Shown here piece after piece: positions 1 to 43,737 of a stretch of DNA of 43,737 nt; the first letter of the stretch is position 1, and each line of letters starts with the position of its first letter. The position numbers and the translations under genes are program-made. The stretch lies in the IMG/VR virus record IMGVR_UViG_3300005607_000023, positions 1-43,737 of that record; one strand, 5' to 3'. The DNA is from a virus. The notes beneath the pieces were generated by a model that did no database searches, was not told the origin of the DNA, and saw only the letters and a program-made list of their open reading frames with translations.

Positions 1-357
1 GTAGTCCTCATCAATGATCTTGTTGATGTTGTCTTGGATCAGGTTTCCGAACTGCAGGCCCGTCGTCCGGTGCTTGTTGTTCCGCTGTTCGAACTCGCTG
101 ACAACGTTGCCTACATTGGCCAGCTTCGGGAGCGAGAATGTGAAGGTAACCTCGCGGGGAACGCGGGTCAACGACCACTGGATGAAGTGGGCATCGATAA
201 ACGCCGCAGGCCGTGCCAGCGCTTCTGGCGGTACACCACCCGTGTCATTGACACACTCATCAGGAGTGAAGAAGTTGTACTTGTATTCCGCCATCAGGTT
301 CTTGACAGTGGGCACGTCGACGACGTAGAACAGCTTGGACGGTTGGGAGATTGTCAT
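1..357 (-). CDS. Unknown protein, probable virion structural (partial, runs off left edge)
   Basis: An open frame starts with ATG at 357 and continues without a stop to the left edge, giving the first 119 residues (MTISQPSKLFYVVDVPTVKN at the N-terminus). Its ATG overlaps the TGA of the upstream 1401-residue gene as ATGA, so translation is probably coupled. The visible part has no motif I recognise. It contains a predicted mixed strand-rich stretch around residues 60-80 and an Asn/Lys/Ile-rich stretch near residue 110. Its place at the end of a run of large structural genes suggests a virion protein, by context only. Confidence 0.75.
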   Translation of the reverse strand, partial: MTISQPSKLFYVVDVPTVKNLMAEYKYNFFTPDECVNDTGGVPPEALARPAAFIDAHFIQWSLTRVPREVTFTFSLPKLANVGNVVSEFEQRNNKHRTTGLQFGNLIQDNINKIIDEDY

Positions 358-3300
358 GATCCCTCGTCAAACGTCTCAATGGTGACGAAGTATTTGTCAG
401 CGATGAGGTCGCCCTGCATCGTGTCCCGGTCACGGTACTTGAAGGATAGTGTGGTGCGGGAGTTGAAGGTACCGCGGCCCGTGAACACACGTGACCCAGG
501 AACAATCCCGCGCAGCGTGTATGGTAGGAACTGGAACTCGGCCTGCTGGTTTTCTGTGATGGGGACGATCTCTCCGTTCTTGATCATCAGATTCAGCGCT
601 TCACGTCCGTAGGGTGTCGCGCATGTCTGCTGGACGTCGACCTCAAAGTCGGCAGGATCGATCATGACATTGAAGACACGGTCAAACTGCTTGGGCGTGA
701 CGACTTTCTGGTTGAGGGCGGCCGGGTCCGATGCTGATGACAACGTGTCACGCAAGCTGGTGATCGTCTGGAACGTGTGCATCGTCACCGGGACGTACCG
801 GGGCGTGATGCGTGTCAAGTTTGCTTCCAAGTTGCCAACGACCTGTAGTTGATCAACCGTCTTGACTGCTGGGCTTGCAGGTTGGATTGCCCGAAGCTGT
901 GAAGACAGGCTGCTGAAGCCCGCGACGCCCGCTGGATTGGAAAGCTGAGGCTGTGCAATCGCCAACGGCGAGCTGCTGAACAGCGGAAAAGCGGGAGGAT
1001 CGATAGCCGTCGTGTGGAACATCAAACCCCCGACGGGCGCCAGTGGGTGGGCCGTGTTGAACGACGGCAAGCTTGTCCTCATCCCGATCTGCTCGACCAG
1101 GTGGGCGACAGAGTGCTCCGTGATCGTCTTGACGAACGCAGCGTCCAGCGGCGGCGGCACATTGGCCATGTCGAAGTTGTACTCCGCAACGTTGATCCCT
1201 GTCATCAGCTTGATGTAAGCCTCAAGAATCTGACTGACGACGTGGTTTCGCAGGAGCTCAGCCTTCTGTTGGGTCGACATGAACGAATACGAATCGTCAC
1301 TCAATGCGGCCTGAACGTTCTTCAGGCCGTCACGCTCTGCCACCGCCGCGTTCGCGTACTCTACGCCCTTGTCGATCGACTTCGATGTGCTGGTGTCTGC
1401 GTTCTGACTGAAGTCCATCGTCGGGATCGCGTTGACGATGTCTTGCAACGACGGCCGAGAAGACAACGGTAGCCAGGTGCCCATCGACGTCCTGACAGGG
1501 AACCGTGACATCTCGAACAAGAAGCGCTGGGGCTTGTAGACGATGTCGCTGTTGACCATGTCCACCTTGTAGACGCAGACCTGGACCAAGTCATTGCGCC
1601 TGTTGGTGAACGACGCCCGGCTCTGGTTCTGGATGTTGACCTTCTGCTTGATGCGCTGGGTGAAACCCTGCGGAATGCCGACCGTCACGATCCGCTTGTT
1701 CGCGCCCTTGGTTGCTGAGAACTCCGCCGTTCCGAAATACCCGTAGATCGCGTTACGCATTGCCAGGGGTACCTCAGACTCGTCCAAGATCTTGAACTCT
1801 TGGCTGTCATCGGTGTCATGGCCGTACTCCCGCTGCCAGGCTGGCACTGTCTCGTTGGCTGCACGGATCAGGTTGGTCGTCGTTGCAGCCAGCATCTGGA
1901 TCTGCTGCTCGCTCAGCAACATGCTCAACAGCTGCGTATTGTTGCCGAGGATGCCAGCGATGGTTTGGAGCGCCTCCACAGACGTCGGGCTCTTCAAGTA
2001 GTTGCTGATCCCCTTGAGGCTCCCGCTCAACGTCTGCAATACGTGCAGGATGCACATGGTCAAGCGCTGCACCCTGGCATTCTCTTGGGTTGCTCGTGAC
2101 ATCAGTTCGTTGATCGAGTTCCCATGTTGTGTGGTCGTCTGTGAGACAACGTAGGTGACCGTCCCCTGGAAGAACGTGTTGAAACCCGACTGTGTCACAC
2201 CGGTCAGGCTGAGGCTGCCGTAACGTGCGATCGCCGAAATGATGAGGTCGAATGCAACCATCGCTACGACAGTGTCGAGGTAACCTCCGTACACCGTGAA
2301 GTTGTTTGCGATCGCTTGAGTCTGCCGGAACCTGCTGATGATCTGGCCCATCAGGTTGATGATGTAGTTGGTGAGCGGCGTACCGGCTTTGAGTGCAGTT
2401 GCAACGCCCTGCGGGTTGAGAGCGCTTGAACTGTTACGCTGGAACCTGTCAAAGTTCCGCTCACCCAACAGCTGGACAGCGGCGCGGCTACGTGGCAACG
2501 CTGCCTGGAGTTGCGTATTGATCTGGGCAATCAAGGTGTCGACCAACGGCGTGTTGTCAGCCGTCGTCGATGACGTGAAGTACGGAACGAACGTGTTGTA
2601 CGAACGCGAGATCTTCGCCAGCACGTACAGGAACAGCGAGGTCTTGACCCCGTTGTCCTTCCGGGCGAAGGCGAAGATGCTGGCGAGCCTGTCATCCTGC
2701 AACATCTTCGACGTGTTGCCGTTGGCATCGACTAGCCCGGACTTGATGTTGGTCAGCAGGTCCGACGTAGTGTCCAGGATGCTACCCTCGAACCGCTTGG
2801 CCACGTCAACCGACGTGTATGCCGCGTGAGGCTTCTGCAACAGGTTCATCGAGTCGATGACCACGTTGAACGAGTTGTATGCGTTGTCTAGGATCTGGGA
2901 CAACGTGTCGATGTTTTGGGTGTTGAACCCAAGGCCGGCGGGCACATCAGGACCGGGGCTGGCGACGTTGACAGGTTGTAGGACCTGGTCAAAGTAGAAG
3001 TCGCCTCCGGGCGACAGGGTCCCAGTGTCTCCCTCGACGTACTTTGACTCGAACGTCAGGACACCAGTCGAGCCTTGTGTCTGCTGAGCGATCGATGTCA
3101 GGGCCGTGGTCGCCTGAGCGGGGAAGTCGGTGATGTTGTTTCCGAACTTGCCCAGAACACTGTCAAACACCGTCGTGTTTGGGACACCGTTGGTGACCGA
3201 GTAGTTGTAGTTGGTTTGGAGCGCGTTCTTCAGGTTCTGCTGGGTCAAACCGTACGAGTACCTGTACTCCGCCGACAACAGGTGTGCCAGAGCAGCGATC

Positions 3301-4559
3301 CTCGCTTCTTCGTTCTTGAACAGAACGTTCTGGTAGATCGTCGTGAATGCAGGCTTGATGACGTTGACTGTCTGTGCCGTCAGCGAGGGTTGCAAGCTGA
3401 TCAGCTCAGACAGTGGTGGCAGGTTGGGTACGTTTGTCGACAGGGCAAACCGTGCGACTTTCGGGTTCAGGATCGTCGTGGGGTTGACATCGTTTCGCTG
3501 GTATGACGGATCGATGTCAAGGAAGTTCAACGTGTGGGTCTTCAGCGCGTTGGTCAACTCGACCAACGCTTGCATCCAGACCTTTGATGACGCATACGTC
3601 TCTCGTACTGTCGTGGGCTTGTACCCCAGCTCAGCCAGAGCATCGACCAAGCTGAAATCGAACGGGTGGAGTTCAATGAGGTGCAACGGAAGGATGTAAC
3701 GACGAATCTCGGGATCGGGCTGCGCACTTGGCGTCGACTGATCGTAGTTGGCCTGTAGCAGACTTCCAACCAGGCCCGGGTTGACGGTGTAGATGTCATG
3801 GCGGAGGTCGAGCTGCGCCTTCTGCGCCTCGATGATCCTGACCAGGTTCAAGAGGAACGACGAGTTCTGTGACAGGTTGTTCAGCGCGTTCTGGAGCGTG
3901 TCTTTCCGGTTACGAAAGATCTCAGAGATATTGGTGAATCGCTGGCCCAGGGTCCTGATGAAGAACCGGTTGTTGAACGTCCGCAGGTTCCGCATCTGGA
4001 TCTGAGTGTCGAGGAACCTGCCCGCGTCGGTCATGTACGGCTCGATGCCCGCGCGCTCCATGTAGTTGATGAAGGGAGGAGCTGAGTGAACGACATCACG
4101 ATTGAACAGCGGCTGGAAGCTGGTCACCATGATAACCTCGGGACGCTCCTGAGCGACGCCGGTCACCTGTTCATACGGCTGGAACTTCGTCGCTGTCGTT
4201 GTGAAGCCTTGGTTCGCGCGGGGGTCGTACTCCTTACCTGCGTCCAGGTTCAGGTGGTACGTCGGCAACACCGTGTTCCAGTCGGTGTGGATGGGCAGGA
4301 TGATGTGGTTTCCTGTCACCAGGTGTTGTCCGATCTCAGACAATGACGGCGTCGCAAACCGGGTCACCGTCCCGGGCGAGTGCAACATGATTGGGGTCGA
4401 CAGGTGGATCTGCGATGTCGGCAAGGTGCCGAGCGAAGCTGGATGGGTAGCTTGCGTGTAGTTGGTCGCCTGTGTGACCAACGAAGAGACCAGGGGTTGG
4501 ACAGCGACGCTGCCAAAGTTCGCAAAAGAGCTGTTGTTGACTCGTAGCGTCCTGATCAT
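354..4559 (-). CDS. Very large unknown protein, probable virion structural
   Basis: The frame encodes 1401 residues beginning MIRTLRVNNSSFANFGSVAV. It could be extended to 4796, but the ATG at 4559 is preferred because it overlaps the TGA of the upstream gene as ATGA and the extension lies inside that gene. No clear Shine-Dalgarno is present, which fits coupled translation. The protein is rich in Thr, Asn, Gln, Ser and Leu, has no signal peptide or obvious membrane segment, and has long regions that look helical (residues about 280-330 and 690-950). I recognise no enzyme motif. The size, composition and place in a minus-strand structural run suggest a baseplate, tail or internal virion protein. 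That is inference from context. Confidence 0.85.
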   Translation of the reverse strand: MIRTLRVNNSSFANFGSVAVQPLVSSLVTQATNYTQATHPASLGTLPTSQIHLSTPIMLHSPGTVTRFATPSLSEIGQHLVTGNHIILPIHTDWNTVLPTYHLNLDAGKEYDPRANQGFTTTATKFQPYEQVTGVAQERPEVIMVTSFQPLFNRDVVHSAPPFINYMERAGIEPYMTDAGRFLDTQIQMRNLRTFNNRFFIRTLGQRFTNISEIFRNRKDTLQNALNNLSQNSSFLLNLVRIIEAQKAQLDLRHDIYTVNPGLVGSLLQANYDQSTPSAQPDPEIRRYILPLHLIELHPFDFSLVDALAELGYKPTTVRETYASSKVWMQALVELTNALKTHTLNFLDIDPSYQRNDVNPTTILNPKVARFALSTNVPNLPPLSELISLQPSLTAQTVNVIKPAFTTIYQNVLFKNEEARIAALAHLLSAEYRYSYGLTQQNLKNALQTNYNYSVTNGVPNTTVFDSVLGKFGNNITDFPAQATTALTSIAQQTQGSTGVLTFESKYVEGDTGTLSPGGDFYFDQVLQPVNVASPGPDVPAGLGFNTQNIDTLSQILDNAYNSFNVVIDSMNLLQKPHAAYTSVDVAKRFEGSILDTTSDLLTNIKSGLVDANGNTSKMLQDDRLASIFAFARKDNGVKTSLFLYVLAKISRSYNTFVPYFTSSTTADNTPLVDTLIAQINTQLQAALPRSRAAVQLLGERNFDRFQRNSSSALNPQGVATALKAGTPLTNYIINLMGQIISRFRQTQAIANNFTVYGGYLDTVVAMVAFDLIISAIARYGSLSLTGVTQSGFNTFFQGTVTYVVSQTTTQHGNSINELMSRATQENARVQRLTMCILHVLQTLSGSLKGISNYLKSPTSVEALQTIAGILGNNTQLLSMLLSEQQIQMLAATTTNLIRAANETVPAWQREYGHDTDDSQEFKILDESEVPLAMRNAIYGYFGTAEFSATKGANKRIVTVGIPQGFTQRIKQKVNIQNQSRASFTNRRNDLVQVCVYKVDMVNSDIVYKPQRFLFEMSRFPVRTSMGTWLPLSSRPSLQDIVNAIPTMDFSQNADTSTSKSIDKGVEYANAAVAERDGLKNVQAALSDDSYSFMSTQQKAELLRNHVVSQILEAYIKLMTGINVAEYNFDMANVPPPLDAAFVKTITEHSVAHLVEQIGMRTSLPSFNTAHPLAPVGGLMFHTTAIDPPAFPLFSSSPLAIAQPQLSNPAGVAGFSSLSSQLRAIQPASPAVKTVDQLQVVGNLEANLTRITPRYVPVTMHTFQTITSLRDTLSSASDPAALNQKVVTPKQFDRVFNVMIDPADFEVDVQQTCATPYGREALNLMIKNGEIVPITENQQAEFQFLPYTLRGIVPGSRVFTGRGTFNSRTTLSFKYRDRDTMQGDLIADKYFVTIETFDEGS

Positions 4560-7036
4560 GGTGCATCTACAATTACGGTGTTGGTCGTCGCTGCAGTACC
4601 AACCTTGTAGTCGTTCATCACGGGGATGATGACATAGTTGATCGGACCGTTGTCGTAGTGCGTCACAGGGTGGAAGTACTGGCACGCTCCGTATGGGAAC
4701 TCTGAGTGGGCTTTGCCCAAAGCAGTCCTGACCCCGTTTACGGTCTTCAAGATGACAAAGTGGTCGACCTGCGTGATGTCGCCGTTGACTTGCCAAGTAA
4801 TGATGTTGAGGCTGCGGTTGAACGGCGTCGCCGTCTGGTTGATGATCTTTGCAGTGTCATTGTCGAATGAAGCCTCAACTGTGGTGATGGATCCGACAAC
4901 GCCGAACGCCATCGGGTCCTTGGCGTGGCGTTGAGCCGCACCCTTCGATGACACGATGACTCCCCGCGTCAACGCTAGCGGGTGACGGAACTTGGCAGGG
5001 TTCCAGGTGTAGGGCTTCTTCGTCGAAGCATCGGTCGATGTCTTGGTGTAGTTCTCAAACAACGTCTCGGCTTCACGAAGCAAGGGGTAGATCTCATACC
5101 GGTAGATGTGACCGTACTGGAGGGCCGACACCGCCTGCGTCTTCCTCAACACGCTGTCTTGGAAGTTGGGGCTTGTCACCGTCCCAAAGTTCTCTCGGAT
5201 GCCCGTGGTCAAGTCGACTCGCTGCACTTGGTGTGCGATCAGGCTTGCCAACTGGTCACGCTGGTTAGCGATGTCACCCGTGAAATACTCCGTCAAGTTC
5301 TGGTTCTTCAACATCTGCTTGATGTTGTCCATGTCCGTGTTCGTCGTCGAGGTATTGATGACGAACGAGACGTCTGGTGCGCTATCATGGTTGACGACCA
5401 GGTCAGTGATCGACGTGTCAACCTGACCCGGTGCAGGAGTGATGAACTCGATCGTCACGTCACCGAAGTCTTCAGTGTCACCATCCAGGTAGATCAACCG
5501 AGCAACGTATCTGTAGATGTTGCCTTGTGTGACGTCGGTGTCGAGCGTGGTGACCAGGTCTGCCTGTCGTGCCGCATCATCGACAAAACCCACGTCGCCA
5601 TTGACGATGTCGTAGTCCAACGCGGATTGGTGGGTCGTCAGGTTCCACTTCAGGAACTGGATGGCGACGCACCGGGTCGGGATGCTGCGTGCCTCGAGCT
5701 GGATTCCTTGAGGGACTTGCAAACCCGTCAGCGCCACGCTGCGCAACGGCGTGTAGTGACGCGGTCGGATCACGGTGTTGGTGTAGTCAAAGCCCAGGGC
5801 TCCCTGCGCGCCGACAGGGACGGCACGGTAGATAGCCGCTGAAGCAAGCGGGACGTCTACCTTGATCTGCAGCGCCTCGTGCTTTGATGTCAACGGGTAT
5901 GTCCCGATGAGGCTGTACGAATCGATGTCTTGGGCTGCTGCAAAGACGGTCTTCTTGTAGACCTGTACCGATGTTGCACCGGGGTCGATCTGCTTGATCT
6001 GCAGCGTACCATAGGTCGAACTGGGAGTGACCGACGCCTTCACGATGGGCGGCAGTTTGGGCGTGTTATAGACCTGAAGCTCTTTAGAAATGTTCAGCGT
6101 CTTGGTGATGCTGTCGACGGGCTCATTGCTGTCGCGGTTGAGCAGATCGAACTGGACGAATGCGTTCGTCAGGTCAGCGTGTTCCAAGCGCAGCAAAGCA
6201 GCTGGAACCACGACTGTCTCCGTGATCTCCTGCATTGTCCTAGTGAAGTTCCGCATCACATGGACCAAGTCGTCATCGACAAGATCGTCAGTCGTTGCCG
6301 GCGGTACATCAGTCGTCGCCGGAAACAGATGGTAGTTCAGCAACTGGGACGCAGGATCAGTCGCTGACTCCAGAGCTCGAGAGGTGTTCGAAAACCCTTG
6401 CCTGATCGCTGTTGACGATTGCGACCTTGGCGTCAGTGCAAAGATGTACGATGGATCCAACGACTGTCGTGCGATCATGTCCTGCATCACCTGTTGCGGG
6501 TTCAGCAGAGCGCTGCCAGAGATAGTCGTGGAAAGATCTGACACGATCAACGAATTTGATACCCGGTTGAGCACCGGTTGTGGGTCGTTGTCCCGCTTCG
6601 CATCGCTCGCTCGAATCGTCTGGAGCTGGGGTCCATTCAGCTGCGGGATGTCCTTTGGATCGACCTGTGCCAGCAACTGGTGGAAGATCTCGTTGTTGAG
6701 GTAGGTCAGGATGTTGCTGTTCCTCGACGCCAACACGTATGTCAGCCGTTGTTGAGCGACCTGCTTTGCGTGTAGCAGCTGGTTCCTGATGTTGTTGACG
6801 AGGGCGCGCGTGTCAACGATGCCCCGCTGCGTCACTCCGAGCAGCGGCTGTTGGGGCACATACCTGCTGATGACTTGGATCTTGACGATATTCGCGTTTT
6901 GGTTCAGGGCACGGCTGGGGTTGACGGCGTAAGTGAACTGGAACTCCAGGTCGCCGTTCGAACGTACGTTGACCAACTGGGCGAAGTCGTCATTCACCGT
7001 GACCAAGTTGGAAGTCTGTTGGTACCTGAAGAACAC
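4556..7036 (-). CDS. Large unknown protein with fibronectin-III-like strands, probable virion structural
   Basis: The frame encodes 826 residues (MFFRYQQTSNLVTVNDDFAQ at the N-terminus). Translation begins at GTG 7036, preceded by a GAGGTG Shine-Dalgarno at about 7041-7046, and the stop overlaps the next gene as ATGA. The N-terminal 330 residues include charged helical stretches. From about residue 330 onward there are several stretches that alternate strand and turn, such as VTPSSTYGTLQIKQIDPGAT and the final 100 residues, where the pattern of hydrophobic residues resembles fibronectin type III or similar beta-sandwich domains. Such domains are common in phage baseplate and tail proteins. 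No catalytic motif is visible. The gene sits between two other structural-looking genes with almost no spacing. Confidence 0.82.
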   Translation of the reverse strand: MFFRYQQTSNLVTVNDDFAQLVNVRSNGDLEFQFTYAVNPSRALNQNANIVKIQVISRYVPQQPLLGVTQRGIVDTRALVNNIRNQLLHAKQVAQQRLTYVLASRNSNILTYLNNEIFHQLLAQVDPKDIPQLNGPQLQTIRASDAKRDNDPQPVLNRVSNSLIVSDLSTTISGSALLNPQQVMQDMIARQSLDPSYIFALTPRSQSSTAIRQGFSNTSRALESATDPASQLLNYHLFPATTDVPPATTDDLVDDDLVHVMRNFTRTMQEITETVVVPAALLRLEHADLTNAFVQFDLLNRDSNEPVDSITKTLNISKELQVYNTPKLPPIVKASVTPSSTYGTLQIKQIDPGATSVQVYKKTVFAAAQDIDSYSLIGTYPLTSKHEALQIKVDVPLASAAIYRAVPVGAQGALGFDYTNTVIRPRHYTPLRSVALTGLQVPQGIQLEARSIPTRCVAIQFLKWNLTTHQSALDYDIVNGDVGFVDDAARQADLVTTLDTDVTQGNIYRYVARLIYLDGDTEDFGDVTIEFITPAPGQVDTSITDLVVNHDSAPDVSFVINTSTTNTDMDNIKQMLKNQNLTEYFTGDIANQRDQLASLIAHQVQRVDLTTGIRENFGTVTSPNFQDSVLRKTQAVSALQYGHIYRYEIYPLLREAETLFENYTKTSTDASTKKPYTWNPAKFRHPLALTRGVIVSSKGAAQRHAKDPMAFGVVGSITTVEASFDNDTAKIINQTATPFNRSLNIITWQVNGDITQVDHFVILKTVNGVRTALGKAHSEFPYGACQYFHPVTHYDNGPINYVIIPVMNDYKVGTAATTNTVIVDAP

Positions 7037-7045
7037 GGCATCACC

Positions 7046-8068
7046 TCACTGGAAGACGAGGGTGAACAGGTGGATGAACGTGTCGGTCCCTTTTTCATCG
7101 ACTGTCACCTTGCCGACGAAGAAGATGTGGGCCGTCGGGTGGTTAGGATCTCCCGTCCGGTGCCGTCCATAGTCAACGATGTCGAGTTTCTTCAATGTGT
7201 CGTAGTTCTGCTCGAAGAACTGCCCCAGCAAGTTGTTGTTGATCGAGGTTGGGTCGAAGCTGATCTGCTTCATGTAGCCCAATGCCTCATAGTACCTCAG
7301 CTCATATGCGATCTGCTCGTAGCGTAGAGCCGACGACCAGAACCAAGTGTAGATGCCCCATGGGACGTATGCACCCAGGAACCTGACCTTGCTGACGTCT
7401 TGGATGCCCCAATCACCCAACGCTGACTCATCTTGGACCTTGTTGATCGGAGGCAGGTACTTGAAGTTGGGAAGGTTGCTGAAGCGTGGATCGCTAAAGA
7501 TGCTGTCCAACGCGCTGACGTGGGTCGAGAACTGTGCCGGGTTCCTGATGGGCTTGGAATCGTTGATCTGGAATGTGACGGTCGATGGCCCCGCTGCAAA
7601 ACCGTCGTCCTCAAAGAACGGGTCTACAGTAGACAAGACGCGGAGCTTGCTGAAGTTGTCGGCTGAGGCCCCCAACAACTCGTTGACCTGATCGGCAAAG
7701 TTGTCACCCCGAGCGGCTGACGTTCCCTCGCTCGGTGAGCTGATGATCGAGCTCGTCACGCCCGTATACGTGTAGTCAATGATCTTGCCGAATCCCGTGT
7801 TGATCCCAGAAGAGTTGCGGAACGGCAACACGTTCCCGGAGTCGTCGGCACGGAACGTGATCTCGTCCTGAGGCAGCTGGCACGATTCGAGGTAGATCCT
7901 CTGCGTCGCGTCCTGGCTGCCACTGGCCACGTCGGCGGCGTAGTGGGTCATCCCATCTGAGAACGACACGTACGCGATGTCGACGCCACCTTGTGCCAGT
8001 TGCCGGCGCCCCTCGATCGTCAGGATGGTGTCGAGGACGCGCGTCTTGTTGTCGAGAATGCCGCTCAC
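7046..8068 (-). CDS. Conserved phage-type structural protein (unnamed family)
   Basis: The frame encodes 340 residues starting at GTG 8068, with an upstream AGGG as the only Shine-Dalgarno-like sequence. The N-terminus (SGILDNKTRVLDTILTIEGR, then a stretch reading roughly YVSFSDG) resembles an unnamed protein type I associate with the structural regions of large phages; this is from memory and not searched. The remainder has no transmembrane segment and is rich in Asp, Ser and aromatic residues. It is followed after 9 bases by the 826-residue gene. The role is probably in the tail or baseplate, by context. The family name is not known to me. Confidence 0.75.
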   Translation of the reverse strand: MSGILDNKTRVLDTILTIEGRRQLAQGGVDIAYVSFSDGMTHYAADVASGSQDATQRIYLESCQLPQDEITFRADDSGNVLPFRNSSGINTGFGKIIDYTYTGVTSSIISSPSEGTSAARGDNFADQVNELLGASADNFSKLRVLSTVDPFFEDDGFAAGPSTVTFQINDSKPIRNPAQFSTHVSALDSIFSDPRFSNLPNFKYLPPINKVQDESALGDWGIQDVSKVRFLGAYVPWGIYTWFWSSALRYEQIAYELRYYEALGYMKQISFDPTSINNNLLGQFFEQNYDTLKKLDIVDYGRHRTGDPNHPTAHIFFVGKVTVDEKGTDTFIHLFTLVFQ

Positions 8069-8103
8069 GTTTCCCTACGACAAATATACCCCGTGCGTCT
8101 TCC

Positions 8104-8126
8104 AGGGGCCGTCGTCAAGAGCCCCT
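8104..8126 (-). terminator. Short hairpin around the stop of the 155-residue gene
   Basis: AGGGGC (8104-8109) and GCCCCT (8121-8126) form a perfect 6-base stem with an 11-base loop holding the TGA of the upstream gene. No T-run follows on the minus strand, so this would be a weak or factor-dependent terminator, or a processing site. A TATATT element lies at about 8092-8087, before the next gene, but no convincing -35 sits at normal spacing. Confidence 0.25.
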
Positions 8127-8582
8127 AGAACCTCTCACGAGCCTAATGCGTACGGGTTGGTGGCGTGCAGAGCTGTACGCCTTCTTGTATCTCGTGAGGT
8201 CACGAGGGGGCAGGATGGGGGCCGGTGGAGCCTCGGGGATTGGGAAAGGGTTCCAGTCGCCGGGTGAAAGACCTTGATCGACGATCGGGAACGTGTTCGA
8301 TGTCGTGTCAGTCCTGTCGATCGACTCCGTCGGGATGAGGTACGTACCCCACGAGTAGTCGATACCCAACCAACGACCCTCCATGAACGATGATGACACA
8401 GCGGCCAATGAAGAGGAAGCCAAGCCCCACGTGTTGGCTAGACCGAACCATGAACCCGTGTGGAAACCGTCGTTGATGGTCGACGTTGTGGTGCTGGCAC
8501 CGATCGTGTGTGCGCTGCCCCACATCGAACCCGTGTAGGTCGAGTTGACTTCGAGGGTTGTCAGTTCAAAGAACGTCGACAC
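8115..8582 (-). CDS. Small fibre-associated protein with C-terminal TRY..YS motif
   Basis: The frame encodes 155 residues from GTG 8582, with a good GAGGTGG Shine-Dalgarno. Residues 1-90 are rich in Ser, Thr, Gly and Trp (many strand-turn repeats), residues 105-130 are proline-rich, and the C-terminus carries LTRYKKAYSSARHQPV. The last gene product of the A type at the far end of the adjacent array (A3) ends with a similar motif (ATRYRKTYSYFRQVPV), also after a proline-rich stretch. Nothing else identifies a function. The place, 9 bases after A1, and the shared motif suggest a component attached to or co-assembled with the fibre-like proteins. Confidence 0.75.
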   Translation of the reverse strand: MSTFFELTTLEVNSTYTGSMWGSAHTIGASTTTSTINDGFHTGSWFGLANTWGLASSSLAAVSSSFMEGRWLGIDYSWGTYLIPTESIDRTDTTSNTFPIVDQGLSPGDWNPFPIPEAPPAPILPPRDLTRYKKAYSSARHQPVRIRLVRGSRGS

Positions 8583-8591
8583 GGTGCCACC

Positions 8592-10520
8592 TCACGACAT
8601 CGGGCGGATGCCGCCCCAAGGTAGGTAGAACCCATTCGTCGTGTGGAACCAGGTGTTTGCCGAGTCAGCTGTGGTCCACGATCCCACGTTTGCGCGGCCG
8701 AGCCTAGCGATTGGGAACCGACCCATCCGACGGATCTCAAGCGGAAGGACTTCTGGACCTGGAGAGTTGAAGTAGTTGGTGTCGCGCCCACCGGCAATGA
8801 GATCGACTGGGAGCAGTTCTGAACCGCCCAGGAACGGTGTGTCGCCCGCTGAAGAATCGAACCTGATGCCGTTGTTGTTGCCGCCCTGCGTGGCAACGAA
8901 GTTGTAGGTCGCCAGAGCGCAGCTGATCGGACCCTGTCTCGGATTGAGGCTGTACGCTACGCCCGAGATGCCGTCATCTTGGTAGGTGCCCGTCCGCCAG
9001 TCGACGCCCTGTGAGTAGTTGGACTGTCCCACGACGAACAGCCGGTGGATGGGATCGGGCTGCAGGGGCACCGTCTCATCTTCGGGCAAGCCGAAAGCAG
9101 CAAACTCGTCAGATGCATTGAAGTACCCACGGTTGCAGACAACGACGGCACCAGTGACATCATCGCCCCAGATGTACATCCTCCACCGGTAATCATCTGT
9201 GTGCACTGCAGGTGGGAAAATATGGCCTGCATTGAATGACGTCATCACGTATGTGTTGTTTGTCGCGTACTCGTTACCCAGGACGCCAGCAGGCGCAACG
9301 TGGTCTGCGTAAGCGTGATCAGGGTTCAGACCGATCGTCAACCCGCGGTACGAGCTGCTGGCGGTGTTGTACCACAAGGCACCGTGGAGGTGACGGCCTC
9401 CGTTCTGGCCCGTGGCAAAGTCTCCTCCTGAACCGCTAAACCCTGGCGCGATCGACAGGGTGACGCCATTGCAAGCACCACCCGCTGATGCATCACCGGT
9501 ATCATACGCGCTCTCAAGGCACAGCCTGACCTGCCAGCCCGTTGAGTGTGGGCTCTGGTAGATGATGCGTAGACGATCGTATGAACCCTGGCCATGGTAA
9601 TGACCATCGTCGGGTGAGTTGTTGAAAGCGGGCCTGTCCAACAGCGACGCGACCATTGTCTTCGTCGGAGTTGCAGATGTGATGTACTCCGGGCTGTACG
9701 TCGGCGAGTTGGGCTCGATCACAGCGGGCGTTTTGGCGGTGATCCCACCATCAGCTTCGCACGGGTTCCAGATGTAGAAAAAGAACGCCTTGTTTGAGAG
9801 GTAGCCGAAGTAGTCATCAATGATGTCAACGCCCGTCGCTGCATTGACGTTCGGGTTCAACGTTTGATCGTTCGTGAAACCATAGACAGGCAAGAAGAGA
9901 GGCGAGCCGGTGTTGCCGATAACGGGTGAATCAACTCTGGGATGGCTCTGGACCGTGCTGTTTCCGCTATCAACGTGGTCCTCCAACTGCGGGTTGTTGT
10001 CCCACCCGTTCATGTCGACGTCACCGTCAGCATCAGCGTCGGTGTTGATCGGCATGTCGAGGTCATTGAAGACCGACTCTACCGGTGGAAAGACCGTCCA
10101 TGTGAAGCTGGGATCCGCGTATGGGACAGAACCCGAATCAAACGTTCGTGTGTCAAACGTGATGGTGCTACCGCCTGCGCTGATGATGCGATACAGGCCC
10201 GAGTTCACCAGTGGATACGTGTTGCTCTTGATCGCAAGGATGAAGTCGGTGCCACCCTGGGGAGACGCTACATGCCAGCCGCCAACAGAACCTGTCAACG
10301 TGAGAACACCGACTCCTGCTGACGATGACAACGTGTCACCCCCACTCGTTCCGCCCGTTTGGAGCGCGATGGGTAGAAGGTTGTTCAACCACTCACTACG
10401 CCCCGCGGCACCCACCCGAGTGAATCCCAGGACGCCTTCTAGGAAACAGGCGAGCGCGTACATCGAGCTGTACGAACCCGTAGAACCGACAACCAGGTCT
10501 CTGCAACAGTGGACTGCCAT
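8592..10520 (-). CDS. Type A fibre-like protein, copy A1 (with calcium-loop-like insertion)
   Basis: The frame encodes 642 residues, about 100-190 more than A2 and A3. It starts at ATG 10520, which overlaps the B1 stop as TGATG. Shared type A signatures include CRD near residue 6, a NSGLYRI stretch near residue 106, LSIAPGFSGSGGDF, RMYIWGDDVTG, HRLFVVGQSNYS and a C-terminal PWGG. An extra segment (about residues 150-310) absent from A2 and A3 holds DADADGDVD at 161-169, an Asp/Gly pattern typical of calcium-binding loops (EF-hand or dockerin/thrombospondin-3 type). The composition (Gly, Ser, Thr, Asn, Trp, Tyr) fits a beta-rich surface or fibre protein. No enzymatic motif is visible. Confidence 0.82.
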   Translation of the reverse strand: MAVHCCRDLVVGSTGSYSSMYALACFLEGVLGFTRVGAAGRSEWLNNLLPIALQTGGTSGGDTLSSSAGVGVLTLTGSVGGWHVASPQGGTDFILAIKSNTYPLVNSGLYRIISAGGSTITFDTRTFDSGSVPYADPSFTWTVFPPVESVFNDLDMPINTDADADGDVDMNGWDNNPQLEDHVDSGNSTVQSHPRVDSPVIGNTGSPLFLPVYGFTNDQTLNPNVNAATGVDIIDDYFGYLSNKAFFFYIWNPCEADGGITAKTPAVIEPNSPTYSPEYITSATPTKTMVASLLDRPAFNNSPDDGHYHGQGSYDRLRIIYQSPHSTGWQVRLCLESAYDTGDASAGGACNGVTLSIAPGFSGSGGDFATGQNGGRHLHGALWYNTASSSYRGLTIGLNPDHAYADHVAPAGVLGNEYATNNTYVMTSFNAGHIFPPAVHTDDYRWRMYIWGDDVTGAVVVCNRGYFNASDEFAAFGLPEDETVPLQPDPIHRLFVVGQSNYSQGVDWRTGTYQDDGISGVAYSLNPRQGPISCALATYNFVATQGGNNNGIRFDSSAGDTPFLGGSELLPVDLIAGGRDTNYFNSPGPEVLPLEIRRMGRFPIARLGRANVGSWTTADSANTWFHTTNGFYLPWGGIRPMS

Positions 10521-11917
10521 CAGAACCCCTCGAACATCTTACGACCGATGACGATCGCGTTGTCCCACGGCCACATCACGCCGCCACCGGTGTGAATCCA
10601 TCTGTCGCTGTCGTCACCGACCCGCATGTAGTAAGGATAACCTCCCCCGATGTACCTGACGGCACGAAGCCGCGCTCGGGCGAAGCTGAACTGGCCCGCG
10701 ACGCTTGCCTGTCCGCTGACAGTCGCCATCGACAACACGGGTTCTGGGAACAAGAATTTGGACTGGCGCTGGTTGAAGAACATGCTGGCCCAGCGTCCCA
10801 TGCGAAGGCCTTGTTGAGTGCCCGCCCAAATCGTGTTGTTCCATGACGAACCTGTGTAACCCCTGACCATGCAAGGCCACCGGCGGACCAACGTATCGTA
10901 GGGGCTCGGGAAGTGGAAGTGTGCGTAGCCGTATCCCACCTGGGCTGCAGTGCTGACGCCCAGGTTCCCAAAGTTGTTGGCACAGATCGGGTTGGGGTCG
11001 TTGGCTTGCGGATACAAACGGATGGGCACCTCGATGTGGAAGCTCGAGCCACCATTGGGCATGAAATTTCCGCCAGCCTGGCAGATGATGAATGCAATTC
11101 CGGCAATGATCGTAACGAAGCCATCGCCTCCACCGCTGTTGTGGAACCAGTCAGCCTGCGCCCACCCGCCACCGCCGGGACCGTCGCTGGTTACTTCGGG
11201 AAGGATGGGTTGGGATGCATCGCTGAACGATGAGATGCCATCCCAAGAACCGCTCGGAGACAGGATGATCTGCAACTGAGAGATGTTGCTGCTGGCGTGT
11301 GAACAAGACAACGAACACTGTGGCGTTGCTTGCCCGGGATTGACCTGTGATGCACGCGGGAACTGTAGGTTGACGAATTGTCCAACTGCGTACGGTCCAG
11401 CGTTCGCGGCGGCCAGGTAGTCGATGACCCGGTAATTGATGCCGTTCCGTGTAGTAAACGTGGGTTGCGAGTACACATCGGGCGGAGTGCCACCATAAGT
11501 CGGATCCAGCAAGAGGCTGGAGGAGTTCAACCACTTCCGGATCTTGTAGATACTGTCGTCGGTGCTTGTCGATCCCGACTGCCACAACGTGATCCACTTT
11601 CCCTCCATCGCGGGCGCGAAGGGCGTCGACCCTGTCACGTTGAAGTACGGCAGACCAGCGACAGTAGCACCGTCGCTGCCCGAAGCGATCAAGACATTGC
11701 TGCCAGTGAACCACCCGTCGGGCATGTTGTGGAAGACGCCCGGAGTGACTGATCCCAACCCTGGGTTCACCAAGTCGTTGCTACCGTTGACACAGAAGCC
11801 CCAGAACTCAAGGCACAGCCTCAGGACCCACGACATGCAACCGTCAGTACCGAAACTGGGTGCTGGGTTGACGTGGAACGCTCGGAGAAACTTTGCGTTG
11901 AGTACGGGAGCTGACAT
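10520..11917 (-). CDS. Type B fibre-like protein, copy B1
   Basis: The frame encodes 465 residues from ATG 11917, with a GAGGTG Shine-Dalgarno 5 bases upstream. Type B signatures are all present: LEFWGFCVNGSNDLVNPG near residue 36, WQSGSTSTDDSIYKI near 110, NGINYRVID near 155, NPGQA near 193, ILSPSGSW near 218, SSFHIEVPIRLYP near 290 and GGVMWPWDN near the C-terminus. The codons for WQSGSTSTDDSIY lie in a 34-base block identical to B2. The C-terminal RARLRAVRYI then WIHTGGGVMWPWD looks like a distant version of the type A C-terminus. It is probably a beta-rich tail or surface protein. Confidence 0.82.
   Translation of the reverse strand: MSAPVLNAKFLRAFHVNPAPSFGTDGCMSWVLRLCLEFWGFCVNGSNDLVNPGLGSVTPGVFHNMPDGWFTGSNVLIASGSDGATVAGLPYFNVTGSTPFAPAMEGKWITLWQSGSTSTDDSIYKIRKWLNSSSLLLDPTYGGTPPDVYSQPTFTTRNGINYRVIDYLAAANAGPYAVGQFVNLQFPRASQVNPGQATPQCSLSCSHASSNISQLQIILSPSGSWDGISSFSDASQPILPEVTSDGPGGGGWAQADWFHNSGGGDGFVTIIAGIAFIICQAGGNFMPNGGSSFHIEVPIRLYPQANDPNPICANNFGNLGVSTAAQVGYGYAHFHFPSPYDTLVRRWPCMVRGYTGSSWNNTIWAGTQQGLRMGRWASMFFNQRQSKFLFPEPVLSMATVSGQASVAGQFSFARARLRAVRYIGGGYPYYMRVGDDSDRWIHTGGGVMWPWDNAIVIGRKMFEGF
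11553..11586 (-). repeat. 34-base block identical to 14264-14297
   Basis: The block in B1 is identical to that in B2, although flanking codons differ. It encodes the QSGSTSTDDS stretch. It suggests recent gene conversion or strong constraint on this loop. Confidence 0.85.
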
Positions 11918-11924
11918 CTACACC

Positions 11925-13289
11925 TCACGGCAGGATCGAACCCTGCCACGGCAGGTAGATCCCGTCGTTCAGGTGGAGCCACGAATGAACAGAGTCAGTC
12001 GAGACCTGGAAGTACCCGTAGTTTGATCGGCCCATCTGGACGAAGGGGGCTGTCCCCAAACGCCTGCCCTCGAGGGGCATGTGTTCGTTGAGGTCTCCCA
12101 GGTGGTCATTACCTCCCACAAAGATGTCAACCGGGATCAATTCAGACGCAGCAATGTATGGGTTGTCGCCACCGTTGTTGGATCCCCGTGCGCTCGTGTT
12201 GCCAGGGGCAAAGACCTCGCCCGCGAGCGGGTTGTAGAGGCTGTAGATCGCAGTGATGGGCTGTCCGCTCAGACCGAAAGACACACCAGCCCTGTTCACA
12301 CCCTGGCCGCAGGCCCAGTAGATGCCGTTGTCGCCGCTGTTGCCAACCGCGTTGGCTCCCATCACGAACAAACGTTGGATCGGTTTGGGCGGCAACGGTT
12401 GTTCCTCGTTCACCGTCAGGCCGAACTGAGTGAAACTGCCTCCGCCGTTGCCACCGATGACCGGGCGGCATGCCGCGAAGCACGTACCGGTGGAATCGTC
12501 GCCCCACATGTAGAACCGACCTTGAGTGACGTTGTCAGGCCAGAAACCGACTGTTTCACCTACGAGTGATTGATCGTGGTTGTTGAAGAACAGGACGGCA
12601 TGGAGATGCGGTCCACCCACTGCAAAGTCACCGTGAATCGTTCCACCAAATCCAGGTGCGATCGTCACCGAACCACCGTTTGCTGATGGTGAGACGCTGC
12701 CTCCCTGGTAGTACTGGTCGTAGTTCGATTCAACGCAGATCCTGACCTGCCAGTTCAACGAAGACGGGCTCTGCAAGATGATGCGTGAGGCATTAGCACC
12801 CGCACCTTGTGTCTGGTACGTGCCCGTGGTTCCGTTGCCACCATTGGTGACGTTGGCGTTGAAAACGAACTCATTCTCACACACGGCCCACGTCATCCCG
12901 GTCTCGGCGGGCGGCACGTCTCCTGACCGGTAGTTGATGTAGAGCCAGTTGTTTCCCGTATCGACCGAGGTGACCCTGAACATGCCCGAGTTGAGCATCG
13001 GGTTGCCCGGACTCCGAAGGACCAGGATACGACCGATGTCGGCAATCGATACTGTGTAACCGTCTGGTGCGAAGGCGTAGATGTCGGTGCCGCCCTGGTT
13101 CAGACTGCCGTTGTTTCCGCTGCCTTTCGTGTAGGTGCTGCCGTCAATGTCCCAGTTTGTCTGGCCCACGACAACGTAGTTCAAGACCCTCCGCAGGAAG
13201 ATCGACAACAGGTAGTTGGCGTAGTAGGGTCCCCACTGGTTCAGCGGGTTGCCCCACGACAAGAAGTCTCTGCAAACGTGGAGTGTCAT
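11925..13289 (-). CDS. Type A fibre-like protein, copy A2
   Basis: The frame encodes 454 residues from ATG 13289, one base after the B2 stop. It is the shortest A copy. Signatures: VCRDFLSWG at the N-terminus, VVGQTNWD near residue 39, IGRILVLRSPGNP near 86, GMFRVTSVD near 102, SRIILQSPSSLNWQVRICVE near 168, TIAPGFGG, FYMWGDDSTG, QRLFVMGAN, ASELIPVDIFVGG, RRLGTAPFVQMGRSNYG and GIYLPWQGS at the C-terminus. The Ser/Gly/Asn-rich beta-type composition suggests a surface-exposed virion protein. It lacks the insertion of A1 and the C-terminal extension of A3, so it may be nearest to the basic A domain plan. Confidence 0.82.
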   Translation of the reverse strand: MTLHVCRDFLSWGNPLNQWGPYYANYLLSIFLRRVLNYVVVGQTNWDIDGSTYTKGSGNNGSLNQGGTDIYAFAPDGYTVSIADIGRILVLRSPGNPMLNSGMFRVTSVDTGNNWLYINYRSGDVPPAETGMTWAVCENEFVFNANVTNGGNGTTGTYQTQGAGANASRIILQSPSSLNWQVRICVESNYDQYYQGGSVSPSANGGSVTIAPGFGGTIHGDFAVGGPHLHAVLFFNNHDQSLVGETVGFWPDNVTQGRFYMWGDDSTGTCFAACRPVIGGNGGGSFTQFGLTVNEEQPLPPKPIQRLFVMGANAVGNSGDNGIYWACGQGVNRAGVSFGLSGQPITAIYSLYNPLAGEVFAPGNTSARGSNNGGDNPYIAASELIPVDIFVGGNDHLGDLNEHMPLEGRRLGTAPFVQMGRSNYGYFQVSTDSVHSWLHLNDGIYLPWQGSILP

Positions 13290-13290
13290 G

Positions 13291-14595
13291 TCAGCCCGCC
13301 AGGAAGAGGTTGTAGGGAAGGAGGGTGTTGTCCCATGGCCACATGATGCCGTTCACAACATGGAGCCACTCGCCATTGTTGCCGACCCTCTCGAACTGCG
13401 GGATGATCGGAGCAATGAATCTGACACGGCGTAGCCTGACACGTGCCAGTTGGTACTGTCCCGCGACGTTGGGCAAGCACGCCACAGCGTCAGTGAACAC
13501 AAACTTGTTCTGGTACGTGTTGAAGAACGTCCCGTTGAACCTGCCGTTCGATTGGTTTCCCACGTGGTTGGTGTCATCGATTCCAAAGAACCGACGACCG
13601 AACCCATAGTAGGCTCGCAACGTGTTGTCGGGCGGATTGTGCATAAAGATGCCACCGCCATAGTGGTTGCCAGAATCCGTCTGCGTGATCGTGTAGTCAG
13701 CGTATGGAATGACAACGATCGGATTGGGATCATCTCCCGCTGGATACAACCGTTGTGGGATCTCGATGTGCCAGCCCGAGCTGTCTTGGCTAGTGCAGTG
13801 GCTGTGACAGATGAAGAAATCGCCTGCACCCCACAAGCTGATGTAGCCAGGGCTCGACGCGCTCCAGTAGCTTGTATTGCCGCCACCCTGGGTGATGGGG
13901 CCGACGGGATCGGTGAACTTGTACGATCCGCTGTTGAGCCCCCATGAACCTGAGGGGGACAACACATAGTAGAGGCCTGACGCCAACACGCCGAAACCAG
14001 GAGGAGGTGCACCGTAAATGATAGCACACTGTGAGTTCGCCTGGCCCGGGTTGATGGTGCCCGCGTCGCTGAACTGGCAGATCAGCTGGCTCACCTGGCT
14101 GGTGTACGAACCGTTGGCCGAGGGAGTGAAGTCAACGATGCGCCAGTTGATGTTGTTCCGTGTTGTCAGTGACGGATGCAGCGAACCCGTGTAGGGCGTG
14201 CCACCGTGGAACACGTTGAGACGGATGCTGCTGGAGTTGAGCCACTGCGTGATCTGGTAGATGCTGTCGTCGGTGCTTGTCGATCCCGACTGCCACATCA
14301 CCAAGAACTTATTGACGTACGATGCCGAGAACGCATTGAGGTTCGTCGACTGGAAGAACGGCATGCCGACATTGGTGAACCCATCAGAACCCGATGCCAG
14401 GAGGCCCGTCTGGCTCGTCCACGGCATCTGGTACACGCCAGACACGGGAGCAAACGCTGCGAGTCCCGGGTTGACCAGGTCGTTGTCCCCATTGACGCAG
14501 AAACCCCAGAACTCGAAGACGAGCCTCAAGAGCCAGCCAAGCGAGTTGACTCCACCAGGAACGGGGTGAGCTCTGAGGAATTTAGCGGTCAGCAT
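13291..14595 (-). CDS. Type B fibre-like protein, copy B2
   Basis: The frame encodes 434 residues from ATG 14595, with an AGAAGGGG Shine-Dalgarno upstream. It matches B1 along its length: FEFWGFCVNGDNDLVNPG near residue 27, MWQSGSTSTDDSIYQI near 98, NNINWRIVDF near 145, NPGQANSQC, VLSPSGSW, GWHIEIPQRLYP, ARVRLRRVRF and a C-terminal GIMWPWDNTLLP. The N-terminus (LTAKFLRAHPV) matches LNAKFLRAFHV of B1. It is the copy that shares a 34-base identical DNA block with B1. The likely role is the same as B1: a beta-rich tail or receptor-facing protein. Confidence 0.82.
   Translation of the reverse strand: MLTAKFLRAHPVPGGVNSLGWLLRLVFEFWGFCVNGDNDLVNPGLAAFAPVSGVYQMPWTSQTGLLASGSDGFTNVGMPFFQSTNLNAFSASYVNKFLVMWQSGSTSTDDSIYQITQWLNSSSIRLNVFHGGTPYTGSLHPSLTTRNNINWRIVDFTPSANGSYTSQVSQLICQFSDAGTINPGQANSQCAIIYGAPPPGFGVLASGLYYVLSPSGSWGLNSGSYKFTDPVGPITQGGGNTSYWSASSPGYISLWGAGDFFICHSHCTSQDSSGWHIEIPQRLYPAGDDPNPIVVIPYADYTITQTDSGNHYGGGIFMHNPPDNTLRAYYGFGRRFFGIDDTNHVGNQSNGRFNGTFFNTYQNKFVFTDAVACLPNVAGQYQLARVRLRRVRFIAPIIPQFERVGNNGEWLHVVNGIMWPWDNTLLPYNLFLAG
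14264..14297 (-). repeat. 34-base block identical to 11553-11586
   Basis: This is the B2 copy of the block described for B1. In B3 the corresponding region differs (VPGSPGEAATDDGVYFI), so the identity is limited to B1 and B2. Confidence 0.85.
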
Positions 14596-14613
14596 GGAAC
14601 CCCTTCTATAGTA

Positions 14614-16236
14614 TCACGGCTTGGCAGGGTTGGAGCCACCCTTCTGCACTCCCGCGATGACTGGCACTTGGCGGAAGTACGAGTAGGTCTTGCGGTAGCG
14701 AGTGGCATCAACGTCGAGGATGTTCGGCGATTCGGGTGGAACGGGTGGATCGCTGCCCGGCAGGAACGCTCCACGGGGATCGAGGCCTTGTTGCAGCTCG
14801 TTGCTCCCGCTTGTTGCAGTCACTGCGCTGATCCCACCGAAAACCGCGTCACTCGGCGGCGGACCGCCCCACTGCATGAAGATGCCGTCTTCAGTGTGGT
14901 ACCATCCCCCGTCGCCTGTCACAGCCCACGGAGTGTAGTTGGCCCGGCCCTGCATGAAGAACGGCAAGCGTCCCAGCCGGCGGGGCTGGAGCGGGAACAA
15001 CGACGACGTTGTCGTTGAAGCGAACGTCGTGTCGATCGTTCCCAAGAGGATCTCGGCATCAAGGAGGTCGGTCCGACCGTTCCAGGCGCTGTCAGTCGAC
15101 GAGGTCACGTACCTGATGTGCTGAGCGCTGGGGTTGCTGATGTCGCTGTAGAGGCTCAACACACCGGCGACGGGGTAGCCCAGCTTACTCCATCCGATGA
15201 CCTGTGTGACGTTGTCCGAATGGAACTGTGACTGCCACGTCAGCTTCGACTGCGGGTTGCTCGACCCGAGGACGAACAACCTCGATGCATTGATGAACTC
15301 ATCACCCAAGTTTGAGTTCGATGGGATCTCGGTCTCGTCTGCCGTCAAACCAAAGACGCACCAACCCGAACCACTGAGACCCGGTGACACTGACAAGCTG
15401 ACGTTGTGGTTGACGATGCCACACGTTCCCGACACGTCATCAACGATCATCGAGATGCGCCACTGACCGTTCTGGTTGTAAGCGGGAGTGATGCCCACTG
15501 TCATGCCCTGGTACAGCTGGCCCGTGGTGTTGTACCACTCCGCCCCGTGCAGGAAGATCCTCTTGCCAGTGTTGTTGCCCGAGTCAACAGGATTGAAGTC
15601 TCCGATGCTGTTGCCACCGAAACCTGGAGCGATTGAGAAGCCTGACGGCACAGCCCCAGTGACGTCGTGGGATGACTCAAGGCACATCCTGACTTCCCAC
15701 GAGCTCTCGTCAGTGCTCCGAAGAATGATGCGGCTAGCGTTCGACACTGACGATGTGTTCGGCGTGTATGAACCGTAGTTCGCAGTCCCGTTGCTTCCCG
15801 TCCGCCACGACGTAGCAAAGCTGGCCTCATTGACGAAGAGGTGCCAGAACAGGTACTGCTCAGGCGGAGGTGGCGTGGCAGAACGGTAATCGATCACCAG
15901 GCAGTTGTGGGGAACATCGACACCCGTCACGCGGAATAGCCCAGAGTTGGCTTGCGGGTACAGCTGAGATTTCAGCGCCAGGATCCGACCGATGTCGTTG
16001 TTTGACACCAGGTGTGACCCAGTTGGCAAGAAGACCTCGTTGGACCCGAACCCCATGTTGATGGTCCCGCTGATCCCCTGGCTCACGCTCGCAGACCCCG
16101 CCAGATCGAAATTGGTCTGGCCCACGACAGAGAACCCGCCCACGTGGAGCATGAACATGCCCAGGGCGTACATGTTCGTGCCTGGGCACGATGCCGTCGT
16201 GATGGTCAGGAAGTCACGGCACAGGTGGATCGTCAT
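14614..16236 (-). CDS. Type A fibre-like protein, copy A3 (with C-terminal extension)
   Basis: The frame encodes 540 residues. The frame is open to 16314, but ATG 16236 is chosen because it overlaps the B3 stop as ATGA and the product then begins MTIHLCRDFL, matching MTLHVCRDFL of A2. Signatures: VVGQTNFDLAG, IGRILALKSQLYPQANSGLF, SRIILRSTDESSWEVRMCLE, SIAPGFGGNSIGDF, MIVDDVSGTC, SRLFVLGSSNPQ, RRLGRLPFFMQGRANY and FMQWGG. After the point where A1 and A2 end, A3 continues for about 80 residues, Gly/Ser then Pro-rich, ending with ATRYRKTYSYFRQVPV, a motif shared with the 155-residue protein at the other end of the array. Confidence 0.82.
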   Translation of the reverse strand: MTIHLCRDFLTITTASCPGTNMYALGMFMLHVGGFSVVGQTNFDLAGSASVSQGISGTINMGFGSNEVFLPTGSHLVSNNDIGRILALKSQLYPQANSGLFRVTGVDVPHNCLVIDYRSATPPPPEQYLFWHLFVNEASFATSWRTGSNGTANYGSYTPNTSSVSNASRIILRSTDESSWEVRMCLESSHDVTGAVPSGFSIAPGFGGNSIGDFNPVDSGNNTGKRIFLHGAEWYNTTGQLYQGMTVGITPAYNQNGQWRISMIVDDVSGTCGIVNHNVSLSVSPGLSGSGWCVFGLTADETEIPSNSNLGDEFINASRLFVLGSSNPQSKLTWQSQFHSDNVTQVIGWSKLGYPVAGVLSLYSDISNPSAQHIRYVTSSTDSAWNGRTDLLDAEILLGTIDTTFASTTTSSLFPLQPRRLGRLPFFMQGRANYTPWAVTGDGGWYHTEDGIFMQWGGPPPSDAVFGGISAVTATSGSNELQQGLDPRGAFLPGSDPPVPPESPNILDVDATRYRKTYSYFRQVPVIAGVQKGGSNPAKP

Positions 16237-17642
16237 ACGCCGAGCCTCCACGGTCCTTCCGGCATGATCGAATCGTCCCAAGGCCAAAGGACGCCGTTGG
16301 AGACGACGACCCACCCGTTGGGGTCAGTGATCGGGTCGCCGAGGCGGGCGCCGCGCTGCAACGTTGCGACTGTAAATCGAACGTGACGCAGACGCGCGCG
16401 AGCGGCGGCAAAGTGGTTCGGAACGTTGGTCAGGCTCAGGATGCCATCGGTCGTCATGTACTGGGGGAAGTGTTGCAGGGCATCACCCACCCGATCGAAC
16501 GCAACATCAGCAAACCGGAACGCCGGTAGCTGAAACTGCTGCCACTGACCCGTGCCATAACTGTTGCCGGTGTAGCTCTGGCGTACGCGGTCTCCCATCG
16601 GTGACCGGACCAGCATCGTCCAGTTCCGGACAACCGAGTCTTCGCACACCATGTTGAAGCCGTTGTAGTACGTTGCGGCAACCTGGCTCGGGACTGCGTT
16701 CTGCCACATCAACCATGCAACCGGGTTGGGATCGACGCTCGCTGAATACAGCCTCTGGGGAACCTCGATGTGAAACCCGCTGCCTTGAGTAGAACCGTTC
16801 TGCGTGTTCGGTCCCCTGACCTCGGCGATGATGAAGTCCTGGCCCCCGATCAATGTGAAGGTGCTCTGGCCCGTGTTACCGTTGCCGTTCGGATTGAAGA
16901 AGTTGACCGTCTGCTCAGGGGTTCCATCAGTGAAACCTGTCCCATTCCAGGAACCGCTCGGTGAGATGATCAGACCCAGGTTTCCCTCGGCTCCGAAAGA
17001 ACTGGTGTGATGGGTGATCTGGACTTGGGCCTGGGCCTGTCCCGGGTTGACGATGGGCGCACCCTGGAGTTGCAGGACTTGGTAGTTGCCCTCGCCCCAA
17101 TCAGCCAATTGGGTGGTTGCATAGATGTCAACGATGCGCCAGTTGATGTTGTTGCGGTCCCAGAACCACGGGTGGTTGCCCAACCTACGGGTGCCACCGC
17201 TGTGGATGTCAACCCGGATGTGATTCGCATCCTCGACAGACTTGATGAAGTAGACGCCATCGTCTGTTGCGGCTTCGCCAGGAGAACCCGGAACCCAAGT
17301 GACCAGGTACTTGCCGACCAACGATCCAGACAGCGACCCGCTGGTGATGGTCATGAAGTTGACGCTGTTGCTCGAGAAGACGTCGAACCCGAAGCTGGTT
17401 GACCCGTCGTTTCCCGCTGCGATCAGGCTGCCGCTCCGGAAGCCTGACGGCATGTTGCTGGCTACGATCCCACCCGCGTGGTGGAGGTCGTTGGTCCCAT
17501 TGACGCAGAACCCCCACCACTCATACAAGACTTTGTGGAAAAAGCGCGACGCCTGAGTGGCGGTCAACCCAGTCCACGCCGTGAACTGGGGACCCTCCAA
17601 CGACTTGCAGTACTTGATAGGGATCTGAAGCGGCGTCGTCAT
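16233..17642 (-). CDS. Type B fibre-like protein, copy B3
   Basis: The frame encodes 469 residues from ATG 17642 with an upstream GAGGGG. It is the most divergent B copy and the first of the array to be transcribed. Shared signatures: YEWWGFCVNGTNDL near residue 41, NNINWRIVDIY near 165, NPGQAQAQ, LIISPSGSWNG, SGFHIEVPQRLYS, DPNPVAW, RARLRHVRF and GVLWPWDDSIMP near the C-terminus. The stop lies inside an ATGA overlap with A3. As for the other copies, the beta-rich Gly/Asn/Ser/Trp composition suggests a tail-fibre or surface protein, with no catalytic motif seen. Confidence 0.8.
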   Translation of the reverse strand: MTTPLQIPIKYCKSLEGPQFTAWTGLTATQASRFFHKVLYEWWGFCVNGTNDLHHAGGIVASNMPSGFRSGSLIAAGNDGSTSFGFDVFSSNSVNFMTITSGSLSGSLVGKYLVTWVPGSPGEAATDDGVYFIKSVEDANHIRVDIHSGGTRRLGNHPWFWDRNNINWRIVDIYATTQLADWGEGNYQVLQLQGAPIVNPGQAQAQVQITHHTSSFGAEGNLGLIISPSGSWNGTGFTDGTPEQTVNFFNPNGNGNTGQSTFTLIGGQDFIIAEVRGPNTQNGSTQGSGFHIEVPQRLYSASVDPNPVAWLMWQNAVPSQVAATYYNGFNMVCEDSVVRNWTMLVRSPMGDRVRQSYTGNSYGTGQWQQFQLPAFRFADVAFDRVGDALQHFPQYMTTDGILSLTNVPNHFAAARARLRHVRFTVATLQRGARLGDPITDPNGWVVVSNGVLWPWDDSIMPEGPWRLGV

Positions 17643-17660
17643 CCAGACCCTACATACCCC

Positions 17661-19031
17661 TCACAGGATCTTCGAGGCCAAGGTTGCCAGTTCGCTGCGC
17701 TCACCCTTGATGAGCGTGACGTGGCCGGCGATGGGGTGCTCCTTGAACCGTTCGACAGCGTAGGTGAGACCGTTGGTGAAGACATCGACATGAACGTTGT
17801 CGATCTGTTCGATGTCTCCCGTCAGGATGATCTTGGTGCCGTCTCCCACACGAGTGATGATTGTCTTCAGTTCGTGCATCGACAGGTTCTGCGCTTCATC
17901 AATGATGATGAAAGCGTTCGGGATCGACCTGCCGCGGATGAAGGTGATCGCCTCGATCTCGATGAGACCACGTTCCTGCATCAGCTTGAGGTACAGGTTG
18001 TCGTCGAACGCCTGTTTGTCGCTGCCACCGCGACGGGGGCGCTTCGGCCGGTTGCGCTTGGTGTCCATCAAGAAGTTGAGGTTGTCACGGATCGGTGCGA
18101 TCCATGGTTCCATCTTCTCTTCGAGCGTGCCCGGCAAGAAACCGATGTCCTTGCCGACGGGTTGGACTGGGCGAGTGACGATCAACTTGTCGTACTTCGC
18201 TTTCGAGTCGGGGCCCACCGTCTTCAGCTGCTCGAGACCCGCGGCGATCGCGAGCAAGGTCTTGCCCGTACCCGAGGGTCCGACCAGCGTCAGCAGCTTG
18301 ATCTTCTCATCGAAGAGCAGGTCAAGCGAAAACTGTTGCTCCTTGTTCCGAGGCGTCAGCCCGAACGCTTGCTCGATCTTGGTGACCGGAACCAGCGGCT
18401 TCGCTGGATCGATGCACTTGGCCAGGGCGCTCTTGGTCGTGTGCCCGTCCTTCGTGCTCTTGATGACCACGATCTGGTTCGGGTACAGCTGGTGGGTGCC
18501 GGGCAGGTCGAGCTCTCCGTGCTTGTAGAAGTAGTCAACCAGCTCTTCTTCGAGCTCGATGACGTCGACTCCCCTGTAGAACTTCTGCGGGCTGTCGGCC
18601 ACCCGCATCTTTTTGTAGTCCTCACACTTGACGCCGATGCTGTCGCACTTGATCCTGACGTTGATGTCCTTCGACACCAAGATCGAACCGTCAAGGTACT
18701 TGGCGTAGGCGATGATCATGTTGTCGGGCTTGTCGGGTTCAAGCCCGGGCAAGGGGACGTCCTTGATGGCGTCCATCCGGCCCACCTTCAGGATGCCGCC
18801 CTCATTGAGTTTGACTCCTTGGTACAAGCCACCACGTTCCCTCAGGTTGTCGAGAGACCGGGTGACCTGGCGGGCGTTGCGTCCCACCTCGTCGGGTCGG
18901 CTCTTGTGGCGATCCAACTCTTCCAGGACAATCATCGGGATGACGACGTCGTTCTCCTCAAATGAGAAGATGGCGTTGGGGTCGCTGAGCAGGACGTTGG
19001 TGTCGAGGACGTACGTCTTCTTTTGGCTCAC
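17661..19031 (-). CDS. PIN domain-PhoH ATPase fusion (PhoH2-like)
   Basis: The 456-residue product has an N-terminal PIN nuclease domain (KTYVLDTNVLLSDP, first catalytic Asp at residue 10; further acidic residues in LEELDRH and the NMIIAYAKYL region) and a C-terminal PhoH ATPase domain with Walker A GPSGTGKT (about 250-257) and Walker B FIIIDEAQN (about 373-381), followed by the sensor stretch KIILTGDIEQID. PhoH2 proteins of this layout are known as ATP-dependent RNA helicase/RNases; PhoH-type genes are frequent in phages. GTG 19031 is preferred over GTG 19073 because AAAGGA lies 7 bases upstream and the product then begins right before the PIN domain. It is the first gene of the minus-strand run that continues into the fibre array. 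Confidence 0.93.
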   Translation of the reverse strand: MSQKKTYVLDTNVLLSDPNAIFSFEENDVVIPMIVLEELDRHKSRPDEVGRNARQVTRSLDNLRERGGLYQGVKLNEGGILKVGRMDAIKDVPLPGLEPDKPDNMIIAYAKYLDGSILVSKDINVRIKCDSIGVKCEDYKKMRVADSPQKFYRGVDVIELEEELVDYFYKHGELDLPGTHQLYPNQIVVIKSTKDGHTTKSALAKCIDPAKPLVPVTKIEQAFGLTPRNKEQQFSLDLLFDEKIKLLTLVGPSGTGKTLLAIAAGLEQLKTVGPDSKAKYDKLIVTRPVQPVGKDIGFLPGTLEEKMEPWIAPIRDNLNFLMDTKRNRPKRPRRGGSDKQAFDDNLYLKLMQERGLIEIEAITFIRGRSIPNAFIIIDEAQNLSMHELKTIITRVGDGTKIILTGDIEQIDNVHVDVFTNGLTYAVERFKEHPIAGHVTLIKGERSELATLASKIL

Positions 19032-19093
19032 TTGGTTTCCTTTTGCGTTTGATGTCGGGCTGTTAGGGTCCACTTTTCGTTCCCATTGATCTC

Positions 19094-19123
19094 TTGTACA
19101 CAGTAAGCACCGACCGTTACATT
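19094..19123 (+). promoter_or_regulatory. Candidate sigma70-type promoter for the sigma-4-like gene
   Basis: TTGTAC (19094-19099), an 18-base spacer and TACATT (19118-19123) precede the plus-strand gene at 19145. The -10 overlaps the -10 of an opposing candidate promoter. Confidence 0.35.
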
Positions 19124-19150
19124 CTACTCATCTGGTGCCACTCAATGCAA
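19121..19150 (-). promoter_or_regulatory. Candidate promoter for the PIN-PhoH gene, overlapping the divergent one
   Basis: On the minus strand TTGCAT (19150-19145), an 18-base spacer and TAGAAT (19126-19121) lie about 90 bases before the PIN-PhoH start. The -35 covers the ATG of the divergent gene. The -35 match is weak. Confidence 0.3.
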
Positions 19151-19432
19151 GAAGCCAAGAAACGTCTCAAAGTCGTCCAGCCCGGTGACACGGGCAACCG
19201 TGTCGTTGATGGAACGACATGTTTCGCGGTACAAGCCAAGGCAGGAGTGGACTGCCAGCGGAAGCGATGCCCGCACTGGATCCAGTTCAAAGAGGGTCAC
19301 AACTGCGTCCACATCGCTGCTCAAAACGGGCCACACACCCTGCAACGCATCGGGCAGATCTACGGCCTGACCCGGATGCGGATCTGCCAGATCGAGAAGG
19401 CAATCTTCGAGAAGATCAGGAAGGTCAGCTAG
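19145..19432 (+). CDS. Small Cys-rich protein with sigma-region-4-like helix-turn-helix
   Basis: The 95-residue product starts at ATG 19145; a TTG-initiated extension to 19094 would include the candidate promoter and is rejected. Residues 64-90 (HTLQRIGQIYGLTRMRICQI) closely follow the sigma70 region 4.2 pattern, in which a TLxEIGxxxGVTRERVRQIE-like helix-turn-helix binds the -35 element. Before it lie C26, C37, C42, H44, C54 and H56, a possible zinc site. No sigma region 2 is present, so it cannot be a full sigma factor. It may redirect or occlude host RNA polymerase, or bind its own promoter. It stands alone on the plus strand and its end overlaps the next minus gene by 8 bases. Confidence 0.85.
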   Translation: MQEAKKRLKVVQPGDTGNRVVDGTTCFAVQAKAGVDCQRKRCPHWIQFKEGHNCVHIAAQNGPHTLQRIGQIYGLTRMRICQIEKAIFEKIRKVS

Positions 19433-19817
19433 CCGGCTTCTCTTCAGCGGGCTTCTCCTCAGCCTTTACTTCGGCCTTCACCTCGACGGGCTTCGCCTCT
19501 TCGACCGGCTTCACGACTTCGGCTGCTTTCACCGGTTCAGGTGCGGGGACAGGAGCCGCAGCAGCGAGCTTCGACCGCTTGACGACCACGACTTCCTCGT
19601 CCTTCTTCTCGGCTTCCTTCGGGAGCTGCTTGAGAGCGTTCTGGACGGGCTCCGCGGGCAATGTCCGCTGGTTGATGTGCATGCCAGCGTGCTTCGCACC
19701 TGTCTTGATCTTCGACGGCGGGACCAAGTGGCCACCCTTGTCGGTGATGGTGTGAGCGTAGGCCGGGTCGAGGCCCAAGTCATGGATGTCTGCAAGGACT
19801 GCGCGGGGTGCGGGCAT
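19425..19817 (-). CDS. Unknown protein with Lys/Ala/Glu/Pro-rich tail
   Basis: The 130-residue product starts at ATG 19817, with GGAG 5-6 bases upstream; a longer frame to 19892 lacks a comparable site. Residues 1-70 look folded (AVLADIHDLGLDPAYAHTIT near the N-terminus, then GGHLVPPSKIKTGAKHAGMH). Residues 75-130 are a low-complexity tail of Lys, Ala, Glu, Pro and Val repeats (VKAEVKAEEKPAEEKP). Such tails occur in DNA-binding or flexible linker proteins. It lies directly downstream of the Hc1-like gene and ends inside the convergent sigma-4-like gene. The function is not recognised; a nucleoid-associated role is a guess. Confidence 0.75.
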   Translation of the reverse strand: MPAPRAVLADIHDLGLDPAYAHTITDKGGHLVPPSKIKTGAKHAGMHINQRTLPAEPVQNALKQLPKEAEKKDEEVVVVKRSKLAAAAPVPAPEPVKAAEVVKPVEEAKPVEVKAEVKAEEKPAEEKPAS

Positions 19818-19857
19818 GTTGTCTCCGACCCGTAAATAGGCCGCCAGAGACGACGAA

Positions 19858-19880
19858 GCCCCAGCGTTCACGGCCGGGGC
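19858..19880 (-). terminator. GC-rich hairpin between the Hc1-like gene and its neighbour
   Basis: GCCCC (19858-19862) pairs with GGGGC (19876-19880) in the 93-base gap after the Hc1-like stop. On the minus strand it is followed by TTCGTCGTCTC, only moderately T-rich, so it is at best a weak terminator or processing site. Confidence 0.3.
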
Positions 19881-19910
19881 CTGCCACTCCACACACGTTG
19901 AGAGAAGGAA

Positions 19911-20159
19911 TCAGGACGCTGCGGGAGCTGCAGGCGCCTTCTTCTCCTTCTTCGGCTTGGTCGCCTTTGCTGCCTTGTCGGTCTCGACGGTCATCTTGAC
20001 GAGGGTGGCCGCGAGGCCCTTCAGCTCTCGGAGACCCTTGCGGGCACGGACTCCCGCCGCCGCAGTTCCGCGGGCGTTCTTGACAACGTCGAGCTCGAGA
20101 TCTTCGACGAGCTTCTTCAGCTCCGTCCACTTCTCGAGTACGGGATTGGTGCCTTCCAT
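19911..20159 (-). CDS. Histone H1-like (Hc1-type) DNA-binding protein
   Basis: The 82-residue product starts at ATG 20159, with GGAGGA 8 bases upstream; the frame extends to 20219 but without support. An N-terminal helical part (KWTELKKLVEDLELDVVKNA, about residues 9-28) is followed by AAGVRARKGLRELKGLAATL and a basic Lys/Ala/Pro tail (KATKPKKEKKAPAAPAA). This layout matches Hc1-type histone H1-like proteins, which condense DNA in chlamydiae and are found in other bacteria and some phages. It may coat phage DNA or alter the host nucleoid. It has its own candidate promoter with an inverted repeat. Confidence 0.75.
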   Translation of the reverse strand: MEGTNPVLEKWTELKKLVEDLELDVVKNARGTAAAGVRARKGLRELKGLAATLVKMTVETDKAAKATKPKKEKKAPAAPAAS

Positions 20160-20180
20160 TGGTAGTGTCCTCCAGCCATA

Positions 20181-20209
20181 AGTATACGGCTTGTCGCGCA
20201 GCCGTAAAA
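20181..20209 (-). promoter_or_regulatory. Candidate promoter and operator for the Hc1-like gene
   Basis: On the minus strand TTTTAC (20209-20204), 17 bases and TATACT (20186-20181) precede the gene. The spacer carries a perfect inverted repeat ACGGCT-N8-AGCCGT (20186-20205), well placed for a repressor between -35 and -10. Confidence 0.45.
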
Positions 20210-20238
20210 CAAATGGCAACCTCGCGAGCGCGAGCGCT

Positions 20239-21915
20239 CTACTGAAGCGCGGAGGAAAACTCTGCAGGAAACATGTGAGCGTTGGTCCGGTAGAACCGCT
20301 CCCAGTCGCTGTCCAGGATGTAAGACGTAGCGTGGTCAGTATCGTTACGGATGGACCGCCCGAAGGCCTGGATGACCGCTCGTGCCGTCATCATCGAGTA
20401 CCAGGTGTTGCTCCTGGCCTTCCGGAGCTGGATGACCCGGTCGCCCAGGTAGGGAAACGGGACTTTACACAGGATCTGGAAACGGCTCGCTTCGTCGGCG
20501 AGGTCGACGCCCTCCATCATCGATGGGCTGATGAGCACCGTGGGCTCCTTGCTCGTCAGGTGCTTCTCGATCGTTTCGTCGCGGTTCTCACTGTTGTGGA
20601 TCAACAGCCGCTTGTCCTTCAGCTTCTCGACGAGGTACTGGGCGATCTTGTAGTTGACGCAGTGGATGATGCCCTTCTCGTTCGAGTGGAGGTCCAGGAG
20701 GCTCCTCACCGTCTCTGTCAACTTGGGCAACGTCGAGTCGATGAAGTTCATCGACATGCTGCCCACGCCGAGGTAGTGGATGGGACGGTTCTCGAGCGGG
20801 AACGGCGACGGCAAACACAGGTATGCCGCATCGTTTGGGTCGACGCCGACTGACCTGCAGAAGGTGTCCTTGTCGACGACCGTCGCCGACATCATGACGA
20901 CACGGCTGCCGTAACGGTACAAGTGGCTGCTGCCGAACGACGAAACATCGACGGGCTTGAACTCGAACTTCCGGCCAGCGCGCGTGCCCTCGGGGGCCTT
21001 GACGAAGTTCAGGACCCAGTTGTCAGGAGAGTAGGACTCGATGAAGCGGTTGACCTTGCAGATGTGCTTGTCCAGCATCTCGTACCGCTTGGACATCTCG
21101 CTGAGGCCGACCGTTCCTTTGCCAGTGAAGTGCTCAGCGAGCTTTTTCTCGAGGCCCTTCATCGTCTTGCTGACGGCATTCTTGTACGGCCCCTTGACCC
21201 AATCGAACACGCGTTCAGGCGTGTCGAGCTTGGGTACCTTGCAGTCCAGGGCCTTGGCGAACTTCTCCGAGAAAGTGACCTCGACGAACTTGCCCAGTTC
21301 ACTCTCGATGTTGTGACACTCATCGATGACCAACAGCGACCGTGGCACCAGCTGCTTGGCGTACATCGTCTCAGCGAGGAAGTACGAGAAGTTGGTGATG
21401 CCGATCGGGTGTTCGCAGAACTCCGACTTGTCGATCATGTACGGGCACGAACCGCGGCAGCACTTGTGAAAATCGGTGCCGTGCAGCTGCTCGCCCAGCT
21501 GCTTGAGCAGGCGACGCGATTCGGCACAGGATTGGTCGCTGTAGAAACGACAGTCGTAGTTGCTGGCTGACTTGAGCGACCGCAGCAGGTTCCGGCCACT
21601 GGACGGACCGAAGTCCTTCATGTACTGGTCCTGAAGGATCTTCTGGGTCGTCAGGACGTAGGCTCCCGTCGTCTCCCCGTCCGCGATGTCTTCCATGCCC
21701 TCGAGGGGTGGAACGACCGTTGTCCCGCCGTGTTCAGCGAGGACGCGTGCCAGGGTGATGCCGATAGCGCTCTTGCCACAGCCGGTCCCCAGCTCAAGGA
21801 TGACGAACCTCTTTCCCTGGTTCAAGAAGGCGTCGAGAGCAAACTCGATCGCTTGCTCCTGCTCGACACGGACCTTCGAGAACGGGAAGTACGGGCGGTA
21901 GTCGGGCAACGACAT
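20239..21915 (-). CDS. DinG/XPD-like superfamily 2 DNA helicase (Rad3 family)
   Basis: The 558-residue product has Walker A ELGTGCGKS (about 41-49), a DECH box at 198-201 in place of DEAH, the motif MMSATVVDKDTF and motif VI QAFGRSIRN at 516-524. Cysteines at 122, 130, 152, 153 and 157 fall between Walker A and the DECH box, where Rad3/XPD/DinG helicases hold a 4Fe-4S cluster. Family members unwind DNA 5' to 3' and act in repair, recombination or R-loop removal. ATG 21915 is the start; the Shine-Dalgarno is weak. It lies 39 bases after the ClpP-like gene. It probably serves phage DNA replication or repair. The exact subfamily is uncertain. Confidence 0.92.
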   Translation of the reverse strand: MSLPDYRPYFPFSKVRVEQEQAIEFALDAFLNQGKRFVILELGTGCGKSAIGITLARVLAEHGGTTVVPPLEGMEDIADGETTGAYVLTTQKILQDQYMKDFGPSSGRNLLRSLKSASNYDCRFYSDQSCAESRRLLKQLGEQLHGTDFHKCCRGSCPYMIDKSEFCEHPIGITNFSYFLAETMYAKQLVPRSLLVIDECHNIESELGKFVEVTFSEKFAKALDCKVPKLDTPERVFDWVKGPYKNAVSKTMKGLEKKLAEHFTGKGTVGLSEMSKRYEMLDKHICKVNRFIESYSPDNWVLNFVKAPEGTRAGRKFEFKPVDVSSFGSSHLYRYGSRVVMMSATVVDKDTFCRSVGVDPNDAAYLCLPSPFPLENRPIHYLGVGSMSMNFIDSTLPKLTETVRSLLDLHSNEKGIIHCVNYKIAQYLVEKLKDKRLLIHNSENRDETIEKHLTSKEPTVLISPSMMEGVDLADEASRFQILCKVPFPYLGDRVIQLRKARSNTWYSMMTARAVIQAFGRSIRNDTDHATSYILDSDWERFYRTNAHMFPAEFSSALQ

Positions 21916-21954
21916 GTCGCCACACTGTAACCCACGTCGGGACGTTTCTACAAC

Positions 21955-22563
21955 TCAGGCGCCGATCACGCGGTCGACGATGCCGAGCTTGATGGCTTCC
22001 TGCGGCGTCAGGTAGTAATCGAGCATCGGACGCATGAAGTCCTTCTCGACCTGGACCTTCGTCATCTTGGTCTCTTTCACCAGGGCGTTGACCATCAGCT
22101 CCTGGAGGCGCTTGGCTTCGTTCGTCGCGTTCTCGAGCTCAAAAACGTTGCCGATGACTCCACCCGAGATGGGGTGGATCATGATGCGCGCGGAGGCACC
22201 CATCAGGCGCTTGCCCTTGACACCGGACGCCAGCAGGAGCACGCCGGCGCTCATCACCTTGCCCAGGCCGACGGTGTGGACGGGACACGGCAGGAACTTG
22301 ATGATGTCATAGAGGCTGAACATCTCGTCGACGCTGCCACCGTACGTCGACACCACCAGGTAGATCGGGTTCCGGTTCAGGTTGGCCAGGTGCAGCAGCT
22401 GGGCGATCACGTTGGCAATCGAGTGTTCGCTGACCTCGCTGTGGAGGTAGACAATGCGTGTGTTGTCGACCTGCGAGGCCAGGACCCGTTGCAGCTGGTC
22501 GAGCTGGTCCTCCTCATCAGCAGTGATGTGTTGGTGCCGCCCCTCAAGCGTCTGTCGACCCAT
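21955..22563 (-). CDS. ClpP-like serine protease
   Basis: The 202-residue product starts at ATG 22563, supported by GGAGG 5 bases upstream; a longer frame to 22605 only adds residues overlapping the neighbouring gene. Catalytic residues can be placed: Ser105 in GKVMSAG, His130 in RIMIHPISGG and Asp182 in MLDYYLTPQEA, with Ser-His spacing of 25, as in ClpP. The VSTYGGSVDE stretch matches the ClpP oxyanion-loop region. The length is that of a mature ClpP subunit. Phage ClpP-like proteases are known from several groups, where they may process virion proteins or act with host Clp ATPases. No ClpX/ClpA partner is in the window. It overlaps the upstream gene by 20 bases. Confidence 0.92.
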   Translation of the reverse strand: MGRQTLEGRHQHITADEEDQLDQLQRVLASQVDNTRIVYLHSEVSEHSIANVIAQLLHLANLNRNPIYLVVSTYGGSVDEMFSLYDIIKFLPCPVHTVGLGKVMSAGVLLLASGVKGKRLMGASARIMIHPISGGVIGNVFELENATNEAKRLQELMVNALVKETKMTKVQVEKDFMRPMLDYYLTPQEAIKLGIVDRVIGA

Positions 22564-22798
22564 CTGGACCTCCGATGACGAACAAATCTTCGCCACCCAA
22601 CTCACGAACGAGTTTGGTGACTGCTTTCATGTGTTCTACGTTCTCGAGCTCTGAACCCAGCAAGTAGATGAGCAGCAACGTCTGGCGCTGGGTCAGACCA
22701 CCTTGAAGGTTGATCTCTCTGACGATCTGCCGGCAGTGCTCGTTCTCTTCGGCACGTTTCTCCGACTGCATCTGCCCGTAGTGGACTGCACCCGTCAC
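22544..22798 (-). CDS. Small unknown protein
   Basis: The 84-residue product starts at GTG 22798 with GAGGTGA 5-8 bases upstream; the GTG overlaps the preceding stop as GTGA. Residues 10-70 are predicted to be largely helical, charged in the first part (QSEKRAEENEHCRQIVREI) and with a hydrophobic stretch (TLLLIYLLGSELENVEHMKA) that is too polar to be a membrane anchor. The C-terminus is Gly/Asp-rich. It overlaps the ClpP-like gene by 20 bases, so the two are made together and might work together. No family recognised. Confidence 0.7.
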   Translation of the reverse strand: MTGAVHYGQMQSEKRAEENEHCRQIVREINLQGGLTQRQTLLLIYLLGSELENVEHMKAVTKLVRELGGEDLFVIGGPDGSTDA

Positions 22799-23265
22799 TT
22801 GGTCACCTCTTCTTCGCGTTCAAAGCCACCGACATCAAACATGTTGTCTCCGAGGATGCGGAGGTACTTCCCGCTCCGGGTCCCAGCGTCAGTGTCTGAC
22901 GCCAGCACGACGAACTCTCCCCAGCGTTTGTTGTCGTAGATGTACTTCGCCAGCTCCCACGTCGGCAAGTCACAGTCGTTGGCATCCAGGATGTCAGCAA
23001 GGCGCGACGGGAGCGTCGGCCTGATGTCTTCGACCTTGAGGATCGATGACATCGACTCTTTGCCGCTGATGATCTCTGACCGGTTGATCTCGACAACGCG
23101 GTGGATGATGCCGCAGTTGTTGCACTGGGCGTACCTGGGAACGACCCTGTCGTCATCACCGAGGACTGAGAAGACCGTGAACTGGTGCAACGGCGGGTTT
23201 GGGTGCCGCTTGAACTGCAACAGCGTGCAGCGACACGTCACCAGGTGTTTGATGCCCATCGCCAT
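22795..23265 (-). CDS. Unknown protein with Cys-based metal site
   Basis: The 156-residue product starts at ATG 23265, with a strong GGAGGTGA Shine-Dalgarno. The N-terminal part has CRC near residue 11 and QCNNCGIIH near residue 47, four to five Cys/His that could bind zinc. The middle (LPTWELAKYIYDNKRWGEF) is helical. I have a faint recollection of similar unnamed proteins in other large phages, not checked. The stop overlaps the next gene as GTGA. The cluster with the ClpP-like gene and two other small genes suggests a common operon; the job is unknown. Confidence 0.72.
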   Translation of the reverse strand: MAMGIKHLVTCRCTLLQFKRHPNPPLHQFTVFSVLGDDDRVVPRYAQCNNCGIIHRVVEINRSEIISGKESMSSILKVEDIRPTLPSRLADILDANDCDLPTWELAKYIYDNKRWGEFVVLASDTDAGTRSGKYLRILGDNMFDVGGFEREEEVTK

Positions 23266-23288
23266 CAGGTCACCTCCACAGGACGTTC

Positions 23289-23332
23289 CAGGCCGCCGCC
23301 AGACGTGCTCTCAGGGGCGGCCTGCGTTTTTT
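23289..23332 (-). promoter_or_regulatory. Candidate -1 ribosomal frameshift signal (slippery heptamer plus hairpin)
   Basis: In the last codons of the 96-residue gene the in-frame sequence reads AAA AAA AAC, which contains the A_AAA_AAC slippery heptamer (23332-23326). One base later comes a 9-base-pair stem CAGGCCGCC (23324-23316) with GGCGGCCTG (23297-23289) and an 18-base loop holding the 0-frame TGA. A -1 shift would add 18 residues and stop at 23270, inside the Shine-Dalgarno of the next gene. The spacer is shorter than the usual 5-9 bases. On the plus strand the same stem is followed by T8 and could look like a terminator. Confidence 0.4.
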
Positions 23333-23601
23333 TTCGCAGCGGCCTGTTCGCGAGCGAGTGCCTCGGGAGACGCAACGATTGCCGCATCAACCACCTTGCC
23401 GAACGACCGGGAACCCTTGTGGTACCCTTCCTCGATCGAGGCCGCGATGAGGGCCATCAACTTGGGCACCTCCCTGGCGTCGATCGCAAGCTGCCCAGTC
23501 CGCAGCGCCTGTGTCACGTTGGCCGACGCAGCGTCCTTCATGACCTCCATCAACGTCCAGGAGGCTTTGTTCAGCATGTCGCGAGGGTTCTTCTCTCCCA
23601 T
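23311..23601 (-). CDS. Small unknown protein (possible frameshifted longer form)
   Basis: The 96-residue product starts at ATG 23601 with a near-ideal AGGAGGTG Shine-Dalgarno. It looks helical throughout (SWTLMEVMKDAASANVTQAL, then EVPKLMALIAASIEEGYHK) with a basic Ala/Lys-rich end (REQAAAKKNAGRP). No family recognised. A good promoter-like sequence lies upstream. The final codons contain an A_AAA_AAC heptamer and a stem-loop, so a 110-residue -1 form may also be made. It is the first gene of a run leading to the ClpP-like and helicase genes. Confidence 0.78.
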   Translation of the reverse strand: MGEKNPRDMLNKASWTLMEVMKDAASANVTQALRTGQLAIDAREVPKLMALIAASIEEGYHKGSRSFGKVVDAAIVASPEALAREQAAAKKNAGRP

Positions 23602-23616
23602 GGTGCACCTCCTGAG

Positions 23617-23645
23617 ATTGTAGCCGCCTACTTAGAGCCAGTAAA
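23617..23645 (-). promoter_or_regulatory. Sigma70-like promoter for the 23601-to-19425 gene run
   Basis: TTTACT (23645-23640), 17 bases and TACAAT (23622-23617) on the minus strand give four and five of six consensus matches, with the Shine-Dalgarno of the 96-residue gene just downstream. The -35 TTTAC is similar to that before the Hc1-like gene. Confidence 0.5.
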
Positions 23646-23663
23646 CCCGCGGAGGGGATCTCG

Positions 23664-25130
23664 ATGGCACCATCGCTCAAAGAACGGTACGACCGACGCC
23701 TACAGCAATCGCTCCAGGAACGCGCAAGGGCAGCTGACGCACAGCTGCTGGCTGAACAGAAGACTGTTCAGCTCCTCCTCGAAGCGATGAACGAAGAAGA
23801 CCTGCAGAAAGTCGGTGCGATCGTCCAGAAGCTCAACACCATCAAGTCGCCCGAGCTCCCGGCGCTGTCGGCAGCGATCGACCAGGCACAGGCTGAGCTC
23901 AACAAGTACACGGGAGGTGGCCCCATCACTGCGGCCTGGACGAAGTTGAAGAGCCTCGTCGGCGTCGACAACCCGGTTGTCAAGATCACGACGTTCGCTG
24001 ATGCCCTCGAGCGTGGGTTCTCCCAGATCCCACAGATCCTGAAGAACAACGGTGTCGACCTGTCGAAGGCTGACCTGAACAAGAGCCTCGCCAGCACGTT
24101 GCAGACCCAATTCACGGGTGCCAACGGTGGCGAGGGCGGCATGAAGTCCGACGTCACGGGCACCGCAGGCAACAAGGAAAAGACCGACATCCCCAAGCCC
24201 GCACCGGCGACGGGTGCAAAGAGCGACACGCAGCTCGCCAACACCAGCTTCGGTGGAAAAGGTGACGAAGACAAGCTCGACATCCCAGGCCCAGAAGCAA
24301 AAGCACCGACGCCTGCCAGGACGCCACCTGAACCGAAGCACAACGGTGGACAGGACCAGCCACCCAAGCGGCCCGGCATCGCGCCAAGGCCCCCGCAGAA
24401 GGGCAGCAAGGCCAGCGAACCGACCGACAAAGAGAAAGAGCGTGCTGCGTTCTCTCCGAGCCAACGGGACTGGTTCAAGAAGGGCCAAGCTGAGGGACAG
24501 GAGCTCGACGAAGCCAAGCCGCCGAAGGGCGTCTCTGGCGAGGAGAAGCTGAAGAACATCGCGGCCCAGCTCCGGAAGGCACTGGCACCGGGTGGCCTCT
24601 TCGGCGCGTTCAAGCAGGTCCCCTACATCAATGGCGACGTCCTGACCAAGGAGCTGTTGCAGGCTCCCCTCAAGGTGTTCTCCAACGTTGTCAAGCGCGT
24701 CCAGGCTGGAGCAAAAGCCGCTGAGATCGCACCCGACATGAAGGGCCAGATCCAGGGCCAGGGCGGCGACCAGACGAAGGGAGCCAACACTGCCGAACCC
24801 GCCCAACAGACGGGCCAGACGCAACCTCCCCAGCCGGGAAAGCCGACGACAGCGACGACGGGCACCACCGGCACCGGCGAGCAGACGCCCGTCGGACCGG
24901 GACAGGCACGCGGTGGAGGGGCTGAGGTCAAGAACCAGAAGCCACGGTCCGGGGCCCAAGCGCAGAACTTCCGCGCGGGGCTCGACAGGATCTACAAGGG
25001 CGCTGGCATCCGCCCCGAGGATGGCCAAAAGGTGTTGAAGTACCTCATCAACAACAACCTCATCGATCGTTCAGCGATCGAGACGCACGGCACCTCGGGC
25101 GGGACGATCGGCAAGCCGAACGCCGCCTAG
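23664..25130 (+). CDS. Unknown, largely disordered protein on the plus strand
   Basis: The 488-residue product starts at ATG 23664 with GGAGGGG upstream. It has an N-terminal helical, probably coiled-coil part (residues 1-60: LKERYDRRLQQSLQERARAA, QLLLEAMNEEDLQKVGAIVQ), a second folded stretch (about 85-150), then long Gly/Pro/Lys/Gln/Thr-rich regions (150-285 and 370-435) that look disordered, with a folded island at 295-355 (KLKNIAAQLRKALAPGGLFG) and a C-terminal helix (LDRIYKGAGIRPEDGQKVLK). No membrane segment or enzyme motif is seen. A virion or scaffold-like function is possible. It is convergent with and overlaps the GroEL-like gene by 4 bases. Confidence 0.82.
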   Translation: MAPSLKERYDRRLQQSLQERARAADAQLLAEQKTVQLLLEAMNEEDLQKVGAIVQKLNTIKSPELPALSAAIDQAQAELNKYTGGGPITAAWTKLKSLVGVDNPVVKITTFADALERGFSQIPQILKNNGVDLSKADLNKSLASTLQTQFTGANGGEGGMKSDVTGTAGNKEKTDIPKPAPATGAKSDTQLANTSFGGKGDEDKLDIPGPEAKAPTPARTPPEPKHNGGQDQPPKRPGIAPRPPQKGSKASEPTDKEKERAAFSPSQRDWFKKGQAEGQELDEAKPPKGVSGEEKLKNIAAQLRKALAPGGLFGAFKQVPYINGDVLTKELLQAPLKVFSNVVKRVQAGAKAAEIAPDMKGQIQGQGGDQTKGANTAEPAQQTGQTQPPQPGKPTTATTGTTGTGEQTPVGPGQARGGGAEVKNQKPRSGAQAQNFRAGLDRIYKGAGIRPEDGQKVLKYLINNNLIDRSAIETHGTSGGTIGKPNAA

Positions 25131-26341
25131 TCTTCCAGGTAAGCTCCCAAGTCCAGGAGGGTCTTGATACACCTGTCGGCATGGACCCTCGCTGCCATCT
25201 CCGTCGCCACCAGCTCTCCCGTCTCGGTCACTCCGAAGTCAACGGCAGACTTGACAGCACGCAGTGCATTGTCGATCCCCTGTGAGCAGACCACGTAGTC
25301 TTTGTCATCGGGCAACCGGATGACTACGTGGTTGGGTGACAGCGACTTGATGCGCTTGTCGAACAGTTTCCCCTTGTCATCGACCTGTTCATCCTCACGG
25401 CGCTTCCGCAGGTTCGCCACGTGAGCGGCGACAGCTGCATGGGTCGATGAGTTGGCGACCACGGTCCGGCCCTTGAAGACAGTCACCTGATCCACGTGCG
25501 GAGCTTCATGGAACTTGATGCCGCTGATCAGGTCGCCCTTCAAGCTCGACACCAGGTCGCAGCCGCAGACGACCGACAGGTCATTGAGAGAGTTCATCCC
25601 CTCGAGATCGAACTTGACAGCGATGGGCAACACGCGGAGGCTGCCCCGGTCGTAATTGACCTTCAGGGTGTGCTTCACGTCGTCGCTCATCCCACGGACG
25701 AACAGGACGACGGGTTCCTTCGCTTCAGCGGCGGCCTCCAGGAGGTGGTGGATCTCCGACACCTCTTCGATGTAGCCGTCGATGCAGACCACCCGGGGCT
25801 TGACGAAGCTGACGTCAAGAGCCAGGATGGGCGTCAGGTCGAAGGTGTAGCCCCTGACCAGCTCGACAGAAGGCGTGGACGAGTGAGTCTTCTCAATGAT
25901 GATGCGACCGCCGAAACCCGCCAGCTGGAGCGCCTGTTGGAGCATCGCTGCAGTCCTGACACCGGCTCGCGAAGTGTGCAGGCGGACGATCCTCTCTACG
26001 TCAGAGGCAGTCGAGGCCCGGGGGACCACATGCTGCGGCAGTTGTCGCCCACCGCGAGCCTCCAGTCTTTCCAAGACGAGCTCAATGGTGCGGTCAAAGC
26101 CACCGGGACCGAGCTTTTCTGCCCGGAGGGCGTGGGTCATCAGGGCTTCGTGGATCGCCCTGTCAAACGCTGGTGCGTGTTTCGTGTTGAACACGACCTG
26201 CATGTGGGTGTGGACGAGCGGGCGGCCCCTGTCGCGGACCAACGCAGTCGCGATCTTTTTCACTGTCGCGAGCTTGTTACGGACCCGCCTGAGCGCGGCA
26301 GTTGGCTCGGTGTTGACGTCTCCCACCAGGAGACTGTACAC
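25127..26341 (-). CDS. Truncated GroEL-like protein (apical and intermediate domain)
   Basis: The 404-residue product carries a region that follows the chaperonin apical domain: GGRIIIEKTHSSTPSVELVR (compare GVITVEDG...ELDVVEG in GroEL), FVKPRVVCIDGYIEEVSEIH, LLEAAAEAKEPVVLFVRGMS and SSLKGDLISGIKF. The part before it resembles the intermediate domain, and the C-terminal DNALRAVKSAVDFGVTETGE resembles RxEDALxAxRAAVEEGVVxGGG. It is about 140 residues shorter than GroEL (about 545), and the equatorial ATP-binding signature (GDGTTT) is not visible. It may bind unfolded phage proteins without an ATP cycle, or cooperate with host GroEL. GTG 26341 is the likely start but lacks a well-spaced Shine-Dalgarno. 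Confidence 0.8.
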   Translation of the reverse strand: MYSLLVGDVNTEPTAALRRVRNKLATVKKIATALVRDRGRPLVHTHMQVVFNTKHAPAFDRAIHEALMTHALRAEKLGPGGFDRTIELVLERLEARGGRQLPQHVVPRASTASDVERIVRLHTSRAGVRTAAMLQQALQLAGFGGRIIIEKTHSSTPSVELVRGYTFDLTPILALDVSFVKPRVVCIDGYIEEVSEIHHLLEAAAEAKEPVVLFVRGMSDDVKHTLKVNYDRGSLRVLPIAVKFDLEGMNSLNDLSVVCGCDLVSSLKGDLISGIKFHEAPHVDQVTVFKGRTVVANSSTHAAVAAHVANLRKRREDEQVDDKGKLFDKRIKSLSPNHVVIRLPDDKDYVVCSQGIDNALRAVKSAVDFGVTETGELVATEMAARVHADRCIKTLLDLGAYLED

Positions 26342-26344
26342 CCC

Positions 26345-26767
26345 TCAGTGAGCGTAGTGGATGAGAAGGTGACCCGTGATGATGTCGTACGCGAGCTTGC
26401 AAAGACCCCCAGCTGCTCCGGTCGCCGCGGTGACCGCTACACCCTTGATGACCCAGTTGGCGGTGCTGATCCACTTGATGACGCCCTTGACTTTCTGGTA
26501 CAAGCCCTCATCCTTGTCGTAGATCGCCTTGTGGACTTCATCGAGTGTCTTCCCCTGCGTGTCCACGCACGTCTTGACCACCTTGAGGTCCTGCTCGATG
26601 GCATCGATCTTGCTCACCTTCTCCATCAAGCTGTCGAAGCCACCGTTCAGGACGTGGGCGTCCTCGAGCTTCTTGTCGAGCTTCTCCAGGACGGTGTCCT
26701 GTCGAGCGAGGTGCTCAGCGAGTTCGGCGGTGGACGGACCTGACGCCTGCTTTTTCTTGGTGGCCAT
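26345..26767 (-). CDS. Coiled-coil protein with C-terminal membrane segment
   Basis: The 140-residue product starts at ATG 26767, with GAGAG upstream. Residues 12-85 form a likely coiled coil (LAEHLARQDTVLEKLDKKLE, KIDAIEQDLKVVKTCVDTQG), followed by an AIYDKDEGLYQKVKGVIKW stretch reminiscent of short phage membrane proteins. Residues about 103-122 (ANWVIKGVAVTAATGAAGGL) form a possible membrane segment. The stop is 3 bases before the GroEL-like start, so the two are co-transcribed. A role in the host membrane (holin accessory, membrane anchoring) is possible but not shown. Confidence 0.78.
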   Translation of the reverse strand: MATKKKQASGPSTAELAEHLARQDTVLEKLDKKLEDAHVLNGGFDSLMEKVSKIDAIEQDLKVVKTCVDTQGKTLDEVHKAIYDKDEGLYQKVKGVIKWISTANWVIKGVAVTAATGAAGGLCKLAYDIITGHLLIHYAH

Positions 26768-27002
26768 GCTCTCTCGCGTCGCGCGTTAAGGACCCTGATC
26801 CCTAGAGATCCCTGCCACCACTCACCGCATTCCGCTGATCCGCTTTCCGCTAGATCTTCGATCTACACTGAGTGGTGTCGTTGGACACCGAGTAGCCGGC
26901 ATCCACTCGTAACTATTGGCACGCGCTGGCATTCTGGAACGATGCCCGACGAGTGAACAATGGTGAACAGAAGAGTGCGGTGAGGCTTACTATCTGCTCA
27001 CC
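26768..27002. promoter_or_regulatory. Structured non-coding region between divergent operons
   Basis: No gene is seen in 235 bases. It holds GATCCCT twice 10 bases apart (26797-26803, 26807-26813), three TCCGCT direct repeats (26831, 26839, 26846), TAGATC-TTC-GATCTA (26851-26865), GGTGTC-GTTG-GACACC (26874-26889), CACCACTC/GAGTGGTG (26816-26823 and 26870-26877) and CTCACCGCA/TGCGGTGAG (26821-26829 and 26976-26984). It must carry promoters for both flanking operons; operator sites or an origin-like element are possible. Confidence 0.7.
26964..26993 (+). promoter_or_regulatory. Candidate promoter of the glycan cluster
   Basis: TGAACA (26964-26969), 18 bases, TACTAT (26988-26993), then 9 bases to GTG 27003. 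No Shine-Dalgarno lies at normal distance, so the transcript may be leaderless or nearly so. It shares its pattern with the elements at 31520 and 42264. Confidence 0.45.
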
Positions 27003-28994
27003 GTGTTCGACTTCAACCAGAGCATCTTTGGGCCCGACATCAGCGTTCCTCCCACTGCCAGGGTGATCTTTGTCTCCGACCTGTTCGTAGAAGACTACGT
27101 CGGGGGAGCTGAGCTGACCAGCCAAGCGCTGATCGACGCAGCACCGGTAGAGGTCTACAAGCTGCACTCGAAGGACGTCAGCATGTCGCTGCTGCAACAG
27201 CACGCCGACAAGTTCTGGATCTTCGGGAACTTTGCGCAGATGAACCCGCAGCTCATCCCCAGCATCGTCGGCAACCTGCGGTACAGCATGCTTGAGTACG
27301 ACTTCAAGTACTGCCGATCGAGGTCACCCGAGAAGCACCTGGTCGAGCACCGGATGCCGTGCGACTGCCACAACCAGATGAACGGAAAGATCGTCAGCGC
27401 TTTCTTCTACGGAGCGATGGGGATCTGGTGGATGTCCCAGAAGCAGAAGGAACGCTACTTCACGCTGTTCCCCTTCCTCCAGGAACGTACCAACACCGTC
27501 CTGTCGAGCGTCTTCGACGCCAAGACCCTGGGCCTGCTCAAAGCCCTCCGCCAGAAGTACGCTGGCACTGAGCGCAAGGGCTGGATCGTCTTGGGCAGCG
27601 ACTCGTGGATCAAGGGCGCTGACGATGCCAAGGCATGGTGCGTCAACAACGGGAAGCAGTACGAAGTCCTGTGGAACCTGCCCTACCACCAGCTGCTCGA
27701 GAAGCTCGCTCAGGCCGAGGGCTTCGTGTACCTGCCTCGTGGTGGGGACACCTGTCCGCGCATGGTCATCGAGGCAAAGCTCCTCGGTTGCAAGCTGCAG
27801 CTCAACGACAACGTGATGCACAAGGACGAGGAGTGGTTCGACACTGACGACCTCGACAGCATCAGCGACTACCTCTTCGTCTCTCCACAGACGTTCTGGA
27901 CTGGCATCAAAAACGCGATGGACTATCGGCCCAGCATCAGCGGTTACACCACGTGCTACAACTGCGTCAAGCAGGAATACCCGTTCGAACAGTGTATCCG
28001 ATCGATGTTGGCTTTCTGCGATGAGGTCTGTGTGGTCGACGGCGGGTCCACTGACGGCACCCGGCAACGCCTATGGGAGCTCGTCAAAGAGTTCGACACT
28101 GAGAAGAAGATCCCTGAGACCTTCATCTCTGACCTCGATGCGATCGGAGCTGACAACACCCGATGGGTCTGTGATAGCGGACGCTTGAAGGTCAAGGTCG
28201 TCCCACGTGACTGGACCACGAAACGCCACCCCGTCTTCGACGGCATGCAGAAGGCCGAGGCACGGAAGATGTGCACCGGCGAGTTCTGCTGGCAGATGGA
28301 CAGCGACGAGATCGTCCACGAGGAGGACTACAAGAAGATTCAGGACCTGTGCCGGATGTTGCCCAAGCAAGCCGACATCATGTGCCTGCCCGTCATCGAG
28401 TACTGGGGCGGTGCCGACAAAGTCCGTGTCGACATCCAGCCGTGGAAGTGGCGCTTGAGCCGCAACCTTCCCCACATCACCCACGGCATCCCAGCCGAGC
28501 TCCGCGCCACCGATGCCAACGGCGAGGCCTATGCCAAGCCGGGAACCGACGGCTGCGACATGATCGACGTCAACGGCCAACGGCTGCCGTGCCTCAACTT
28601 CTACTCTCCCGATGTCGAGCAGGTCCGCCAGATCGCGATGCTGGGCAACGAGGAGGCGCGCAAGCAGTACGAAGCCTGGCTGAACCAGGTCGCTGCTAGC
28701 TTGCCTGGCGTCTACCACTACTCCTGGTATGACCTGCCCCGCAAGATCAGGCTCTACCGAGATTACTGGCAGAACCACTGGAATGCTCTGTGGGACAAGG
28801 ACACCTCGGACACGGCCGAGAACAACATGATGTTCGGCAAGCCGTGGAGCGAAGTCACCGACGAGGACATCGCCAAACGCGCCCAGGAGATGAAGGAGAA
28901 GCTGGGCGGGTGGATCTGGCACAAGCCGTGGGACGGCAAGGCGACCACGCCGAGCGTGTACATCCAGCGGTCACAGCCCAAGATCATGCAATGA
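27003..28994 (+). CDS. Two-domain glycosyltransferase (GT-B then GT-A fusion)
   Basis: The 663-residue product joins two enzymes. Residues about 1-305 look like a GT-B (GT4-type) domain, with GWIVLGSDSWIKGADDAKAW and FVYLPRGGDTCPRMVIEAKL, where the last stretch matches the donor-binding E-x7-E-like region. Residues about 311-663 are a GT-A (GT2-type) domain: YTTCYNCVKQEYPFEQCIRS, VDGGSTDGT near 345 and the metal-binding DSD at 433-435. It would add two sugars in succession or one sugar and a branch. Translation is taken from GTG 27003, close to a TACTAT element, without a Shine-Dalgarno. It is the first gene of the plus-strand cluster. Confidence 0.88.
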   Translation: MFDFNQSIFGPDISVPPTARVIFVSDLFVEDYVGGAELTSQALIDAAPVEVYKLHSKDVSMSLLQQHADKFWIFGNFAQMNPQLIPSIVGNLRYSMLEYDFKYCRSRSPEKHLVEHRMPCDCHNQMNGKIVSAFFYGAMGIWWMSQKQKERYFTLFPFLQERTNTVLSSVFDAKTLGLLKALRQKYAGTERKGWIVLGSDSWIKGADDAKAWCVNNGKQYEVLWNLPYHQLLEKLAQAEGFVYLPRGGDTCPRMVIEAKLLGCKLQLNDNVMHKDEEWFDTDDLDSISDYLFVSPQTFWTGIKNAMDYRPSISGYTTCYNCVKQEYPFEQCIRSMLAFCDEVCVVDGGSTDGTRQRLWELVKEFDTEKKIPETFISDLDAIGADNTRWVCDSGRLKVKVVPRDWTTKRHPVFDGMQKAEARKMCTGEFCWQMDSDEIVHEEDYKKIQDLCRMLPKQADIMCLPVIEYWGGADKVRVDIQPWKWRLSRNLPHITHGIPAELRATDANGEAYAKPGTDGCDMIDVNGQRLPCLNFYSPDVEQVRQIAMLGNEEARKQYEAWLNQVAASLPGVYHYSWYDLPRKIRLYRDYWQNHWNALWDKDTSDTAENNMMFGKPWSEVTDEDIAKRAQEMKEKLGGWIWHKPWDGKATTPSVYIQRSQPKIMQ

Positions 28995-29410
28995 CCCACA
29001 CCCACTGCAACTGGTGCCTTGCTCTCAAGGACACCTGTCGGTGCGAGGAGGATCCCATGACCGAGAAGAAAGCCTACGTCCCCGTCGTCGTCGAGTCGCC
29101 TTACGCGGGCGACATCGAAAGGAACCTGCGCTATGTCCGCGCTTGCATGCGCGACTGCCTGCTCCGCGGGGAGGCGCCCTACGCCAGCCATGCCCTGTAC
29201 ACCCAACCCGGAGTCCTCCGCGATGAGGTCCCTGAAGAGCGCCAGCACGGCATCGAGGCAGGCTTCGCTTTCCGGCCGCTGATGAAGAAGACCGTCGTCT
29301 ACACCGACCTCGGCTACAGCACCGGCATGAAGTACGGCATCAAGCACGCCGAAGAGATCGGTCACCCGATCGAGTACCGCACCCTCGGCGGGGAGTGGAC
29401 GCAAAAGTGA
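28991..29410 (+). CDS. DUF7768-like protein (nucleoside deoxyribosyltransferase-like fold)
   Basis: From ATG 28991 (ATGA overlap with the previous stop) the product has 139 residues; an internal ATG at 29057 has a stronger GAGGAGG Shine-Dalgarno and gives 117. The core (VVVESPYAGDIERNLRYVRA, RGEAPYASHALYTQ, ERQHGIEAGFAF, VVYTDLGYSTGMKYGI) fits the small phage proteins now called DUF7768, which are related to nucleoside 2-deoxyribosyltransferases. The N-terminal extension holds HCNWCLALKDTCRC, a possible metal-binding knuckle. Function in a glycan cluster is unclear: it may handle nucleotides or nucleotide-sugars. Confidence 0.78.
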   Translation: MTHTHCNWCLALKDTCRCEEDPMTEKKAYVPVVVESPYAGDIERNLRYVRACMRDCLLRGEAPYASHALYTQPGVLRDEVPEERQHGIEAGFAFRPLMKKTVVYTDLGYSTGMKYGIKHAEEIGHPIEYRTLGGEWTQK

Positions 29411-30132
29411 GGATCGTCAACGTCAAGCAGAAACTCGAGGAGATGGGCGTCGCCCTCGACTCGATCGTGATGGGTGACTTCGACTACATCGGAGAGTACA
29501 CCGCCAAGCGCGACCGGAAGCCGGGCGACCCGAACTACAAGAAGTACGGTGCCTACTACCGCTCGAACTACGAACGCGGCATCCTCATCTACTACCTCAT
29601 CAGGCAGCACAACCTCCAGTCGTTCTTGGAGATCGGCTTCGGCCGGGGATACGCGACCTTCTGCGCTGCTCGTGCCTTCCACGATGCTGGCATCTCTGGC
29701 AAGATCGTGACCGTCGAGCCCAACCTGGACGAGAAGTACCTCGCCGCGTTGCAACAGGTCTTCCCGGGTGACTGGTTCAAATACGTCCAGTTCGCCAAGG
29801 GCACCTCGCAGCAGGTCTTGCCTCACATCACCGACCACTTCGACCTGGTCTACATCGATGGTGACCACTCCTACGCCGGCACCAAGCACGACTGGGAGAA
29901 GACGAAGGACCTGTGGGACAAGTTCCTGCTGTTCGATGACTACCACCTGCCGTCGAAGGGTGACCCAGGCATCCAGTGCTCGCAACTCATCAACGAGATC
30001 GACGATCCGTCGAAGGAGCTCATCATCATGGACCGCCGGATGTTTTTCGATGACAGGCAGTTCACCGACGAGCAGATCGACTACGGGCAGGTCTTGCTGA
30101 CCAAACCAGGAGTGGGCCGTGACGATTGGTGA
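29407..30132 (+). CDS. SAM-dependent methyltransferase (class I)
   Basis: The 241-residue product starts at GTG 29407 as a GTGA overlap; a longer frame to 29395 is less likely. The Rossmann-type motif I FLEIGFGRGYATF is near residues 73-85, the post-I acidic residue is in GKIVTVEPN, and DLVYIDGDHSYAGTKHDW (about 145-162) matches the Methyltransf_24-type IDGxH motif. These enzymes methylate diverse acceptors, often sugars in glycan clusters. The surrounding glycosyltransferases suggest O-methylation of a sugar (capping or decorating a glycan). Confidence 0.88.
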   Translation: MRIVNVKQKLEEMGVALDSIVMGDFDYIGEYTAKRDRKPGDPNYKKYGAYYRSNYERGILIYYLIRQHNLQSFLEIGFGRGYATFCAARAFHDAGISGKIVTVEPNLDEKYLAALQQVFPGDWFKYVQFAKGTSQQVLPHITDHFDLVYIDGDHSYAGTKHDWEKTKDLWDKFLLFDDYHLPSKGDPGIQCSQLINEIDDPSKELIIMDRRMFFDDRQFTDEQIDYGQVLLTKPGVGRDDW

Positions 30133-30541
30133 GAAGCAGCACACCGGTCACCAGTGGTCACCGCCTGAGGGACACGACTACACCAAGGTTCCTGTTGTCA
30201 GGTACCAGGACGGTACGTACGGATGCGCCCGCCCACCAAGGGGTTGGGAGTGCACGCGCGTACCAGCGCATGACGGTCCCTGTGCTGCAATCCAGGTGGT
30301 CGAAACAAAGCCCAAGTTCATTCCCGGATGTGATACACCCGAGAAGCAGAGTGAGGCTGTTCAAGCGTGGCAACGCGAACACGATAAGAAGCACACACCA
30401 CCTGGCAAGACGTACCGTTATTCGGGCGCCATCGGCGGTGCGTACACCTGGGAGACGACTGGCACCTCAATCGGTCAGGTCGTTGTAGTTCGGTGTTCAT
30501 GCGGGGAGGCAATCGATGTCTCAGACTACGATAACTGGTGA
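30119..30541 (+). CDS. Unknown Cys-rich protein
   Basis: The 140-residue product starts at GTG 30119 with AGGAG 7-8 bases upstream and overlaps the methyltransferase by 14 bases. Cysteines occur in two groups: CARPPRGWECTRVPAHDGPC (about residues 36-55) and RCSCGEAIDVS near the C-terminus, which suggests zinc binding. The rest is polar with Trp, Tyr and Gly and looks weakly folded. I know no family. It is followed by a 26-base overlap with the next glycosyltransferase. Confidence 0.68.
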   Translation: MTIGEKQHTGHQWSPPEGHDYTKVPVVRYQDGTYGCARPPRGWECTRVPAHDGPCAAIQVVETKPKFIPGCDTPEKQSEAVQAWQREHDKKHTPPGKTYRYSGAIGGAYTWETTGTSIGQVVVVRCSCGEAIDVSDYDNW

Positions 30542-31289
30542 GAACCGCTTCGTCTTCGTAGCGCCGATGTTCAATGCGTCGGCCTACGTGAGCCAGATGC
30601 TGGCGTCCGTTGTGGGTCAGTCATACGCCAACTGGCAGGTCATCTTGATCGATGACGTCAGCGACCGCGACGAGGTCATCAAGCAGTCGGAGATCATCCG
30701 GAGCTGGAAACACCTCCTCCACGAGGACGGTGCTGGCCTGCCCGAAGAGAAGCACAAGATCCGGGTCATCTGGAACGATTCGAAGAAGTGGGAGGTCGCC
30801 AACGTGCTGCACGGGATCAGCCTGTGCCAGCCCACTGACATCGTCTGCCGCCTCGATGCCGACGACTGGCTGACAGAGCTCGATGCTCTGGCGATGCTCA
30901 ACGCGGCGTACATGCACTTCAACGCTGACTGCGTGTGGACCGCCCACCGGTGGGGCTTCAGCGACAAGAACATCAGCGCCAACCTGCCTGACGGTGCGGA
31001 CCCCTACAAGCACCCGTGGGTGTCGAGCCACCTGAAGACGTTCCGCAAGAGCCTCCTCGACGGCGTCAACGACCAGAACTTCCGGGGTGAAGACGGCAAC
31101 TACATCCGCCGCGCCGGGGACCAAGCGATCTACCTGCCAGTCCTCCACCAGGCTCGCAAGCGGATCTTCATCCCGCGGGTCATGTACCACTACACCATCA
31201 ACGACGTCCCGGAGACGTACCAGACCGACGACGCGCGCTTCCAGCGCGACGAAGCCTTGTTCCTCAGGGCGAGAGGGTTCGTGCAATGA
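30516..31289 (+). CDS. GT2-type glycosyltransferase
   Basis: The 257-residue product begins at ATG 30516 with GGGGAGG 6-9 bases upstream. It shows the GT2 layout: FVAPMFNASAYVSQMLASVV, QSYANWQVILIDDVS (nucleotide-binding region), and RLDADDWL with the metal-binding DADD at about 114-117. The C-terminal half carries WTAHRWGFS and FRGEDGNYIRRAGDQAIYL, the acceptor-side part. It would transfer a sugar from a nucleotide-sugar to a growing chain or protein. No membrane segment is present, so it is probably cytoplasmic. Confidence 0.88.
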   Translation: MSQTTITGENRFVFVAPMFNASAYVSQMLASVVGQSYANWQVILIDDVSDRDEVIKQSEIIRSWKHLLHEDGAGLPEEKHKIRVIWNDSKKWEVANVLHGISLCQPTDIVCRLDADDWLTELDALAMLNAAYMHFNADCVWTAHRWGFSDKNISANLPDGADPYKHPWVSSHLKTFRKSLLDGVNDQNFRGEDGNYIRRAGDQAIYLPVLHQARKRIFIPRVMYHYTINDVPETYQTDDARFQRDEALFLRARGFVQ

Positions 31290-31522
31290 GACGGTTCTAC
31301 CTCCAACGCAACCAGGACGCTTCAGGCGTCTCGGGCCTCGGGCGTGTCGCTGAGGGTTGCCAGTTCGACACGGGCTGGTGCGCACTGGTCTGGCTCACCG
31401 AAGAGAGCGCGATGAGCTACTACCCGAGCATCGGTTCTGTCGAACGGATCCATGGCCACAATGGCATGACACAAGTCGTCTGGGTTGACAGCGAGTCCAG
31501 CAACGTCGTCATCCAACGGTGA
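31286..31522 (+). CDS. Small phage protein of unknown function
   Basis: The 78-residue product starts at ATG 31286 as an ATGA overlap. It begins MRRFYLQRNQDASGVSGLGR and continues with VAEGCQFDTGWCALVWLTE, a stretch resembling a family of small phage proteins of unknown function that I recall but cannot name. The C-terminal part (ERIHGHNGMTQVVWVDSESS) completes a compact beta-type fold. It is the last gene before a candidate internal promoter at 31520. Confidence 0.75.
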   Translation: MRRFYLQRNQDASGVSGLGRVAEGCQFDTGWCALVWLTEESAMSYYPSIGSVERIHGHNGMTQVVWVDSESSNVVIQR

Positions 31523-31548
31523 ACCCGACCCCTTTGTTGGGGTACGAT
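31520..31548 (+). promoter_or_regulatory. Candidate leaderless promoter inside the glycan cluster
   Basis: TGAACC (31520-31525), 17 bases, TACGAT (31543-31548), then exactly 6 bases to ATG 31555. No Shine-Dalgarno is present. A hairpin ACCCC-TTTGTT-GGGGT lies in the spacer (about 31528-31543). Confidence 0.45.
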
Positions 31549-31554
31549 GGGCAC

Positions 31555-32490
31555 ATGCGAGTCTACCTGAATCGGGCACCGGTCTCGGGGCCGTGGGGCG
31601 GTGGCAACCTCTTCGTCAGCGCTTTCCACAAGCGTGCGCCGGCACTGTGCGACTTCGTCATCGACCAGACGGGTCGGACGCCGCTCGATGTCATCCTGCT
31701 CGCGGGGCTCGACAACGACGGTTACGGCATCAGCGTTGACCAGGCGGTGATGTACAAGATGTACTTCAAGCCCGATTGTCAGGTCGTCCTGCGGGTCAAC
31801 GAGAACGACGCTCGCAAGGGCACCGACTTCATGGACGAGAAGCTGGTCGCGGTGTCTGAACACCTCGACGGCACCGTCTTCGTGAGCAAATGGCTCCGTG
31901 ACTACTTCATGGAACGCGGCTGGAGGTGCCAGAACAACACCGTCATCTATAACGGTGTCTCACGCGAAATCTTCGCGCCACAGCCCAAGCTCAACAACGG
32001 CAAGGTCAACATCGTCGCCCACCACTGGAGCGACAACCGGATGAAGGGCGCTGACATCTACGAGAAGCTCGATGAATTTGTCGGTGAGAACCCTGACCAC
32101 TTCACCTTCACGTACATCGGGCGGCACCAGTGCGACTTCAAGCACACCAAGGTCATCAAGCCGCTCGCTGGCAAGGCACTCGGTGAGGAGCTCGGCAAGT
32201 ACGACCTGTACGTGAGTGCGTCTCGATTCGACCCGGGACCGAACCACATCCTCGAGGCGTTGTCGTGCGGACTGCCCACGCTGGTTCACAAGGACGGTGG
32301 CGGTTGCTGCGAGTTCGCGGGACACAACTGCGTGTACTCGACTTGGGACCAGTTGCAGGCGATGTTGGAGTCGGGCGAGCTGCCCGTGCAAGAACCGATC
32401 AAGCTTCGAACGTGGCAGGAGTGCGTCCAGGAGTATATTGGCTTCCTGGAGGCAACGTGGAAGGCCACATCAGGTTCTCAGAGCTCCTAG
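31555..32490 (+). CDS. GT4-type (GT-B) glycosyltransferase
   Basis: The 311-residue product starts at ATG 31555, six bases after a TACGAT element and without a Shine-Dalgarno; a 36-base upstream extension begins at an unsupported codon. The N-terminal half has GPWGGGNLFVSAFHKRAPAL, and the C-terminal half has VAHHWSDNRMKGADIYEKLD and SRFDPGPNHILEALSCGLPT (about residues 222-241), the conserved donor-binding region of GT4. It probably transfers a sugar from an NDP-sugar donor with a retaining mechanism, as known for the family. Confidence 0.88.
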   Translation: MRVYLNRAPVSGPWGGGNLFVSAFHKRAPALCDFVIDQTGRTPLDVILLAGLDNDGYGISVDQAVMYKMYFKPDCQVVLRVNENDARKGTDFMDEKLVAVSEHLDGTVFVSKWLRDYFMERGWRCQNNTVIYNGVSREIFAPQPKLNNGKVNIVAHHWSDNRMKGADIYEKLDEFVGENPDHFTFTYIGRHQCDFKHTKVIKPLAGKALGEELGKYDLYVSASRFDPGPNHILEALSCGLPTLVHKDGGGCCEFAGHNCVYSTWDQLQAMLESGELPVQEPIKLRTWQECVQEYIGFLEATWKATSGSQSS

Positions 32491-32855
32491 AGCTCCACAT
32501 CACCAATCAGATCAACAAGAAGTTCGCAAAGGCGACGCTCGACAACGACACCCTTCACCAGATGCGAGACCTGGTGAAGGAGCAGATCTACGGCGTCTTC
32601 AAGAAGTCGTCGCACAAGGTCACCGACGACGGGCTGAACTGGCTGTCGAACCAGGTCTTCAAGCACATGCAGCTCAGCACCAAGGACGCTGAGGGCAAAA
32701 GCTCGAAGAAGCCCATCAACGAACTCGTGGTCTTCAACGAGTACAAGCTGGACGCTCTGCCGTACAGTGACATCCAGCTCCTGCGCAACCTCTTCAACAC
32801 CACCCCTTACGGGGCAGAGCTCGAAGAGGAGTACAGGAGAAGGAGCGCCGCATGA
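32457..32855 (+). CDS. Unknown protein, paralogue of the next gene
   Basis: The 132-residue product starts at GTG 32457 with GGAGG 4 bases upstream and overlaps the glycosyltransferase by 34 bases. It is helical and charged (ELLELHITNQINKKFAKATL, TLHQMRDLVKEQIYGVFKKS, KVTDDGLNWLSNQVFKHM). The VTDDGLNWLSNQ and LRNLFNTTPYGAELEEEYRR parts match VTNEGMNYLAQN and LAVLLSGTDFALPVLEEIKK of the following gene. The function is unknown; two paralogues side by side suggest a heteromer or a recent duplication. Confidence 0.75.
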   Translation: MEGHIRFSELLELHITNQINKKFAKATLDNDTLHQMRDLVKEQIYGVFKKSSHKVTDDGLNWLSNQVFKHMQLSTKDAEGKSSKKPINELVVFNEYKLDALPYSDIQLLRNLFNTTPYGAELEEEYRRRSAA

Positions 32856-33247
32856 GCGAGAAGTCAAAGCTGAAGCCCCAGGAGTTTCACAAGGTCATCT
32901 CCCAGCTGTTGGGCGCGAAGCTCAAGCGCTTCGAACCGTCTGATGGCAACAAGCTCGACCTGAACCTGGTCACTTGCGTCGAGATCTACACCGAGATCTT
33001 CAACACGATGGTGGAGGTCATCACCACCGCTGAGATCGAGGTGACCAACGAGGGGATGAACTACCTCGCCCAGAACTACTACGACGGCATCCTGATCAAC
33101 GGGCACCAGGAGCTGGACCCGGACATCTTCACCCAGCGCGCCAAAGTGGAGAACATGGAGACCGAGGAACTGACGTTGCTCGCTGTCCTGTTGTCGGGCA
33201 CTGACTTCGCTCTTCCGGTGTTGGAAGAGATCAAGAAGCGGCAGTGA
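32852..33247 (+). CDS. Unknown protein, paralogue of the previous gene
   Basis: The 131-residue product starts at ATG 32852 with GGAG upstream (in AGGAGAAGGAGCGCCGC) and overlaps the previous stop. It is helical (EFHKVISQLLGAKLKRFEPS, VEIYTEIFNTMVEVITTAEI, VTNEGMNYLAQNYYDGILI). It aligns with the previous product along about 110 residues. It contains one Cys and no enzyme motif. The position between two GT4 genes suggests a role in the glycan system, perhaps as an adaptor or acceptor. This is inference. Confidence 0.75.
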   Translation: MSEKSKLKPQEFHKVISQLLGAKLKRFEPSDGNKLDLNLVTCVEIYTEIFNTMVEVITTAEIEVTNEGMNYLAQNYYDGILINGHQELDPDIFTQRAKVENMETEELTLLAVLLSGTDFALPVLEEIKKRQ

Positions 33248-34176
33248 AGATCCACCTGGACAACGTCCGCCTGGACGCCCCCACCGGCCCGAACACCTTT
33301 GCCAGTCGACTGGCCAAAAAGCTGTTCGAGATGGGACACGAATGCCAGTTTGATGGCAAGGGGGCCGACGTCAGCCTCGTCTTCATCGAACCTTCGGGGG
33401 TCCAGCTCGCACCCAAAGTCGTCCAGCGCCTCGACGGCCTGTGGTTCAAGCCGTGGGAGTTCGAGACCAAGAACAGGCGAATCTGTGAGACGTACCACCG
33501 CGCTGACTGCATCGTCTTCCAGTCAGAGTTTGACCGCGCCTTCACTGAGCGGCACTGGGCAGTTCGGCCAGCGACAGTCATCGGCAACGGCATCGACATC
33601 AACCCGCTCAAAGAACTGACGATCCCCAAGCTCGTCGAAATGCGGTCGACCTACGACCAGATCTACGTCTGCTCCAGCAACTGGCACGCTCAAAAGCGGC
33701 TTGAAGCCAACGTCCGGCTGTTCCACCACCTGCGGAAGAAGCACCCGAACTCGTGTCTCATCATCATGGGCAACCATCCCGACTACCGAGCAACGGGTCC
33801 CAACATCTTCTACACGGGTCCAGTGGGTCCCGAGGTCTACATGCAGATCTACTCGGCGGCCAACTGGATGCTGCACTTGGCATGGGCCGATCACTGTCCG
33901 AACGTGGTCGTTGAAGCCCTGTCACAGGGCACGCCCGTCGTGTGCAGCGAGGTGGGTGGGACCAAGGAGCTCGTCGGCAAGTATGGCAAGGTCCTCCGTG
34001 ACCAGCCCTACGACTACGAGCTGTACGACTACGACAACCCACCTGCCCTCGACGTCGAGCAGATCGACGACCTGCCCTCCCGCCAGGAGCTGGACTACAC
34101 CGGCATCGCTGAGGCGATCGACATCAACACAGTAGCGAGACGGTACGTCAAGCTCTTCGAAGAGGTGTGCCGATGA
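33244..34176 (+). CDS. GT4-type glycosyltransferase
   Basis: The 310-residue product starts at GTG 33244 (GTGA overlap). The N-terminal part has LDAPTGPNTFASRLAKKLFE and the C-terminal part YVCSSNWHAQKRLEANVRLF and ADHCPNVVVEALSQGTPVVC (about residues 214-233), the GT4 donor-binding helix, then SEVGGTKELV. The overall length is typical of compact phage and capsule GT4 enzymes. It would add a sugar from an NDP-sugar to the glycan chain. No membrane segment. Confidence 0.9.
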   Translation: MKIHLDNVRLDAPTGPNTFASRLAKKLFEMGHECQFDGKGADVSLVFIEPSGVQLAPKVVQRLDGLWFKPWEFETKNRRICETYHRADCIVFQSEFDRAFTERHWAVRPATVIGNGIDINPLKELTIPKLVEMRSTYDQIYVCSSNWHAQKRLEANVRLFHHLRKKHPNSCLIIMGNHPDYRATGPNIFYTGPVGPEVYMQIYSAANWMLHLAWADHCPNVVVEALSQGTPVVCSEVGGTKELVGKYGKVLRDQPYDYELYDYDNPPALDVEQIDDLPSRQELDYTGIAEAIDINTVARRYVKLFEEVCR

Positions 34177-35114
34177 AGAAAGTCTACACGCTACCACCCC
34201 AAGAAGACTGGATCGTCGACCGGATGGTCAAGGAGTGGACCGAGGGCAACTCAGACATGGCTGTCTTCACTCCCAAGACCGCTGACGTCGTCTGGCTCTT
34301 GGCTGACTGGTGTTGGCAGGGCTTGTGGCACGTGGGCCTGCTCAAGGACAAGAAGGTTCTGACGACGGTCCACCACATCGTGCCCGAGAAGTTCGGACCC
34401 ACGGAACGAGCTGACTTCGAGCTGCGCGACGAGATCACGACCGCGTACCACGTCTTCAACCAGCACACCTACGACTTCATCCGGCCCCTGACGATGAAGC
34501 CCATCCACCTTGTCAAGTACTGGGCGAACCAAAACTTGTGGAGACCCACTGGGACGAAGGAAGAGCTCAGGAAGAAGCACGGGCTCCCGTTGGATGCTTT
34601 CCTCGTTGGCTCGTTCCAGAGGGACACCGAAGGCAAGGGCATCGACCAAGGCATCTTCAACCCGAAACTGGAGAAGGGTCCCGATAAGCTCGCTGACTAC
34701 TTGCAGACCCTGCGAGACTTCCGGCAGAACGCTGCCTACGTTGGTAACCAACGCAACATCCACGTTGTTCTCGCGGGCTGGCGTCGGCAGTACATCATGC
34801 AACGCCTCGACCGGGCGACGATCCCATACACCTACTTCGACCGACCCAAGATTGAGGTCATCAATGAGCTGTACCAGTGCCTCGACCAGTACGCTGTCAC
34901 CGCAAGGCAGGAAGGTGGCCCCCAAGCCCTGATCGAGTGTGGTTTGCTCGGAGTGCCCACCGTGTCGACGCCAGTGGGCATCGCAGAACAGGTGCTGCCA
35001 CCATCAGCGATCTGTGACAACGTTTTCTCTGCCTCCCCTGCAGTCCCCAACGTGGAAGACTGGAAACTGCCGGGCGGCTTCGAACCCTACCGAGAACTGT
35101 TGCAATCCCTGTGA
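34173..35114 (+). CDS. GT4-type glycosyltransferase
   Basis: The 313-residue product starts at ATG 34173, an ATGA overlap; the GTG two codons earlier is less likely. N-terminal features include VVWLLADWCWQGLWHVGLLK and HHIVPEKFGPTERADF; the donor side has FLVGSFQRDTEGKGIDQGIF and VTARQEGGPQALIECGLLGV (about 240-259) with PVGIAEQVL, the GT4 signature. It resembles capsular or LPS glycosyltransferases. It is followed by a GTGA overlap with the next gene. Confidence 0.88.
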   Translation: MKKVYTLPPQEDWIVDRMVKEWTEGNSDMAVFTPKTADVVWLLADWCWQGLWHVGLLKDKKVLTTVHHIVPEKFGPTERADFELRDEITTAYHVFNQHTYDFIRPLTMKPIHLVKYWANQNLWRPTGTKEELRKKHGLPLDAFLVGSFQRDTEGKGIDQGIFNPKLEKGPDKLADYLQTLRDFRQNAAYVGNQRNIHVVLAGWRRQYIMQRLDRATIPYTYFDRPKIEVINELYQCLDQYAVTARQEGGPQALIECGLLGVPTVSTPVGIAEQVLPPSAICDNVFSASPAVPNVEDWKLPGGFEPYRELLQSL

Positions 35115-35923
35115 CCGTCGCATTTCTCCTCGTCACCTGTTGCCTCGAGCAGTCGAGAGCAGAGATCCTGGCCGAGGTCCTGAAGAACCTGGGTAAGCAG
35201 GCGCCGGAACTCCACGAGAAGTTGACAGTCTTCGACAACGCATCGACTGTCCCCGGTGTCGCTGACGTGTTGCGTGACAGCTACACGCACGCGTACCGCT
35301 CGGACAGGAACGTCGGATACTGGACGGCGATCGACTGGTGGCTCAACGATTACCTCGTCGATGACCCTCCCCAGTTCACGTACATCATCGAGAGCGACAT
35401 GATCCACTACAACTTCAACAAGTTGTGGCTGGCGGCGGAGTACCTGCAGAAGAACCCCGACGTCGGTTCGTGCCGGCTCCACCAGTACTCTGTCGCTGAC
35501 CGTCACCTCTACAACAAGGACGCTCCCCGACCCGACAGCAAGCGCAACCTCTGGCAATCGCACACCAACCGGGTGACGGGCCAACCCGTCAAGATCGATC
35601 ACTCAGAAGGCGACATCTGGTCGACGACGTTCCTGACGCAGCTGCCGGCGCTGAACCGGTACTTCGCAATGAAGTACGCTTTCGGTGTGCTTAGAGCAAA
35701 GGGCCAATTCACGGAGCTCGACTTCCAACGAGAGTACTGGCAGATGTACCAGAGGACAGCGATCCTTGACGGTGGCATCTTCCACTGCGACCTGAACCCG
35801 TACAACGCGGGCAAGCTGACAGGTTCGTGGTCATCTCCAGAACAACTGCGTCAGATCGGTTACCAGACCACGCGAGTTGCGTCGATCACGCCACGTGACC
35901 AGTACACCGTCACGCATCTGTGA
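35111..35923 (+). CDS. GT2-like glycosyltransferase
   Basis: The 270-residue product starts at GTG 35111 (GTGA overlap). The N-terminus FLLVTCCLEQSRAEILAEVL followed by LTVFDNASTVPGV and RNVGYWTAIDWWL resembles the nucleotide-binding part of GT2 enzymes. YIIESDMIHYN near residues 92-102 supplies a DxD-like ESD motif. The C-terminal half has VLRAKGQFTELDFQREYWQM and GGIFHCDLNPYNAGKLTGSW. The classical DxD is thus altered, so catalysis is probable but unproven. No promoter or gap separates it from its upstream neighbour. Confidence 0.78.
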   Translation: MTVAFLLVTCCLEQSRAEILAEVLKNLGKQAPELHEKLTVFDNASTVPGVADVLRDSYTHAYRSDRNVGYWTAIDWWLNDYLVDDPPQFTYIIESDMIHYNFNKLWLAAEYLQKNPDVGSCRLHQYSVADRHLYNKDAPRPDSKRNLWQSHTNRVTGQPVKIDHSEGDIWSTTFLTQLPALNRYFAMKYAFGVLRAKGQFTELDFQREYWQMYQRTAILDGGIFHCDLNPYNAGKLTGSWSSPEQLRQIGYQTTRVASITPRDQYTVTHL

Positions 35924-35929
35924 TACGAT
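35924..35929 (+). promoter_or_regulatory. Candidate -10 element, leaderless start of the PseB-like gene
   Basis: TACGAT is followed by 7 bases and ATG 35937. No Shine-Dalgarno is present. Unlike the elements at 26964, 31520 and 42264, no TGAA-type -35 is seen 17-18 bases upstream. Confidence 0.3.
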
Positions 35930-35936
35930 CTGGGCG

Positions 35937-36971
35937 ATGCCTGGGATCCTCATTTTCGGCGGGACTGGTTCTCTCGGACGCAAGCTCATCGAACGCATGC
36001 TGCCGACCGAACGAGTCGCAGTCTACTCACGTGACGAAGCAAAACACTGGACGATCAGGAATGAGCTGTCGGCTGGGCCCCTAGCGGACAAGCTGGGCAA
36101 CCTGCAGTTTTTCGTCGGTGACATTCGAGACCCACACCGTGTTCGTGACGTCATCAGGCAGTACCAGCCTGACACCATCATCATCGCTGCGGCACTGAAG
36201 CAGGTCGACACCTGCGAGCTGAGCCCGAGCGAGAGCGTGCTGACCAACCTGGTCGGTGCCCAGAACGTGATCGATGCGGTGAACACTCCACCGAATCCGG
36301 TGAGGACCGTCCTGTTCGTCAGCACTGACAAAGCGTGTTCTCCCGTCAACGTCTACGGCATGTGTAAGGCGATCTCGGAACGAGTCGTCACCAGCCAGGC
36401 TCGGACAGGTTTCTCGAACGTCAGGTATCTGGCCGTCAGGTACGGCAACGTGCTCGAGTCACGTGGCAGCATCATCCCGTTGTTCAAACACCAGGGCGAG
36501 CACGGTGAGTTCCTGACCGTGACAGATCCTGCGATGACACGGTTCGTCATGACGTTGGACGACAGCGTCAACCTCATCAAGAAGGCCCTCAACAAGGGCA
36601 AGACGGGTGAGACGTGGATCCCTCGTTTGCCAGCTATGAGGATCGGTGACCTGGCCGACGTCTTCTCCCGGCGCTACAACAAACCCGTCAAGATCATCGG
36701 GTTGCGACCCGGCGAGAAACGTGACGAGGACCTGATCAACGAGAGCGAGAGCGTCAGGCTCCGTGGCCTCGATGACGATGGCGCGTACTACGTGCTTGGC
36801 CCTGCCTTCGAGTCTGGCAACCACCCCGCATTCACGTACTCCAGCAACCATGAAGTGATGTCTTGCGAACAACTGGAACAACACCTCACCAATTTGGGCA
36901 TCCTCGACAAACCGCTCGACCAGTTCAAGGGCCTGGCCATCGAAGAGATCGTCACCAACCGGAAGGAATGA
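35937..36971 (+). CDS. PseB-like UDP-GlcNAc dehydratase
   Basis: The 344-residue product has a Rossmann NAD(P) site FGGTGSLG at residues 7-14, then VGDIRDPHRV, AAALKQVDTCELSP and SxDKA...YxxxK: D131, K132 and Y140 in STDKACSPVNVYGMCK, the spacing of the catalytic Asp, Lys and Tyr known for PseB/FlaA1-type 4,6-dehydratases. The tail has RPGEKRDEDLI. Such enzymes convert UDP-GlcNAc to a 4-keto-6-deoxy sugar (PseB also inverts C5). PglF- or CapD-like specificity cannot be excluded. ATG 35937 is preferred; a longer frame to 35877 would overlap the previous gene. Confidence 0.9.
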   Translation: MPGILIFGGTGSLGRKLIERMLPTERVAVYSRDEAKHWTIRNELSAGPLADKLGNLQFFVGDIRDPHRVRDVIRQYQPDTIIIAAALKQVDTCELSPSESVLTNLVGAQNVIDAVNTPPNPVRTVLFVSTDKACSPVNVYGMCKAISERVVTSQARTGFSNVRYLAVRYGNVLESRGSIIPLFKHQGEHGEFLTVTDPAMTRFVMTLDDSVNLIKKALNKGKTGETWIPRLPAMRIGDLADVFSRRYNKPVKIIGLRPGEKRDEDLINESESVRLRGLDDDGAYYVLGPAFESGNHPAFTYSSNHEVMSCEQLEQHLTNLGILDKPLDQFKGLAIEEIVTNRKE

Positions 36972-36972
36972 C

Positions 36973-38118
36973 ATGAAGACGTACCCGCTGTTCAAGGTCC
37001 ATGTGCCGAAGGCGGACGCTCTGGCCGAGCTGGGCAAGGTGTTCGATTCAGGCTTCATCAACGAGGGTCTTCAGGTGACGGCGCTGACGGAGGAGCTGTC
37101 AGCATACTTGGGCAGCAACCACTTGATCCTGACCAACAGCTGCACCAGCGCATTGTTTCTGGCGTTGAAGCTCGCCGGGGTTGGTCCGGGTGATGAGGTC
37201 ATCAGCACACCCATGACTTGTGTGGCGACCAACGCGGCGATCGCCATGACGGGTGCAAAGATCGTCTGGGCTGATGTTGACCCAGAACACGGCATGCTTG
37301 ACCCCTACAGCGTCATGGAAAAGTGGACTCCCAACACCAAGGCGGTGATGGCAGTGGCCTGGGCAGGCACCCCGCCCAACATGTTCATGTTGCAGAGGTT
37401 CTGCAAGGCTGCGAACATCAAGCTGGTCCTCGATGCCGCGCACGCGTTCGACGCTCACTACAGGGGACAACCCGTTCACGAATGGGCCGACTACACATGC
37501 TACTCATTCCAGGCTATCAAGCACTTCACCACGGGTGATGGTGGAGCGCTCATCTGTACCGACGAAGCTGACTACAGACGTTCCAAGTGCCTCAAGTGGT
37601 TCGGCCTCGACCGTGACCGGAGCAAGGATGCGAACGGCAACTGGAAGGGCCAGCAGTGGGACGTTGACATCGAAGAGATCGGCTACAAGTTCAACATGAA
37701 CAACGTCTGTGCCGCCATCGGCCTGTCGCAAATGGAACACATCGATCACATCATGGGTCGGCACCGTTGCAATGCAGCACTCTATGACGAACTATTCCGC
37801 GGTTGCACCACGGTTCGCCCCGCCAAGCGACCCGATGGAAGCGAGTCCAGCTTCTGGGTCTACACCATGAAGGTCGATACCGAGCGTAGCAAGCTCCAAC
37901 GTGACGACTTGCTCAAGGCTCTCAACGCCGAGAAGATCATGGCGGGTGTCGTCCACGTGCCCAACGATGCTTACACCTGCTTCCAGGACATCCAGGACTC
38001 AGGGCTGAAGGGCTTGCAGTCATTTGCACCGAACCAGTTCTCGTTGCCTTGTGGCTGGTGGCTTGAGGAAGACGACATCCGTCACATCGCTCAACGTGTC
38101 AAGGAGCTGACGAAGTGA
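36973..38118 (+). CDS. PseC-like PLP-dependent sugar aminotransferase (DegT/DnrJ/EryC1 family)
   Basis: The 381-residue product starts at ATG 36973, one base after the previous stop, with AAGGAA upstream. The family features are TNSCTSALFLALKLAGVGPG, GDEVISTPMTCVATNAAI, the LDAAHAFDA PLP-binding Asp region and the Schiff-base lysine K183 in SFQAIKHFTTGDGGA. GYKFNMNNVCAAIG is typical of the family. PseC aminates UDP-4-keto-6-deoxy-L-AltNAc. Directly downstream of a PseB-like dehydratase, it would make a 4-amino-4,6-dideoxy sugar. Confidence 0.92.
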   Translation: MKTYPLFKVHVPKADALAELGKVFDSGFINEGLQVTALTEELSAYLGSNHLILTNSCTSALFLALKLAGVGPGDEVISTPMTCVATNAAIAMTGAKIVWADVDPEHGMLDPYSVMEKWTPNTKAVMAVAWAGTPPNMFMLQRFCKAANIKLVLDAAHAFDAHYRGQPVHEWADYTCYSFQAIKHFTTGDGGALICTDEADYRRSKCLKWFGLDRDRSKDANGNWKGQQWDVDIEEIGYKFNMNNVCAAIGLSQMEHIDHIMGRHRCNAALYDELFRGCTTVRPAKRPDGSESSFWVYTMKVDTERSKLQRDDLLKALNAEKIMAGVVHVPNDAYTCFQDIQDSGLKGLQSFAPNQFSLPCGWWLEEDDIRHIAQRVKELTK

Positions 38119-38639
38119 AGATCGAAGTCCCCGACCAGTACTACCTTCGTCCGGTCGAAGACGCAGACCACGAGTTCCTCGTTGACCTGCACAACGATCC
38201 GACTGTCCTGCACAACCTGACCCACCCCGAACCCATCACCATGGAACAACACCTCCGTTGGTGGGAACGTGTCAAGTCGGACCGGCGCCAGCTGCGACTG
38301 GTCTTTGTCGCTGATGGAAAGCGTGCAGGTCTGACGAAGTTCTACGACTACGACGCGATGAACCGGACCATCGTCCTCGGCGCAGACATTCACAAGGACT
38401 TTAGGGGCAAGGGCCTCGCTAAGTACATGTGGACGCTGATGCTCGAACGGTGTTTCGATGGGTTCCAGGTCCACCGCGCAAGCCTGACAACGGCCTCATA
38501 CAATGAGATCGGGCAGCGCGTCTACAAGAACCTGGGTTTCAAAGAAGAGGGTCGAATGATCGAGTCTCTGTACCGAGACGGCCGATTTTACGACCAGATC
38601 TGCATGTACATGACCGAGCGTGATTGGGAACGAAGATGA
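38115..38639 (+). CDS. GNAT acetyltransferase, PseH-like
   Basis: The 174-residue product starts at GTG 38115 (GTGA overlap). It has the GNAT fold: YLRPVEDADHEFLVDLHNDP, ITMEQHLRWWERVKSDRRQL, VFVADGKRAGLTKFYDYDAM and the acetyl-CoA loop RGKG (97-100) in DFRGKGLAKYMWTLMLERC, then ASYNEIGQRVYKNLGFKEEG. It is close in length to PseH (about 180), which acetylates the 4-amino group of the PseC product. With PseB and PseC upstream it completes a UDP-diacetamido-trideoxy-sugar route. Confidence 0.85.
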   Translation: MKIEVPDQYYLRPVEDADHEFLVDLHNDPTVLHNLTHPEPITMEQHLRWWERVKSDRRQLRLVFVADGKRAGLTKFYDYDAMNRTIVLGADIHKDFRGKGLAKYMWTLMLERCFDGFQVHRASLTTASYNEIGQRVYKNLGFKEEGRMIESLYRDGRFYDQICMYMTERDWERR

Positions 38640-39379
38640 CTGAACCACTTCCCCGCATCTTCGTCGGCACGATGTACACCCAAGAAGGGGAGTTCGAGGG
38701 CTGTCTCAAACAGATCCGAGCCCAGAAAGACGTCGTCGTCAGTCACGTCATCATCGCCAATATGAAGGAGAAAGAGGCTCACAACGCTCTATGGCACGCT
38801 TGGCGTCACCAGGGACCCAGCCACGATCTCTTCGTCAAAGTAGATGCTGACACGATCCTGTCGTCTGTCCACACGTTGTGGATGATCTGGGAACAGTTCA
38901 AAGCCAATCCCCGCGTCACGGGCCTGCAGGCGCCTCTGCACGACTACATGACCGACAGCTTGATCAACGGGCTCAACGCGTTCTCGACCAAAGTCGTTTT
39001 CAACGACACCCAAGACGAACTTTACTGCGATCGCAAGGTCGACACCAACCACGACATCATCCTTCGGGAAAAAGACCTGCCCGCTTCGCTGAAGCCCGCC
39101 GGGTTCCATTGCTGGAACTCCACTGACCAGCAGGCGTTCCATTTCGGGCTCCACCGGATGTTGAAAGGTCAAACAACGACGATGGATCAGGTCTTCAACG
39201 CTTGGGTCCGAGACCGTGACCGAACGCGCCTGTTTGCTCTCATCGGGGCTCACATGGCCCCTCGGTTCACCGCGAGCCGTAAGTTCAACTACACCGATCC
39301 TGAGTTTGTTGCGGCATTTGAAGAAGCGTCATCTCGGTATGACGAGCTCCTAGCCCACTACGATAGTTTGGTGAAGTGA
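38636..39379 (+). CDS. Probable GT-A-fold glycosyltransferase
   Basis: The 247-residue product starts at ATG 38636 (ATGA overlap). The N-terminus RIFVGTMYTQEGEFEGCLKQ followed by VVVSHVIIANMKEKEAHNAL and the DAD motif at 70-72 in KVDADTILSSVHTLWMIWEQ suggests a GT-A, metal-dependent enzyme. The downstream part (GLQAPLHDYMTDSLINGLNA) is not typical of GT2. No close family recognised, so the assignment rests on the DxD context and on the location. Confidence 0.65.
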   Translation: MTEPLPRIFVGTMYTQEGEFEGCLKQIRAQKDVVVSHVIIANMKEKEAHNALWHAWRHQGPSHDLFVKVDADTILSSVHTLWMIWEQFKANPRVTGLQAPLHDYMTDSLINGLNAFSTKVVFNDTQDELYCDRKVDTNHDIILREKDLPASLKPAGFHCWNSTDQQAFHFGLHRMLKGQTTTMDQVFNAWVRDRDRTRLFALIGAHMAPRFTASRKFNYTDPEFVAAFEEASSRYDELLAHYDSLVK

Positions 39380-40311
39380 TGAGGATCTTGCAGCTGGTCG
39401 ACACCATCGAGTACATCGAGTCAAACTGCTTCCAGCATCAGCTCTTGAAGAGCCTGCGCCAGGTCGCACAAGTCGAGAGCTGCACTCTGGCTGGCGTCGA
39501 GCGCGCGCTGGACATGGGCAACCGTCCGGTCGTTTGTTGTTTGAAGCAGCGTTCATTGGCCCGAAGCCTGGACATGCTCGAGCACCATCTGGGTAGCACG
39601 CCCGTGGTCATCTACGACCAGGACCCATGGCAAGCATATATCGACGATCCCTCGTATGTGGGTCGCGGGGTCTACGAACGGGCCGTCGAACAGCTCAACG
39701 TCAAGGCCATCTGTGTCACCACTCAATGGTGGGCTGACTTCCTGAAAGAACGCGGTCTGCCTGCCGTCTTCGTCCGGATGTGGATGCTGCCCGAGTACTG
39801 CGATGCCAAACCCACCTATGAAGAGCGGTCGATCCCGGTGGGATTCGTTGGCACCGTCCACCCACACCGCCAGAAGCTGTTCGACCAGCTCGAGGACCTG
39901 GGTGTTGTGGTCAACGTCCAGAAGGGTGGCCTCTCGTACTGGAACTACCTGAAAGAGCTGTCGAACATCCAGGTCTTCATCCACAGCGAAGACAGCCCGA
40001 TCACCTGCGAGGGGAAAGAGCTGAACCTGAAGGACTCGTTGTGGATCAAGGACGTTGAGGCAGCGGCTCGTGGGTGTTTCACCATCCGCAACGCAGGGGC
40101 GGGAGCAGACACCTACTACAGCGGTTGCAAGACGACGTTCCTCTACGAAGATCCCAAGCAAGTGCTCGACATCCTGGATCGCATCCAGAAAATGGATCCG
40201 CGCGAGAGGCAGTCCCTTATCGACGAGACGGTCGGGTACATCTGGGGGTCAAACAGGTGGGAAGAGACGGCCCGCACGTTGGTTACCTTGGCGGCAACGG
40301 AGGAAGCATGA
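39379..40311 (+). CDS. CgeB-like GT-B glycosyltransferase
   Basis: The 310-residue product starts at ATG 39379 or GTG 39376, both overlapping the previous stop; ATG is chosen, with GGTGA upstream. The C-terminal half has IPVGFVGTVHPHRQKLFDQL, YWNYLKELSNIQVFIHSEDS, SLWIKDVEAAARGCFTIRNA and KTTFLYEDPKQVLDILDRIQ, which fits the CgeB/YkvP-type glycosyltransferase 1_2 domain. The N-terminal half is less conserved. It may transfer sugar to the chain or to a protein. Its stop overlaps the next gene as ATGA. Confidence 0.82.
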   Translation: MRILQLVDTIEYIESNCFQHQLLKSLRQVAQVESCTLAGVERALDMGNRPVVCCLKQRSLARSLDMLEHHLGSTPVVIYDQDPWQAYIDDPSYVGRGVYERAVEQLNVKAICVTTQWWADFLKERGLPAVFVRMWMLPEYCDAKPTYEERSIPVGFVGTVHPHRQKLFDQLEDLGVVVNVQKGGLSYWNYLKELSNIQVFIHSEDSPITCEGKELNLKDSLWIKDVEAAARGCFTIRNAGAGADTYYSGCKTTFLYEDPKQVLDILDRIQKMDPRERQSLIDETVGYIWGSNRWEETARTLVTLAATEEA

Positions 40312-41588
40312 AGATCGGGTTCATGGGGCTGGGGAAGCTTGGCCTCCCCTGCGCACTGGCAGTGGAAGCAGCGGGTCACGAGGTGGTTGGGTTCGACCCC
40401 AGCCATCACGTATCAAACATCCTCAAAACGAGGAAGCTCACCTACGTTGAGGAGGGCGCGCAGCCCCTCCTGGACAAGACCAACATCAAGCTGGTCGAGC
40501 CTCTGGAGATGGTCAAGACCTGTGACCTGATCTTCGTCGCAGTCCAAACGCCCCACAACCCGAGGTACGAGGGCGTGACCCGCCTGCCTGCAAAGCGTGT
40601 TGACTTCGACTACACCTGGTTGAAGCAGTCGATCACGCAGCTGGCCGACGCCGCCATCCAGGAAGCGAAGCCGACTCGGGTTGTCGTCATCTCCACCGTC
40701 TTGCCCGGGACCATCGAACGTGAGATCTACCCGATCATTGACGCTTTCGGCGGCTTCCTCAAGCTGTGCTACAATCCCTTCTTCATCGCGATGGGGACCA
40801 CGATCCGGGACTTCACCCACCCCGAGTTCGTCCTTTTCGGTGTCGACGATCCTGATACAGCCTCGTTGGCCGAGAGCTTCTACAAGACCCTCCACGACCG
40901 GCCCTTCTACAAGACGGGCATCAAGGAAGCCGAGCTGATCAAGGTCGCTTACAATACCTTCATCAGCACCAAGATCGCTTTCGTCAACACGTTGATGGAG
41001 GTGTGTCACAAGACAGGCGTCAACGTAGACGCGGTGACAGATGGCTTGAAGTTGGGTACCGAACGCCTGATCAGCCCACGCTACCTGACCGCCGGCATGG
41101 GCGACGGTGGTGGGTGTCACCCACGCGATAACATCGCTCTGTCGTGGCTGGCGCGGAAGCTGGAGATGGGCTTTGACTTCTTCGAGTGCATCATGTTGCA
41201 GCGTGAGCGCCAGACTGAATGGTTCGCCGACATCATCGAAGACGAGCGGAATGCCGAGGGCAACCGACTACCCGTCATCATCTTGGGCGAGTCGTTCAAG
41301 CCGGAGACCAACTTGGTGGTTGGCTCGCCCGCGGTGCTCCTTGCCAACGTGCTCCGTGAGCGCAGCCTCGATCCCAAGCTGGTCGACCCCATCGTCCACC
41401 CCGAACAACAGGAGTGGGTCGATAGCCCAAAGCTCTGGTTGGGCAAAGCCATCTACTTCATCGGGACCCGTCACCAGATGTTCTCGCAGATGGACTTCCC
41501 ACCTGGATCCGTTGTCATCGATCCACACCGGTTCGTCAAAGACCAGGACGCAGGCGTCAAGGTTGTCAAGCTGGGAGCGGGTGAGTGA
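40308..41588 (+). CDS. UDP-sugar 6-dehydrogenase (UDPGDH/WecC-type)
   Basis: The 426-residue product starts at ATG 40308 with GGAGGAAGC upstream; a frame extended to 40074 lies inside the neighbouring gene. Features are the NAD site GFMGLGKLGLP (4-14), FVAVQTPHNPRYEG, ISTVLPGTIEREIYPIIDAF, the catalytic Cys270 in DGGGCHPRDN and the C-terminal domain VIILGESFKPETNLVVGSPA. These enzymes oxidise C6 of UDP-glucose, UDP-ManNAc or UDP-GlcNAc to the uronic acid. The local GCHPRD sequence differs from the usual CxPKD, with Arg in place of Lys. Confidence 0.9.
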   Translation: MKIGFMGLGKLGLPCALAVEAAGHEVVGFDPSHHVSNILKTRKLTYVEEGAQPLLDKTNIKLVEPLEMVKTCDLIFVAVQTPHNPRYEGVTRLPAKRVDFDYTWLKQSITQLADAAIQEAKPTRVVVISTVLPGTIEREIYPIIDAFGGFLKLCYNPFFIAMGTTIRDFTHPEFVLFGVDDPDTASLAESFYKTLHDRPFYKTGIKEAELIKVAYNTFISTKIAFVNTLMEVCHKTGVNVDAVTDGLKLGTERLISPRYLTAGMGDGGGCHPRDNIALSWLARKLEMGFDFFECIMLQRERQTEWFADIIEDERNAEGNRLPVIILGESFKPETNLVVGSPAVLLANVLRERSLDPKLVDPIVHPEQQEWVDSPKLWLGKAIYFIGTRHQMFSQMDFPPGSVVIDPHRFVKDQDAGVKVVKLGAGE

Positions 41589-42280
41589 TGGACGGCGTGC
41601 TTGTCTCAGTGCTGGTTCCCACGCGGAACCGTGTCGAGATGCTGGAGAAGTCGTTGAGGTCGTTGATCGACACCGCTGACCTCAAGCTCGGCCGGCAGTA
41701 CGAGATCATCCTTCGCCTCGACGACGACGACGAGGCCACCCAACGTTGGCTTGAGAGCCACCCCGACCTGTGGACGACTTTCGTCCACGGCCCTCGCGGG
41801 AACGGATACGCTGACCTCCACGCCATGTACAACGAGATGTGTTTGCTGGCAAGGGGACAGTTCCTGTTCCTGTGGAACGATGACGCGGTGATGAAGACAC
41901 CTGGGTGGGACCTCGAGATCTCACGTCACAACGATGGAAAACCTTGCTACCTTCGTTCACAGGTGGATGACGGCAGGGGCCGCGACGCTCACCTGTTCCC
42001 GATCGTCCACCGGTCGTGGTACGACGCATGCGGGCACTTCTCGATGTCGCCCCACAACGACACCTACCTCTACAGCGCATTCAGCAGCCAGCCGCAGCTG
42101 TTCCGGGACACTGACATCGTTGTTCAACACAATGCCCTTCAGAACTTGAACGACCTCACCAGCATGGAGGCGCAGAAGTGGTGGCCCACAACGAAGAAGG
42201 GTTGGGACAGCCCCGAGGTACAAAACGCACTGGCAGAAGACATCAAGCGTCTAGCAGAACTGGTGAAACAGCACAGTTGA
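41588..42280 (+). CDS. GT2-type glycosyltransferase
   Basis: The 230-residue product starts at ATG 41588 (or GTG 41585); both overlap the previous TGA. VSVLVPTRNRVEMLEKSLRS and LRLDDDDEATQRWL (about residues 42-55) are the GT2 nucleotide- and metal-binding regions; LFLWNDDAVMKTPGWDLEI carries a second DD near 98. The C-terminal part with HLFPIVHRSWYDACGHFSMS is typical of the acceptor side. It probably adds a sugar to the glycan. The stop is followed by a candidate leaderless promoter. Confidence 0.87.
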   Translation: MDGVLVSVLVPTRNRVEMLEKSLRSLIDTADLKLGRQYEIILRLDDDDEATQRWLESHPDLWTTFVHGPRGNGYADLHAMYNEMCLLARGQFLFLWNDDAVMKTPGWDLEISRHNDGKPCYLRSQVDDGRGRDAHLFPIVHRSWYDACGHFSMSPHNDTYLYSAFSSQPQLFRDTDIVVQHNALQNLNDLTSMEAQKWWPTTKKGWDSPEVQNALAEDIKRLAELVKQHS

Positions 42281-42293
42281 TCCGGTGTAGAGT
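42264..42293 (+). promoter_or_regulatory. Candidate leaderless promoter for the small gene at 42300
   Basis: TGAAAC (42264-42269), 18 bases, TAGAGT (42288-42293) and exactly 6 bases to ATG 42300, the same spacing as at 31543-31555. No Shine-Dalgarno is present. Confidence 0.4.
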
Positions 42294-42299
42294 GAACAC

Positions 42300-42503
42300 A
42301 TGCTGATGGGCAGTTCTTTGCTACCCGCGATCATCAGGATCGGAACGAAGGACGTCCAACTGGGCGACATCGTCAGACGGGCGTTCGCTGACAGCGGATT
42401 GACCGTAGACGAATGGAATGCTCTCAAAGAGCTAACACGTGAACACCTTCTAGCGCGGGTAGTCTATGAGATGCGTGACGAAGCTGACAAGGAGCAAGCA
42501 TGA
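42300..42503 (+). CDS. Small unknown protein
   Basis: The 67-residue product starts at ATG 42300, 6 bases after a TAGAGT element, and its end overlaps the next gene as ATGA. It has a hydrophobic start (MLMGSSLLPAIIRIGTKDVQ) followed by helical, charged sequence (DIVRRAFADSGLTVDEWNAL, ELTREHLLARVVYEMRDEAD). No family recognised. It sits between a GT2 and a UDP-sugar dehydrogenase, so it could be a small adaptor of the glycan system. Confidence 0.6.
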   Translation: MLMGSSLLPAIIRIGTKDVQLGDIVRRAFADSGLTVDEWNALKELTREHLLARVVYEMRDEADKEQA

Positions 42504-43465
42504 AGAGCATCGCGGTCATCGGTCAGGGGTTTGTCGGCGGGTCGCTGACCACGGTCTTTTCAGAACGTGGATTCGATGTCTTCACGTATGACAAGGCTGG
42601 AAAACTGGCTTCGGGTGGCGTGCCAAATTGGCAGTTGTTCAACGGTGATTGGAAACATCCTCCGTCGTCAGTGACCGAGCTAGTGTCACGGTGCCAATCG
42701 ATGGGCAAGTCCTTCAGCGGCGTCTATTTCGTCTGTCTTCCTACCCCTATGTTTGAAGATGGCGAAGCTGACCTGTCGATCGTCGAGGGAGTGCTGAAGG
42801 AGCTGGCTGACGCTGGCGGACCTGACCGTATCGCAATCGTCAAGTCTACGGTCCCGCCGGGTTCGACCGAGCGTTGGAACAAGCAGTTCGAAGGAACAGG
42901 CCTCCACATCGTCTTCAATCCTGAGTTCTTGACCGAGGCCAACGCCCTCAACGACATGCGTAACCAGGACCGCATCATCCTCGGCGGGCCGCGCCCGTGG
43001 ATCAACACGGCCAAGCTCATCTTCCAGACAGCCTTCCCTGGGATCCCAGTCATCAAGACGTCATCGACGACGGCAGAGATGGTGAAGTACACCATCAACT
43101 GCTTCTTGTCAACCAAGGTGGCTTTCGCCAATGAGATGGCACAGCTCATCGAAGCTCTGGACAACAAGGGCCTCAACGTTGACTACGACAAGGTCGTCGA
43201 GTACGCCAAGCTCGACAAGCGTCTCGGGAACAGCCACTGGGCTGTCCCAGGTCCCGTACCCACCCACGACGGGCGTTACGTACGTGGTTTTGGCGGCCAC
43301 TGCTTTCCCAAGGATTTGAACGCCCTGGTCTATGTCGCAGAGCAACTGGGTGTGGACATGAAGGTGCTAAAGGGCGCCTGGGCCAAGAACCTCGAGGTGC
43401 GTCCGCCGGAGGACCGCGACTGGGAGCACATGCAGGGACGTGCTGTCAGCAAGAAGAACAAGTGA
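42500..43465 (+). CDS. UDP-sugar dehydrogenase lacking the C-terminal domain
   Basis: The 321-residue product starts at ATG 42500 with AAGGAGC upstream. It has the NAD site VIGQGFVGGSLTTVFSERG, FVCLPTPMFEDGEADL, IVKSTVPPGSTERWNKQF, FNPEFLTEANALNDMRNQDR and the catalytic Cys268 in GFGGHCFPKDLNAL. It ends at about the point where UDP-glucose dehydrogenases pass from the central to the C-terminal domain; the usual C-terminal third (about 70-110 residues, found in the 40308 gene) is missing. The next gene begins as a GTGA overlap, so this is not an edge effect. It is probably a divergent or partial UDP-sugar dehydrogenase; whether it is active is unclear. Confidence 0.85.
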   Translation: MKSIAVIGQGFVGGSLTTVFSERGFDVFTYDKAGKLASGGVPNWQLFNGDWKHPPSSVTELVSRCQSMGKSFSGVYFVCLPTPMFEDGEADLSIVEGVLKELADAGGPDRIAIVKSTVPPGSTERWNKQFEGTGLHIVFNPEFLTEANALNDMRNQDRIILGGPRPWINTAKLIFQTAFPGIPVIKTSSTTAEMVKYTINCFLSTKVAFANEMAQLIEALDNKGLNVDYDKVVEYAKLDKRLGNSHWAVPGPVPTHDGRYVRGFGGHCFPKDLNALVYVAEQLGVDMKVLKGAWAKNLEVRPPEDRDWEHMQGRAVSKKNK

Positions 43466-43737
43466 AACGCCCGTACTGCGCCCTGGCGATGGTGAAGAAC
43501 GAGGGCATCTTCATGCCCTTCTGGCTGAAGCACTACGCACGGTTCTTCGAGCCACAAGACCTGTACGTTCACAGCGACGGGTCAACCGACAACACTGAAG
43601 ACCAGTGCAGAGCAGCGGGCGTCAACTTCTATGCCATCATCCCGGGCACCATCCCGGTGGGCAAGAACGACAGGTACATCAAGATCATCATCCAGCAGCT
43701 GCTCGAGAAGTATGACTGCGTCCTGTTCGCTGAGTCG
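43462..43737 (+). CDS. GT2-like glycosyltransferase (partial, runs off right edge)
   Basis: The frame starts at GTG 43462 (GTGA overlap) and is open to the right edge, giving the first 92 residues. It reads KRPYCALAMVKNEGIFMPFW then YVHSDGSTDNTEDQCRAAGV, the start pattern of GT2/GT92-type enzymes, in which MVKNE...W...Y...SDGSTDNT is common. The catalytic DxD lies beyond the edge or near its end. It continues the glycan cluster. Confidence 0.8.
   Translation, partial: MKRPYCALAMVKNEGIFMPFWLKHYARFFEPQDLYVHSDGSTDNTEDQCRAAGVNFYAIIPGTIPVGKNDRYIKIIIQQLLEKYDCVLFAES

Follow-up and report, generated by a model that had tools for sequence, protein, structure and literature searches.

Organization of the array in the window

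The window analysed here is the whole 43,737-nt stretch of the IMG/VR virus record IMGVR_UViG_3300005607_000023. Its minus strand carries six abutting full-length genes between positions 8592 and 17642, in the order A1-B1-A2-B2-A3-B3, so that the tightly spaced alternation of two gene types described in the first-pass annotation is exact in both coordinates and order. Type A and type B subunits are encoded by A1 (16233..17642, 469 aa) and B1 (14614..16236, 540 aa) in pair 1, by A2 (13291..14595, 434 aa) and B2 (11925..13289, 454 aa) in pair 2, and by A3 (10520..11917, 465 aa) and B3 (8592..10520, 642 aa) in pair 3. The true start of B1 is the ATG at 16236, and a longer ORF starting with GTG at 16314 is not used. 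A1 and B1 overlap by ATGA and A3 and B3 by TGATG, and the remaining junctions are gaps of 1-18 nt. The reading frames are intact in all six genes. Scans for promoters and terminators gave background levels only.

The similarity among the A copies and among the B copies, on which the earlier description had depended, was significant in all-against-all alignment. Local identities were 32-40% for A-A and 29-34% for B-B comparisons, with BLASTP E-values of 1e-46 to 1e-88 and 1e-34 to 1e-58, respectively, and z-scores of 50-97 against shuffled sequences. Two B copies carry additional segments. B3 contains an insertion of 164 residues (residues 152-315; 9576..10067, minus strand) that is missing from B1 and B2 and includes a D-x-D-x-D-G-x-x-D stretch (10014-10040, minus strand), which resembles a calcium loop by motif recognition only. 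B1 has a C-terminal extension (residues 459-540; 14617..14862, minus strand), the end of which is related to the C-terminus of a 155-aa accessory gene (E 1e-5 to 2e-4) located directly after B3 (8115..8582, minus strand).

Distribution and gene context of related arrays

Scans of IMG/VR for related arrays, with their copies counted, identified 17 related contigs of up to 480 kb besides the window, with some redundancy: the window has an almost identical counterpart in G001, and G009 is a near copy of G010. Three pairs recur in these contigs, not invariably. Group I (the window, G001, G003 of 340 kb and G004) has the order A-B-A-B-A-B. Another group I contig, G002, carries one extra A2-B2 pair (...A2a-B2a-A2b-B2b-A3-B3), with an A2a fragment 89% identical to A2 of the window and a B2a 66% identical to B2, indicating that the pair was duplicated as a unit. 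Such duplication of the whole pair had been deduced from the alternation in the window and is directly visible here. Group II (G005, G009/G010 and G011 of 204 kb) has the order A-B-A-B-(190 aa)-A-B, and group III (G014, G015 and further contigs of 480 and 23 kb) has A-B-(190 aa)-B-A-B, without A2. The arrays of G006, G007, G008, G012 and G013 are cut by contig ends, and A1 orthologues were found in G003, G004, G006, G007 and G012. The A-B-A-B-A-B order recurs in two distantly related groups, and the array characterises the lineage; it is not confined to the window's phage.

No relatives of A were found in bacterial and archaeal genome contigs, and neither A nor B matched Pfam, PHROGs or PDB sequences. 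Likewise, tblastn against the 50,697 cultured-phage records of INPHARED with A2, B2 and two group II proteins gave no match, nor did an INPHARED search with the 340-, 826- and 1434-aa neighbours.

In group I, the array follows a PhoH gene and is continued by four further genes in the conserved order A1..B3-155-340-826-1480. In the window, the gene immediately upstream of A1 encodes a PIN-PhoH fusion (17661-19073, minus strand); its place next to the array is conserved in group I, and in groups II and III, where LamG/concanavalin-like genes precede the array, it lies elsewhere. After the 155-aa gene, the same operon encodes a 340-aa conserved protein (7046..8068, minus strand), whose family belongs to the window's group and is absent from the others, an 826-aa conserved protein (4556..7036, minus strand) and a 1480-aa ORF (354..4796, minus strand), the true start of which is probably further in. 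The 155-aa gene is weakly similar (E 0.006) to the roughly 190-aa gene within the arrays of the other groups. The latter was seen in L026, L030, L032, L056, L057, L084 and L085; in group II it follows B2 and precedes A3, in group III it separates B1 from B2, and its sequence contains short Y.GY.(T/N)N(W/F) repeats.

Variable insertions are usual in surface-exposed virion proteins, and FCCH-like repeats are inserted in several members of groups II and III. The A1 copies of group III (L056:14708-18478 and L084:1653-5432) contain approximately 730 residues of such tandem repeats. The 1257-aa A1 of this group was considered as a fused A1-A2, a reading that was rejected because it consists of one A copy plus the inserted repeats. 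The A1 of G007 (L028:11311-13197) carries a C-terminal fusion of approximately 630 residues with no match in Pfam, PHROGs or PDB. It contains GNS and DGTHW stretches reminiscent of SGNH hydrolases, a resemblance that is unproven, and none of the three databases supported reading the fusion as an esterase.

Remote paralogy of A and B

Pairwise BLAST gave no significant match between A and B, and their relationship emerged at the profile level. Profiles of 25 sequences each matched with a probability of 92 (E 7e-7) over 404 columns, and profiles of 30 and 32 sequences with a probability of 88 over 189 columns, although the FCCH-like repeats may also inflate these mixed-group scores. A higher score between group II A and B (probability 99.6) was set aside, its source being the shared inserted repeats. 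Because group II members share these repeats, the comparison was redone with profiles from the window's group only, which gave probabilities of 44-70 over 122 collinear N-terminal columns and scores of 41-47, compared with at most 26 for decoys made of reversed sequences. Additionally, the A profile matched B2 proteins at the corresponding N- and C-terminal stretches, and a C-terminal motif, W.H..(N/D)G....W, is common to both types. The AlphaFold models of A2 (pLDDT 81, pTM 0.88) and B2 (pLDDT 84, pTM 0.89) begin with the same strand-helix order. A and B are remote paralogues and, given the profile matches and this shared order, the array most likely holds six copies of one ancient fold in three A-B units.

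History of the triplication

In maximum-likelihood trees, copies grouped by array position within group I with strong support. When groups II and III were taken together, copies grouped by array position at most positions, again with strong support, the exception being the B2 of group III, which joined B1. This clustering within each group indicates an old triplication. Joining A1, A2, A3, B1, B2 or B3 across groups I and II was rejected (p 0.0025 or far lower) by AU tests, which are open to whatever long-branch bias the model has. Moreover, the A copies branched as (A1,(A2,A3)) in group I and as (A3,(A1,A2)) in group II. With orthology by position rejected across groups, two histories are the simplest: either the pair was triplicated twice, independently, or a single triplication was followed by homogenisation of the copies ahead of the diversification of each group.

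Among the copies in the window, identity at synonymous codons equalled the expectation from codon usage except in one stretch of A2 and A3, which is 86% identical over 74 nt with a local excess of identical codons (p 0.005, uncorrected for six comparisons). Conversion is therefore not frequent now. Within group I, mean pairwise identity dropped along the array (A1 0.63 and B1 0.61, A2 0.57 and B2 0.56, A3 0.49 and B3 0.46), with pair 1 the most conserved, pair 3 the least, and the A and B of each pair matched; group II did not follow this pattern. The correlation between A and B rates was r 0.95 in group I (nine non-independent values), compared with r -0.15 in group II.

Fold matches and possible relation to gp47/gp48 of JBD30

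A Foldseek search of BFVD with the A2 model returned nine matches at E ≤1e-3. The best was a 387-aa protein of Acidovorax phage ACP17 (E 2e-6), and the others included I6NQT6 of Burkholderia phage KL1 (E 5e-5, probability 1.00, TM 0.34/0.42), a protein of Agrobacterium phage Atu_ph07, A7KUT2 and A7KUT3. Phage G gp371 (E 1.5e-3) and A7KUT4 fell just above this threshold. A7KUT2, A7KUT3 and A7KUT4, whose accession numbers run consecutively, all have A-like folds and are presumably proteins of Bacillus phage 0305phi8-36. TM-scores of the A fold matches were mostly below 0.5, and the B2 model had no confident fold match in BFVD or PDB.

By length and position, I6NQT6 is KL1_00022, which forms with KL1_00023 an adjacent pair in phrog_687. 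The JBD5 counterparts of these two proteins match PDB 8rk3 (chains c and S) along their full length, and further relatives of JBD30 gp47/gp48 in phrog_687 are Kakheti25 gp22/23 and PAE1 Orf24/25. In JBD30, each baseplate arm contains three heterodimers of gp47 and gp48, two proteins of similar fold; the heterodimers contact the type IV pilus, and one adjacent gene pair supplies all three (PMC11445458). The A-B pairs of the window resemble this system in being adjacent, co-oriented genes with paralogous products of similar fold; the A model has a fold match in KL1_00022, at TM-scores below 0.5. They differ in number, divergence and location: all 12 siphovirus records inspected have a single gp47/gp48-type pair immediately downstream of the tape measure gene, whereas the window has three diverged pairs after a PhoH gene, without direct sequence match. 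The array is flanked by the PhoH gene and the 155-, 340-, 826- and 1480-aa genes, and not by tape measure and distal tail protein genes. A and B had no sequence match to profiles of phrog_687 or gp47/gp48, and hhalign comparisons with gp47, gp48 and phage G profiles, both direct and pooled, reached decoy levels only. Because neither sequence nor location agreed, the array was not filed under phrog_687. No A or B profile match was found in the genomes of KL1, JBD5, G, ACP17 and Tunturi_5.

Two other systems show partial likeness. Phage G encodes three tandem virion structural paralogues, gp371-gp373 (phrog_9130), of which gp371 is linked to phrog_687 by sequence (E 2e-7); like the window array they are three in a row, but they repeat one protein type of approximately 280-290 aa without A-B alternation, compared with 434-642 aa in the window. 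The 387-aa tail protein of the ACP17 type (phrog_9998/9600) is a single gene adjoining other tail genes, unlike the array. Its family matched the pooled gp47/48/G profile (E 2.7e-4, 62 columns), group II A (E 1.4e-3, 152 columns) and B (E 0.004, 183 columns), with scores of 31-37 compared with at most 20 for decoys. Beyond being the best fold match of A, the ACP17 family forms a weak sequence bridge between A/B and gp47/48.

Proposed role of the array

We suggest, with a probability of about 0.5, that the array encodes subunits of heterodimeric side fibres of the gp47/gp48 kind. The six products would be parts of tail-attached fibres through which a jumbo phage, probably with a contractile tail, recognises its host, as the host-binding fibres of JBD30 do. 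A and B, as ancient duplicates of one fold, would most likely assemble as A-B heterodimers like gp47 and gp48, and after the old triplication of the pair each copy would have taken a fixed identity. The label "fibre-like" in the first-pass annotation is plausible: the fold of A matches virion structural proteins of the gp47/gp48 kind, and some relatives lie beside LamG lectin-like genes. The heteromeric fibres suggested there would be compatible with these findings. The matched conservation of A and B in group I favours our proposal; its absence in group II, the mostly low TM-scores of the A fold matches and the lack of a confident fold match for B count against it.

In the simplest arrangements, the three A-B dimers would differ from one another and share one composite arm, or each virion would carry A-B fibres of three kinds. 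The occurrence of three pairs in two groups, together with three heterodimers per arm in JBD30, suggests the composite arm. An arm of three identical heterodimers in simpler phages might then have become one of three different heterodimers in jumbo phages, perhaps twice independently. We regard this step as doubtful, and the assignment of one gene pair to each arm position as speculative; the coincidence of threes could be chance, and the extra pair of G002 and the missing A2 of group III indicate that pair number is not strict.

In the other version of the side-fibre reading, each pair might be a fibre type of its own, giving the virion three receptor specificities and no composite arm. This is possible on a minority estimate: each pair is a complete unit, and orthologues have diverged and acquired insertions of their own, among them residues 152-315 of B3, the FCCH-like repeats of other groups and the large extra C-terminal domain of one A1, but group III retains B2 without A2, and this model does not predict that three pairs would recur in two groups. 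It is unlikely that A and B serve elsewhere in the virion, as collar, whisker, capsid decoration or baseplate ring, rather than as host-binding fibres. PHROGs files phrog_687 and phrog_9130 under head and packaging; however, in JBD30 the members of phrog_687 have been assigned from structure to the baseplate arms, and relatives of the ACP17 protein sit among tail and tail-fibre genes. The earlier proposal of a reservoir for host-range switching by recombination, which the A2/A3 stretch might favour, is very improbable, since identity between copies is no more than 29-40%, every copy is intact, their order is fixed and they have orthologues across genomes, codon identity elsewhere is at expectation, and neither inverted repeats nor partial, silent copies were found; the neighbours scanned with Pfam showed no recombinase.

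Tandem fibre genes are already known, and the array is a further variation on that theme, in which two paralogous partner types alternate in a conserved order. A and B represent an undescribed protein superfamily of jumbo phages, with no Pfam or PHROG model, that the fold match of A links tentatively to a fibre system of solved structure. For annotators, they offer a probable identity for runs of unnamed genes near LamG genes. If each arm position did have its own gene pair, the array would be a clean example of a homo-repeated assembly turned into a hetero-assembly through pair duplication.

The related genomes contain weak sheath-like and Baseplate_J matches, which make a contractile tail likely. 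Elsewhere in the window, the minus strand encodes a ClpP-like protease (21955-22605; PF00574, E 4e-41) and a GroEL-like protein (25127-26341; phrog_5725, E 4e-17). The plus strand carries a large block of sugar genes (27003-43465), including glycosyltransferases, a Polysacc_synt_2 epimerase, an aminotransferase and two UDP-glucose dehydrogenase-like genes.
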